Of a stretch of DNA of 64,000 nt, positions 1 through 64,000 are shown piece after piece. Source of the DNA: Xiphophorus maculatus (taxonomy: Eukaryota; Chordata; Actinopteri; Cyprinodontiformes; Poeciliidae). How positions within the stretch are numbered: the stretch's first letter is position 1; each line of letters starts with the position of its first letter. Below the pieces are notes generated by a model. It saw only the letters and a list, made by a program, of their open reading frames with translations, was not told the DNA's origin and did not search any database. The translations under genes and the position numbers were made by a program. The stretch spans positions 6,339,463-6,403,462 of the forward strand of contig NC_036456.1 in the NCBI RefSeq assembly GCF_002775205.1, given 5' to 3'.

Positions 1-714
1 GTGAATGAAAGCTGCAGGCATTCATTCACACTACTGAGTTCCACTTTCCTGGTTGCTCCGTAAATTTCGCCACGCTTCTTCTCCTGCATACTTTGTGCTA
101 TTTTCACCATTCAACTTTTATACTACTCAGCTTGCTCTCCTAATGCCGGCTGTAACTCTTGACTCCTCCCTTCCTCATTTCCTTAGTGTAAAGCCCAGCG
201 CACACGACACGATCTTAGAGCTGTCGGCAGATTGTCGGCCCATTTTCAAAACCTGACAGACCACACATTAGCCGACAGAAATCCTAGGTATAACGGTTCG
301 ATCGGGTTCGTTCCTGCCGTGTGGTTTCCAACAATGGGCACAAAATAATGGCTACAAGTCCAGTGAACTAATTTTAAAACCAGGCATTAATTAATGCTTT
401 ACTACAATCTACCTGCAATGCATGTAACTAGTGTCAGCGTAAAGTCCTGACCGAATGAAAATCATTAGAACCTGTTTACGTCACGTTAACGAAGAACAGC
501 TGAAAAGTTACCGGTTTATAAACTGCGGTAGCAATTTCGCTCATAAAAAATCGCATCATTTTCAGTGTAAAAAGGTCTTCAAACAATATTATCGTTTATC
601 GCAATAATTTTTGAGACAATTAATCGTTCAGCAAACAAACGCCTAAATCCACAGAGCGGCTGGATTTGTAGCAGCCGTCAAGCGACTTCTGAAAGCACCT
701 AAAGAAAAGGGGCT

Positions 715-905
715 TGAACACTTTTTTTACACCACACTTTTCAGTTGTTTTTTTTTTTTTTTGTAAATAACATTTTGAATCTTGCATATTTTTCCCTCCA
801 CTTCACACCTGTACACCACTTTGCGTCGGCCTTTCACATAAAATTCCAATGAAATATATTCATGTTTGTGGTTGTGTATTGTGTAGACGGCGTGAATACT
901 TTTGG
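715..905. repeat. fragment of a Tc1-like interspersed repeat
   Basis: The stretch matches, by eye, a second one at about 46065-46235 in this window: a T-run, then a block containing ACATTTTGAATC, then CTTTCACATAAAATT, then a GTGAATAC-type end. I recognise it as the end region of a widespread fish Tc1-like family. Exact borders are not visible. Confidence 0.5.
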
Positions 906-2189
906 AAGCTGTATGCCTCAGCAAGTTTCCATTTTCCCCATGTGACTGAAATCAGATGTTCAAGCATGTAAAGCAGATGGAAACTGCAGGAGCAGTGAAA
1001 GCTGCCATAAGAGCTGATAAAACGTTTGGCTTAAAAATGAATAGTTATTTAATGAGAGCGCTTTAGATCGGTTAGGCTCTGCTTCATATAAAACAGGAAT
1101 AACCTGTTAGTGCAGCCTAAGAGCCTAAGAGCCAAAAAGCTTCTTTCCAACTTAATTAGTTAGATTATCTTTATATTTATTGTTCTCAAGGAACCAGACT
1201 CACTGGCAGCATTAATATTAGTCATAATATTATGACTTTATTCTCGTAATACAACCACTTTATTCTTATTCTCATTCATTTAGGGACGTCATGCATATAT
1301 ATGCATGGAGTCTTTTTGACAAAGTGCAGGAAAAACATAATATGTAGAACAGAACAGAAGAATAATCCTTCATCGGTCCGTCAGCGGGAAAGTTCAGGTG
1401 TTCCGGCAGCAAAGTGATGGAATCATGCAGGTTTGTACAAAAAGTGAATAAAAACAAAAAATATAAGAATTAAAAAGCAAAAAAAAAAAACTACAAATTT
1501 GCAGCATACGGTAGAAAACTACCATACTCAGGAAAAAAAAAACCGTGCAGCTGATTAGGAAAATGGAACGTGTTATATTTGTAAAATTCAACTGGAGAAC
1601 AAGTACATTTAAAGGCGGGGAAAAAAACAAACAAACTTTGATTCAATCTCAGCACTCGATCTGGTGCCACATCTGGACTTGACAATATTTTGCCAACTCT
1701 GCCTGGCAGAAGTTCTTCAAATCAATCAGATCTCACAGCGCTCTGCAGGTGAGCGTGCAGATTTTATTATTTTTTAATCAAACATAGTTGTGGCCAATAC
1801 TATAGTAATTCCAGAACACTTTTTTTTGTCCTTTTTTTTTTAACAACTCATCCAGTGATCCTTTTAGTGACGTGGATGTCCAGCTGCTAGGTCTCACTTT
1901 TTTTTTTTTTTCTAAGCTAAATCTTCTAAAACTCAAACTTAAGGTTTTAGGCCAACACTGGTAAAATTAAAATCATTAACAACTCAAAACGATCTGAAGA
2001 AAAGTAACTCAAACGCATGATTTTTTTTTTCTTTAGGATAAAGTCATTCCCTCTCCCTGCAAAAGTTCCTGCAGCTTTTGCTTTCTGTATCGTTCCCATC
2101 ACTCACAAAACTCTACCGGAACGTTCTTTTTCTGCCAGTTCCAACCAAGATCTCGTTCAACCGGCTTCGTCGATTTTCTGATTAATCAC

Positions 2190-2190
<1 letters not shown>

Positions 2191-2258
<68 letters not shown>
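2191..2258. repeat. (ATT)n microsatellite
   Basis: About 22 uninterrupted ATT units. Confidence 0.97.
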
Positions 2259-3918
2259 CCCAGATGATCATGGGAGCAAATCACTGTATTGTTGGTTCTA
2301 AAGGCAGTGTACTCAAGAGACGCAAATGCACCCGAGAGAGATTTATTGCAATGAATTTTCCAACAGGTCCCTGCAGGATGAATTTGGATTCCTCGTTGTT
2401 AAAGTAAAGTCTCAAGTGACGAGTGACAACAGAAAGTCTGTGGCTCAGTTATCCGTCCCGCTTCTATTCCTGTCCGCACTACAGCACACTTGCTATAGGG
2501 CTCGTCGCTTCCCCGCCATCAGTTGCACAAGCAAATCGTTGCGACCCGAGTGACTCAGGAGGTGTGTTTGTGTGCGCCGTGACACAGAGACGCGCCTTCA
2601 GAGTGGCGGCTGCTGCACCTATGGAGGAAAATCTACACCGACCCGACAAACTGCACCTCTCGTGGAAAACACAGCGACGCGGATGTAGCTGGACAGGATT
2701 TGTTTGGATTTCTTTCTTTTTTTTTTTTTTTTTTTTTTTAAAAAGTTCTTCATAAAGCATCAAATACCAAATTGTTGCGCAATCAAAAAAAAAAAAACTA
2801 ACTTGGACGTTTCTTTAGATAAATCACAGCATTCATAGTTCACGCCTCAGGTTCTTATCACGCGTGGAAAAACAGACGCGTACTCACCGAGTGAGAGGAC
2901 CCCATGAGCACAGGTGAAGGCGCGACTGGTTCCCTTTCAGGTGGGAACACTTTTCCTCCTCTCCTTTTTACCTTTCCTCTTGCCCACGCTTTCCAACCCA
3001 CCCACGTCCTCCCCGTGCTTTTCTCCCCGTGTCTCACGCCAGAGGTTTGCCCGTCTTGCTCCGACACGTCTTTACCAGAGGATGGGTGTGTCCGTAGTAA
3101 CCCGGCCTGCTCCTGTCTGCAGTCTGCTAATGTTCATTCTTCTATGACAACATATTTTCCCAGTTGCCTGTTTGAAGCCGTGATTTAACAGTTAACTGAA
3201 ATCCCTCCTGCCAATTGTTTACAGCTCTCTGTTCCTTAAATAGGGTTCGAGTCAAGTCTATATGTAACATATTTTAGCGACAAGGTAGTTCAAACTGTTA
3301 CATCTGAATATTTATCTTACTATTTATTTTGCTGTTTAATTTATTTGACTGGTCTGGTTTGTAGCAAATATCAGCTGGGTGTTTTCCAGCGCTATCAAAG
3401 ACCCGATTTAGATTTTTTTCCTCTTACTTTTCCCCCTTAAAATAATTTAGACCAGGATAAGAAAACAGCTGAACTATGTCCTAAGTAATAATAAAATAAA
3501 AAACAAGTGAAACAAAACAATAATGTCAGGAACAAACCAAAGTTAACCAACCTACACCAAACAATAACTAGGTTAGCCCAGCACTTTAACTAAGAGAAAT
3601 AAAACAAACCAAATGAGATTTACAGCCTCATAAGTAAAACCGGTCCCTCGTGCACGACTCCTTCTAAAGAAACCTTTAAATATCAAAAGAAACGATAAAG
3701 ATGATTTTTTTAAAACGTTCCCAAGGAGACAATTTAAAAAGAGCATCTGGCTTCCTCGGCCAGGATCAGTGTTAAGTCATCATGAAACCTGATGCTCTCA
3801 CCATTCCATCGGTTCCTACATCTTAGGTTTAGTTGTGGCAGCATCAGGGTGACCATATTTTGATTTCCAAAAAAAGAGGATCCTTGCTCAACTCTTCTGT
3901 CATACTCTGTCTACTTAA

Positions 3919-4463
3919 ACTGGGGTATGTAAGTTTAATCATAAAAAGTAAATCAATAAAATGCTCATTTTACATATTTGTTCGGTATGAGACAGATGAT
4001 CTGTGAACAGATCAAGCTCCTTCACCTCCTCAGTGTTATTATTGCCGTCTGCAGAAGCAATCAGAGCCAGGAGGCGGGTCTCGGTGCTGTCAATCAACTT
4101 TGTGTACAGGCTACTAGCGTTGCTAATGGCAGAGAAACAACTCAGAAAAACTTCTTATCTGCCGTCATGGGTGGCTACGCTAACTAACCATAGCATTCAT
4201 GTCGGAGAGAAGCTGCAGCGTAAAAGAAAGCAAGTGAGAGGGTGTGAGCAGCACCTACACAAGCATGACTGAGAGGGCTAAGACCCTCCTCCTGGCTCTT
4301 ATTGGTTGTTTCTGACGGAACTGTGTATTTCTCTAGTTAGCACTGGGAAAAGGCAGAGGAGCTCAGTTTTTTTTCACACATTATCTTTCTCATACCACCC
4401 TGCTACCATGACACAGTGATAATTTTAATAAACATTTTTTTATGAAACCTACATACCCCAGCT
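3919..4463. mobile_element. TTAA-flanked non-autonomous DNA element
   Basis: The element begins ACTGGGGTATGTAAGTTT. The reverse complement of its right end reads AGCTGGGGTATGTAGGTTT. TTAA lies immediately outside both ends (3915-3918 and 4464-4467). A TTAA target duplication with short inverted termini is the signature of piggyBac- or Kolobok-type transposons. At 545 bases with no transposase frame it is a non-autonomous copy. The superfamily is an inference from the target site. Confidence 0.7.
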
Positions 4464-4821
4464 TTAATTTTGTCAGGCTTTCAATCAATAACAAAACAGA
4501 CAAATTACTTTAAAAGTCTCTGGAAATTCTAATAGTCACTGGACAGATGTAATAATAACAGCAATAATTTCTAGGAATGCACAATACGCAAGTATTGATA
4601 TTAGTATCGGCTGATTTTAGTCATTTTTAATATTGTATCGATGTGTAAAACTGGGCTGATGTGAACAACTAATGTTGGCTTCTATCTTGTCTTACTCTGT
4701 CACTTTCCCCTCAGACAGATAAATGTTATTAGGTGAATCGTTTCTGATAGCAACCAACACTAAAATGCATTACCAATAATCATGATTACATAACACCTTC
4801 AAAAATTGTTGAGAAAAGATG

Positions 4822-4827
4822 TTTATT
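4822..4827 (-). terminator. candidate polyadenylation signal of the TRIM gene
   Basis: AATAAA on the minus strand, about 500 bases past the TRIM stop codon. It is the first canonical hexamer I noticed downstream; use is not proven. Confidence 0.4.
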
Positions 4828-5255
4828 TCCCCAAGACCCAATTTTACATATCAAACACCCTGAGAAACTTGACTTTGTCCATTTCTGTTCAAAACTACAA
4901 AAGTAGAAAATCCGGCGGCAGAAAATCTGTTCTGTGCATTTCTCTGTGTGAGCTGGTTCCACCACAGACCGATGCAAAGTAAAAATGACTTCACAAGTAC
5001 AAGGGGAGTTGCTGATTCTTCTCTTGTGAGAAATTGATGCGGATGGATTTTGCAAGAAAAACAACATGAACGAATCGAGGAAATGTTGGGGAATTCAAAA
5101 CACATCAAACCAAGTGAAAGGACTTCCTCGTTCTTTCCTTCCACCACAGAGTTTAATTACTCCTCCCCTTTCACCTGTAGCTTTGGAGACTTTCCAAGTT
5201 CTTGACAGAAATTCAGTTGCACGGAATTATTTTTGCCACGCCTGCAAACCGCTGC

Positions 5256-5907
5256 TCACAAACATTGTCAGAATTGTTACTGCGGTGGTTCTATTTCTGT
5301 ACTATCTTCATGTTCTTGTACTATTTCAATTTGGCCAGCTGTGCAAATACCCCAGTATCATACCACTCATAGTTCATACCAATACCAGGATGAAGAGGCT
5401 CGGTGAACGTGGTCCGGACTTCGAAGATTTGCAGCATTTGGTCGGAAGCTTGGTAAAAACTCAGAATTCCTGCCTGGTAATCCAGGAACACGCCGATCTT
5501 TTTGGAGCAAGAGCCCGGTACTTTCACATCGACGTCATTGTGTCGAAACTTCAGGGTGTCTCCTGAGCATTCTAGAGCCCAAGACTTGTCGTTTCTCCCA
5601 AACTCTGACTCGTCCGACGTTCGGTTGGCGTCTTTGTAAGCTACCGCCGCAGAGAGGGTGCGAGCGTGCCACTCCACCTCCCAGTAACACCGCTCTGTTA
5701 AAGCCTCTTTGCAGAGAACCTGTGGGAACTGTGTGAATCTGTTTGGATTAGTAGGATAGGGGATGGGTGAAGGCCTGATTTTACGTTTGTTGTCCATCAG
5801 GTTGAGGTTAATGTAGTTTGACGTGTCATCCAGTGTAAGGGGACGCCAATCTGCCAAGCAAAGCAGAAACAGAGTCACCACAGTAATAATTCTGACAATA
5901 TTTGTGA
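5256..5907. repeat. 44-base inverted repeat pair flanking the last TRIM exon
   Basis: The plus-strand sequence at 5256-5299 is matched by the reverse complement of 5864-5907 with about six differences; both contain ATTGTCAGAATT and end in TTTCTG. One arm is just past the TRIM stop codon. The other arm is in the preceding intron, directly upstream of the acceptor of the SPRY exon. Confidence 0.75.
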
Positions 5908-8900
5908 CCATTAAAGAAAGACATCTGTAGTTTGATTTCTTACAGCGCAAAAACTCCTCTCTGCTGTTGGGTGCAGGCGGAAGGGAGAAGTCAACGTAAG
6001 AGACTGTGAGAAGACACAACAGTACTTTTTAAGCGACGCTGGAAGAAAGCAAATCTTATACACACAGAAACTCTACTCACCCGTAGTTGAGATCTTGGGC
6101 CATGTCTCCTTCAGCAAAATGTCTGCTTTAGCTTTCAGCTCAGTCACACAGGCAGTCACATCTGTGAAAGAACGTGGCAGACCGGCACCCAGCGCAAAGT
6201 CTTGAAATGCAATGGAAATGGAGTTAAGCTGAAAAATATATAGAGAAAGCAATTAACGCTATAGAAACCAGCCTCTTGTTCTACCTTTTGTCTCGTACAG
6301 AGAGTCTGGATCCTCGGCGACTGAGAAACGATTCCTAGCTGGAGGCATGGATTCTGTTGTCCATGCCTGTTTCTGTCTTAAATTTGACCCAATTGCTAAC
6401 GTTTGGCCGTGATGTATGTAATGCGCCAGTTCGACGCGATGAAGCTTACCGTCAACAACCATCCTCCACTGTGAATTGAAATGTACCGAGTCGAATAAGA
6501 TGGCTGTTAATGTTAATTCAATATTTGGAAAGTTGGCCAACATGGACGTAAGGGGTTCACTTACGTCCATGTTGGCCATTGCCAAACTACAGGCAGACTA
6601 CAATTCTAAAACAGCGCAGAAAATGTCTCCTTCTGTTCTCTAGAAATCCAGCACAATGGGAGAAAGCCCAGACAGAGCAGGGAGAGGAAATTAGAATCGA
6701 ACAGAACTGTGTAGGACAGAAATGGCCAGGCTATACGTTAAAACAGTTGCTCTTTCATGTCCGTAGGGAGTCAATAATATTATTTGAAAAAGTCAACACT
6801 CATTATGAGTGTTCATTGTAATCACAGATGTATCGTTTTTATTTACTGGCACATCTTAAAAAAAGAAATAGCATCTAAAAGACGACATGTACCCTTTCTG
6901 ATTACCAATGAAAACAAATCTTTGTTGCCATGACAGTAACCAGACCCCAATTACTGACCAGTTTGTTCACTTTTCCACTTATATGTTTTATGTGTCTCTT
7001 GGTTGATACAAGTCTTTAAAGCTGGAAGGCATCCTTGCCATCATCCTAATCTTTACCTTTCACCATATATTCTCAAACAGACTTAAGTCCAGGTTCTGGC
7101 TCAGCTGCTCCAAAACAAGTAGCTACTTGTCTTTCAGGTGCCTTTGTTGTGGAGAAAATCCTTCTTTTCTGATTTGTAAAACTTTAATTTGTACAAAATG
7201 ATTAGGTGGCATTAGAAAATGGAAAAATGCTGAAGTGTCATTGGAAAGTAACACACACACACACACAAAAAAAAACAAAAAACGGAAACTTAAAGGAAGC
7301 CTAAATTCTTGCAAATGTTTTGATATGCTAAACAGGCCAATGGCGCTCTGCTGGGAGTTCGTTGGTAAGCCGGCTTTATTCAAGTCAGAAGGAAAAAGAA
7401 CTTCAGCAAGTGCACACAAGTCCGAACGCCGTCTATACCTGTCTAAGGGGGACAACGTCATCCCTGCTTGAAAGCCGCAGCAGTTGAGCGTCCCTCCCTC
7501 TCAGCTCGCCCAGCTCCTTCTCCAGCTGCTGCTTCAGCGCCCCGGCCTGAGCGAGGGCGCTCTTCTCCTGGGCTTCGATCAGCTGCTCCAGCTTACTGCG
7601 TCTGTTCTGCACGGACGAGATCAGCTCGGAGAACGCCTTGGCACAGTCTGCCTTTGAGGTCTGGGCACTGCTCTGTCGGAACAAACGCGGCGATTATTCA
7701 AGTTACATTCATAAAAGCTAAACTTCCCTCCTGGGGGATTCAATCAAACCTGCGGTTATTCTTTGCTCAAACTAAAATGACACTTAAAAGATAAAAAACA
7801 GGCTTTGATGGTTTGCTTATCTTTTGCCAGCAAATATTGCATGGCCCCAATGTTATGTTTTGGGTTTGCTTTAATAAATGAGTTATAGTTGCAATTCTTT
7901 AAAACTCAAATTGGATAGCAGGTTGGACCGACTCTTAGTGATTACAGTAGAGTCTACAAATTGTTGCGCTTCAGAAGAATTTTGAAGGTTTTTCAGCTCT
8001 CAACGTCTGGCTCCAACAATGTAGGATGTCTCTCTGCTGCCATCAAGTGGCGGCAGAGAGACATTGTTACCCGTAAGACTCGGTCTGGCACCGTATCAGA
8101 CAAACTAAATACTCAATTCCAGCTGAAAGTTTTCAGCAATACATCGCTGAGTCACGTCCGGGGGAGACGTGCTGTTCCTGCTTAGATCTTTGATCTTTAC
8201 ATTTCACAATAAAGATCAGTCTTTTGTTACAGTTCTCTAACAGTACATTCAGTTTTACTGATTACACCTCTTGAAACAAACAGACAAAAAAGGTCTATTT
8301 TAATTGTTTTGTGTTTTATGAGGCTATACCTTAACATTCTTCTCTGCTTGTATGATCGTCTCCAGCTCTTCTTCTCTTTGCTGGACTTTCTCTTGAACTT
8401 GCTTTCGAACTTTCTCCAGCCGTTCCTGGAAGAAACCAGAAGGCTCCCATTGAATATCTTTTGAATTGGACTGGGACACTTTATTCACATCTTTTTTTTT
8501 TTACCTTTGTTGTCTCCTTTAACTCCAAAACTGACACAAACTGGTGACCTTTATGTTTGTCCACCATGCACTCAGTGCAGATGAGCTGCTCGTCCGTCTG
8601 GCAGCAGAGGTCCATCAACTTCCGATGCTCGGTGCACACCTTGTCCCCTACTGGCATCGTAGCTGAGATCAGTTCATGCTTCTGCAACACGGGGACAGTG
8701 TAGTGAGGCTCAGCATGTTCGTCACAGTAAGACGCCAAGCACGTCAAGCAAGACTTGGTGGCTTTGTTTTGTCCGAGACTGCAAAAGTCGCAGGCGACGT
8801 CTGGCGGGGCGGCCAGGGTCAGAGACGGCGGCGGTGGTTGGGGATAACTCATCTTCAGCTTCTCCACAACCTGAAGAAGCAGGAAGGCAAGTCAGTTTGG

Positions 8901-9788
8901 ACGAGTGATAAAATTTGATTCTTAAGATACCCCTAAGAGACCTTCATAAGATCTGTTCAGCACAGCTGGAGTCCAAACGTTTTGATAATTAAAGTTAAAA
9001 GTATGTCATAGATCCGAAACTAGAAAAACTGTGTTTTCCACATTTTCCTGATTAAAAGAGAGAAATCCACTTTGGATCAGATTGAGAACATTAGAAAAAT
9101 AATATTTTCAGCAACAAAAACACAATTTGGGTAACTGTTTCTTTGGGGGGAAAAACTCACTATTTACACCAATTTAATAAATAACTTAAAATCATATTGT
9201 AGCACACCAAAGTCTATCTTAGAATAAAAGTCACTGGAAAGATGTGCTTATATTTGCTATGAAAGTGAAAAGAATTCAAAAAGCTTGGTTGCTAGAAGAT
9301 GAATACTTTGTGTTGTACTTAACATTTTCCTTAGACAATTTAAACATTTCTGTTATAAATTTCTGTCATAGTCTATATAGCTCACCGGTGATGTCATGCC
9401 AAATTAGTATTTTTCATGAATTGTAGTCAGGAATCAAAATCAGCCCAGAGGCTGCAAATGGCCCTCGGAGAAGACTTGGGATATTTCAGATTTAGACAGC
9501 ATAGTTACCGACCTTAGAGCAGAGGCCCCCCCTCACCTCAGCCAGCATGTTGTTTCTCTTCAGGACAGGCCTGGGATGAAAGGTCTCCCTGCACTGGGGG
9601 CAGCTGTATTCCTCCCTCTCACCCTGCCCGTCCCAGCAGCTCTCGATGCAGCCTCGGCAGTAACTGTGTCCGCAGTGGACGGTGACGGGTTCCTTCAGCA
9701 GATCCAGACAGACGGAGCAGCAGAACTGCTCACGGTCCAGATTGACTCCGTGCTGGCTGTCCTGCAGATCTTCCTCCTTACCGGCCAT
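5321..9788 (-). CDS. TRIM E3 ubiquitin ligase, RING / B-boxes / coiled coil / PRY-SPRY
   Basis: A complete gene of about 573 residues in eight exons: 9537-9788, 8505-8870, 8330-8425, 7439-7672, 6285-6320, 6081-6228, 5944-6003 and 5321-5850. All junctions are GT-AG and the phases join. The RING finger lies at residues 24-67 (CCSVC, then CGHSYC, then CPQC). B-box1 starts near 111 (CDFC) and B-box2 near 160-198 (CTEH, CTEC, HKGH). Coiled-coil exons of 96 and 234 bases follow, and a PRY-SPRY from about 399 opens with WRPLTLD. The exon sizes and stonustoxin-like SPRY are those of the fish TRIM16/TRIM25-like and finTRIM expansions. Such proteins are cytoplasmic E3 ligases in antiviral signalling. 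The ATG gives MAGKEEDL ahead of the RING. The 36-base exon 5 is the least certain: I chose it because both its edges are in phase 0 and it has a pyrimidine-rich acceptor. Confidence 0.9.
6534..6578. repeat. perfect 19-base hairpin in a TRIM intron
   Basis: 6534-6552 and 6560-6578 are exact reverse complements (TGGCCAACATGGACGTAAG) around a 7-base loop. A further five pairs can form outside a small internal loop (6524-6528 with 6582-6586). It lies in the intron between the coiled-coil exon and exon 5. Confidence 0.85.
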
Positions 9789-9929
9789 TTAGCTAAAAAG
9801 ATGGCAACACGAGAGGAACGGACCAGAGAGGTTTTCAAAGTTTTCAATTGCTGGAGAAATAAATGAACACGTGGCGATGAGTAGAGAGGTTTCAATGTCC
9901 AAACTGCAATTACCATTTACTGCTTGTAC

Positions 9930-11345
9930 TGATAAAGTGTGCTGGGCTGATGAGGGCATTGCGAGAGTAATCAGTCTAAGTAATGTTGATCATAAATGAC
10001 TTCAGGGGAGATACATAGAACAAATACAGCATTGTAGTGGGCCTTCATAAAGCTGAGAGAATAAAACGGATTCTGATAAGGTATGCTTCTGCATGACCAA
10101 ACAGATTCTGAAATGCTTTTTTATTTATTTTTTTAATCTATGAGCTATTCGCTGATTCACAGTTCTGAAATTTAAATGCTGACAAATTGCTTGAAGGCAT
10201 TCCAAACTACACCCATGTTTTGGTCTGTATGTGCTCAAGGGAAATGTGAATTTTTTTTTTCAGCATAAGTTTTTCAACGAAATTCAAACGGCATAGAAGA
10301 AAATGTCTAGGACATCGCTAGAAAACCTGGAGTTCTTAAATGATGGGAGTGAAGCAAAGTTCCTGATAGCCATTCTTTTACCAGTAGTTTATTTCCCAGG
10401 AAATGTGTGTCTCGTTTGGGCATCTTTATGCAAAACAACAACTGTATTATGTCTATGGTAGATTTTACAGTCTGCTAACTTTACCCAGAGCTTCACCTAC
10501 AAAAAAAACACCAAAAAATCCCTTTAAGGCTAATGATGGGAAAGTGAATTCCCATTATTACAGTACATCACTTTGTTTTCCTATATAAAACAGAAACAGA
10601 ATTTTAATGTGTTTTGTGATTGAACAGGGCTTTATGAACTATATAATGTTTTAAACTGCAAAAAAAATAAAATAAAAAGGACAGCAGAATCTAGGCAATG
10701 TACATTTATTTCAAATAACTGATTGTGTTGAGTCCTGTTTAGCAGAGACATACCTGTGTAAACCAAACTATACTCACTATAATTGCTACATTTTAGACTT
10801 ACAGCAGAAGTGGACTGAACATTTCCAAAAGTGTACTTCTGAGTAATACACCAATATCACTCAGACAGATAATAAAGTATATTTTAACATTTGTCCCAGC
10901 TTAATAACTGATCACACACCAATCTTTATCCACTCTTGGTACTAAAACTATGATGTTTACACCAACTTCTGCATCATTCTCTAGTTCTGTTATGCAGTGG
11001 CTTTTGTTCTAGCAGCACAATCAGGAACTGCAGCTGGTATTTTTGGATGATATTTCGCGTTGAATTGCTCTTCGTTTACCATCCTGTGAGCTTGTCAGCT
11101 GCTCTTTGTCGTATTTGGCCAGTAGAGTTCAGTTTCACTATCCAGAGAAATTTCAAAATTCCCTTACACACGGACCACACGTCTACACTAACAGCAGTAT
11201 GCACAATAATAGTTTCTTCTAGTACTTTTCTTTCTTTTCCAGTCGTGCATGTTTTAAAACGAAACTGTAGGCCCCTTACGTCACTCAAGCTTCTTACACA
11301 AATTGTCTATGTAACAACGACACAAACAAGAACAAGCAGTGAAGC
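9930..11345. repeat. upstream of TRIM; third copy of macro-GTPase intron 1
   Basis: There is no gene between the TRIM start and the relic exon at 11350. From about 10400 the sequence is a diverged copy of intron 1 of genes A (18.7-19.4 kb) and B (28.1-28.8 kb). Shared landmarks are TTTATGCAAA, AGATTTTACA, TTTACCCAGAGC, a following ACCTACAAAAA run, and GAACATTTCCAAAA. The first 470 bases show nothing recognisable. Confidence 0.6.
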
Positions 11346-11349
11346 CGTA

Positions 11350-11450
11350 TCTTACTGTACCTTTCCGATTTTTGAAGACTATGCTTTGAACGTCAGCAGC
11401 CACTTTTGTCAGTGAATGAACTGCAGTCTCCTCCGCAGGACCGCAGAAAC
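11350..11450 (-). pseudogene. relic of an RRM-type first exon (third copy)
   Basis: The minus strand carries the 3' half of the same exon that starts genes A and B. It has GGAGACTGCAG where A has GGAGACTGCGG, followed by a run of matches and a conserved GTACAG donor. The reading frame is no longer open and the 5' half with the start codon is missing. Together with the adjoining intron copy it shows that a third gene of this type once lay here; its downstream exons are gone and the TRIM gene follows. Start and end are approximate. Confidence 0.65.
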
Positions 11451-13128
11451 AAAATTAGTGTTGCCAAAATGGCCGGGCTTCTGCGGGTGGCGATTCATAG
11501 TACATTAAAACTGTGTTGGAACACGTATTCAGAAGCACGTGTTCAAACGTGCTCTTGGACACGTAGCCTCTGAAAAAAAGTGTCCAGATACTATTTTTTG
11601 AAATAGTCATTGTGTGACAGAAGAGTACTAAACTTTTAATAAGCTTTGTTATTGCACTTTTTTATTTTTGGGAAATGTCCAGAAAATGTCGAACGTGACA
11701 CGTGAATTATTGTATCATCAATGATATTGTCTATTATGCGTCGTCAACCTTTGATCCAAAGCTACTGACCCTAAACACTACCCTCCATCCCGGGAGGATT
11801 AAGAAATATGAATGTGTCATTTCCATGATAATACTTTTAAAATATGTGGAGACTGTTTTCGAAAAGGTTGCGTGACACTGGTCTAATCAGTGTAAAGAAA
11901 TCTATAGAAAAAAAATGTTTCTCGGACTTCAACTTGAAACAAACAATGGAAAGCTACAGGTGATTAGAGTTAGCTGTTGTACAACTGATGAGAGTGATAT
12001 GAGTTACATAACATCACTCAAAATCCCTTTTGACTTGACTCATTATTGTAGGAAGGCAACAATATGCAGCTGTCGTGATATTTATTTCCACCAATTACGT
12101 TGAAGTTTTAGAAAGCCTGCTCACGTTCAATTTAAGTAAAAGAAATATTAATCTCTCCTTTTCAGAAAAGTAACACCACACTTCTGAAGAAGTAAATAAG
12201 CTTAAAAGACATTATCAGACAAAAAGTACCTTCAAGATTAATTGTAGTTAAACAGTGAAGCAGGCGCATGGTATGCTTTTATTTTTTAGAAACTTTATTC
12301 AAATACATTAAAAGGTACAGTATGTACTGTAGGTTATTTCGTAAAGTCAACAAACATAGAATAAATGTGCAAAACACCAAGTCAACAGATTGAATGACCC
12401 ACTAATAAATTAGGCGAGAACTCACACCAAGTGTCATTTTTACAAAGAAATTAAATAACATGCAAATCTTCAAACAAGGTAACAGTGACAATAAACCCTG
12501 TCCGTCTTTAAAAGAATGTCCAGTTAAAACAAGGAATACTATCACCAAAAGTGCATCAACAAGTAGAATGAAGAGTATTTAGAAAAAGCGGTTGTAGGAT
12601 TTATAAAGTACCATTACAAAAGCAGGAATTTTTAAAAAAGTAAAAAAAACTGAGGATGCCCTCTAGTGCTGAAACCTCGCCAATACAGGCTAAGAGTATA
12701 CATTCCTATAAAAGGCAGTTTGTTAAATGCAGCAGCACAAACCAAGTGTTTGTACTAAAGATATTATCTCTTATCAGCTCTGGTTCTACGAGATGCTATG
12801 TAGCTCATATGAAACATTCCTTTGCTGTTCTGGATCTAACATGATCATTTCTGCAGACCTGCCAGCTACACATTGATGCTGTAATTTCCATGGTTAGAAG
12901 TCACTCAAAACGCCTCAACAGAGCAAGAAATAGCACAAAAAACCCTGAATGTTTAAGATAAATGCAAAGAATAAAAACATTACTCAAAACTTCAAGCTTT
13001 ACGATTGCCAATACCAAATGTTAGGTTGTTTTCACACCTTAGAGGTTGTTTTCAAACTCTGAGTTTTTTTGGCCCTCAGAGTTCAGTTGTGCATTCACAC
13101 CTCCCCAAACAGACCAGACTCTCTGGAT

Positions 13129-13322
13129 CAGGGGTGTCCAAAGTCGGTCCTAGAGGGCCGGCATCCTGCATGTTTTAGTTCTCTTCCTGGTTTAACACAT
13201 CTGGATCAAATGATGGCTCGTTAGAGGCCTTAGGAGAACACTGACCTGCTGAGAAGGTTGTTACTAACACCAGGGAGAGAAGCAGGATGTCGGCCCCCGA
13301 GGACTGACTTTGGATAAACTTG
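13129..13322. mobile_element. short hAT-type non-autonomous element
   Basis: The left end is CAGGGGTGTCCAAAGTCGG. The reverse-complemented right end is CAAGTTTATCCAAAGTCAG. The flanking 8-mers CTCTGGAT (13121-13128) and CTCTAGAT (13323-13330) differ at one base, as expected for an 8-bp hAT target duplication. It lies just past the stop codon of gene A. Confidence 0.75.
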
Positions 13323-13376
13323 CTCTAGATAAATAAACTACAGTCGGATTAAACAAGAGCTGGTGGGAACGCACCT

Positions 13377-16300
13377 TTAATTTTGTGGAAGAATCCTAAA
13401 TGTACTTCTTGCCTTCATAACAGCCTCATAACTCTTCTCAATTGCCTCCATCGGAGTTTTCGCTTCCTTAGATGCTTCCTGACCAATAGCAACGCCTCGT
13501 GCTCCTCCTGCGACAGCTGCAGTTACTGTGGCGACGCCTGCCACCACTCCGGTGGCCACGACTGCCACCTCACTTCCCGCTGCAGCCACTGCAGGTGCCA
13601 TCGTTGTTAGATTTTTCACGCGTTTCATCACTTCAGTGGGATTTTTCACAACTTTCATTACAACTTCCAATAATGCTGCCACTCCAAAAAATGCCCCCAA
13701 CAAAGCACTGGTGGCAGTACCCGCTAACTTGATCAGAAATTCATTAGACACAAAAGTTTTAGCCTGCTTCCTGATCTCCTGTGGGGGTAAGTACACTGCC
13801 AGATCTCTAATCTGCTGCTCTTGCTTCTGGATCCTTTCTTCTACGTGTCGCAGAACGGCATTGGTGTAGTAGGATCCGTTTTTTTCCACCATCATCTTGT
13901 CTACTGTCTGAAGGAATGCCTCTAACTGGACCTGGTTGTTCCTGTAATCATCTTGCCTGTTTCCGTTCCAGTGTTTATTATCAAACACATGGCACCGACC
14001 TTCGCACTTCTTCACCAGATTACTCAGATCCTCATTCTGACTGACAAACTCTTCGATTTTCTTCCCTTCTTGGAGCTGCTCGCCGTGAGTGAACACGATT
14101 ACAGCATATTTCAGAGCATCCTCTGAGAAACTATTGCATATTTCTTTGATAACCTGCTGCTCTTGCTTTGTGAATCTGCCAACTCTAAGTAAAATGAGAA
14201 AGATGTGCGGTCCAGGTGCGCACTCCGTGAGGCAACGCATTATCTCCGGATTCAACTCTTCTTTCGACTTGTCGGTGTCGAAGAAACCAGGCGTGTCGAT
14301 CAAATGGAGGCACCTCCCACTGACTGTTCTGGTCTCTGATTGACATGTTTGTGTGCCTGAGTTAGGAGAATGGCATATAGTAAAAACTTCCTCCCCCAGA
14401 ATGGTGTTAGCCAGGTGGCTTTTCCCAGCTCCAGTTTTCCCCAGCAGAACGATCCTCGTTGGACTGGAGTCTGGAAAGATTCAGATTGAAAAAATGAATG
14501 CGGAATTAAATTTGGTAAATTTTAGTACTATTACGTTTTCCATTGGTTTTTTTAATAAATTATTTTATCATATTTTCACAGAAGGGAGATAACAATGGCA
14601 CAATTTCATTTCAATCTTACAGGTTTCCTATTGTCTATACTGACCCTGATGTCGATCACGCTCCAGATCATTTTCAGTACATCTGTTGTACTTTATATCT
14701 TCTTGGACAGATTTGAAGACCTGTAGAGGAAATACATTCAAGTTTAATACAAGTCCAAGGATCCACCACTTCAATACAGATATACACTAAATTGTCAAAA
14801 CTAATGGGGTCAATTGCATTTACACACACCCAAATCTAATGACATCATATCTTTATTACAAAGGTTGCTAAAACTGTTGCCACACCTTTTTCAGACAAAA
14901 ACAACACATTGGTTATTTCAGGAGGACTGTCTATAATGTTTAGATGTGCATTTATGGGAATTTCTTTTTACTATTTTTACACCAATGAATTTGTTAGATC
15001 AGACACTGATGTTGGACAGGAAGGTGAGCAGCATTTCAGATATGCTGTCCGAATAAACCAAAAAATCTACAGGCAGGATTTCTATCAATAATTTGGAGTT
15101 ATGTTCCACAAAAAAAAAGAAATCTGTGAATAGGTGAATCCGCAAATACTGAACTGCAGATAGTTGGGGTTTCACTGTGGTTAGGACTCAAAGAATGTGG
15201 CTGTCAAGAAACATAAAATTGCTAAAATATTACTCTATATAGTTTAGCTTAATATGTCCACTTTTTAACAGTTAAAAAACCCCTTTGTTGTGAATCACTC
15301 AAGGAAAGAACATGTTTATTGTACTTTACCTCTACATCCTCTGGATCTGGTAGAACAAGGAGAACTCGAACTGGTGCGCTGGTGGTTCTCTCCTGTTCAA
15401 ATTTAGAGATCTCCTCCAGTAAAACCCTGGCTACCAGAGTGACTGGAAAACACAGAGCAATGCCAGTCCCAAGTGCAGGTAGGGCTACAGAGCCGAACCC
15501 TTTGCTCTCACAGGAAGTCAGAATTTGGTTGATGCCCAGTCGGAGAACCTGTAAAAACAAGTATTAGAAACAAGCTGAACATTATTTTTAACTGATCCAG
15601 ACAGACTAATTGTGGTGAAAATGCTCAGTTATCTCACCTGAACCGCGATTCCATCGTCTTCTGCATCCCACTGAACAAGGTTGAGGAAGAACACGACACC
15701 AAAAGGAACTCCAGTCAAATTTTCCTCTAGTATGACGTCACCAGGCCCCATTTTATCTTTTGACTTCTGTTTAACCCTTTGAGTCACATGACGACCAATT
15801 GCTTTACTGAGAATGTTTCCAACACGAGTAGACAGAGGATCGTTGAAGACCATGGGAGATACCACTGCATCTGTCTACAAACAGTTCAAAACCAAAGGTT
15901 ATCAACTTGCTTATGTTGACAGGTAAAATAGCAGCATATCAACAGTGCCATAACACTGCAATAATCAATCCACTTTAGAGAAAATAAGCTTAAAGTGAAG
16001 GAATTCTCACCTGCTGGCTTTCAATGGTCCCCTGAACAATCTCAACCTGGACAGGACCTTTGGGAGCTGCAGCTGTGGCTACATTTCGTCCATCAGACTC
16101 AAACTCCCTTTCAAGTGAATCTTTGTGTTCTGTAGGGTGGGCAGCACTTTGCTCCAGAAGATGCCTATCACATGCTTCTAGCATGGCCCTCACCACCTCT
16201 CCTCTGTCATCTATCAGTGAAATTGTCTTAAGACTCTTTCCACCCTCACTACAGAAATCCTTGACAGCACACACAATGGCGTCAGAGCAAACTGCGACGG

Positions 16301-19300
16301 GAATGCCAAACACTCCTGAGCCAATACACGGCATGGCGATGGACTTAAATTTCATCAATTCCGCCACACTCAGAGCATGCCGAACAGTTCTTTCCAGTAA
16401 CACCCTCTCCTTACCAGCTGCTTTTCCAGCCACAGGTCCAACAGCATGCAGCAGTCTTCTGCAAGGTAAATTACCCCCAATGGTCGCTACAACTTCACCC
16501 GTAGGGATTTGTCCTTTACGTTTCCTTAAAGAATCAATCTCAAGCTGTACGTCAGGACCACCAGCCCGAGTCAGAGCAGCAGCAATGCCTTCACAATGAT
16601 TCAGATCCTCATTGGAAGAGCTCACCAGGGCATCAGCCCCAAACGTGGTGATGTCTCCCTGATACACCATCAACTGAAGATCATCAGTAAGGTTGTAAGT
16701 GGCTACTGCAGTTTTTTCAGCCAAATGCAAAGTTCCCAAACTCTCAACTAAACATGGCTTATCCTCTATATCTGACATCTCTGTTTTCACCAGAGTACCT
16801 GCCACAACTGCTGTCCTCGCTGTGCTGACTTCATCTTTGTAGTGCTGTGCTGCAGCCTCATGCAGATCTTTGTGAGAGTGGTCTGGAGTACCACCACGCT
16901 GTTGGTCTTCCTCTCCTTTCCAGTAACTAAGTTCACCCACAGCGTCAGTTTGAGATAATCTTCTCACTAAAGTCTCTTCCTCCTTTTGGTAATGCTCAGC
17001 AGAGTAAAAACCAGAGGCGAGCAGTTCCTCAGCATCAGGGGAGTCCTTCAGCGCAGGACGCTTGTGTTCTTCTGCTTGTTCTTCAACTCCTTTACCACTC
17101 AGTGGGGCAGTTATCTCAGGAATGGGCTGCTGGTTCTGGTAAAAGCACAACAATAACAGATTTTACAAACATATATAAAGGCAACATGTTAAAATCTTAG
17201 CTGGTTCCTCATTTTCTGACTTTGCTTTCAATGAGAGTAGTTATATTTAAAACTACAACAGAGGTCTAGCATCCCATGTATCCGAGAAATCTTTTCTTTA
17301 ACAGCTTCCTTTTACCTTCTCCTTTACATATCACTTTTCTATCGACATACAGCAAACCACTAATACAGGCTTTTACAGCATTACTCAACAGGTTGGTAAT
17401 TATTAACGATCAATCAATCAAGTTTATTTGTACAGTGCATTTCAGCAACAAGGCATTTCAAAGTGCTTTACATCTTGACAACACATCAAATATGTTGGTC
17501 AATGTTCCATTTATTATGGTTCACAAGCAGCTCTAAACATGTAGGGTTTAGTCTTCATTTAAAGGAGCTCAGTGTTTCAGCTTTTTTGCAGTTTTCTGGA
17601 AGTTTGTTCCATATTTGTGGCACATAGATGCTGAAACCTGCTTCTCCATGTTTGGTTTCGGTTCTGGGGATGCAGAGCAGAACCAGAACCAGAACCTAAC
17701 AAAGGTTGATAGAGCAACAGCAGTTCTTTAATGTTTTGTGGTGCTAAGCCGTTCAGTGATTTACAAATTAACAGTATTTTAAAGTTTATTTGCTTATCTA
17801 AAGACTTCAGAACTGGGGTGATGTGCCCCGTCTTCCTGGTTTTAGTGAGAATGTGAGCAGCAGGGTTCTGATCAGCAGCAGGTGTGTGATTTTTTATTTT
17901 ATTTTTTATTTTTAGGCAGACCTGTGTAGACACGGCAATCAGTGAGACTAGAGATAAACAAAAGTTTATTAGTTTAGGATTCTTCTGCAGTAAATGTCAA
18001 AGATCACTTTTTCAGGTTGTCATGATCACATGGTATTTGTTTTGAATTTAAATCAGCATTTTGCCTACGTTTTTTTTTTCTTTGATGTTTTTCTGTAAAG
18101 AGAACTTCTTCCTGAATTGCACTAAAGAAATAAACCTGCCTTGCCTTAGCTTAGCCATCTGTCATGCTCAAAGTTCAGGAGTGTTAACTCTTCAGACATC
18201 ACTGTACTAATGCAAAATACTATGCTATATGAAAAAAGTGCTCATATAGACATAGACAGTCTTATATCTTTCAAAATCGCTGTTATTTTTCAACACTATC
18301 TGAAAGAAAAAACATGAAGAATTGAGATGTGGATCAGAAGATTATAAAACATCTGAAGGCCCTGTTACATGTTTGTTTTGTCGAATTAGAAACCCAGAAG
18401 GAAACGTTGTGCTGACCTCTGCTGGCGCTGCAGCGGTGGAGTCATGTGACAGGTCGCCCCTGACACTCAACACCAGGCGACCGTCAGTGAGCTCAACGAC
18501 ATGCTTAGATCTCCTCAACACTTCCTGTTGATCTACAGCACAAAGCATAACAGAGGTTAGCATATGAATATATATGTATATATACATAGTGCAATATATG
18601 TGAATTTGGCTTTTATTGTCAATCTTGGACCGGCTCAAACATCTGTTCACATAATCAAGAGAGTTTTATGGAAATAACCATCCAATGAGAATAAGACACC
18701 AGTACTGAGTTTCATGTGAAAATCTGGAGACTAAGATTGTAACCAGACTCCACCTCTAGCAACAACTAATCTTTATTTATGCAAACAAGGAGCTGTTAAC
18801 CTCCATGTGGCAGATTTTACAGCCTAGTATCTTTACCCAGAGCTCCACCTACAAAAATTCCTGAACTATCCCTTTGACCCCAATGACTGGAAAGCGAAAC
18901 CGAGATTACATCTGTGCTTGAATCCCCAGCTTTATGACAGTACACCACTTGACAACACACTAACTGATTTTACTTTATCTTCTGGTAGTTATTAAAAAGC
19001 TTAGAAGTGAACTATTAATAAATGTTGTACAATATTTCAAACTGCAAAGCATTTTAGGACATTTTAATCCGTATACATTTATTTCAAACCATCACTGTGT
19101 TATGTAAAGCCCGCTTTGGTGGTAACCTAAGCCAAATTATGCTGACTATTGCTAAATTTCTGCCTGTTATTTAGTAAGTGCACTGAACATTTTCAAAAGT
19201 GTACTGACTAACATGCCAATACGATTCAGACGGCATATTTTAATATTTGCCCCAGAACCAGATGAACTCCTGGCTTTATTTCAGCTCTAATCTCTAGTTT

Positions 19301-19929
19301 TACGTCAAGTCAGGTTATGCAGTGGCTTTAAAGACCAACAACTGATTTTACTAAGCATCATAACAGCATAACTGCGTTTTTAATCACCTTTTACAGTGCA
19401 TTGCTCTTTGCCACGCTGTCAGTGTTTCAGCTGCTCTTTGCCTTTGGCAGCTTGAGTTAAGTTTCACTTTCCAGAGAAATTTTCCGTTTCAATTTGTCAA
19501 TATTGATGTTCATACAGGCAATCGGCTATAACATCATAATTATTAATAACAGCGTTAATAATAATAAAAAAACAACAATAATATTAACAGTAATAATAAT
19601 ATTAACAGTAATAATAATAGTTTTAGGACTTTTAATGGTCGTGCGTGTTTTGAAGGACATTTTAAAAACGCAGGTCACTCGGGCTTCTTAAAGCAACCTG
19701 TCTACGTCGCAACACAAACAAAATGCAAACTATAATCTCGTCTTTCTGTACCTTCCTGATTTCTGAACGCGATGCTGTAGACGTTGTCAGCCACTGTTGT
19801 CAATGGACCGCAGTCTCCCCCGCCGGACCGTCTGTGAACACGGAAGTAGGTCTCAGTTTTCCTTCTGTTCTTTTCCACAAGAAGCGTCCGGCACCGGAAA
19901 TAAACGGGGTGCTGGTAACTGTCCCCCAT
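13377..19929 (-). CDS. gene A: RRM-like / macro / macro / AIG1 GTPase fusion protein
   Basis: About 1014 residues in seven exons: 19752-19929, 18417-18532, 16011-17135, 15638-15874, 15330-15548, 14645-14720 and 13377-14470. All have GT-AG sites and matching phases. Residues 1-98 resemble the RRM-type N-terminus of PARP14, PARP9 and DTX3L (SGGGDCGPLT, then QQEVLRRSKHVVEL). Macro 1 lies at about 244-424 (QGDIT, NEDL, AAALTRAGG, PCIGSGVFG). Macro 2 lies at about 455-625 (VQGTIES, SPMVFNDPLSTRVGN, PALGTGIAL) and is PARP14-like. The AIG1 domain follows: P-loop GKTGAGKS at 661-668, DTPGFFD and VFTHGEQ, ending in Ala/Gly-rich hydrophobic helices. No ATG precedes the P-loop in the GTPase exon, so it is not an independent gene start. 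No ADP-ribosyltransferase domain is present. Macro domains bind or remove ADP-ribose; AIG1 GTPases oligomerise on membranes. The start MGDSYQHP aligns with gene B. The combined role is inferred. Confidence 0.85.
17411..17975 (-). mobile_element. L2-type LINE 3' fragment in gene A intron 2
   Basis: The minus strand encodes the end of an L2-clade reverse transcriptase ORF (FKILL, SLNGLAPQ, LHPQNRNQTW). The 3' part continues into a sequence with CAAGTTTATTTGTACAG and CAACAAGGCATTTCAAAGTGC on the plus strand. It is 5'-truncated and decayed. Gene B lacks it at the matching position. Confidence 0.7.
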
Positions 19930-19934
19930 AGTTA

Positions 19935-21476
19935 TCGCTTCACGCCCGAACGTCAGACATAACAGTTCGCATTTCTCCGAGACACGACGAGGCGTTTTCA
20001 ATATATACTCCGGAGCTGCGCCCCCTAGTGTCAACCATGGAGACAACTGAGGAATGGAGGCATCACAGCTATCACATGTCAATCCATTTTTTTTCCTAAG
20101 CCTTAATCCAACAGTCAAATAATATTAGGTTATTTCCACCATCAAAATATATTGCATTTATATCTTAACGGTTCAGTAAAAGCACTGAAAGCACCAAGTG
20201 AAAGTTAAAAAGAGTTGTTCCTAAAAGTTGGGGTTAAGATCCCACATGAGGTCATGGATGCAGAAGTCTGGATTCTTCAGGTCCTCTTCTAAAATGAACC
20301 CAAATACTAAAAAAAAACGACAATGAAATGTGTATTTTAGAAATATGTTGTAAAAGATACAAAACAGTCCTTGAAAACAAAAGCCACATATTGGCTGTCA
20401 ATGCAAATTATGGTGCGATTTCACCACTTTTTAACAGATTTCTGTAGAAATGCTTGTTTGCTCAGTTGGGGGTCCTGATGAACCGCTTACATTATTTGTG
20501 GGTTAAAAGCTGGTCAAATTTGGGAACTACTAGACTAACTGTAAAAAGGGAAAAACCTAACCCTGGGATGTTGAAAACCTAAAGAAAAAATTTAAAATTC
20601 ACTTAGTTTAGAAAAACAAGTACAGATTAACTACACAAAGTGAAATATTCCAAGCCTCTTTGTATTGTAATTTAAACAATAATTGCTTACATGTAGTGAA
20701 AACCCATAATTCAGTGTCTCAGAAAATGCAAATGCTACAGAAGATCAACAAAAAAGGATATTTCATTTCTACGTACTCTATTCTTGGTTCGTGCTCCTTT
20801 CAAATGAATTATTGCTATGAAAACAACTTGGGTTGTTTTCATGGCAACCTTTAGGTTAATCCAGTTGGGTTTGCCGACTCACTTTCCTCTTGACAATCAG
20901 GTCAGGCCAGTTTGCTGCCCTGTAGAGCACAGTAACACCATGGTCACTGAGTCAGCATTCTCACCTGCTCGGAAATAATGGTGACGTTTGTGGCAGGAAT
21001 GACCAATCAAAAAGCATCTTATATAGCGTTCTTTCTTTCTTTTTTTTTCTTAACTCGACATAATTGTATAATTGGACAAGCGCAGTTATGGAAAACCCCA
21101 CAGCGCATGTGCGGTTTTAACGAGCCGCACATTGATCTGTAGGATTTAATCAACATTTTGATGTGTAACTGTGTGTCCTGTAACTTTTCACTTTGTGTGT
21201 GAATGTCTTTTTATGATGCAAGTCACTTTGAATTGTCTCGTTGCTGAATTGTGCCATACAACTAAATTGATTGATTGATACTTGATTGAATAATCTGAAT
21301 TACGGACGCGCGCGCTGTGGGACGTGAGGTATTATTATATTCATAACCCACTGAAGTACTCCATGTCTAGTGTTCGCACATTGCTTTAGCAGGCTGGGAA
21401 ATATTAGGTTTTTTTACAATAAAGTGGATCAACTTCTGTATGTTTTAAAAATCCTAGTCATAGTGTAATAAATACA

Positions 21477-21543
<67 letters not shown>

Positions 21544-22855
21544 ATGCACATAATTTCATCATCACAAATTAGGGAGAGTAATTATTTTTTTCTTCGATAA
21601 TAAAGTTACAACAGACAAAATATCAAACAAGCAATAATATTGCCAAGCTGCATGCATTGACACAGTTTTTTTAATAATGCACATTCTGAATAAAAGGCTT
21701 TAATTCTGTAAAAATGCACCTACTTCTGCAACGATTATATATGTAGACTCTAGGCGGCGCTGTTTATTCTGTAAACTTTGGCTTTCCCCTGCAAATCGTG
21801 TTAACTTGATGAATTTTAAACACTACTGAGACACAGGAGGCTCAAATAAAACATGACTGATTTTTAAGCTGTATTATGTACAGTATACAGCCTTTATATT
21901 TACGTTTTCTGAAAATATATATATATATAATATATGCCACAAAAAAGCTCAAATGAAAAAAACTCCTTTTTATTTATTCATTTTTAAATACAAAATAGAC
22001 AGTTCTCGTGAGTTCAATAAAGTTTCTGTCTGGGATGTAGACATTCCTTTGTTATTTCCGTCTTATGATTAAAAACTTGGTTTTCAGTTCTTATTTTATA
22101 AAAAGGTTGTACAGCAAGTAACCTCAGTTTAAGGTTCATATATTATTGTGGAAGATAAAACAACATGAAGAAAACGTGTCAAATATAAAGGGAAATAATT
22201 TTGTAAAATTGTTAAACACATTTTAAGGTTTGTGTCAAACAAATAATTTAAAAAAACTCTTCCGTAAATCAGTGCAAAATTGAGAAATTCCACACATGAG
22301 AAATAATATCAGTGCTTCAATAATCATTTCAAAAGAGAAGCTGCAAAATGTTTCATATTTCTATTTAAATGTCCGAAAGTGTGACTAAATATTCAGTTGT
22401 ATTTTTAAAAAAAATTCCCCTTTGATTAGTTTGGCTTCTCAAAATTCACACAGAACAAATTATTTTCTCTAGCATGGTTTTATATCTGCAGCCCATAAAC
22501 ACTTAACAACAAAGCAGCTCAGAAGCTTTGCTCTTCCTCTTTTGCTCTTCCTTTCATGCGCTTTAGCTCCCCCTGGAGGCTAAGTATGTCTACAACAGTT
22601 TATCAGTAGACCTCGTTAGGTAAACAGAATCAAATAAAAAGTAAATATTATTGCAACATATACTTTCCCATGATTTGGCAGATTATTCTTATTATTATTG
22701 CTGAGAGCGTATATGATTCTCTCAAGAGATAAAATCAGCATATTTTATATTACTGTTAATATTTAACGCGTCCAAATAAACAAAATGAATCTGTTTCTGC
22801 CTTTCCTTCACTCTCAGTCTTTCTCCTCTTTCTCACTTTTTACACTTGAGTCCGG
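19935..22855. other. flank between duplication units
   Basis: Apart from the remaining 5' flank of unit A, a TAAA microsatellite and short AT repeats, I see no coding exon. A possible AIG1 relic starts right after it. The stretch 20120-21690 aligns in patches to 29400-31700. Confidence 0.55.
21476..21545. repeat. (TAAA)n microsatellite
   Basis: About 17 tandem TAAA units. Confidence 0.95.
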
Positions 22856-22857
22856 CG

Positions 22858-22925
22858 TGGCGCCCTGAAGTATTTGCATATTTCTCTGATGACGTCTTTC
22901 TCCTGCTTTGTGAATTTCTCGACAG
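22858..22925 (-). pseudogene. isolated AIG1 GTPase fragment
   Basis: The minus strand reads VEKFTKQEKDVIREICKYF, which aligns with VGRFTKQEQQVIKEICNSF of gene A, the segment after the G3 motif. Neither the P-loop nor the rest of the domain is found around it. It is best read as the last remnant of another AIG1 gene lying between units A and B. It is short, but the match is dense. Confidence 0.65.
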
Positions 22926-23840
22926 ATGCTTAATTTTTGAAGTCAGTCTCGTTGGAAAAATAAAAACAAAAGCTTGAAGCACTCACTAGGAAAGTGGAGG
23001 TAGGGAATCGACAAAGTTTAATTTTTACAAAGACAAAAAATACAAAATACTTTAAGTCTTCAAGAAAAGTAAAATCTTTCAAACGTGTAAAGTATCCTCC
23101 CTCACCGCGGTTTATCCTCCATCCTATCGTCCGACAAAATGTACAGCAACTTCAAACGCAGAACAGCGTTGCTTAACAGCTTAATGCCACAAGACTGCCA
23201 AACTCCTGCTGGTCTTTTTATTATTATGATAAATACTTATGCTGTCTTCTTTTTTAACTTGTTTTTGTTGTTGTTGTTTTTATCTGTTGGGAGCCTTGCA
23301 ATAAAATTTAGCTCAACATGTGTGCTGTGAATGTGCAGCAGAATGACAAAGTCTGTCTAAAACAAGTAGCACTATGAACTGCCTGCATGACTAAATAAAG
23401 TGCCTTTACAAAAGCAGGACTTTAAAAAGATAAGTAAAGAAAAAAGAAGAACTAGGGGCCCCTTGTACTCAAATCTTGCAGTTTAAAATAGAATTTTTTA
23501 CATAGAAACAAGTAAAGTATTTTTGACAAAAAATTATCTGCAGCATTTGAATAGTGTTGGTTCTAAAAATATCGCTTTATCTCTCATGGTTCCACGAGAC
23601 GCTATGAAGCTCACATAAAACATTCCTTTGACAATCCAGCCTGTATATGTTAGCAATATGCACCTGTCAGCTGCTTGCTGATGCTGTGGCATCCAAGGTT
23701 AAAAAGACACTCGAAATGCTGTGGCTGATTACACAAAATATTGTACTTTTACGGTAAGTGTGATGCAAAAAAAGAATTATCCTTAAATTTCCTAATCACT
23801 GCCAATGCAGTCGTTAGGAGATTGATACGTTTCCACAATA

Positions 23841-26800
23841 TTAATTTTGTGGCAGCATCTCCTTCATAACAGCCTCAGAACTCTTCTCAATTGCCTCCAT
23901 CGGTGTTTTCGCCTCCTTAGATGCTTCACATCCAATAGCACCACCTTGAATTCCCCCTAAAGTAGTTGCACCTACTACAGCAACACCTGCCACGGCACAA
24001 CCAGCCACGACTGCCACCTCACTTCCCGCTGCAGCCACTGCAGGTGCCATCGTTGTTAGATTTTTCACGCGTTTCATCACTTCAGTGGGATTGTTTACAA
24101 CTTTCATTACAACTTCCAATAATGCTGCCACTCCAAAAAATGCCCCCAACAAAGCACCGGTGGCAGTACCCGCTAACTTGATCAGAAATTCATTAGACAC
24201 AAAAGTTTTAGCCTGCTTCCTGATCTCCTGTGGGGGTAAGTACACTGCCAGATCTCTAATCTGCTGCTCTTGCTTCTGGATCCTTTCTTCTACGTGTCGC
24301 AGAACGGCATTGGTGTAGTAGGATCCGTTTTTTTCCACCATCATCTTGTCTACTGTCTGAAGGAATGCCTCTAACTGGACCTGGTTGTTCCTGTAATCAT
24401 CTTGCCTGTTTCCGTTCCAGTGTTTATTATCAAACACATGGCACCGACCTTCACACTTCTTCACCAGATTACTCAGATCCTCATTCTGACTGACAAACTC
24501 TTCGATTTTCATCCCTTCGTGGAGCTGCTCACCGTGAGTGAACACGATTACAGCATATTTCAGAGCATCCTCTGAGAAACGATCGCATATTTCTTTGATA
24601 ACCTGCTGCTCTTGCTTTGTGAATCTGCCAACTCTAAGTAAAATGAGAAAGATGTGCGGTCCAGGTGCGCACTCCGTGAGGCAACGCATTATCTCCGGAT
24701 TCAACTCTTCTTTCGACTTGTCGGTGTCGAAGAAACCAGGCGTATCGATCAAATGGAGGCACCTCCCACTGACTGTTCTGGTCTCTGATTGACATGTTTG
24801 TGTGCCTGAGTTAGGAGAATGGCATATAGTAAAAACTTCCTCCCCCAGAATGGTGTTAGCCAGGTGGCTTTTCCCAGCTCCAGTTTTCCCCAGCAGAACG
24901 ATCCTCGTTGGACTGGAGTCTGGAGAAATGTTGAGATTGATGATGTTAATACATAATATAATTTTAAACCTTTTTTTTAGTACTGTCAGTTTTTTTCTTG
25001 CTTTCTAATGTTTATTTGATAATCTTCACCGCAATAATCCTGACTAAAAACAGATTTTATGGTAACTTATTTGAAGGGGTTTTCATAAGACTGACAAGAC
25101 CCTGTTATGAACATGAAGGTGGTCTTCATGAATGTCTGTGACTGTTGTCACAAAGTGTCTGTTGGTAAATAATGACACTTTTAATGCAAATTTACATAAC
25201 ATGTCACATTGAAAGTGCATTAAATGAGTCAACTTAGCATTATTTGGTAAATAATTACATTTTTATGCAACGTTGCATTAAAACTTACATTAAACGTCAA
25301 TTAAAAGAGTCAACTTTGCACAGTTTATGACAGAGCCTTATGCACACCTCTTCAAATAAAGTGTTACCAAATTTATTTAAATCTTATTGTTCCCATATTG
25401 TCTACCCACCATGATCATGTTCAGTAAATCTGTTGTACTTCATATCTTCTTGTACACACTTGAATATCTGTAGAGACAAGATATTCAAATTTAGGACAAG
25501 TAACAAATTATGGGATCCCCCTGTGCAATGCAGATTTACACCATATTGCCAAAATTAATGTCATTTTCATTTACACACAACTAAATCAAATGACAACCAA
25601 CTTTTATTTCAAAGGTTGCAAAATAATTTGCCCCACCTTTGTTCAGCAAGAACCACCTCAGTTCTTAAGAAAGACTGTCTACAGAAATGATTGACCGTTC
25701 TTACACCAAAGCAATTGTGAGATCAGACAAGAAGACGAGCATTATCTTCGATATGATCGGCAAAAAAATAAATAAATAAAATATATATATTTTATAAACG
25801 TGAATAGTTGAATCCACAAATATTGAACTGTAGATAGGAAGTTTTCCACTGTAGAACTGCTAAAATATAACTATGTATTAGCTAATATTTTATTTTTTTA
25901 AAGTTAAAAAACCCCTTTGTTGTGAATCACTCAAGGAAAGAACATGTTTATTGTACTTTACCTCTACATCCTCTGGATCTGGTAGAACAAGGAGAACTCG
26001 AACTGGTGCGCTGGTGGTTCTCTCCTGTTCAAATTTAGAGATCTCCTCCAGTAAAACCCTGGCTACCAGAGTGACTGGAAAACACAGAGCAATGCCAGTC
26101 CCAAGTGCAGGTAGGGCTACAGAGCCGAACCCTTTGCTCTCACAGGAAGTCAGAATTTGGTTGATGCCCAGTCGGAGAACCTGTAAAAACAAGTATTAGA
26201 AACAAGCTGAACATTATTTTTAACTGATCCAGACAGACTAATTGTGGTGAAAATGCTCAGTTATCTCACCTGAACCGCGATTCCATCGTCTTCTGCATCC
26301 CACTGAACAAGGCTGAGGAAGAACACGGCACCAAAAGGAACTCCAGTCAAATTTTCCTCTAGTATGACGTCACCAGGCCCCATTTTATCTTCTGACTTCT
26401 GTTTAACCCTTTGAGTCACATCTCGACCAATTGCTTCACTGAGAATGTTTCCAACACGAGTAGACAGAGGATCGTTGAAGACCATTGGAGATACCACTGC
26501 ATCTGTCTACAAACAGTTCAAAACCAAAGGTTATCAACTTGCTTATGTTGACAGGTAAAATAGCAGCATATTAACAGTGCCATAACACTGCAATAATCAA
26601 TCCACTTTAGAGACAAGAAACGTTTTAACATTAATTCTCACCTGCTGGCTTTCAATGGTCCCCTGAACAACCTCAACCTGGACAGGACCTTTGGGAGCTG
26701 CGGCTGTGGCTCCTCTGGCTACGTTTTGTCCAGCAGAATCAAACTCCCTTCCAAGTGAATCTTCGCTTCCTGTACCGTAGGCGGCACTTTGCCCCAGAAG

Positions 26801-29236
26801 CCGCCTGTCAGATGGTTTTTGCATGGCCCTCACCACCTTTATAGAGCTCTCATCGAAACGTGGCTCCTCCTCTACATCCAACGACTCTGCGTTCACCAAA
26901 GTACCTCCCACACCTGAGATCCTTGATCTGCTGTCTTCTCCTCTGTAGTGTTGAGCTTCACCCTCATGTGGATTTTCATCAAAATGGACTGGCGTACCAT
27001 CACCCAGTTGGTCTTCCTCTCCTTTCCAGTCACTAGTTTCAACCACTGCATCAGTGAGGTCAGGAATGGACTGCTGGGTCTGTTGAAAGCATAACAGCAA
27101 AACAAAAACAGAATTTACAAAGTAAACATATATAGGAAGGGTCCCATGTAAAAATCATAGCAGACATATAACTAGATTTTCTAGTTATATTTAAAACTGG
27201 AATAACATTTTAGCATCCTAGAAGTCTTTCCTTTGAACATTAACAGCTTTCTTGGTCATTCTTCTTCCAATTTTACTTTTCTATCGCCAAACAACTGAAA
27301 TACAGCAAACTCCTAACACAAGACCAACACCCAGGCTTTCATACAATCAGTCGATAAGTTGGTAATTATTAGTTTATGGGAATTCCACGGTAAATGTTAA
27401 AGATTACTTTCTTGGGTCATCTTTTCAGGCTAAGCTGTAGGCAAGGCAGACTTATTTATTTAGTACTCTGTCTGTCTGTCTGTCTATCTAATGCAAAATA
27501 CCACTTATTTAATGCATATCAAACATCTGTCTAACCAACTATATTTTTCAAAATTGCAGTGTTATTTATTTACTTTTTTACACCTCCTGAAAGAAAAACA
27601 AAGAATTTACATGTGGATCAGACATTTAGCAGATTATAAAACATCCCTGAAGGCCCTGTTACATGATTGTTTTGTTGAATTAGAAACCCAGAAGGAAACG
27701 TTGTGCTGACCTCTGCTGGCGCTGCAGCGGTGGAGTCATGTGACAGGTCGCCCCTGACACTCAACACCAGACGACCCTCAGTGAGCTCAACGACATGCTT
27801 AGATCTCCTCAACACTTCCTGTTGATCTACAGCACAAAGCATCATAAATTCATGCATGCATACAAAATTATATATTTGTGTGCGTGTGTAATAAAATGGT
27901 ATCATTGTGGACCTACAGGGCGAGCTCAGACTTCTGTGAAAATAATCACGGAAGTTTTATATGGAAATAACCATCCAATGCAAATAGGGAAGCAGTGCTG
28001 AGTTTCATGTGAAACTCCAGAGACCAAGATTGATTCATGGTTGAAATATAATGTAGTTTCAGACCCTTTGAGTCACATGAGGACCAATTAGTTGGTCACA
28101 TTATCTGACCAAGTAATTGGTCACATGAGGACCAGACTCCACCTCCAGCAACAACTAATCTTTATCTATGCAAACTAAGAGTCGTCTATACTAATAGAGC
28201 AGATTTTACAATCTACTACCTTTACCCAGAGCATACCTACAAAAAAAATCTTGAACTATCCCTTTAAAACTAATGACTTTAGTTTTAAAGTCATTACCTC
28301 CACTCTTGAGTTACATTGGCTTAGTGATTCCCAGGCTATATTACAGTACACTGCTTGACAACTCACTTTGGTTTTGTCATCTTTTAGTTACAGAACATAA
28401 TTTTGCTGGTTGTATGAACTGAAATAACCATAATGTTGTACAATACTTTAAACTACTGAGCATTTTAGGACATTAGAATGTGCCTTTATTTCTAATAATC
28501 TACTGTACCGCCTTAGCGGTGACACCTGTATAAACAACATTTTGGTTACCATTGCTAAATTTCGTTCACCTGTGTGGAAGTGCAATGAACATTTCCAAAA
28601 ATGTCCTTCTGAGCAACATAATATAGTAATACAAGACTCAGAATATTTTAATATTTGCTCCGGCTTCATAAATTAAATTCCTACTTATATTTCAGTGTCA
28701 TTCTGAATCAGTCATGTTACGCAGTAGTTTTCGTTATGTAAAAAAAAAACAAAACAGATTTTACTAAGCTTCATACTAGTGTAACTGATCATTTTTTACA
28801 GTGCGTTGCTCTTTGACACTCTTGTCAGTTTTTCAGCGGCTCTTTCTGGCCTTTGGCAGCTTGAGTTAAGTTTCATTTTTTTTAATTTCCCGTTTCCAAA
28901 ACGGGACGACAATATTAATAACATTAATAACAACAAACACAACGTGCACGACAACATAGCCGCGTGCGTACGTGTTGAAGGACATGTATCAGGTCTCCCT
29001 TGCTTCTTAAGGCAACGTCGCAACACAAACAGCAAAAGAAAGTCTTGTGTTTCTGTACCTTCCTGACTTTTGAACGCGATGCTGTAGAAGTTATCAGCCA
29101 CTCTGGTTAGTGGACCGCAGTCTCCTCCGCCGGACAGCCTGTGAACGCGGAAAAACATCTCAGTTTTCTTGTTGTCCTTCTCCGAAAGAAGACTGTGACA
29201 CTCGAAATAAACGGGGTACTGGTAATTGTCCGCCAT
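23841..29236 (-). CDS. gene B: RRM-like / single macro / AIG1 GTPase fusion protein
   Basis: Tandem paralogue of gene A, about 774 residues. Exons are 29059-29236, 27711-27826, 26642-27079, 26270-26506, 25962-26180, 25410-25467 and 23841-24919, with the same splice phases as A. Residues 1-98 are the RRM-type region (MADNYQYPVY, SGGGDCGPLT). Exon 3 is 438 bases instead of 1125 and lacks macro 1 completely; the frame is kept. Macro 2 (VQGTIES, DPLSTRVGN, PALGTGIAL) remains at about 225-396. The GTPase has GKTGAGKS at 426-433, DTPGFFD and VFTHGEQ. The tail differs from A over the last 60 residues (GGIQGGAIG in place of GGARGVAIG; MLPQN end). Exon 6 is 58 bases against 76 in A. Nothing in the frame is broken, so it looks functional. 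Confidence 0.85.
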
Positions 29237-29720
29237 AGTTATGGTTCCCTGACAAAACAGTACGCGCTCCCTAATGAGACGACGAGATGTGTCAAATGTA
29301 CTCCGGAGCTCCGCCCCCTAGTGGCCACAATGGAGATAACTGAGGCAGAGAGGAGTCGCAGCTGTCACATCAATCCACCTGTTTGCTTTTCTTTTTTCTA
29401 AATAAGAAATGAAGGGTGCGTTAACCCTTAATGTCGCAGAAACATTTCTGATAAAACACTTTCCAAAATTTCTTAGTTTATGATCTAAATGGTTCAGTCA
29501 AACCTCTGGATTCAAGTGAAAGTCAAAAACACAGTTGTTCCTACAGTCGTGGTCATGGATATGGAAGTCTGAAATATGAAAGATCGCAGACTTAACATGT
29601 TCTCTTCCAGTTCTCTCCTAAAATGAGCCCGAATACCAAAAAAAAAAGGAAAAAAATGGGTTCATTTCAAATGATTTTGAAACATTTAAACATGTTTCAA
29701 AATCTACAAAACAAACAAGG

Positions 29721-30063
29721 TGTCATGATTTAGGTGGTGAGGCAGAGGCAGCAGACCCAGGGTAAGATGAATAAGATGGTTTAATAACAAAAGTAGTCCA
29801 AAAATCCAAAAACATACAAAGTCCAAAAGACCAGGTAGCACAAAAGGAGCGCAGGGCAAATGCTCACAACTGGTGACACTGGCAGACTAGGCAAACACGA
29901 GGAGGACCCGACAAGGAACAAAGAACACAGGTGGGGTTAAATACACAAAGGGTAATCAAAGAGACAAGAAACACCTGGAAACAATCAAGGGGAGACAGGA
30001 CAACACGGAGACTCAGAGAGACAGAAACTCAAAATAAACACAGATAAGGGACAGATCCCGACA
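29721..30063. mobile_element. solo LTR-like fossil
   Basis: The sequence starts TGTCATGATT and ends ATCCCGACA (TG...CA). A 5-base direct repeat, CAAGG, lies on both sides (29716-29720 and 30064-30068). This is the footprint of a solo LTR of a retrovirus-like or LTR element. No internal coding region is present. A short family relative lies at 39857-40168. The family is not identified; a non-LTR explanation is possible. Confidence 0.5.
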
Positions 30064-30180
30064 CAAGGCAACATATACAGTAAGCCTATAAGCAATACTG
30101 GTATTGCATTGAAGATTGTGGCGTGCCACTTTTTAACTGATTTCTGTAAAAATGTTTGTTTGCTCAACTAAGAGCGTAAT

Positions 30181-31050
30181 AAATTAATCAAGTTTATTAT
30201 TTTATTTTTCAGCAACAAGGCAGCTCAAAGTGCTTAACATTATAAAAACACGACACAGTAAACACATTTTGCCATGTGCTGTCATTACACATCAACATAT
30301 TGGTCAGTGTTTCACTTATGATGATTAAAACTCACCAATAAACAGATGAGTGTTTAGTCTTGATTTAAACACACTCGGTGTTTTGGCTGTCTTGCATTTT
30401 TCAGGAAGTTTGTTCCAGATTTCTGAAAGCTGCTTCTCCATGTTTGGTTCTGGTTCTGCAAATGCACAGCAGAACCAGAACCAGAAGACCTGAGAGGTCT
30501 GGAGGCTTGGTACAACGCCAGCAGATTTTTAATGCCTGCCTTTAACCGTTCAGTGATTTATAAACTAAACAATATTTTAAAGTGTATTCTCTGAGCTACA
30601 GAGAACCAGTGTAGGGGCTGGTGTGATCTGCTCTACCTTCCTGGTTTTAGTGAGGATGTTAGCAGCAGCGTTCTGGATCAGCTGCAGCTGCCTGATAGAT
30701 TTTTTTAGACAAACCTGTAAATGCACTGTTGCAGTAATCAATGCGACAAAAGATAAACGCATGGATGAGTTTCTTTAGATCTCGCTGAGACATTAGTCCT
30801 CTAATCACCTGGAGATGTCCTACAGGTGATAGAAGGCCGACTTTGTAACTGTCTTTATGTGGCTCTGAAGGTTCAGGTCAGAGTCCATCACTATTCCCAG
30901 GTTATCAGGCCTGATGGCTGGTTTTTACTTGTAATAACTGAAGCTGTGCATTGACTCTAGATCGTTCCTCTTCAGGTCCAAAGGCAATAACTTCAGTTTT
31001 GTTTCTGTTCAGCTGGAGAAAGTTTTGGCACATCCAGACATTTCTAACAA
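30181..31050 (-). mobile_element. L2-type LINE fragment
   Basis: It has the same 3' family sequence as the copy in gene A intron 2 (CAGCAACAAGGCAGCTCAAAGTGC). It runs further 5', including the minus-strand equivalent of CAGCTGATCCAGAA-TGCTGC and the region before it. It is 5'-truncated with no intact ORF. Confidence 0.7.
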
Positions 31051-31656
31051 CAGTATTACACAAGATGAGTAAAATACTTCAAAGAGAAATGTCAGGCTTC
31101 TGAAAACTATATTCATGTCTATACACTCTAGTTGGTCAGGACCCCTTTCACATGAATTATTGCAGTCATGTGGCGTGCCATGGCAGTGAATTGAAAACCC
31201 AGGTTGTTTTGATATCCTTTAGGTAATTTGCATAATGGGTTTTCTGACTCACCTTCCTCTTGACAATCAAGCCAGGCCAGCTTGCTGCCCTTTAGAGCAC
31301 AGTAACACCAAGGTCATCAAGCCAGCATTTCACATCTTTTGGCAGTGAGCTGCTGGAAAATGAAACCAGTATCTCCATGAACCCTTTCAGCAGAAGGAAG
31401 CATGACGTGCATATTGCAAGCATATTGTTTTAATGCACCAGCGCGTTGATCTGTACAATAACCTGATTTGCAGACACATGCTGTGGGAGATGAGGTGTAG
31501 CTGTATTATATACATACATAACCCACTGAAGTACTCCACCGTGTCTAGTGTTCGCACACTGCTTTAGCTGGCTGGGAAATATTATTTTACAATGAAGTGG
31601 ATACATTTTTGTATGTAATACGTATCAAACAAGGAATAATATTGCCTAACTGCATG

Positions 31657-31658
<2 letters not shown>

Positions 31659-31696
<38 letters not shown>
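31659..31696. repeat. (TA)n microsatellite
   Basis: About 17 TA units with one interruption. Confidence 0.9.
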
Positions 31697-31699
<3 letters not shown>

Positions 31700-32003
31700 T
31701 CAGAAAGATTGATTCTCTCTAGACTTTCTATGTCTTGTAAGTTGCTTTTTTGCTCTTCAGCCATTAAGACAACACTACACATGGCAGAACCATGGTAACG
31801 CTCTCCATGGCTGTGAACTCTGTGCCCAGCTGCACAGAATATTGATTTATTCAGTAGTATTTTGAAGTTTATACTGTGAAATGTGTTGTAGGCTCCCTGT
31901 ATAGCACCTGTTGAAATGGCAACAGACGTTTGTATATTAGGTAATGTCCCACATTTAGCCTAATCTGTATTTCATGTTTTACAAAACGCAGCATTGTGTA
32001 GCT

Positions 32004-32208
32004 CAGGGGAGCCAAACTCCAGTCCTCAAGGGCCGCAGTCCTGCAACTTTTAGATGTGCCTCTGCTGCACCACACCTGAATAGAATAATTAGGTCATTAA
32101 GGCTCTGGAGAACTGATCTACACAAGGAGGAGGTCATTAAGTCATTTCATTCCAGTGTCTTGTACCTTAGTGGCTGCGGCCCTCGAGGCCTGGAGTTTGA
32201 CACCTGTG
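32004..32208. mobile_element. short hAT-type non-autonomous element
   Basis: The termini are CAGGGGAGCCAAACTCCAG and, reverse-complemented, CACAGGTGTCAAACTCCAG. A perfect 8-bp duplication, GTGTAGCT, lies on both sides (31996-32003 and 32209-32216). Confidence 0.85.
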
Positions 32209-32524
32209 GTGTAGCTTCTCTATAGCTTCTGACTAATCAGCTATTTTCAGGATTCTGATGCTGCTGTACTGTTCCGCTCCACAGTTCCTATATTTATTGT
32301 CAACAACGTGACAGTCACATGAGCTGCAGCTTGCAAGGCAAATCCTGTTTTATTAACTTTACAAGCTTGTGGCCCATCTGTCGATAAGGCAAATAAGCGG
32401 AACCTTAGTAACAGCTCTGAAGAGAAACTTTACGACACTTTATGTCACCTTGCTTTGCAAACAAAACAGCAACAAGAAACTTTTCAGTTCTGCTTTTGCC
32501 TGAATATTAATTCTGAGCAGTATG

Positions 32525-33180
32525 TTGTATTCTGGGCTGCACAGTGGTTGCAGTGTCTACGCAGCAAGTTTGAATCTTCTATGGTTTGAATCCTGCACTG
32601 AAAAAACTCATCTATAGAATTTACCTAATAAATCTGAGGTAACAATTTGCATTGACTCTTTTGGGGTAAATTCAATTCCATATATTGAGTATAAAGTAAC
32701 TGAACAAAAAATATATGAAATACTTAAAGAAATTGGGTAAACTTTACCTCATATTTATGTATATATTCAACAGCTACTTACTCAGTTAAATTAGGTAAAA
32801 CTATGTCTTGTTTGCTAGTAGGTAATACCTGATAATTACAAATCAAAGTTAATTAAAATCAGTTAATAACCATTACTTATTCAGAGAAGGTAAGATGTAC
32901 CCCCAAAAAAGACATTCAGCTCGTACACCTTCTCAATGTTTTTAATCCATAAAGTCATCAAAAACAAAAACACAGAATAAACTGCAGCACAACAGTGTCA
33001 CACATTTCAAATAATGAACCTGCATTATAACCCAACAACTTCAACTGTTGTTTCAGTAATGTTGGACAATAAAACATATCCCTGCTTTAGAACATCCAGA
33101 CTGCTCGATAAGAAAGGAGTAGATCAGAGAAAAGGAGAAGTGAGGTGATCAGAGCAGAGGTGCAAGAGATGTCCAATCAC
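32525..33180. repeat. repeat-derived stretch
   Basis: The stretch opens with a degraded SINE-like head (GGGCTGCACAGTGG, then GTTTGAATCCTGCACTG). It continues into AT-rich sequence with repeated TTTACCTxAT and GGGTAAA words, typical of a fish interspersed repeat. No coding frame is supported. Confidence 0.4.
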
Positions 33181-33448
33181 ATGAAGATTTTCTTGTATCT
33201 AAACTCTTACTTGTGTTTCTTCGGCCTCACACAACAGTGACTGAGCAAATCTGAAATCTGCAGGTGTATTTATACACAACAAAAAAACTGAGAGAGGTTG
33301 CAACATACTTATGTATCCATCTGTACAGATATTTCTGTGTCTGTGTGTGGAGCAGAGGAGGGAAGAGAACAAAAATATAAAACTATACTCCATTAAAACT
33401 CTCTGTCCAGACAAAAGATCCTCTTGGAATAAGAGGGGAAATGTATGT

Positions 33449-34640
33449 CTATTGCATGAGCTTGTTTTTGAGGCTGTGGATCTTCTTCAGTAGTTTTGCC
33501 CCATCAAGTTCCAAAAAAAGTTTTTGAAAAGCTTCAAATGTGTTCTTGAGCTGCTTTGGATAGTCATGGTTGAGGGCATATATCAGTCCCATCAGCAGTA
33601 CAGATGTTCGGCTTCCACATCCGTCCATCACTTGGTTTCCCTCAATCACAATCTGATGGATCCTCCTCAGCCATGATGTTGTGCATCACGATCACCTTCA
33701 TTATTTTGTCTGTGTAGTCCTCACATTCCTACATGTTAAAAAGAAAGAAACAAAAAAGATACACATTTTTAATTTTATTGAATATGCTGTTTCAATACAT
33801 TTCAACTTATCTAAAGGAGAGCAGAGGGGAGTGATCAAAAGAGGAGAGGATCCCTTGAGTTAATCAATCATCTGTTATCAATGACATACCTGGCAGTCAT
33901 GGAAAAGATCTTCTTGTCTTTCACCAAGGTAGTTAATGAGGCAGCAGACAACTGCATCCCTATTTTTCTCAATGCTCTGTGTCTGTAGGGAGATACAATT
34001 TAGTGAAAAGACTGTTAGTGGAAAGTGGGGAGAGAATTACATACACTAACACCGAATTGCTTAAAAAAAAGGGTAGTTTAAGTTGGTAAGGAGCTCAACT
34101 TTGTGCACAACAAAGCAATTCTTTACAAATTAATTCACGTATATCAATAATGACATATTTGAGAAAAAAAGTTAAATAACATACGTCATTTAAAGTGTCC
34201 AACAGAGGGTGCATCTTGGAACCAGCAGCCCCTCCTTTAGCACGCATAAGCTGCATAAGACTTGGTGTGTACTCATCAAGCTTTAGCATGAATGTCTCCT
34301 CCAAGGAAACTGTCGTGATACGTCTGAACTCTTCCTTGATCTAGGAAATAAAAGGACACAAATAAAATTTTAAATGACAGACTGAGAATGCTGCCTTGAT
34401 AAATGTGTCCTTAATGCACCCCATGTCTTGACAGTGCAAGGACAATCTGCATAGAGGCAGGGGATGGAGTGGACCCGACCAAAATGCCCATGCATTAGCC
34501 TGCTGTGTTTCAGCAGGTCTAATCTTTTTGATGTTGTGAAGTTGCACAACTTGCATTTCCAGTTCCTTTTCCCATAACTGAGGTGTTTGGTTAAGGTAAC
34601 TACACCTTTAAGGTCAATGTTATTTATTTTATTTAGCAAA
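33449..34640 (-). pseudogene. C2H2 zinc-finger repeat-family gene, decayed
   Basis: Exons read on the minus strand: about 34370-34639 (two C2H2-like fingers, CKLCNFTTSKR...H and CLYADCPCTV...H), 34185-34340 (52 codons, EEFRRITTVSLEETF), 33890-33982 (31 codons, QSIEKNRDAVVCCLINYLG) and 33449-33728. The last exon ends in a conserved-looking C-terminus (GLIYALNHDYPKQLKNTF, then LKNKLMQ). I recognise this C-terminal block from a many-copy fish family often annotated as SAM-domain-3-like or uncharacterised zinc-finger proteins. In the last exon the frame that leaves the splice acceptor stops after ECEDYTDKIMKVIVMHN...; the conserved C-terminus lies in another frame, so one frameshift is likely. 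The 5' end is not resolved. Confidence 0.55.
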
Positions 34641-35178
34641 CTTGCATACCTGTACAGGATACACTGGGTGTGGGGACGTGGGAGAGTGTGTCAGCCCCAG
34701 AAGCAGAGTGGTCTATCAGTGAGTCCCTGCTTGTGGAGAACAGACAAGAGGAACTGAAGAGACGGCAAATACTGAGTGTCCACATACAAAGACTCTGGCT
34801 GCAACAGAAATAAGAGAGAAAGAAATGATCAGACATGTACCTGGGAGAAGAAATATATAAGGGCTAATGTATAGTTCAGAGGTTATTACCTTCATGTTAG
34901 CCTCATGAACAACCTCATAAACAAGAGATTATGCTTTACGGGGCCCAGAATTGTGATGCCGCAGAGACGAGAGCTGTGACACCGGGTCCAAGGTTCTGAT
35001 CATGCAGGTTTGGTTTTAAACCATGATGTGGAATTGAGCCTCCACTCTCCCTTTAACAACCAACAAGTTACAAGTCATTTATCTAACGTCACAATTAGTC
35101 TGAGGCTCTTTAATGAAGGTAGAAACTAAACATAAGGTCAATATTTTGCAGTTTCTCTGTGCTCCTCTGATCAGAGCA

Positions 35179-35258
<80 letters not shown>

Positions 35259-35259
35259 G
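35179..35259. repeat. (CTGT)n microsatellite
   Basis: About 20 uninterrupted CTGT units. Confidence 0.97.
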
Positions 35260-36449
35260 ACAGGGTCTGTTGTGCAGAAATAACTGTACTTACCTCACTA
35301 AAATAAAGGCAATGCAATTGCATAGAGTAATATTCATTCTTCATAAAATTAGTTTTATAGATCATATTCATAGATATTATATGCTTCATAAACAATATTA
35401 CAAGATTCTGAAAACATTTATTAAGCACTGACGTTTTAACAATACCCAATATAATATAAAATCAATTCTAAAATGTTTTACTTGAACATTAAAAAAATGA
35501 GGTGCAGCAACAGTGGGTGTTTACACACATAAAGGTGGATACAGTGGTACTTTGTTTTCATTTTACAACATGTTTGTTTCCACTCTGGTCCGCATCAGCA
35601 CGCTGGATGAGCGTCCTGTTTCCATGACGACTGACCGGAAAAGACGTGCGACACGTCATCTTCACGTGAGTCTTCAGAGTCCCGATTGTAAAAATAAAAC
35701 TCTGAGAAGTAACGCTAAACTTTAACAACAGAGACATGCAGGTAATCTGGACATCGGATCATTTTGTTTTTAAACAGACCGACTCTAGCAGCCATGCTAA
35801 GGGAGCTAACGGAGCTAACAGGCTAACAACAGAAAACACGTCAGTCATTTCATATGTTGGCCACATGTTAGTGTAGTAGTATTTGAAGACGGGACTTAAA
35901 TGAATTGTTCCTCGTTGACAGCAGTGTATTTACTGGCTGTGTCTCGGTGCAGCGTGATGTGGGAGCAGAGACCTGCAGGTACTTACTGACCATTAGCTAT
36001 ACCTTAACCACTGGGCAAAAGCTGAACTATCCGCTTTACAGTCTATGTGTTGCCTAAACAGCCGCCCATTCAATATATTAGGAAACGCTGGCGTTGACTA
36101 GTTTCTAACCTTAAACCAGCGGTCAGACACAGTCATGCATGCTGGCTAATCTTGTTTAAAGCACACCGCGAACATTTCATTGCAACTTACCTGCAGTTGC
36201 CATGGTGGCGCCAGGGACAGATTCAAACTTTGATTTCGAGTAATGGCATGTTACACAGATGCACATGGAATATAAGTGAAGTGTAACATCTCATCATTTC
36301 AAATATTACAATTTGCCTTCGCGCTATTATTCACAGCACCCTTATGTAAATAGCTTACCTTCAGCTCACGGTTCAATGGCAGAGAGGATGCAGACTTCTC
36401 TGTCCCGCTCGTTCAAAAACACGGTCTGACGCATGCGCAATTTGGAGCA

Positions 36450-39276
36450 GCGGACTTAAGATTCGTGGTTATATTTTACTGTATTTTCCTATGTAATGGT
36501 TTTTAATGTTAACGAATGGGTAGCATGTGTATAATTTACCCATTATTTTATAATTCCTTGGCTGTCTGAAAAAATTTATTAAATTTTATATGATTTGTAT
36601 AGATCATATTTACCACTCTCCAAAATCACTTTTTTCAGTGTGGTCTAGGGATTCCGACTTCCTCCAACAATTCAAAAACATGATTGTTAGATTAATTCGT
36701 TTCTTTAACTTCCCCTCAGAGACAACTGCGTGTGCATTGCTGTCTGTACTTTGTCTCTCCATTGCTTCGATGCTAGCAGCCGGTCCATGATGCATCTCTG
36801 GAGATAAGTGCTTTGTGACCAAAACTGAATATGACAAGTTTTACATTTGGTTTATTTTTTTTAATTTCATATTTGAGATATTAAAATCAACTCCTCTGAC
36901 TCAGAGACACATAAAAACAAGCAAAAAAAAAAAACTGGTAAATAAAATGTTCCTTCCACTTAGCAACATGCTGTTTTGTGTTAGTCTGTCAAACAAAGTC
37001 AAAACAACATTCACTGAAGTTCATGATCATTACAAGATTAAAGAAACACCATCACTATGAATACTTTTGCAAGGAACCTTAATAATAGCCTGCTGTGTGG
37101 TTAACTGAGCTGCCCTCCTTCGTGCTGCCTAAAGGTGGCATGTACTGTATTTTCTTTGTGTGAAGTGAAATAACTTGAAATAAGTTTCACATTTAAACAT
37201 ATTTATTTGTTTTGCTGTCAGTGTGGTTGCCATGCTATCTAATTAAATGCAGGAACAGCAATCCTATTAAAATTCAGGTGCGATCAAACACAAAGCTGCA
37301 GAAAACTGAATGTTCAAATTAACCCTTTCATGCATGAATTATGATCCTTTGTGTCAGAATTTTTTTTCCATTTAAAAAAAAAAAATCTTAAGGCATAAAA
37401 AAGGTAGGAAAATTTTTTTGTAAAAATATATATATATATTTTTTATGTGATCAATTGTAATTTTGCCCAAATACAAAGTTGTTATTTGAAAAATACATCA
37501 GTAGTATTGTTCCTTAGGGGTTATCTGATGTCACAATATTTTTTTTACTTGCAAGAGTCGTCTACAGTAGGAGGAGGACCGGGTTGGTTCTCATGCTTTT
37601 TTATCTGTCGGCCATATTGTATTTAACAAAAATAATTTCTTTCATTTGCAGCTGATGGCCAGTAGTTGATGGTATATTTTATGATGCATTAGTGTCCACT
37701 TCAGTGGTCTGTGTGCATTTATAACATAAAAATCCACAGGAAGCACAAGAAAATGGCTTTTAGATAGCTGTCCACTGTAGTGACCACTATGCATATGTTT
37801 TCTACGGTCTTTCATAACTTTGTGAGTGAATTGCAGTTGTCAATACAAGGAAATATTCAATAAATAAACAGTCTAATAAGATAAGATAAACTTGAAGGAC
37901 AGAGCAAATCATCAAGAAATCGTCATGACTATATGTTACGCTTGTTAGCGATTATTATGTTTTCTTTGATGTTCTGTTCATGCAGAGCGGACGCAAATCT
38001 GTGTGAAATCGATTCCCACTTTTACATTTTGAATTTAGAATAACTTGTAGCTGCAACTTTACGATGTTGATCGAACATGTTCTCACATGTCCTCCATGTG
38101 AGAACAGGAGGACATGTTTTAATGTTTTTTAAAGGTGGAGTTAATCTGTGTGACATCAGGGATGGGCTTATGCTACCAAGTATACAAATAAAAGGTTTTC
38201 AGACCGTTGTGTCCACACCTTTGGTGACCAAATACCAAGCTAAAGATAGATCTTGGTTATTCTCAAACTATGGATTAACTTTTAAAGTGGCAGAATATCA
38301 GATTGGTTTTGCCCCTTAAAAAGTTGAGGGTTTGTCATCCAGTCATAAGAATTACAAGTTCATGGACAAACTTTCCTGCTTGTCACGGTGGAGCCAAGTC
38401 ATGTAGCCTGGCCTGTATAAATCCTATAAATCTGTTTTACCATTTTTGGGGCACATTCAACGGGCACTATGAGTTTCTGATTTTGAATCTAAGTTTTTAT
38501 TATTGTGTGTTATTTCTGATCACAACTTTGGCCATATTTGATTCATTTTACACAGTTTATTGTTGGCTATCAGGGGCTGACTTAATTAATTCCTTTGAGT
38601 TTTGTTCCTTGGTTTATTCTTGCCTCCTGTTGTTGGATATTATAATTTAGTTTCCTTAGATTGCTGTTAGTTTTCTCCCCTTGGTTTATTGTTTATGTCT
38701 ACTTCAGCTTTCCTTGTGTTAATTAGTCTTGTTCTGTCCACTTGATGTTTGGTGTTTAATACTACTAACATAGAGACAGCTAACAATTGTTAGATTTTTG
38801 AAGAGCTTTTTTAAATACTGCCTCTCTTGTTGCTTCACACACTTTCAAACTTCTATCAAGGTAAACTGGAATCAAGCTGAACACAAGCAGTCAACTGATG
38901 TTTAGATAAATATTTAGTATTATTATTCTGTGACCATGGTGAGGTTCAAATGAAAAGGAGATATATTCTGACTCATCCTGAAATCTTTCATTTTGACACC
39001 AATAAAGCTGCTCATCAAGTGAACCGAAATGTGAGTGTGTTGACCCGAAATAAAACAAAATAGAATCAAGCTATGCTGATGCTTTTCTTTTGTTGTCTTT
39101 TACTGGCTTAACTTAAATAGAAGCCAGTAAAAGTGAAAGAACAGAGGGGATCATAAACCTGAGTGGCAATTAGACTTTTGGGTTCACGCCGTTGGTGTCA
39201 CTGAATACCGAGCTGCTGGAAGCTCAAAAAATGTTTGTTTAATTCTTTAAATTACTGATGAGCTTTTAAAGTCGCA
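36450..39276. other. non-genic stretch
   Basis: No supported exon. AT-rich sequence with a degraded repeat near 36640-36760 (CAAAAACATGATTGTTAG, shared with 44850) and two mutually exclusive short hairpins at 38080-38117. Confidence 0.5.
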
Positions 39277-39284
39277 GTCTAGTG

Positions 39285-39799
39285 CAGTGGTTCTCAAACT
39301 TTTTTCAGTGATGTACCCCCTTAAAAATATATTTTTAGTCAAGTACCCCCTGACACGGGCAAAACATTTTTCGAGAAAAAACGACGCTTCTCTCTGGGAC
39401 AGTGTAAAATCACTGTCTGATTTATTAAAGCCAAACAACTTATATCAGTGAACCTGACAAATACATCCATATTGCAAACATTGCATGGTAAAACAAAAAG
39501 AAAAACAGAAGATGGTGACCACCAGGAAGGTATAAAACCAGTCAAAACTGAAATATGCAAAACGCTGCTAATTTATATTGGTCTCTGTAATGGTACAAAA
39601 TTAAATATATACATAAATAATAATTCAATGCAGGAACACACATTTATATTTTATCGAACTTTTTACAAAATAATTTTTCCCAAGACTTATTATGAGGAGC
39701 CTACTGATTTTTTAAAGATATTTTGAAAAGCTTCACGTACCCCCTGCAGTACCTCCACGTACCCCCAGGGGTATGCGTACCCCCATTTGAGAACCACTG
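39285..39799. mobile_element. hAT-type non-autonomous element
   Basis: The termini are CAGTGGTTCTCAAACTTTTT and, reverse-complemented, CAGTGGTTCTCAAATGGGGG. The flanking 8-mers are GTCTAGTG and GTCTAGAG (7 of 8 identical). The subterminal regions are rich in GTACCCCC. It is 515 bases with no transposase frame. Confidence 0.85.
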
Positions 39800-39856
39800 G
39801 TCTAGAGGACATTTTTATTAAAAAAAAAAAAAAACTTTTCAAAGAGAAACACAATG

Positions 39857-40168
39857 TGGCAAGAAGTAGGGTGAAGATAATGAGGATAAACATGGTAGGA
39901 CCCAAGCAGTTGAAGATGATGATGATGGTGGTTTAATGATGAAAAGAAAAGGACAAAAATCCAGGCAGAACAGAGACGCAAAAGCTAGGAGCTAATATCT
40001 GGTAGCAAGTGATAAACATTAATCTATAGACGGCAGACAGTCTAGACAAGGACCTGACAGAGAACAAGAAACACAGGCGGGTATAAATACACAGGGGGTC
40101 ACAGGAACTAGACACAGCTGACAACACAGAATCCTAAATAAACGCACAGAAAAACTCAAATCCTTACA
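39857..40168. mobile_element. solo LTR-like fossil
   Basis: The sequence starts TGGCAAGAAG and ends ATCCTTACA. CAATG is repeated at both sides (39852-39856 and 40169-40173). It shares ACAAGAAACACAGG-type and TAAATACACA blocks with the copy at 29721-30063. It is old and has no internal region. Confidence 0.45.
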
Positions 40169-40179
40169 CAATGTCTGCA

Positions 40180-41080
40180 AGTTTACACTCAAAAATGAGT
40201 TTTCCTTTAAAAAAATGATCTCAAACACTCAAAAAGCTTCAAAACTTACTTCAATTCCAAATGAAAAGTAGAGCAAGTCACACATTTTGCTAGCATTTTG
40301 TTTTAGAAAATGTGACTGTTTCACCGGGTGCTGTGGAAATGACGGTGTCAAGCAAAAGAGACTCTTATTCCTAAAATCCCCTTAGACTTTAACTAAATAG
40401 TTGTCTCTAACCCTAGTTTTAGTAACTCTTGACACGGAGGCACATCAACTAGTAAAGTGTGTTATCATCTGAAAGGAACCACACTTGAACTTTAAGGCCA
40501 AGATTTGTTTGGCATAACTACAGAACATGACCAAAGAGGAACACCATAACGCTGAGACAGAAAAGTAAAGTTTTGGAATGGAGGAGTCAGATGTCAGAAC
40601 TAATTCAGGAAAAAACCCAAAGAAGCTTCTGGATGTCCTTATTTAGTGAGCATTTGAGAAATAGTGCACAGATATTTTCAAGACAGCATATGAGATGCAG
40701 ACAGAGTGCTATCAAAGAAAAGCTGGAAGCTGGAACTGAATGTAAAATTGCTCTGTTACTCACCAACACTGCCACAAAGCCTTGACTTCACTGTCGTCTC
40801 TGTCCTATAATATATAAACAGTTTGTAATAACCTGTGTGAATCCTCTCCAAGGTAGTTAGTGGCAGTACAACTTAGTCTAACATCAATAATTACATAAAA
40901 CATTTGAAGTGGAATTATAAAGTATCATAAAAAGAAAACTATTAAGTTCACCTAAATCTTTTGAGTTGCTACTTTTACTTCTTAATCACTCTTTATAGGT
41001 TGTAAAAATGGTTCCAAATATAACCTGTAGATTTTCTAGTATCCACGAGGGGGCGTACAGGAGCTCCTTCTCGTGATACC
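40180..41080. other. non-genic stretch upstream of gene D
   Basis: I see no exon or named repeat here; the short plus frame at 40573 has no recognisable domain. Confidence 0.4.
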
Positions 41081-41090
41081 GAAAGTGAAA
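41081..41090 (+). promoter_or_regulatory. interferon-response-like element (ISRE/IRF site) of gene D
   Basis: GAAAGTGAAA fits GAAANNGAAA, the core that IRF family factors and ISGF3 bind. A candidate 5'UTR exon follows directly and ends at a good donor (GTGTTG then GTAAGT, 41169/41170). It contains no ATG. The same 10-mer stands near the gene C start. Function is inferred. Confidence 0.6.
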
Positions 41091-42082
41091 GTGGTCTAGA
41101 TCAAGAGGCACTCCCATCCTGCACCGTTACAAGATCCTCTCAGAGTTTCCACAATAAATATCAGTGTTGGTAAGTTATGTTCACTTATTTGCAGTACTTC
41201 AAATTAGAGACTACATTTGTAGATCCTTGACTTAAACTAGTTAGTTTAGGTTAAACTTTATTAATCCCATAGGGAAATTGGGGTTATCTGTTGCTCACAC
41301 ATTAATTCACATCCACACAGCATTAAAATCATACAGCTGGAGACATCCATCAAAGGTACAAGGATGTCTTTTATCCTCAAAGCAACAGTCGGCTGGCAGA
41401 GAAATGTGATTAGGTCTCTTTGTGTGTAAAGAATGAGCAACGTCTCGTATAAATGCAACTTGTTTACCAGTGAAGGGTGGATTTACAAGTTTCACTTTCT
41501 GTTTTCTCTCTGTCAGAGCACTCGGACTCTGAGGTGCAGAGAACACGTTTTCAAGACAGACATTTTGATTGAGGGTTATCTCTCATTCTGTTCCAACTGG
41601 AAAATATTTACCTTACTTCAAATGGGAATAAACTCACAAATTCTGAAGAAGACAAAGCAAAGAAGTTTATTTCACTAAGCTGATAAGCTGATATCATAAG
41701 AAGGTAAAATAAGACAAGATGTCTTTGACGAAAAGCAGATTTATATTAGGAAATATGGCAATGCAGCTACTCACTTTAGCTTATATCTACAGTTGGAGAG
41801 ACAGAGTACACAGTTTAAACTGTGACCAAACTTTATCTTTCCACACCACAAATAGCTAAAAAAAAATCACAAAGAAAGTGAAAACAGTTTCAGAATTCAC
41901 TGGTAGAGAATGTAGTTTTAAATGTGACACCATGCAGTTGCAAGAAAAAACTTTATCTGCTTCATGCGACGGTTTTCTGTAAGATTCCCTAAATGTATAG
42001 ATGAGGCTATCCCTAACGTTTTATGTTTCTTACTGTACTCTATCATTTCCAGGAAGAGCAGAGGTTAAATATACAGGTGAAG

Positions 42083-44127
42083 ATGGTGATGCACATTGAC
42101 AAAAAGAGTACCTGCCACTCCACTGACAATAAGGCCGACTACTCTGTCCACAACAAAGCATGGATGAAAATAACAGGCCCTGCAGCTGCGCCGCTTGGGG
42201 ACGTTTTCTTTGGATCGAGTGTTATGGTACAAGCAGAACTCACGGCTGCAGGAAGAGAAGACGAAGTTAAAGTTCAAAAAGTCACCGCTGACAGGAGACA
42301 GATTGTAGAAGAACACTCTGTAAATGTAGGTGTTCATAATGCAACCTGGTCAGCGCCACAAGGACAACGAGCAGAGGGAATGAAACCAAAGAGAGGTAAA
42401 GACCCTTAGTGGTGGTAAACAGAAATGTGCAATAGTCATAAATCCGTCCCTGTGAAGCTCAGGGACAAGAAAGCAATAGACAATGTAAGAATTTTCTTTT
42501 TCTTTACAATTTTTCTTCTCTGGTGGCAGCATCAAAGGTCTTCATCAAAGGAACAGATGGAGTTCAGAAGTGCATCAAAGGTAACTAGAGACTACAGCGA
42601 TTTACAGTTTTCTGTTATCCTTCCAAATGAACATGATGATTTAATTTTCACTATTGCTTCGTAGTGCTGAGAGCCTACAGGGTCGTCCTGTTGGGAGAAA
42701 CCGGGGCTGGGAAAAGCACCCTTGGAAACTCCATCTTAGGAGAGGAAGTGTTTGAACCTGGCAAGACGACTGACTATCAAATTCAGTCCAAATCTGCCCA
42801 CGAAAGAAGAATCACTGTGTTGGACACTCCTGGTTTCTCTCATTTTGACCAACCTGAGGCAGAGCTGAAGGATGAGATAGCGAGGTGTACCGCAAGGTGC
42901 CGTCCCGGTCCCCATGTTCTTCTGATTGTGCTGAACGTAGAGGAATCCGCAAAGCAACAGTCGGCTGTAATTGACAAAATCTGCCAGTGTCTTCCAGAGG
43001 AAGCATTTAAATATGCTGCCGTTGTTTTTACTCATGGCCCTAATCTAATGACCATTGAAAAGTATATCAATGAGAATCAACATCTTAAGGATTTGGTAAT
43101 GAAGTGCAGTGGCCGATATCAGGTAGCTGATCATAAGAACAGCCCGAAGGGTGACGAAAACGACTCCCAGGTGTCACAGCTGATCAGCATGATGGATAAG
43201 ATAGTGATAGAAAACAAAGGAAGGTGTTACACCAACGAAACCCTCCAGGCACATCAGAGAGACAAAAATAACACAAAATTAAGTAACCCAAAACATCCAA
43301 ACGACGACAAAAAATGTAATGCCAACAACAACTTGTGGATTAGCTTGTCAGGCCCTGAGGGGAACTTGGTGGCAGAAGCTTTCTTTGGGTCAGATGTTGC
43401 AGTTTGGCAAACAACACAGACATCCACCAAGACTGGAGAATGCACTACTAGTAAACAGGGAGAATATGAAGTACCACGTTCTGAACCAAAAGGGAGAGAT
43501 GAAAAGTACAAGAGTCCATCTGAAACAAACTCCACTTCAATGGAGGAGGAAGAGAAAAATGAAAAAGAAAGAGAGTTTGATACAGAAACAAACGAGGCGC
43601 CTGAAAAGTCGGACAGGAGGAAGGAAACAGTAAGGAAAGAATCTAGAGGTTTATGGGGATTTGTAACTGATTTACTTGGGGCAGTAATGGGAGGTTTAGG
43701 GGCAGTTGCAACAGGTCTTACTGGGATGATAGTGGGAGGTTTAGGGGCAGTTGCAACAGGTCTTACTGGGATGATAGTGGGAGTTTTAGGGGCAGTTGGA
43801 ACAGGTCTTACTGGGATGATAGTGGGAGTTTTAGGGGCAGTTGGAACAGCTATAACTTGGGTGGCAAAAATAACTGCAGGTATATTATCTTTGGTAGCAG
43901 CAGCATGGTTTCTCACTTGGGTCAAGAAAATGCATGACAAGATCATCGACTTTTATGAGATGATCAAGAAGAACATCGGAGTCGTCCTTCTGGTCGTCGC
44001 TTTTTACTTCCTGCTGTTCCTGTCGTTTTGTGACAGAGTACCAATGGCTGGAACCATTTTCCTTTCAAGTGGAATATTGGTGATGTTTTTGGTCATACTG
44101 TTGTTATTCATTGTCATTGTGAAATAA
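42083..44127 (+). CDS. gene D: membrane-anchored AIG1/GIMAP GTPase
   Basis: About 608 residues in three coding exons: 42083-42395 (the exon itself starts at 42053), 42530-42580 and 42665-44127. Both internal junctions are phase 1. The AIG1 domain starts with GETGAGKS at 132-139, followed by DTPGFSH and VFTHGPN. After it come a charged linker (EEEEKNEKERE), three and a half copies of a 15-residue Gly-rich hydrophobic repeat (about 464-521), and two strongly hydrophobic segments near 558-575 and 584-608, so the C-terminus probably anchors in a membrane. GIMAPs commonly use C-terminal anchors on ER, Golgi or lysosome-type membranes. The N-terminal exon contains a module (WMKITGP, then FFGSSVMVQ) that recurs after the GTPase domain (WISLSGP, then FFGSDVAVWQ). 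The start is the first ATG in the open frame after the 42053 acceptor; the upstream 5'UTR exon (to 41169) is predicted. Confidence 0.85.
43690..43863 (+). repeat. 45-base coding tandem repeat in gene D
   Basis: Three full units (43690-43734, 43735-43779, 43780-43824) and a partial fourth. Each encodes GGLGAVATGLTGMIV or a close variant (GVLGAVGTGLTGMIV). The unit length is a multiple of three, so copy-number changes keep the frame. Confidence 0.95.
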
Positions 44128-44129
44128 TG

Positions 44130-46060
44130 ATAGTTTGTGACTCTGTACCCAGTTTAATGTATTTCGGGAATTGGGCCCAAAATCTGAAGATATGGAGACG
44201 TAACTGTTGGATTTTAAGATGTGTGATCATCTTCAGTGAATGTGGAGATTTTTAAAAAAAATCTCCAAACCGCTACTGCTTTTTGAACTCATAATCAATG
44301 CATCTGTGTATTCTCTTCATGAAAGGTGATTCTTGGGTGAAGAAGGAGCAATTAGTAATCTGGATTAGATCTGGATCACTGGACAATATGTTAATCCCTT
44401 AAAGAATATTTAAGAATGGAAATCACATCAGTCTTAGTTGTTTTATATAGGAGATCTCTGGTTCCTATTTATATGTCAATTGATATTTGAATCCTTCTCA
44501 TTACCAGTAGTTTGTTTCTGTTAATTGCTGGACCTTGTCATGTCCCCCCTTTGTCTTCACCTCTGGTCATAAATGTCTGGACAGAATTTTGAACTTCAGG
44601 TTGGTTTTCAGTTTGATGTTGTTCAAAACATGAGAACTTTGAACACATGCTGGATTGGTTTTTGGTCACCTGTAAAACAGAGAGATTGATTTTTAGGGGA
44701 TGGTACTGTTGCTAATTTGGTTGGCTTTTAGCAAGAAGGTTCTGGGTTTGAGTCCAAACGTCGGGGTGTTTCTACATGGAATTTGCATTTTCTTCTTGTG
44801 CTTGTGTGGGATTTCCCCAGGTACTCCAGCTTCCTCCCAGAACCCAAAAACATGATTGTTAGGTTAATTGATCTCTAAATTTCCATCAGGCATGGCTGTG
44901 TGTGTGGTTGTCTGCTCCTACACACATAAAAAGTGTGTAGGAGATATTTTAGACATATCAAACCACAGAGTAGTCTCTGAAATATATTTACATGAGACTA
45001 GAGACTCATGTAAACTGCTGGTATTTGTTGATTAAGAAAAAATTTAGATGAAACTCCCAAGACACTGTAGTTGGCCCACTGTGGTTTTAATGTCATCAAA
45101 AGCCCTTTTGATCCTTAGCATCCACCTCACTAGCTTCTTCCTTGTTTAGAAAACTGCAAGTTATCTCAGATAAGCCAAGTTAAATAGGACAACACGGTTC
45201 AATGTTTAACAAAATGTTCTGACTACTTTGTCTAAATATACACACCAGCTATGTGTGCAACAGCCTTTGGCAAAGCAATAAAGTGTAAATAAAATGTAAT
45301 TTTATTCATTAGGTATCTGGTGTGATGTTTCCCAGTGCTAGACATGCTAACGCTAAGCAATCTTGTGCCAAGATTTAGGAGTAAGACTTTGTATTTGTTT
45401 GTATTAAGTACCAGACTGTGGGAAGGTTCGACTTTGCTCAGCAGCAGTTTGGTCGCTTGAATTTGCTTTTCTGAACTTTTTGTTTCAATGTGATTTGATA
45501 GTCGAAGATCCACATGTGTGACTGCAGAAAGTTAGTCAGGTGTGTTGTCGTTTTCAGGACTTGTTTAATGGAAAGTGATGTCTGTTTTTGTTTTTTCGAC
45601 AATATCTTTATATTTTTAAGAGAACTTTTAAACTACGCGTCTTTTATAGAACATTGTGTCATTTCACCACTGTAATCGGATTTGTTCATTTGTTTCATCT
45701 AATTTCTCTTTCCAGTCTGGCTGCCATTTTTTATGTTTTCTGAATAAAAGTAATTAGGTAGAAACACCAAAATGTTTCTTTTAAAAACAAAATAATAGTA
45801 ATAAAAACAGATGCAAAACTGATGATTTAATTGTCTTTTAATTTCTTGATTATTTCCTTAAAGAAATCTGTTCTACTGGAATCCAAGATAATAGATTTAA
45901 GGTAGGATCCATCAGCAGATCAGCTGAAACTTATCTGCCAGCTGTAAACACTAAAATCCAATTCATCCAGATTATCAAATCTGATGCAGCTGATAAAAAC
46001 AATATTCTTGACACACACAGCCCTTTTTTATGACAATATTACCTTAATTAAAAATAACTG
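44130..46060. other. gene D 3' flank and intergenic
   Basis: No coding exon is supported. It contains a SINE-like repeat near 44690-44935 and otherwise AT-rich single-copy-looking sequence. Confidence 0.5.
44690..44935 (+). repeat. tRNA-derived SINE-like repeat
   Basis: A B-box-like TCTGGGTTTGAGTCC is followed by the widespread fish tail CATGGAATTTGCATTTTC, CAGGTACTCC, CTTCCTCCCAGAACC and AAAAACATGATTGTTAGG. The head is degraded and the borders are approximate. Confidence 0.5.
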
Positions 46061-46064
46061 AGGT

Positions 46065-46235
46065 ACTTTTCAGTTTTTTATTTGTTAAAAATGTTTTGAA
46101 TCATGTAGAATTTTTTTTCTACTTCACAATAGTACACCTCTTTGTGTCGGTCTTTCACATAAAATTTGAATAATATTTATGTTTGTTGTTGTCATGTGGC
46201 ATAAAAAAAATAGTTCAAGGGGTGTGAATACCACT
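46065..46235. repeat. fragment of a Tc1-like interspersed repeat
   Basis: Same family as 715-905: a T-rich start, ATGTTTTGAATCATG, then CTTTCACATAAAATT and a GGGGTGTGAATAC end. Confidence 0.5.
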
Positions 46236-46480
46236 GATGTCTGACATCATCTCAGTTGTCTTATCAGACAAATGTTAAACACACCCTGATCTTGAAGTAT
46301 CTTATGTTTATGTTGTTAAGTTTGCTTGTGTTGCGTAACCAGTAATAAAACCAAAAGTGAAATGAAACACTCACCTAATTTTAAGTCAGACCGTCTACGA
46401 AATAAGCCAGAGAAAAAAGTCGCTCCGCCTTGGTGAGTGGCTTTTCTGAGGGATTCCTGAGCAATACTGTCTTCAACATC

Positions 46481-49400
46481 ATGGAAGGTAAGATATTATA
46501 ATAACTAATAAGAAATGTTAACTCTTAACTCTTTTTAGTAATGTAAACTCGTTGTTTTTGCTTGCAGTTTAGTTCATGCTTTCACTGACATTCTCACACA
46601 GAGCGGGAATGCCAGCACATTTCTCACATGTACTTCTCTTGTAAACTACATGAAGTAGTTCAGCTAATGGAAAAGTTTGGGATATTAATTTAATATCACT
46701 GCACCTTTAACACCGCGGTCGTCCAGTTCAAGAAGAATAAGATGATTTTCTGTGTAAAATACACATTTCTTTTCTATTCTAACTAGGTCTTGTAGACACA
46801 ATTTACATTAGTTGATTTTCTCTATAATATGTCAATAGATTATATAACTGGAGTTATAAAGTAGGTCAAATTAATAAAAAAATAGAGGTGATGCCATGTC
46901 CACAATTTAGACTAGACAGAATGGCAGAAGAAGGAATACAGTCCTCTTTCTGAGAGATTTTAAAAAAATGTCCTTGTGCAATGTGTGGTGAAATAAACTT
47001 GTTCATTACCTTTGATTCTCCTTCTGCCTGTAGTTTCATGTTTGGATAGAAACATTGTGTCAGATGACAAATATGAACTTGATTTATGAGGATGCTGCTC
47101 ATTCAGGAAAAAACCTGCAAGTAATCCACCATGTAGATGAGCCCAAGGCGGTTTTATATGTTACTGCAGAGAACCAAATAGTACAGCTGGTTTCATTTCT
47201 TGACATTCTCAGTTCTGCCTGTTTACACCTGATGCTTTACCTGTCTTCAGTTACAGTACAGACCAAAAGTTTGGACACACCTTCTAATTCAATGGGTTTT
47301 CTTTATTTTCATGACTATAAGGCAATAAATCCCACTTATTAACCTGACAGGGCAGGTTGACCTATGAAGTGAAAACCATTTCAGGTGACGACCTCTTGAA
47401 GCTCATCAAGAAAATGCAGAGTGTGTGCAAAGCAGTAATCACAGCAAAAGGTTGCTACTTTGAAGAAACTAGAATATAAGGGGTATTTTCAGTTGTTTTA
47501 CACTTTTTTGTTTAGTGCATATTTCCACATGTGTTATTCATAGTTTTGATGCCTTCAGTGTGAATCTACAATGTCAATAGTCATGAAAATAAAGGAAACT
47601 CATTGAACTAAAAGGTGTGTCCAAACTTTTGGTCTGTACTGTATATGTAGAAATTGTGTTCATAAACCAAAAACTATTTGCATATTTAGATTTAAAGTGA
47701 TCTTTAAATTTTCTTCCCTGGAAGTCTTATGAACATTTTGGAGTGATGTCAGAATCCCAGCTGGAATCTAATAGAGAATCTGTTGAGAGTCCTAAAGGTG
47801 AAAAAACCCACAACTGATGATTCTGACTCATTGCCAGTATCATGTTTTGATGATGTCTTGAATCATTTTACCAGGTTGTAATCCAAAACAATGTTTGAAC
47901 AGGGGCTTCTGCTGATATGGGCGACACGGGCGGTGTTGTGAGGAGGGCGTCTTCCGTCAAGTTTAATCTGACAAATTAACAAAATTGCAATTAAATGAGG
48001 CGTGCTGTGGTGGCGCAGGGGGTTAGCACGCCCCACGTTTGGAGGCCTTAGTCCTCGACGCGGACGTCGCGGGTTCGACTCCCGGCAACCTTTGCCACAT
48101 GTCCTCGCCCTCTTTCCTGTCTGCCTACTGTCGCAAAAAAATTCAAGTTCATCATTTTCTATTTCAGAAAACACCAAAAGTTAAGTTGCATTTCTGCTGT
48201 TTTTGGTTGTGATCTGTTTCTCTTGTATTTGTAGGCCGTCCAGCTGCTTGTTGTGGGTTGGGAGCAAAACGGAGCAATTCCCAACGTAGGTCTATTTTTT
48301 TCAAACCATGTGTAAATGAGTTTAATGCAATTTACGACAAAGCAAATGTTGTATAAGAATTCTAACTATGATAACAATAATGATGAATAATATATATGAC
48401 ATAAAACAACTTTTAACTATAAATGTGTATTTCAGGTCAGACTAGATGATTTCTCATGTCATGGCTTTATTGGCCACATGCCTCAGCTTTAATTTTTCTT
48501 GAGTTAAATTAGATGTCGCACAAATATGTTGCTTCTTGAAGAACAATCAACAAAATTAAATGTTTTTTCTTTGTCTGAAAAACAAAATTGTCTCTTAGTG
48601 CCCAAAAGAAGAATCGCCATCATTGGACAAACTGGAGCAGGGAAAAGCAGCCTTGGAAACACCATATTTAAAGAGAAGAAATTCAACGTCAACCATGACG
48701 TGGAACCTGGGATCAGAGGATGTGAAGCAAAGACCAAACGTGTTGGTGGGAGAGAAATCACTCTGATCGATATGCCTGGTTTATTTGATCCAGGGAAAGA
48801 TGAGAAAGAGATGAAGGCTGAGTTACTGAAAGGAATCACAGAGAGTTCGCCTGGGCCTCACGCTTTCCTCATCGTGCTCAACGTGGAGAAATCTACCCAG
48901 AAAGACGACGACATCGTCAGCAAGATGAATGAGCAGTTCTCTGAGGAAGTGTTTAAATATTCAACTGTTGTCTTTACTCACGGTGACCGGCTCCCGAGGC
49001 GGCAACAAACCCAAGGGTTTGTGAAGGAAAACGAGTTCCTTGGCGATTTAGTAGAAAAGTGTGGAAATCGCTGCCACGTCGTAGACAACAAACGCTGGAA
49101 CAAGCGATCGAAGTACGGATACAGAAGCAATCGGTATCAGGTGAAGAGACTGCTCAAGTCAATAGAGAAAACGGTGGAAGAAAACGACGGGAGCTTCTAC
49201 ACCAATGCCATGCTGCAAAAAATAGAGGAGAATATCAAAAAAGAAGAAGAAAACATCGCAAAGTCTTCCAGAAACATACCAGAGGAAAAAATCAGAGAGA
49301 CGGCTAAAGAAAGGACGTATGATGATTTCTTAAACAGGCTGGCAGGCATCACTGTTGGTGCTTTGTTAGGAGCCGCTTTTGGTTCAGCAGTACCTGTGTC

Positions 49401-49932
49401 AGTGGTTGTCGCATTGCTGGCAACAACTGTTAGAGTCCTCGCCTCTGCAACCAAATCATGGAGTGCAACGTTTACAAAACCAGCCTTACATGCAACAGCA
49501 AGTGCAGCACCAGATAAAACAGGGGAAGCAGAAAAAGAAGCAAATGTAGCAGCAGAAGCAGGAGACCCACCAGCAGCAACGGCGGTGGAAAAAGCAGCAG
49601 ATACAGCAGCAGCAGAAAAGCCACCAGTAGCGCAAAAGGTGGCAACAGCAGAAGAGGGAAAAGCAGCAGAAGTAGCTGGAAAAATCGGAGGAGCATCGTC
49701 ACAAATAGGAGGAGCGTTAAGACTAGTAGTGGGTGCGGCTACAGCAGCGGGAGCGTTTTTGGGGGGTGTGACAGGATATAACGCAGCAGAAAATGCAAAA
49801 ACTCCATGGGAAGCAGCAGAGAAGGCGGCTCAGGCTGTGTCAGCTTCAGGATTTACAGCCATAGAGAAATCTCAGAATTTGGCATCAGATCTTGTTAAAG
49901 CAGTGGCTAAACCATTGACCAAAGACTCTTAA
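46481..49932 (+). CDS. gene E: AIG1/GIMAP GTPase with Ala-rich tail
   Basis: Predicted 463 residues. The exons are 46481-46487 (ATG GAA G before GTAAGA), 48235-48285 (51 bases) and 48599-49932; all junctions are phase 1 and GT-AG. The two short leader exons are a model based on phase and on the matching 51-base second exon of gene D. Without splicing, the frame could start at an ATG at 48526. The AIG1 domain has GQTGAGKS at about 29-36, a G3 motif DMPG instead of the usual DTPG, and VFTHGDR. The conserved post-domain GSFYTNAMLQ follows, then helices with a Gly/Ala hydrophobic segment (TVGALLGAAFGSAVP). An alanine-rich, low-complexity run lies between about 305 and 380, and a second hydrophobic Gly/Ala segment follows it. 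The tail end (AKTPWEAAEKAAQAV) resembles those of genes A and B (AKTPMEAIEKS), so these share a C-terminal module. Confidence 0.85.
47254..47641. mobile_element. Tc1/mariner-type non-autonomous element in gene E intron 1
   Basis: The inverted termini read CAGTACAGACCAAAAGTTTG inward from both sides, with TA at each flank (47252-47253 and 47642-47643). It is 388 bases without a transposase frame. This terminal sequence is common across teleost genomes. Confidence 0.9.
47998..48150 (+). repeat. tRNA-derived SINE in gene E intron 1
   Basis: The A-box region is TGGCGCAGGGGGTTAG and the B box GGTTCGACTCC. Between them is a long variable-arm-like GC stretch, as in tRNA-Leu-type heads. A tail with CTCTTTCCTGTCTGCCTACT and an A-run follows. 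It is not a functional tRNA because the 3' acceptor half is not tRNA-like. Confidence 0.8.
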
Positions 49933-49964
49933 AAATCTTCATTATTTACTCCAGTACACTTAAA

Positions 49965-49970
49965 AATAAA
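49965..49970 (+). terminator. polyadenylation signal of gene E
   Basis: AATAAA lies 33 bases past the stop codon and is followed by a long A-run. This implies a very short 3'UTR. Confidence 0.5.
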
Positions 49971-49989
49971 TGAAAAAAAAAAAAAAAAA

Positions 49990-52900
49990 ACACCAAGAGA
50001 AACAGATTGAAGCATTTTATTCTTAGTTTGTGGGTTTTCTTAGGCAGCTTTTTCTCATCTGGTACTGATGATGATCAGTTCTGATAACAAAACAAACAAA
50101 TAGATAAAATATAAGGTTTAGTGTGACTAATCCTTGAAACAGGGCAAAAAGTGTTTGAATTTATTGTGACAGAGTACAAGTAACGTAACTCTGTTGTTTC
50201 TTCCTGTGCCTGGTGTTCAGGCTAAAAGATTCCCCAGGGGCCTGAGCATCTTTTAAAGGTTCCAGGAGAGACAATAATGGATTGAAGGGGGAGAAGTAAA
50301 CTGTGCACTTTAGAGGTTTAATGGTACAGATTTACATCTAGAGAAATTATGTGCTTAATGATGTATAATGTTTGTTAAATAAAACAACTAACATAACAGT
50401 CATATTATTAGAGTGACTGCATTTGCTCATCTCTAGATTAACACAAAATATGTAAAAACCCGAGTTTATGATTACTCAGACATAAAGTCCACTAAAAAAA
50501 TTGGTGTTTCATAGTTTTCCAAAAGCATTGCTGAAATGTACCATTTTACTATTTTTCTTGTGAACCGATGTTAGTGTGATGTTTCATCCTATTAGCTGGA
50601 TGAATAATCTCTTTAAATTCAGAGAACACTAACCTTTAGACATGTTTTCTATATGTAGATTTATTTTATTTAATCAGATCTTTTTATTGGACCAACCATC
50701 ATTCTAACCATTATTGTGATTTAAGCTCGATGGACCCAAAACGTGTGAGCACACGAACAGGAAATCAGCCAACACAGAACAATCAGAGTTTACTTATTTT
50801 ATTCTTTTTAGCGCTAAAAAGAAAGAGACGCTTACCCTTACAGGCTTATGTGGATGTCAAGTGTAAAGGCCCGAATCTATACAGCATCTGCTCAAACACG
50901 GAAGACACCTTGCTTATATCCTGAAGTCCACCTCCTGGTCTGCTGGTGTGTTACGTCACTGCCTAGTGGTCAGACGATGAGCTAAAGTTAAGTTTCGTTT
51001 CTACAGAAAGTGTCCGTATGAAACAAAAGGCTTTTGTGCAGAATCTTTGTGTCCGTAGATGTGTGTGCGTGCATGTATGGTGCGTGTCTGGAGCAAACGT
51101 CTCAACACCATCCAGTTGCGTTATAATGATGATAGCAGGTTGTTTTGTCTTGAGCCGCTGGGAAAAATCTTCAGGATTCTATAAAGTTAGTTGGTTCTGA
51201 GCACATTTCTTGCCAAAAGCACACTAAACTTAAGCTATGTAAAATTCTGACAATTTTAGATTTGTTGGGACTTTAGACTTTTTCTTAGAGATATTTTCTT
51301 AAAATTTGTTGTAGACATTTTTACTTCACATCTAACATTTCCCCTGCGTGTCCAGTCCTTGTCGAAATCAAAGCAGAACGTAGAGACTCTCTAGCAACAG
51401 CCTGTAAGGGTAAAACTCTTTATTCTTGGGTTGGATGCCTCAAGTCGTCATCCTGCTCAGTTTAAATGATCTCAAACAATGCAGCTCCAGAGGTTTTTGA
51501 TACTTGACATTTATTGCATTTGTTCCATCTTTCCAGGAATACAGAAAGAAAGATAAATAAAAGAAAATGAACAAACATGTAAGGTGTGGCACAGATATAA
51601 CTCTCAAAAACAATTCAATTCAGGATTAAGCGAATTTGGACTTTCACAGCAGTCATAACTGTTTGATATCATGAGTAAAAACATTAATTATACCTGGACT
51701 GTTTCTACTGTCGTTGACAGGCTGGCATACTTCTTGTCCGTCCTGAACTTTTATCCAACAAGTCCTGGAATGACTTCTCAGATATTTTCAAATGCAAAAT
51801 TCAAATAAGAATTTTTCACTGCTAACCACTGAGATATACACAAAAGAAATCACACAGGATATATATGTTATATTTATAATATTGGTTCTGTCAATGCATA
51901 ACAGAAAATTATGAATAAATGCCACAGATCAACCCCTTTATCTTTACCAGGACAGATAGAATCTGGAGCTGGATGTAAAGTTATTGCAATGAATATTACA
52001 TTTGATTTAATAGATCCGAGTGAAAAAAATGATTTCAAGATGAACAAGTACATAAATCACATACCTAAATATTCAGTATGAGCAAGATATTACCATTTTC
52101 ATTCTAAACACATCAAAACTAATTATTTATGAAGAACCAAATATTGAACCAAAATGAAATTGCTAAAATGTAATAAGTCTAAATGCAGATCTTACATTAT
52201 TGAACCTTAATATGGCAGATATACTTGATACATATTTGAAGTATTTAGTATTAAATATAAAATATTAAATTTATATTGAACCTTTTGCAATGACAGATAA
52301 GTTCTGTTGTTAAACCATTCGAGATTCAGGTTTAAGCAATGGCTACCATTTGTGATTCACAGGGAGTTCTATCAGATTGAGGTATTTAGATGTTTCCACC
52401 CTGAAACATGGAATAAAAATATTCATAATTTGGTTTAAAATCAAATTTTTTAAAGCATCTCATATTTCAGCTAGATCCTGAGCTAGAGGTGGGAACAAAG
52501 CTTTCCAGCACAAAAATAAAATATCCAGAAGGGGGCGCTGTTGCTTTAAAGAAAATACAATACGGCTTCTCCTAGTCTTGATCACAGAGGAAGATGAAAA
52601 GCTTTGACTCTCTGCACACAAAAAGGAATCTTATTGCTCCAACTAGGATTCGTAGTCATCAAGGTATGGAAAAAAAAAAAGATTTTAAATCTCAACAGAA
52701 AGTCACTAAAACAAGTTTTATGGTGACTTTGGAGCAACAGAGGCCTGAAGTTACGAAAACAAATAAAGTAACATCCTCCTATTTCTCAGGATCCACTGAT
52801 TGGGACAGCGGCCCTCAGTTTGATGCTTTTTGGTTTTAGTTTGGTGTCTGATGTCACAACAAGTAACATCATAAAAAACAGAAAGGAACTAAACCCCTTC

Positions 52901-53040
52901 CTGATTACAAAGCAACATTTTATAAATACATATTTTTCTTAGTGATATGAGTCAACTAAAATAATATAAACCACAAAAAACTAATGAAATGTCAAAAATA
53001 ACCTTTGTACTCTGACTTTTTTCAAATTAGGGCACTCTTC
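49990..53040. other. non-genic stretch between genes E and C
   Basis: I see no exon with a recognisable domain, no clear repeat ends and no large ORF. A GTTAAGTTTCGTTTCTAC word at about 50987 is a near-miss for an interferon-response element (one-base spacer). Confidence 0.45.
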
Positions 53041-53044
53041 CAAG

Positions 53045-53050
53045 TTTATT
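53045..53050 (-). terminator. candidate polyadenylation signal of gene C
   Basis: AATAAA on the minus strand, about 185 bases past the stop of gene C. Confidence 0.4.
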
Positions 53051-53232
53051 AGTAAATCAGCTGTCTGAAAAACATCTTATAATTCGCAATAAATCTTATC
53101 TCACAGTTACATTATTTTCCCAAAGCTTAAGGCCAGATTATAGTTAAGTGGAAGAAGGTCTTAAACCTGCCACTGCTGCTGCTGCTACTGTGAAACCAGC
53201 AGCTCCAACAATTGTTCCATCTTCTGCTTAAC

Positions 53233-56138
53233 CTACAGGTCCAGTGCCTTGTAGGCAGCTGTTATATATGCAAGAATAGTCTTAATAGCTTCTTGTGTAC
53301 CAAGAAAGGCTTTCAATAGAAGATTTATTGTAATGTCTTTTATTGTCTTTAAAATCTCACGAACTCTTCTTATAGCTCTCTTCATGATTCCTTCTTTTGC
53401 AACTTGTTGTTCTTGTTCTCGAAGAACTGGCAATTCTTCATCAACTTCCAGTTCTTCATAAGGAATTTGTTCTTCTTCATGTAGAAACTGTTGTGTCATT
53501 TCCTCCTCTCCTTGCAGCAAACCATTGGTGTAGTACTTTCCATCGTTTTGCTGTTCTTCATGAACAACCGGTTCATGAACAGCTTGCTGTTCTTGTTGAA
53601 CAATTGCAAGTGCTACACGTTGTGTCATTTTCTGCACTGTTTGCAGAAGCTCATTGGTATAGCAGTTCCCTTTGTTTTTTTCCACCGTCTCTTCAATTGA
53701 TTTGAGCATCTCCTTCACCTGGAAGGCGTTGTTCCTATAGGTCTCAACAGAATGATTGTTCCAGTGTTCATTATCTACAACATGGCACCGACCACCACAT
53801 TTTGCTACTATTTCCATCAAAGATTCGTTTTGGCTAATATATTCTTTGATATTCTGCCCTTTAGGGAGATTCTCACCATTAGTAAAAACTACTGTTGCAT
53901 ATGGAAACACTTGCTCAGAGAAGCTTTCAGTAATTTTTTGAATAATTTCTTTTTCCTGGTCTGTGAAACGTCCTAGTTCAAGTACAATGAGGAAGGCATG
54001 CAGCCCAGGCGAATACTCTGTGATAAATCTCCATATTTCGTCCTTCAGTTTTTCTTCAGGCATCTTTGTATCAAAGAAGCCTGGTGTGTCAATCAGAGTA
54101 ATTTGTCTCCCATTGAGTGAATCAGTTTGTGCCTGACATGGACTTTGACCAGAGTTAGCACCAGGGCAGACAGTGAACTTGTTTTCTCCAAATATGGTGT
54201 TTCCAAGACTGCTTTTCCCAGATCCAGTTTTCCCAAGAATCACAACTCTTCTCAAATCAGACTCTAAAACATAAAAATGTCCGTCATTACTATAACACTG
54301 AAGAAATGTGAACAAAATCAAGTTGATTAATGTTTGGTGAACAAAGTCATACTTTGTATTCAAAGCTGAATATTAGACATAGACAGTTGTCAAACAGAAA
54401 ACATTGCAGCTTGGCCCTGGAGAAAACATATATATACTGCCCGCTAGACCCAGTGTTAGAGATTTTTGGTCAGCCTCCTGCATCACCGCCCTCTGGATAT
54501 TTTGTAGCAGGCTCCGCCCTGACTGCACTGTTTTGGTCAGACTGCGATGTTTGTTTTTTCTTGTGTTTTCTTGAACTCTGTTCTGCTGTAAAGTAAGGTT
54601 TGGTCCATGTTTCCTTGATGAGATTGATATTTTTGCCTCACCTTACCACCATTTATTTGGTTATAGAACAGAAAGAGCCTATTGCCTGAGTTTACAATAC
54701 TTTGATATTATAAACTCTCAGGCAGGCTTTCAAATATTGTATTCTGAAAAGGAAAAAGTTAGAGAAAATAAATGAGGGTGACTTACCATCAGGAAGACAT
54801 CTGTTACCAGTGTTGATGCAGTCCCAGTCGTTTTCGTTTGACACAGCCCTCTAGTGTACAAGAAAATGGTTTATTTATGTAGGAATTTTTTTTAAGTCTT
54901 TAGGCAGTAATGATGAAAATAAGGTGTACAGAGACAATAAAACACTTTATCAACACAGAATTTGGTAGAACCTAATGATGTGCAAATATTATATTCACAC
55001 CGCCAAACATCTGCACCTAAAACCCAATTTCCAGATTTTTTAAAATCTTCTATTAATATTCATATTATGTCTTATTATATTTTAGCAATCATATTATTAC
55101 CATTATATTGAACTCTAGAGGATCAACTGTTCACAAGGTTTCTAGAGGCCTGTCCTGGTCATGTTGGTCAAGAAGATTTGAGAGTGAAGAAAGAGTATGC
55201 GTCCAAAGTGCTGCTGAGTCCTACTAACCTCTTCTGGAGCTGTGGAGACACTGGTGCTGGAAGAGTCAGAAGATAGAGGTTTCTCTGTGACAATTAAGAC
55301 CAGAGGACCTGAGGGCAGCTCCACTGTGTGCTCACATCTCATTAGGACTTCCTGCTGGTCTACAACAAAATGGATCACAATCATTATTTTGAGCTTTAAT
55401 AAGGTATACATGGTGCAATTACAACCAAATTGTTGTACGATCAACAGTCAACTGTTGATAGAAATATCAAAGACATTTTAAATTTAAATGAAGATAAGAA
55501 ATAATACAATGTAAAATACAATGATTTAAATTATATCACATTATATACCAGGTGATCAAATCAGGGTCAGTTCAGTTGACGGGGTCAATCAAATTGCCTG
55601 TAGAGATTTTTAAGGTCCAGCAAGAGTCAATATTCAGTGACACAATATTAACACAGTCTGGCAATGTGTCAATACGCTTCATGACGTCTCATTAACCCAT
55701 CACTGCATTTTACAAAAAATTACTTCCTTTAAACCTTCCTGAACTAAATAGACACACCGGATGCCAAACAACTAAAGAGAAAGTTAGTATAGAAAAAAAG
55801 TCTGAAAAAAAAAACTCCTACATCATCTGTGCTTTGTTATTGTCTCTGTCATCTTTCAAGTTTGTTCCACTCACTAAATTAACTTTTTTAAAGGCAATTT
55901 ACACTTGAAATAAATAATTTACACCTGGAACTGATAGACAGTATTTTACTTTACCTCTTTGAAGTTTGAAAGCGATACTGTAGGTCTCATCGGCTGCAAT
56001 TGTTACTGGTCCACACGCTCCTCCGCCTGACTTGCGTTTAATCTGAAAATAATTTTCTACTTTCTTCTTATTTTGTTCTGAGAGAACGTCTGAACACTCG
56101 ATGAAAACGGGGTATGGATAACAGTCCTCCATCTTCAT
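53233..56138 (-). CDS. gene C: RRM-like / AIG1 GTPase fusion without macro domains
   Basis: About 469 residues in four exons: 55955-56138, 55229-55359, 54787-54850 and 53233-54263. Phases 1, 0 and 1 join correctly. Residues 1-105 are the same RRM-type region as genes A and B (YPYPVFIEC, KRKSGGGACGP, DQQEVLMRCEHTVEL). A 64-base linker exon matches exon 6 of A in position and phase. The GTPase exon follows with GKTGSGKS, DTPGFFD and VFTNGEN; here the G4-like THG is TNG. The conserved post-domain motif appears twice (GNCYTNELLQ, then GKYYTNGLLQ), followed by a Glu/Gln-rich region (EEEQIPYEELEVDEE) and a basic, amphipathic C-terminus. The start may be MKMEDC or, two codons on, MEDC, which aligns better with A and B. 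Macro domains were either lost here or gained in the A/B lineage. Confidence 0.85.
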
Positions 56139-56244
56139 TCAGAACGCAAACTAACTTCTAGTTCCTCTTGGCCGCACCCTAAGTACTGTTGTTTTCGTAA
56201 ACACACAAATGGGTTTTTCCATGATGAAATGTAACATAATACAC

Positions 56245-56254
56245 TTTCACTTTC
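56245..56254 (-). promoter_or_regulatory. interferon-response-like element (ISRE/IRF site) of gene C
   Basis: The minus strand reads GTTGAAAGTGAAAGT, containing GAAAGTGAAA about 107 bases upstream of the start codon. It is identical over 12 bases to the site in front of gene D. Binding by IRF factors is inferred. Confidence 0.65.
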
Positions 56255-56389
56255 AACTTGTTCATAAGAGACAGCAACTTATTCATAATCAGCATGATTT
56301 TAAGATGATTTGTGAGATTTTCCCTTGCTTGATTTGTTATCTTTTTTTGAGACCTGCCTCCAGAAAATCATGTAATGTGCTCTTCTTCA

Positions 56390-56930
56390 TAGTCGGCCTT
56401 CTATCACCTGAAGAACATTTCCAGGATTAAAGGACTAATGTCTCAGCCAGATCTAGAGAAACTCATCCATGCGTTCATCTTCAGTCGTATTGATTATTGC
56501 AACAGCGTCTTCACAGGTCTGTCCAACAAATCAATCAAACAGCTGCAGCTGATCCAGAATGCTGCTGCTGGCGTTCTCACTAAAACCAGGAAGATAGAGC
56601 ACATAACACCAGTTTTAAAGTCCCTCCACTGGCTCCCTGTAGCTCAAAGAATAGACTTTAAAATACTGTTGTTAGTTTATAAATCACTTAACGGCTTAGC
56701 ACCACAATACATTAAAGATCTGCTTTTATTGTATCAACCTTCCAGGTCTTCATGTTCTGGTTCTGGTTCTTCTCTGCATCCCCAGAACCAGAACCAAACA
56801 TGGAGAAGCAGCATTCAAATTCTATGCACCACAAATCTGGAACAAACTTCCAGAAAACTGTAAAACAGCTGAAACACTGACTTCCTTTAAATCTAGACTA
56901 AAGACCCACCTGTTCACTGTAAATTTAAGG
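56390..56930 (+). mobile_element. L2-type LINE 3' fragment
   Basis: The plus strand has an open frame at 56438-56863 with the reverse transcriptase end typical of L2-clade LINEs (FSRIDYCNSVFTGL, LQLIQNAA, LHWLPVAQRIDFKILLLVYK, NGLAPQYI). The 5' part of the element is missing. It belongs to the same family as 17411-17975 and 30181-31050 but is better preserved. Confidence 0.85.
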
Positions 56931-57028
56931 AAAATTTGCAGTGAGATCAGAAATAAATGTGGAGATTTGTTGATTTTGTGTGAATTTCGTAAATTTGTTA
57001 AAAACTGGAGGGAAGTAGTTATGTGATT

Positions 57029-57102
57029 TGGAGTCTAGGGGGCCACATAAAAAGCTATGGTGGGCCAGATTTGGCCCTCTGGCCTCGAGTTTGACACCTG
57101 TG
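57029..57102. repeat. right end of a hAT-type element
   Basis: CTCGAGTTTGACACCTGTG matches the right terminus of the element at 32004-32208 (CTGGAGTTTGACACCTGTG). The left end is not recognisable. Confidence 0.4.
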
Positions 57103-57651
57103 ATGTAGAGCATGCAGAGATACAGAGTTTTGCTTGGTGTGTGTTAGCAATGCTCAATAGGGGAATTTGAAGAAAGTACCTTTTCTAAACTGGGACTGTA
57201 TCTAGTTTATGTACTAGGAGTGAAATGTGAAGTCAAACACAAGGTCGTCTCCTCGACAAATAAAGCTTGGTCCAGGCTGAGTCATCAATGAGAAAGTTAT
57301 TCCCATCCCACCAATAAAAATTAAAACCATATGTCCATTCCAATGTCATTGGACTACTGTGATGGGAGCTTAAGAAAACTTTTGTGGCCTCATTTTGAAT
57401 CCATTTTATCCCTTCATATTTCCATCTAAGCAAGTCATTTTGAATGCATGTACTTAAACTATAGTATGAATTATTCCATCTTTGAAATTTGGCATTGTAA
57501 ATACAAAGATGAACAGTCAAAAATATTATACAGCATATCTTCATTTGAAAACTTTGTATTCCATTTTTCCGCATTGATTGTGGTTCTGAGTCCCATCTCA
57601 TCAGGAGACTCTCCTAAAATAGGAAGTGACTACTGCAATATTAATGGATTC

Positions 57652-58030
57652 TGTCATGCTATGTGGTTGAAGTGTGGACTAAAATGCAGCAGTCATTAGA
57701 TGTCAGGTGGTGTTGAATAATGAACAAAAACTTACCGAATGCAAAAGTCCAGGGGAAAAAACAAATTAAAACCAGAGACACGAGGAGAACATAAGGAACT
57801 GGGTAAAACCAAGGAAAGTAATGTGACAATGTGGCGCGGTGGCAAGAGGAACAAGGTAACAGGATGGAGGTAACGAAACAAACTGGCAGCTAATGGTTGA
57901 AAAAGAGGAGCTTAGATACTGTGAGGTGGTATCGAGAACAATGGACCAGGCTAATGAGCTAATTGAGTGAAGGTGTGAGTAGTTGGAGCAGGAATCAGAC
58001 TGAGGGGAGGAGAGAGCATGGAACAGGAAG
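57652..58030. repeat. possible LTR-like or related interspersed repeat
   Basis: The start TGTCATGCTATG and the internal composition (blocks such as GACACGAGGAGAACATAAGG) resemble the two solo LTR-like fossils in this window. No flanking duplication was found, so the assignment is weak. Confidence 0.3.
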
Positions 58031-58305
58031 GCTGGGAAGATACGCATTATTGGAATCATATTCTTTTTGCTTTGACTGATGTAATCATGTATTTGTATAT
58101 TAATGGATGTCTGGGAAGGCAAGTGAATATATCTAAGAAATGGCAATAAAATCAAAAATTATATAGCTTCATTGCTCTTTTCCAATCAGATTAGTTTGAC
58201 AATTTATAGTTAGATTCAATAAATGACACATCATCCCTCCTGTCCAGTTTCAAAAGATCCTTTAAATGTTAACCAGAATAATCCACACAGCCAGTAAAGA
58301 TGATC

Positions 58306-58815
58306 TCAGTAAAGTTTGTCACAAAGTAATGACTTCTCCTCCTCTGACTTTTCACATTTTGTTTCTATAACTTTGTTCCAGCCCTGGTTAATCGTATCTA
58401 AGCAAACCTGTGCCTCATTCTTCACAGCCTCTGCTGTTTTCTGTGCAGCTTCCTTTGGAGTCTCTGCTCCTTCAGCCACGTCGTATCCAGTTAAAGCACC
58501 TTTAACAGCTCCCGTTGCAGCAACTGCTGCTGTGACGCTCAAACACGTCGCTGCTGGTACCACACCGCCCCCTAGTGCCGTTCCTCCTACCCCTAATGCC
58601 ATACCTGCTGAAGCTGCAGCTGTTTTGCCCACCGCGTTCCTCAGCTTTACTGGCTTCGAAGATTCCTGTAAAACAGTAAGGACTGCTCCAACCATGACCA
58701 CCACACCAAAAATCGCCCCTAACAAAACGCCAACGCCAAGGCCCGTACATGTGATCAAGAGTTTATCAGCAACCCTTCTCTTGGCCTTTTCTCTGATCTC
58801 TGCTTCCGGCACCAA
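58306..58815 (-). pseudogene. orphan C-terminal half of an AIG1/GIMAP gene
   Basis: An open frame of about 170 codons starts PEAEIREKAKRRVADKLL, matching PEEKIRETAKERTYDDFL of gene E. It continues through a Gly-rich hydrophobic region (VGVLLGAIFGVVV) to a tail with AETPKEAAQKTAEAV, as in genes A, B and E. The GTPase domain that should precede it is absent. Instead LINE-like sequence begins just upstream. It therefore appears to be a 5'-truncated relic, although its own frame is still open. Confidence 0.7.
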
Positions 58816-58859
58816 CCAAAAAACTAACACAATGAACAGATTCTGGCTAGGTTCCTATT

Positions 58860-59225
58860 TGAGAACATTGAAACTAATAAAAAGTGATTTTAGATATACC
58901 CCGTAAAAGTTAGTGCTGTACGGGGTGAGCCTCCGGGAAATTGCGAAAAAGGACTTCGCTGAGATGTGGTTCACCCTAGCCACCATCAAAGACGCCATAT
59001 GGACCTCCAGGAACTTGCTGGTAAGCAGGACCAGGCAGATGCCCCCCGTAGCTGTGATCCGAATGGCTGCAGCGAGAAGAATAACATCGAGAGCTGCAGG
59101 TGGTGAGCCAAGGACACAGCCACAAAGAAGAATCGCCTGCGCCTCCGTGGACGAAGGAGCCGGAGCTCGTTTCCCACATAGCCAGAGGTCCTCTGAGTGA
59201 TGCGGGGGCAGCGACATGTTTGCAT
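58860..59225 (+). mobile_element. probable LINE ORF fragment
   Basis: The plus frame contains SLREIAKKDFAEMWFTLAT and KDAIWTSRNLLV, which look like the C-terminal part of fish LINE ORF2 proteins downstream of the reverse transcriptase. It lies at the break point of the truncated AIG1 gene. The family is not assigned. Confidence 0.4.
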
Positions 59226-60529
59226 TCACCTCAAAAATATGTAGTTGCGCCCCTGATGTTGGTCAGAATATAATAAAGACATTAAGATAATGGGGAAAGA
59301 AATGTAACTGCACTTGATGTCATGACTTTGATTTAAAATGGTTCCCAGTCTTCTAAAAACCCCAAGATTAAACTGAGCAACATTTAGAACTTCTTAACTT
59401 GTTTGCTTGTTGTGTGTGAGAGAGAACAAAAATAAAAAGAGCAGTGAAGCTACTATGAATTTTGATTTTATTACCATTTCGTGGATATCTGTTGACATGT
59501 CTTCATACATCTGTAAGTATACAAATAAATGACTACAGCAGTCAAAGCAAAAAGAATATTCCAATAGAAATTTGTGATAAAAGATTGTCTAAATATTCTT
59601 GATATTATAGTAAAGTTTGCAATGTCCTTGAATAGATATCAATTTACTGATGATTCGCTCTACAGGACAGGTTCTAGTACATAATAGGTTTTTGCAATCA
59701 GATGCAAAATCCAAATTTAAAACTTTGACTGAATTGTTAAAAAAAAAAGAAAATCTCCAGGCGACGTCATTAAGGCTAATTGGAGCTATAACTATATAAT
59801 ACATTTGCACACGTTTTGGTAACTTAAGCACAAGTTGTTTTTGGGATTAAAAACTTCTAATCTCTGTCACGATCAGTGATGGCATAGTTACTTTGAAAAA
59901 GTAACTTTAATCGGATTACTGATTACTCCTTGAAAAAGTAACTTAGTTAGATTACTGTCTACTTGATTTGGAAAGTAACTAAGTTACATTAAAAGTAACA
60001 TTTTTAGTTACTTTCAGCAGCTGCTAACAACAACACTGTGAAAATTACATTGATCTTTAACAAAACTTAATTGTAAGCTATTTTATAACGGTAACATCAA
60101 CAATGTGTCTCCACTTATAAGGTTGAACTGAAGGGGAGATTTTTAATGGTTGCAGTACAAAAAAACAAAACTTTATTATTTTGTGCATGTTTTTGTGTGG
60201 TCCACTATTGTCTGGAAAACGCTAAGGATTTTAATCCCCCCCCAACCCCTGACCCCTAACCCCCAAGCAAGGCCTCCAGGTTGTGCGTTACGGCCCTGCG
60301 TTTGGTGTCAAAGCACAGCGCACAGAGCTCCTCCTGTGGCTCCACAATTCAGATGGCTGCTGCACAGATTTGTGACACTTATCTTAATATTAATAATTAT
60401 AATGGTGTTTAGTTGCACAACTTTACGGACTCGTTCATTCGTGGCTGTTTTCACGTTTATTGCGCTGTTCATATTAGTCTCGATGTTTCCAATGTTCTGG
60501 ATAGCTCAACGTAATTGACAGGTAATATA

Positions 60530-61794
60530 CACTGACTGGCCAAAAAAAAAGTCGCCACCAAAAAATGGTCACACTCTCTAATATTTTGTTGGACCGCCTT
60601 TAGCTTTGATTACAGCCCGCATTCGCTGTGGCATTGTTTCAATAAGCTTCTGCAGTGTCACAAGATTTATTTCCATCCAGTGTTGCATTAATCTTTCACC
60701 AAGATCTTGTATTGATGATGGGAGAGTCTGACCACTGCGCAAAGCCTTCTCCAGCACATCCCAAAGATTCTCAATGGGGTTAAGGTCTGGACTCTGTGGT
60801 GGCCAATCCATGTGTGAAAAAGATGTCTCATGCTCCCTGAACCACTCTTTCACAATGTGAGCCCGATGAATCCTGGCATTGTCATCTTGGAATATGCCCG
60901 TTCCATTTGGGAAGACAAAATCCGTTGATGGAATAACCTGGTCATTCAGTATATTCAGGTAGTCAGCTGACCTCATTCTTTGGGCACACAATGTTGCTGA
61001 ACCTAGACCTGACCAACTGCAGCAACCCCAGATCATAGCACTGCCCCCACAGGCTTGTACAGTAGGCACTGGGCATGATGGGTGCATCACTTCACCTGCC
61101 TCTCTTCTTACCCTGATGCGCCCATCACTCTGGAACAGGGTAAATCTGGACTCATCAGACCACATGACCCTCTTCCATTCCTCCAGAGTCCAATCTTTAT
61201 GCTCCCTAGCAAACTGAAGCCTTTTTTTCTGGTTAGCCTTACTGATTAGAGGTTTTCTTACGGCTACACAGCTGTTCAATCCCAACCCCTTGAGTTCCCT
61301 TCGCATTGTGCGTGTGGAAATGCTTTTGCGTTCACAATTAAACATACTCCTGAGTTCTGCTGTTGTTTTTCTTCGATTTGATTTGACCAAACGTTTAAGT
61401 AATCGCCGATCACGATCATTCAGGATTTTTTTCCGACCACATTTCTTCCTGGAAGACGATGGTTCCCCACCATCCTTCCAGTTTTTAATGATGCGTTGGA
61501 CAGTTCTTAACCCAGTTCTAGTAGTTTCTGCAATCTCCTTAGATGTTTTCTCTGCTTGATGCATGCCAATGATTGGACCCTTCTTAAACAGACTAACGTC
61601 TTTTCCACGACCACAGGATGTGTCTTTTGCCATGGTTGTTTAAGAAATGAGGAGTTACTCATTGCATCAGCTGGGGTTAAATAACTTGTTGCCAGCTGAA
61701 AGATAATCGCCTATGCAGTACTTATCCAATAGGAGGCTTGTAACTATTTGCTTAGTTAAATCCAGGTGGCAACTTTTTTTTTGGCCAGGTAATA
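60530..61794 (-). mobile_element. full-length Tc1-like transposon
   Basis: The termini are CACTGACTGGCC, continuing as an A-run and GTCGCCACC, and on the other side (reverse-complemented) TATTACCTGGCC, continuing as an A-run and GTTGCCACC. TA flanks both ends (60528-60529 and 61795-61796). The outermost bases differ between the two ends (4 of 12), while the inner part is nearly identical. It is inserted inside the hAT-type element. Confidence 0.9.
60578..61633 (-). CDS. Tc1-like transposase, intact frame
   Basis: 351 residues, uninterrupted. The N-terminal part has paired helix-turn-helix DNA-binding features ([21 protein letters not shown]) and a GRKK AT-hook-like motif near residue 66. The catalytic DDE core shows [16 protein letters not shown] and [11 protein letters not shown]. 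Counting from the second Asp of QDDN to the Glu of PIEN gives 36 intervening residues, instead of the 34 of classical Tc1, which fits a DD36E-type group. The ATG ([12 protein letters not shown]) lies inside the inverted repeats as expected. The product would cut and paste elements with matching ends at TA sites; whether it is active is unknown. Confidence 0.92.
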
Positions 61795-62795
61795 TATTAA
61801 CTTGACATTAACAAAGACACAGCGGGACGGATCATCCGGGAAATGATGGACAGGCAGAGCCTGACTAAAACTAACTGGAGGTCAGACACATTCTGGGGTT
61901 TATGTCTGCTTATTTCCAAGCCCAAATGAGCAACTTCACGTTAAAAAACGAGCCCAAAAAGCAAAACCCGCGACTCATTAAATTTGCTAGCGACTTTAAA
62001 AAAATAAAAGCCCACAGTCGCTTATAATAATCGAACTTGGCGACAGAAACTCAAAGTAGTTCCTGTTTTTCTACCAACAAAATGCGCATCTCCCTCTTCC
62101 CTCCATTGTTTACATTTCTGTCGCTGCTGATACTGTCGCATAGAAACAGCGATCACTCGACAAGACGCGTAGAGGAAATAAAATTAAATTCCAAAAGAAA
62201 ATAGTAACGCAAAATGATTTTGATAAGTAACTGTAGTCTGACTACTGGATATGAAATAGCAACGCGTTAGATAACTCGTTACTGAAAAAAGTGGTCTGAC
62301 GACCACGGCACTGGTCACGATGATGCAATGTGGTTTGTACAGAAAAATCTGCTTAAGGTGCAGTAACTTTGCATGAATATGTGGTTACCAACCTATGAGG
62401 TTTCTGTTCTTATCATTGTGCTGAGGACGAAGAGAACTGTCATTCTGCAGATAAAGAAATCTTTGCTGAAATCTGAACATTGTACAGTCAGAAAGGAGGA
62501 AAAATGTCAATGTGTTGATTGAATTAGTTTTCCACAGTTTTAAAAATATTTATACAGCGTGTAATTTAATAACTTTATGGAATATACCAAATAAACTGGC
62601 AGAGGATTAAGGAAGTTCAGTGAGAACGTGTAAGATAATAATAAACACACCCAGATCTGGGCTTGACCAACTGCAAAAAAAACCCAGCAAATAAATCAAA
62701 GCTGCCGGGCCATCTTGTCTCAGACGGCAAATCTCTCACGAAGCACGTAACATCTTCTTTTTAGAAGACTGATCCTCTGAACTTCTACACTTATC

Positions 62796-64000
62796 ATGGG
62801 TGGTGAGTAAGGCTTACCTTAAAATCTTTTACATTCAAATATTAACTATTTTAAAGATAAGGTTCCACTTTTTAGGTCTGCAATTTATAGACCCTTTTCA
62901 TTAAGGCACTTTTCTGCATTTCAATTTTCTTTATGCTTAAAATGTGACTAAACACTGAGCTCTTCTCACTTGTCTCAGTCAAGATCAGAAATCAAGATCA
63001 AGCAATAAAAAAGAGTCTGGGCAAAATGGCATCCATTGCATGTCTCACATTTAAAAACCAAGAACTTCCTGATTATACCCTAAACCTTAGGGAACATTTT
63101 CTGGGGAGTGACAAAAAAAAAGTACACCGTTTTGTTGTGTGTGTGTTCTGTTACATCTGATGTTAAGCTACAACAATCTTTCCCAAAAGGAACATTATTG
63201 CTAACCGTCAAACAAGTCAGGCCGCTAGCTGTTTTAGTGTTTGACATATTAAGTCGACCAATCAAAGACAATACTTACTGTAACTGCACAGCTGCCCCAG
63301 AAGAAAAAGTGAGTAAAGTCTGACTTACAAAGCGGGGCTTTGGATACGTCTTTGTAAAATGTATATTTGCTTAATGGCTTCCTATTTTAAAATAAATGTT
63401 TCACTGTCTTCTAAGTTTCCCAGATTTGTGAAATCTTTCTAATTTAAGATTCTTTCAGTTTAACAATTTTCCGATAGTCCATTATTGTTATGTAGTTTTC
63501 ATTGTCAACCTATTATCATCGTCTATACTCATAGTGCTTTTGTATTGTATAAAATATATTTTTGTATTAAAATTAATTTCAATATAATAACCAGTACTGG
63601 GCACATTACTTTTAAAAAGTAATTAGTCACTAGCTATTTTTTTTTCATAAAAGTAGCTGTAACAATTGTATTGCTTAAAAATAACATGCTAGAATATGTT
63701 AAACTATTTTGGATCCTCTCTTACTAGAACCCTAAAATATATGTTCACACGCAGCTTACACAGGAAGCAAAATACGATTAATCAACATTGCTCTCGTTTT
63801 GGTTGCAGCACCAATTAGAATGGTCCTCCTGGGAAAAACCGGATCTGGTAAAAGCAGCCTGGCCAACACAATATGCGGAGACCAGCTGTTCACCACCAAC
63901 CACACGATCAACTCTGAAACAAGCCACTGCAAAGCCATCACCAGGTCCGTCAGTGGGAGAAACCTCACGGTCATCGACACCCCGGGTTTCTTTGACACGG
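62796..64000 (+). CDS. gene F: AIG1/GIMAP GTPase, 5' part only
   Basis: A two-codon leader exon (62796-62802, ATG GGT G before GTGAGT) joins in phase 1 to an exon starting at 63809 after TTGGTTGCAG. The protein begins MGAPIRMVLLGKTGSGKSSL, with P-loop GKTGSGKS at residues 11-18. SVSGRNLTVIDTPGFFDT follows, with the G3 motif DTPG as in genes A-C. The exon runs off the window before G4, so length and tail are unknown. The leader exon has the same design as the first coding exon of gene E (ATG GAA G). Confidence 0.8.

Follow-up and report, generated by a model that had tools for sequence, protein, structure and literature searches.

GIMAP GTPases and the ADP-ribosylation system of PARP14 and PARP9 are both immune systems whose mechanisms are poorly understood and which are usually studied apart. 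The gene described here, gene A of Xiphophorus maculatus, is a new combination of these two known kinds, a PARP14-type head and a GIMAP. In the antiviral PARP14 family the RRM is of RNA-binding type and the macro domains are of ADP-ribose-binding type. PARP14 is described as having three macro domains (PMC10221186). A coiled coil beside the AIG1 domain is attributed to all human GIMAPs (PMC3100574), and fish GIMAPs are reported to reach nearly 190 genes, with those of zebrafish responding to virus exposure (PMC9245644, citing Balla et al., 2020).

Gene A shares an N-terminal RRM_PARP14_1 domain and tandem macro domains with human PARP14 and fish PARP14-like proteins, but it has two macro domains, a C-terminal AIG1 GTPase and no PARP catalytic match. 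Like GIMAP7 and teleost GIMAP7-like proteins, it has an AIG1 domain with a GKTGAGKS P-loop and DTPG, and its tail ends in the AKTPxEAxEK type also seen in the GIMAP at 48.6 kb of the window (the whole 64,000-nucleotide stretch analyzed); unlike GIMAP7, it places an RRM-macro head of about 650 residues before the GTPase. The same head occurs in RRM-macro-macro proteins of salmonids and a moray (P0193 and P0141, for example), several of which are annotated as PARP14-like, but their models end soon past macro 2 without AIG1 (15 of 16 salmonid entries and the one moray entry). Closest is LOC114157094 of Xiphophorus couchianus (P0198, 1016 aa), which has the four domains and the junctions in common with gene A and, over an alignment that spans every junction, is identical to it at 973 of 1013 residues. 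It differs by 40 substitutions and a few gaps, and it is an unnamed gene model for which no described function was found. The recurrence of this natural fusion suggests that the GIMAP and PARP14/PARP9 systems meet in one pathway and offers a direct way to test this.

Exon chain and domains of gene A and its paralogues

Gene A consists of seven exons on the reverse strand:

19929-19752, reverse strand: exon 1, start codon plus the beginning of the PARP14-type RRM (SGGGDC)
18532-18417, reverse strand: exon 2, end of the RRM; 98% identity with exon 2 of gene B
17135-16011, reverse strand: exon 3, acidic linker, whole macro 1 and start of macro 2
15874-15638, reverse strand: exon 4, middle of macro 2
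15548-15330, reverse strand: exon 5, end of macro 2
14720-14645, reverse strand: exon 6, a linker of 76 nt that determines the phase from macro 2 into the GTPase
14470-13377, reverse strand: exon 7, complete AIG1 GTPase, hydrophobic C-terminal tail and stop codon

All internal exon ends have AG acceptors and GT donors with matching phases, and the coding chain of 3042 nt encodes 1014 aa without an internal stop. The initial annotation had linked an SGGGDC-type N-terminus, two macro domains and AIG1 by phase-compatible exons between 19929 and 13377; this chain was recovered open over its 1014 residues, with the same junctions at 18417/17135, 15330/14720 and 14645/14470. The domain order from N- to C-terminus is PARP14-type first RRM, macro 1, macro 2, AIG1 of the GIMAP type and the hydrophobic tail.

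The RRM, Macro and AIG1 families proposed earlier all scored above their curated Pfam cut-offs in gene A. RRM_PARP14_1 (PF23222) matched residues 19-83 (E 4.6e-10), Macro (PF01661) matched two stretches (E 5.5e-34) and AIG1 (PF04548) matched residues 656-868 (E 2.6e-57; 194 bits against a cut-off of 27). Exon 5 on its own gave a Macro match of 18.8 bits, under the cut-off of 22. No PARP catalytic domain (PF00644) was found in gene A at E up to 1, nor in genes B and C at E 0.01. Among solved structures, macro 1 was nearest to PARP14 macrodomain 1 (3q6z, E 2.7e-34) and also matched the two-macrodomain PARP14 entry 3vfq (E 6.7e-51); macro 2 matched PARP14 and macroH2A more weakly, and the AIG1 domain was nearest to GIMAP7 (E 2.8e-44). 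The naming of the RRM rests on Pfam since no sequence relative of it was found in the PDB. Structure prediction of exon 3 alone was unusable (mean pLDDT 37.7), and that of exon 7 with five window rows reached a mean pLDDT of 57.2, with the GTPase core alone fair.

Both G1 (GKTGAGKS, the P-loop) and G3 (DTPG) are present in the AIG1 domains of A and B. Of 77 fused sequences inspected, 75 had a G1 match, and 74 of these have D[TM]PG. Two tail regions each in A and B reach a TM-like hydropathy threshold, which no region of gene C does; the threshold is unspecific because stretches within both macro domains of A also pass it. The hydropathy of the tail only hints at membrane residence.

Two paralogues of gene A lie in the same window:

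23841..29236, reverse strand: gene B, RRM, macro 2 and AIG1; 774 aa
29236-29059, 27826-27711, 27079-26642, 26506-26270, 26180-25962, 25467-25410, 24919-23841, reverse strand: exons of gene B
53233..56138, reverse strand: gene C, RRM and AIG1 but no macro domain; 469 aa
56138-55955, 55359-55229, 54850-54787, 54263-53233, reverse strand: exons of gene C

The RRM is present in all three genes (39.7 bits in A, 34.7 in B and 44 in C, against a cut-off of 27). The tandem macro domains of gene A are a trait of the macro-PARPs (PARP9/14/15); gene B has one macro domain, which scored 20.5 bits against the Pfam cut-off of 22, and lacks macro 1 through an in-frame deletion of 229 codons. All length differences between A and B are multiples of three (687 nt in exon 3, 18 nt in exon 6 and 15 nt in exon 7). 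Exon 5 and intron 4 contain sequence that is identical in the two genes. That B keeps every phase despite these indels, and that annotated orthologues cross the same junctions, makes the chain of gene A more than chance. Six AIG1 exon starts were read in the window, three of them by eye, and each is compatible with a phase-1 acceptor. A candidate fourth fusion at 63.8 kb was rejected because no RRM was found upstream. The motif GAAANNGAAA occurs 15 times in the window against 6.55 expected, with three copies in intron 1 of gene A and one about 107 bases ahead of the start of gene C; it was set aside as support for an interferon element because no site was found directly upstream of A or B.

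Macro-domain loops and a proposed role

Macrodomain 1 of PARP14 and of PARP9 is reported to remove ADP-ribose (PMC10499325; PMC10221186), and the macrodomains that act as ADP-ribosyl hydrolases are described as having Asn/Ser and Gly in loop 1 and a hydrophobic-aromatic pair in loop 2 (PMC10221186). In macro 1, gene A has S in place of the loop's first Asn and E where the human Gly-Gly pair has its first Gly, and it retains the SNED Asn and a VF pair. Its macro 2 is without the catalytic loop motif; with the substitutions in macro 1, this means that ADP-ribose binding by gene A is not assured. Eighteen AIG1-fused relatives have macro 1 in full, and by our reading nine of them keep the loop set (Asn, Gly-Gly and hydrophobic-aromatic loop 2), which fits ADP-ribose use in those species; Stegastes and Amphiprion are examples with intact loops. 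The loops are altered in the other nine, poeciliid and goodeid ones among them. Macro 1 being intact, changed or missing by species, these proteins lend themselves to comparing reader with eraser forms.

We lean, by a modest degree, toward gene A being a percomorph immune gene read as a single transcript, whose product would act as a GTP-switched scaffold that docks on ADP-ribosylated immune targets through its RRM and macro domains. Such a gene could have arisen when 5' exons of a PARP14/PARP9-like gene, encoding the RRM, macro 1 and macro 2 without the PARP catalytic domain, were placed in front of a GIMAP gene's phase-1 AIG1 exon. The AIG1 domain would bind GTP and oligomerize as in GIMAPs, the hydrophobic tail would serve as a membrane anchor, and docking on ADP-ribosylated proteins or RNA would fall to the RRM and macro modules. 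The ADP-ribosylated targets would be made by the interferon-induced PARP14/PARP9 system, and some mono-ADP-ribose might be removed where macro 1 retains its loops. We infer ADP-ribose docking, GTPase activity and switching, membrane anchoring and an antiviral role; the initial proposal, an immune GTPase directed to membranes or to sites of ADP-ribosylation, is plausible. A bolder and more tentative extension is that percomorph ADP-ribose-reading GIMAPs assemble during infection on membranes marked by PARP14-type ADP-ribosylation, with macro 1 an eraser, a reader or absent by lineage and paralogue in the manner of an arms race.

The head could instead be a protein-interaction or decoy module that pairs with PARP9, PARP14 or DTX3L and tunes them without binding ADP-ribose itself. 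Three observations speak for such a module: the macro 1 loops of A and of half of the 18 relatives no longer match the hydrolase set, macro 2 lacks the catalytic loop, and macro 1 was not found in gene B or in 27 RRM-M2-AIG1 relatives; the nine relatives with retained macro 1 loops speak against it, and we regard it as rather unlikely.

Relatives in other fishes and the AIG1 tree

The search for relatives covered proteins up to 1048 aa. AIG1 was present in 65 of the 91 relatives of the macro-2 region, by our count from 38 named fishes, and absent from 26, ten of them percomorph by our reading. The RRM-macro-macro-AIG1 order, which the initial annotation had suggested looking for in other teleosts, was found in 12 of the 91 (five with a partial RRM only). 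Since gene predictions for dozens of further spiny-rayed fishes show the same fusion, the one in gene A looks real and, judged from sequence, we take it to be so. Most of the relatives are computed gene models, which could have errors in common. P0180 of Gambusia affinis is 87% identical to gene A. P0147 (979 aa) is encoded by a single ORF of 2937 nt that runs from macro 1 through macro 2 to AIG1 on contigs of at most 4568 bases, which fits spliced RNA because introns separate the corresponding exons in the window; P0184 is another contiguous ORF on short contigs. Gene A itself is probably expressed as a single transcript in X. maculatus. No relative was found in the viral and prokaryotic contigs scanned.

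The initial annotation had held that no protein with this order was described. The literature searched indeed held no published description of an RRM-macro-macro-AIG1 fusion, but databases already list proteins of this kind under generic names (many "uncharacterized," others "PARP14-like" or "GTPase IMAP family member 7").

A quick AIG1 tree was built from 83 chosen rows (43 of 74 fused proteins, 35 others and five window rows), two of 28 stand-alone rows having fallen out at the motif or length filter; 29 of its 79 inner branches are open. Four GIMAP7-like models sit inside the group of fused AIG1 domains, and strict monophyly of the fused domains was therefore rejected (AU p 9e-37). A clade of 44 fused rows and these four, a group adjusted after the tree was seen, was not rejected (AU p 0.88). 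Adding gene C to the fused clade was not rejected (p 0.50), and adding the protein P0191 of Hucho was (p 9e-9).

The architecture labels change 12 times on this tree for RRM-M2-AIG1 and nine times for RRM-M1-M2-AIG1, and exon 3 has an A-B dN/dS of 0.87 (81 differences). Both would suit a head that is a passenger on an ordinary GIMAP, left by frequent changes of architecture in a cluster that duplicates fast, its macro domains having little function. Against a passenger, macro 2 precedes AIG1 in 69 of the 210 collected proteins, across many fish families, and the RRM is kept in A, B, C and 39 of these 69; we consider it improbable and prefer the docking scaffold.

The linker exon and the start of the GTPase

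The FKSVQE-type sequence of exon 6 recurs in other fishes. An FxSxQE-type motif, a pattern defined after the linkers of the relatives had been viewed, occurs in 53 of the 69 proteins with macro 2 then AIG1, compared with 3 of 42 AIG1-only proteins with sequence before the P-loop and with 47 of 1380 stretches drawn at random from the fused proteins. Exon 6 is 86% identical in nucleotides between A and B, no higher than the adjoining introns (85 and 87%), and its dN/dS was dropped as an argument because nine differences are too few.

A separate start for the GTPase was sought upstream of exons 6 and 7 in A and B by scanning for ATG-to-donor exons of at least 15 nt, with six GT-type tetramers taken as donors. 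No candidate in phase for exon 6 was found in intron 5 of either gene. Exon 7 had short candidates only (three in A and six in B), none matchable between the genes save those that end at the donor of exon 6 itself or close to it. Gene A has no in-frame Met in exon 6, nor in exon 7 ahead of the P-loop, and a separate start was rejected after the scan.

That a neighboring RRM-macro gene and a GIMAP were joined on paper, the AIG1 exon having its own promoter and start, is very improbable: GTPase-only fish models (P0016, P0088 and P0092), a Met in exon 6 of gene B at the place where P0016 starts and the possibly merged Hucho model would allow it, but the result of the scan, the lack of such a Met in gene A, the contiguous ORFs of P0147 and P0184 and the linker motif recurring across fishes speak against it. 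The earlier view that the arrangement is not a splicing artefact is backed by two window paralogues, fish proteins of the same order and the recurring linker.

Among the individual models, P0016 has 372 aa and its start Met lies inside exon-6 sequence, P0191 joins macro domains to a GIMAP8-like AIG1, and P0201 of X. maculatus reads as a B-A chimera.

Domain architecture of gene A and its status as a fusion

Gene A consists of seven exons (19929-13377, minus strand) with an uninterrupted reading frame of 1014 amino acids, AG/GT ends at all internal boundaries and phases that match throughout. The initial annotation had proposed that PARP14-like RRM and macro domains are fused to a GIMAP-type GTPase (AIG1) in this gene, and the open frame bore out that all three lie on one phase-compatible exon chain, each domain family being matched above its Pfam cut-off:

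First domain: first RRM of PARP14 (RRM_PARP14_1, PF23222), 39.7 bits, cut-off 27
Middle: Macro (PF01661), two stretches, 117 bits, cut-off 22
Last domain: AIG1 (PF04548), 194 bits, cut-off 27

By sequence comparison with solved structures, macro 1 was closest to PARP14 macrodomain 1 (E 2.7e-34), with PARP9 behind it (E 8.8e-25), and macro 2 matched PARP14 and macroH2A more weakly (best E 1.5e-9). The GTPase was closest to GIMAP7 (E 2.8e-44), and no convincing PDB relative of the RRM was found by sequence. Judged by its GTPase, the fused protein is a GIMAP that carries a PARP14-type head; it is not a PARP, no catalytic domain having been matched.

The linker that runs from macro 2 to the P-loop, and that the ends of exons 5-7 encode in gene A, is shared nearly unchanged by Gambusia and X. 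couchianus. A FKSVQE-type pattern, formulated after inspection of the linkers, was present in 53 of 69 proteins having macro 2 and then AIG1. It occurred in 3 of 42 proteins that have AIG1 only, with 20 or more residues before the P-loop, and in 47 of 1380 stretches drawn at random from fused proteins. Two database relatives, P0147 (979 amino acids; macro 1, macro 2 and AIG1) and P0184 (543 amino acids; macro 2 and AIG1), are each encoded by a single open frame in contigs of at most 4568 and 1889 bases, respectively. These contigs most likely represent spliced RNA, since the genes in the window carry introns at those places; the alternative is a retrocopy. Their label, lgn, presumably denotes an assembly of read archives.

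As to a separate start for the GTPase exon, gene A has no in-frame Met ahead of the P-loop in exons 6-7 and a scan for a short start exon serving the GTPase gave nothing convincing. In gene B, exon 6 does contain an in-frame Met. This methionine counts against the join, as do the facts that most relatives are gene predictions, that a few models (P0016, P0088 and P0092) begin at or near the GTPase exon, and that the nucleotide identity of exon 6 between genes A and B is not above that of its introns. On the comparative evidence as a whole, the fusion is real.

Fused relatives in fishes and the origin of the join

Relatives were collected in three protein searches, with gene A exon 3 (9 proteins), gene A exon 7 (best 120 of 1243 matches used) and a 208-residue macro-2 and linker query from an AIG1-bearing Scatophagus relative (91 proteins, all of about 330-1048 amino acids). 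Domains in the pooled 210 proteins were located by phmmer with gene A's own domains as queries. Nineteen fused proteins were among the best 120 of 1243 exon 7 matches. AIG1 was present in 65 of the 91 macro-2-region relatives and absent from 26, a share that is not an unbiased estimate because of the size range and the fused query. By their listed names the 65 come from 38 species, X. maculatus included, and Salarias alone supplies 12. We take all sources except Hucho hucho to be percomorphs, the X. maculatus lineage being the one looked up.

The same domain order was indeed found in other teleosts: RRM-macro-macro-AIG1 occurred in 12 of the 65 (Amphiprion, Acanthochromis, Melanotaenia, Cololabis, Stegastes, Oreochromis niloticus, Brachyistius, Siganus, Characodon, Gambusia, X. 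couchianus and one further protein). The RRM also appeared in the precomputed Pfam column for seven of these 12; the match was partial and without a Pfam listing in Amphiprion, Acanthochromis, O. niloticus, Brachyistius and one further protein. Of the 26 relatives without AIG1, 15 are salmonid (out of 16 salmonid entries in all), one is the moray Gymnothorax and 10 are percomorph; two of these 10, P0181 and P0210, contain a PARP catalytic domain. Three proteins (P0130, P0131 and P0159) have two macro-2-type domains before AIG1, or AIG1-macro-AIG1, which suggests further shuffling.

The AIG1 exons of genes A, B and C begin at a phase-1 acceptor, and such an acceptor fits by eye for those at about 42.67, 48.61 and 63.81 kb; exon shuffling could therefore join such an exon to an upstream gene whose last exon ends in phase 1, the phase that exon 6 supplies. 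A quick, weakly resolved tree was built from 83 AIG1 domains. In it, 42 of the 46 fused rows fell together with four GIMAP7-like rows in one set of 46 (SH-aLRT 88), where architectures were intermixed; outside it lay gene C, Hucho and two rows from Siganus. One clade of the fused rows minus gene C and Hucho, plus the four GIMAP7-like rows, was not rejected (AU p 0.88). Gene C, whose AIG1 grouped with stand-alone GIMAP7-like proteins, was allowed both inside and outside the clade (p 0.50). Placing Hucho in it was rejected (p 9e-9), and the salmonid macro-macro-AIG1 protein P0191 (Hucho hucho), whose AIG1 grouped with a Salmo trutta GIMAP8-like protein, would therefore be either a fusion of its own or a merged model. 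The simplest history, as we infer it, has a single main fusion in early percomorphs, after which macro domains were lost repeatedly.

Paralogues in the window

Two paralogues of gene A were delimited:

29236-23841: gene B, 774 amino acids, seven exons with phases as in gene A
56138-53233: gene C, 469 amino acids, RRM, short phase-setting exon and AIG1

Gene B had been said to repeat the arrangement of gene A; this holds for the seven exons and their phases, but not for macro 1, which is removed in frame by an exon 3 that is 687 nt shorter. Exons 6 and 7 are also shorter, by 18 and 15 nt. Gene C has no macro domain, and its RRM is closest to that of a Kryptolebias fusion protein (57%).

Genes A and B are identical across exon 5 and intron 4 and nearly so in exon 2 (98%), exon 4 (97%), and intron 3 and exon 7 (96%); exon 4 to exon 5 spans 15874-15330 in gene A and 26506-25962 in gene B. 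Over aligned bases, identity is low in exon 1 (82%) and in introns 1, 2, 5 and 6 (83-89%), with introns 1, 5 and 6 at 83-87%. Such a patchwork suggests that gene conversion or exchange took place recently. A 753-aa database protein from X. maculatus, P0201, matches gene B exactly at residues 2-212 and gene A exons 4-7 exactly over its last 541 residues; its model splices 29236-26642 to 15874-13377, skipping four gene B and three gene A exons in between. Near-identical exons in the two genes probably gave rise to this chimera at the level of the gene model; the alternative would be a read-through transcript. The exact match also means that the window comes from platyfish or from something all but identical to it.

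A common dispersed repeat (17577-17996, minus strand; 56533-56902; 30287-30705) lies in gene A intron 2 in its first copy and explains much of that intron's extra length relative to gene B. Its frame, without a Pfam match, resembles what we take to be the terminal part of a reverse transcriptase of LINE type.

Predicted function, published context and neighbouring features

Loop 1 of macro 1 reads SSSNEDLNHCEG in gene A and NASNEDLKHYGG in human PARP14: the Asn of SNED is retained, and Glu stands in place of the pair's first Gly. That Gly is presumably the neighbour of G832, judging by construct numbering. Among 18 AIG1-fused relatives in which macro 1 is whole (P0156, where it is partial, excluded), the position is Gly in 10, Glu in 7 and Ala in 1, and by our reading the whole loop set is retained in 9. 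In some fishes the fused protein may therefore act as an eraser or a reader; in platyfish it is more likely a reader or non-binding module. Two hydrophobic regions in the gene A tail (899-926 and 942-973) and two in that of gene B exceed a TM-like threshold, which stretches in both gene A macro domains also exceed; gene C has no region above it.

According to PMC10499325, macrodomain 1 of PARP14 and PARP9 removes glutamate-linked ADP-ribose, G832E lowers this activity in PARP14, and mutation of PARP9 macrodomain 1 impairs recruitment to DNA damage. Loop 1 Asn/Ser and Gly and hydrophobic-aromatic loop 2 residues are important for macrodomain activity, and its repeated loss is reported (PMC10221186), and putative C-terminal transmembrane segments are described for GIMAP1, 2, 4 and 5 (PMC3100574). 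We therefore favour a membrane scaffold that would be GTP-switched through AIG1 and would dock on ADP-ribosylated targets.

Fusion proteins already figure in databases, in most cases under no descriptive name. Among the papers listed by full-text searches of a collection with few subscription journals (20 of 1,024 papers with two of the terms in one case), none was recognisable as describing an RRM/macro-AIG1 fusion, and within that scope the fusion is undescribed. The one paper found with both GIMAP and macrodomain, PMC8195603, mentions them separately, in bacterial systems; in a snail, AIG1 is joined to death, CARD and kinase domains according to PMC7053062, where a look for RRM gave no match; salmon GIMAP8 structural variants and, separately, a PARP14-like gene appear in PMC7560756; and GIMAP8 expansion in anchovy in PMC13403563.

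Further features of the window were as follows:

42017-44127, plus strand: GIMAP gene, AIG1 exon flanked on both sides by similar stretches, KAWMKITGPAAAPLGDVFFGS and NLWISLSGPEGNLVAEAFFGS (by eye); no significant Pfam match upstream of the AIG1 exon
41081-42502: four interferon-element-like GAAANNGAAA sites, upstream of the 42.6-kb GIMAP and no more than about 1.6 kb from it; the whole window has 15 where 6.55 are expected, a total reached in 1 of 100 shuffles
58306-58854, minus strand: GIMAP-type hydrophobic tail, no AIG1 in the same frame, either a split gene or a remnant
60578-61639, minus strand: open 353-aa Tc1/mariner-type transposase frame (PF01498 and PF13358)
5321-6028 and 8481-8891, minus strand: TRIM-like gene close to the GIMAP cluster, with B-box and PRY/SPRY frames
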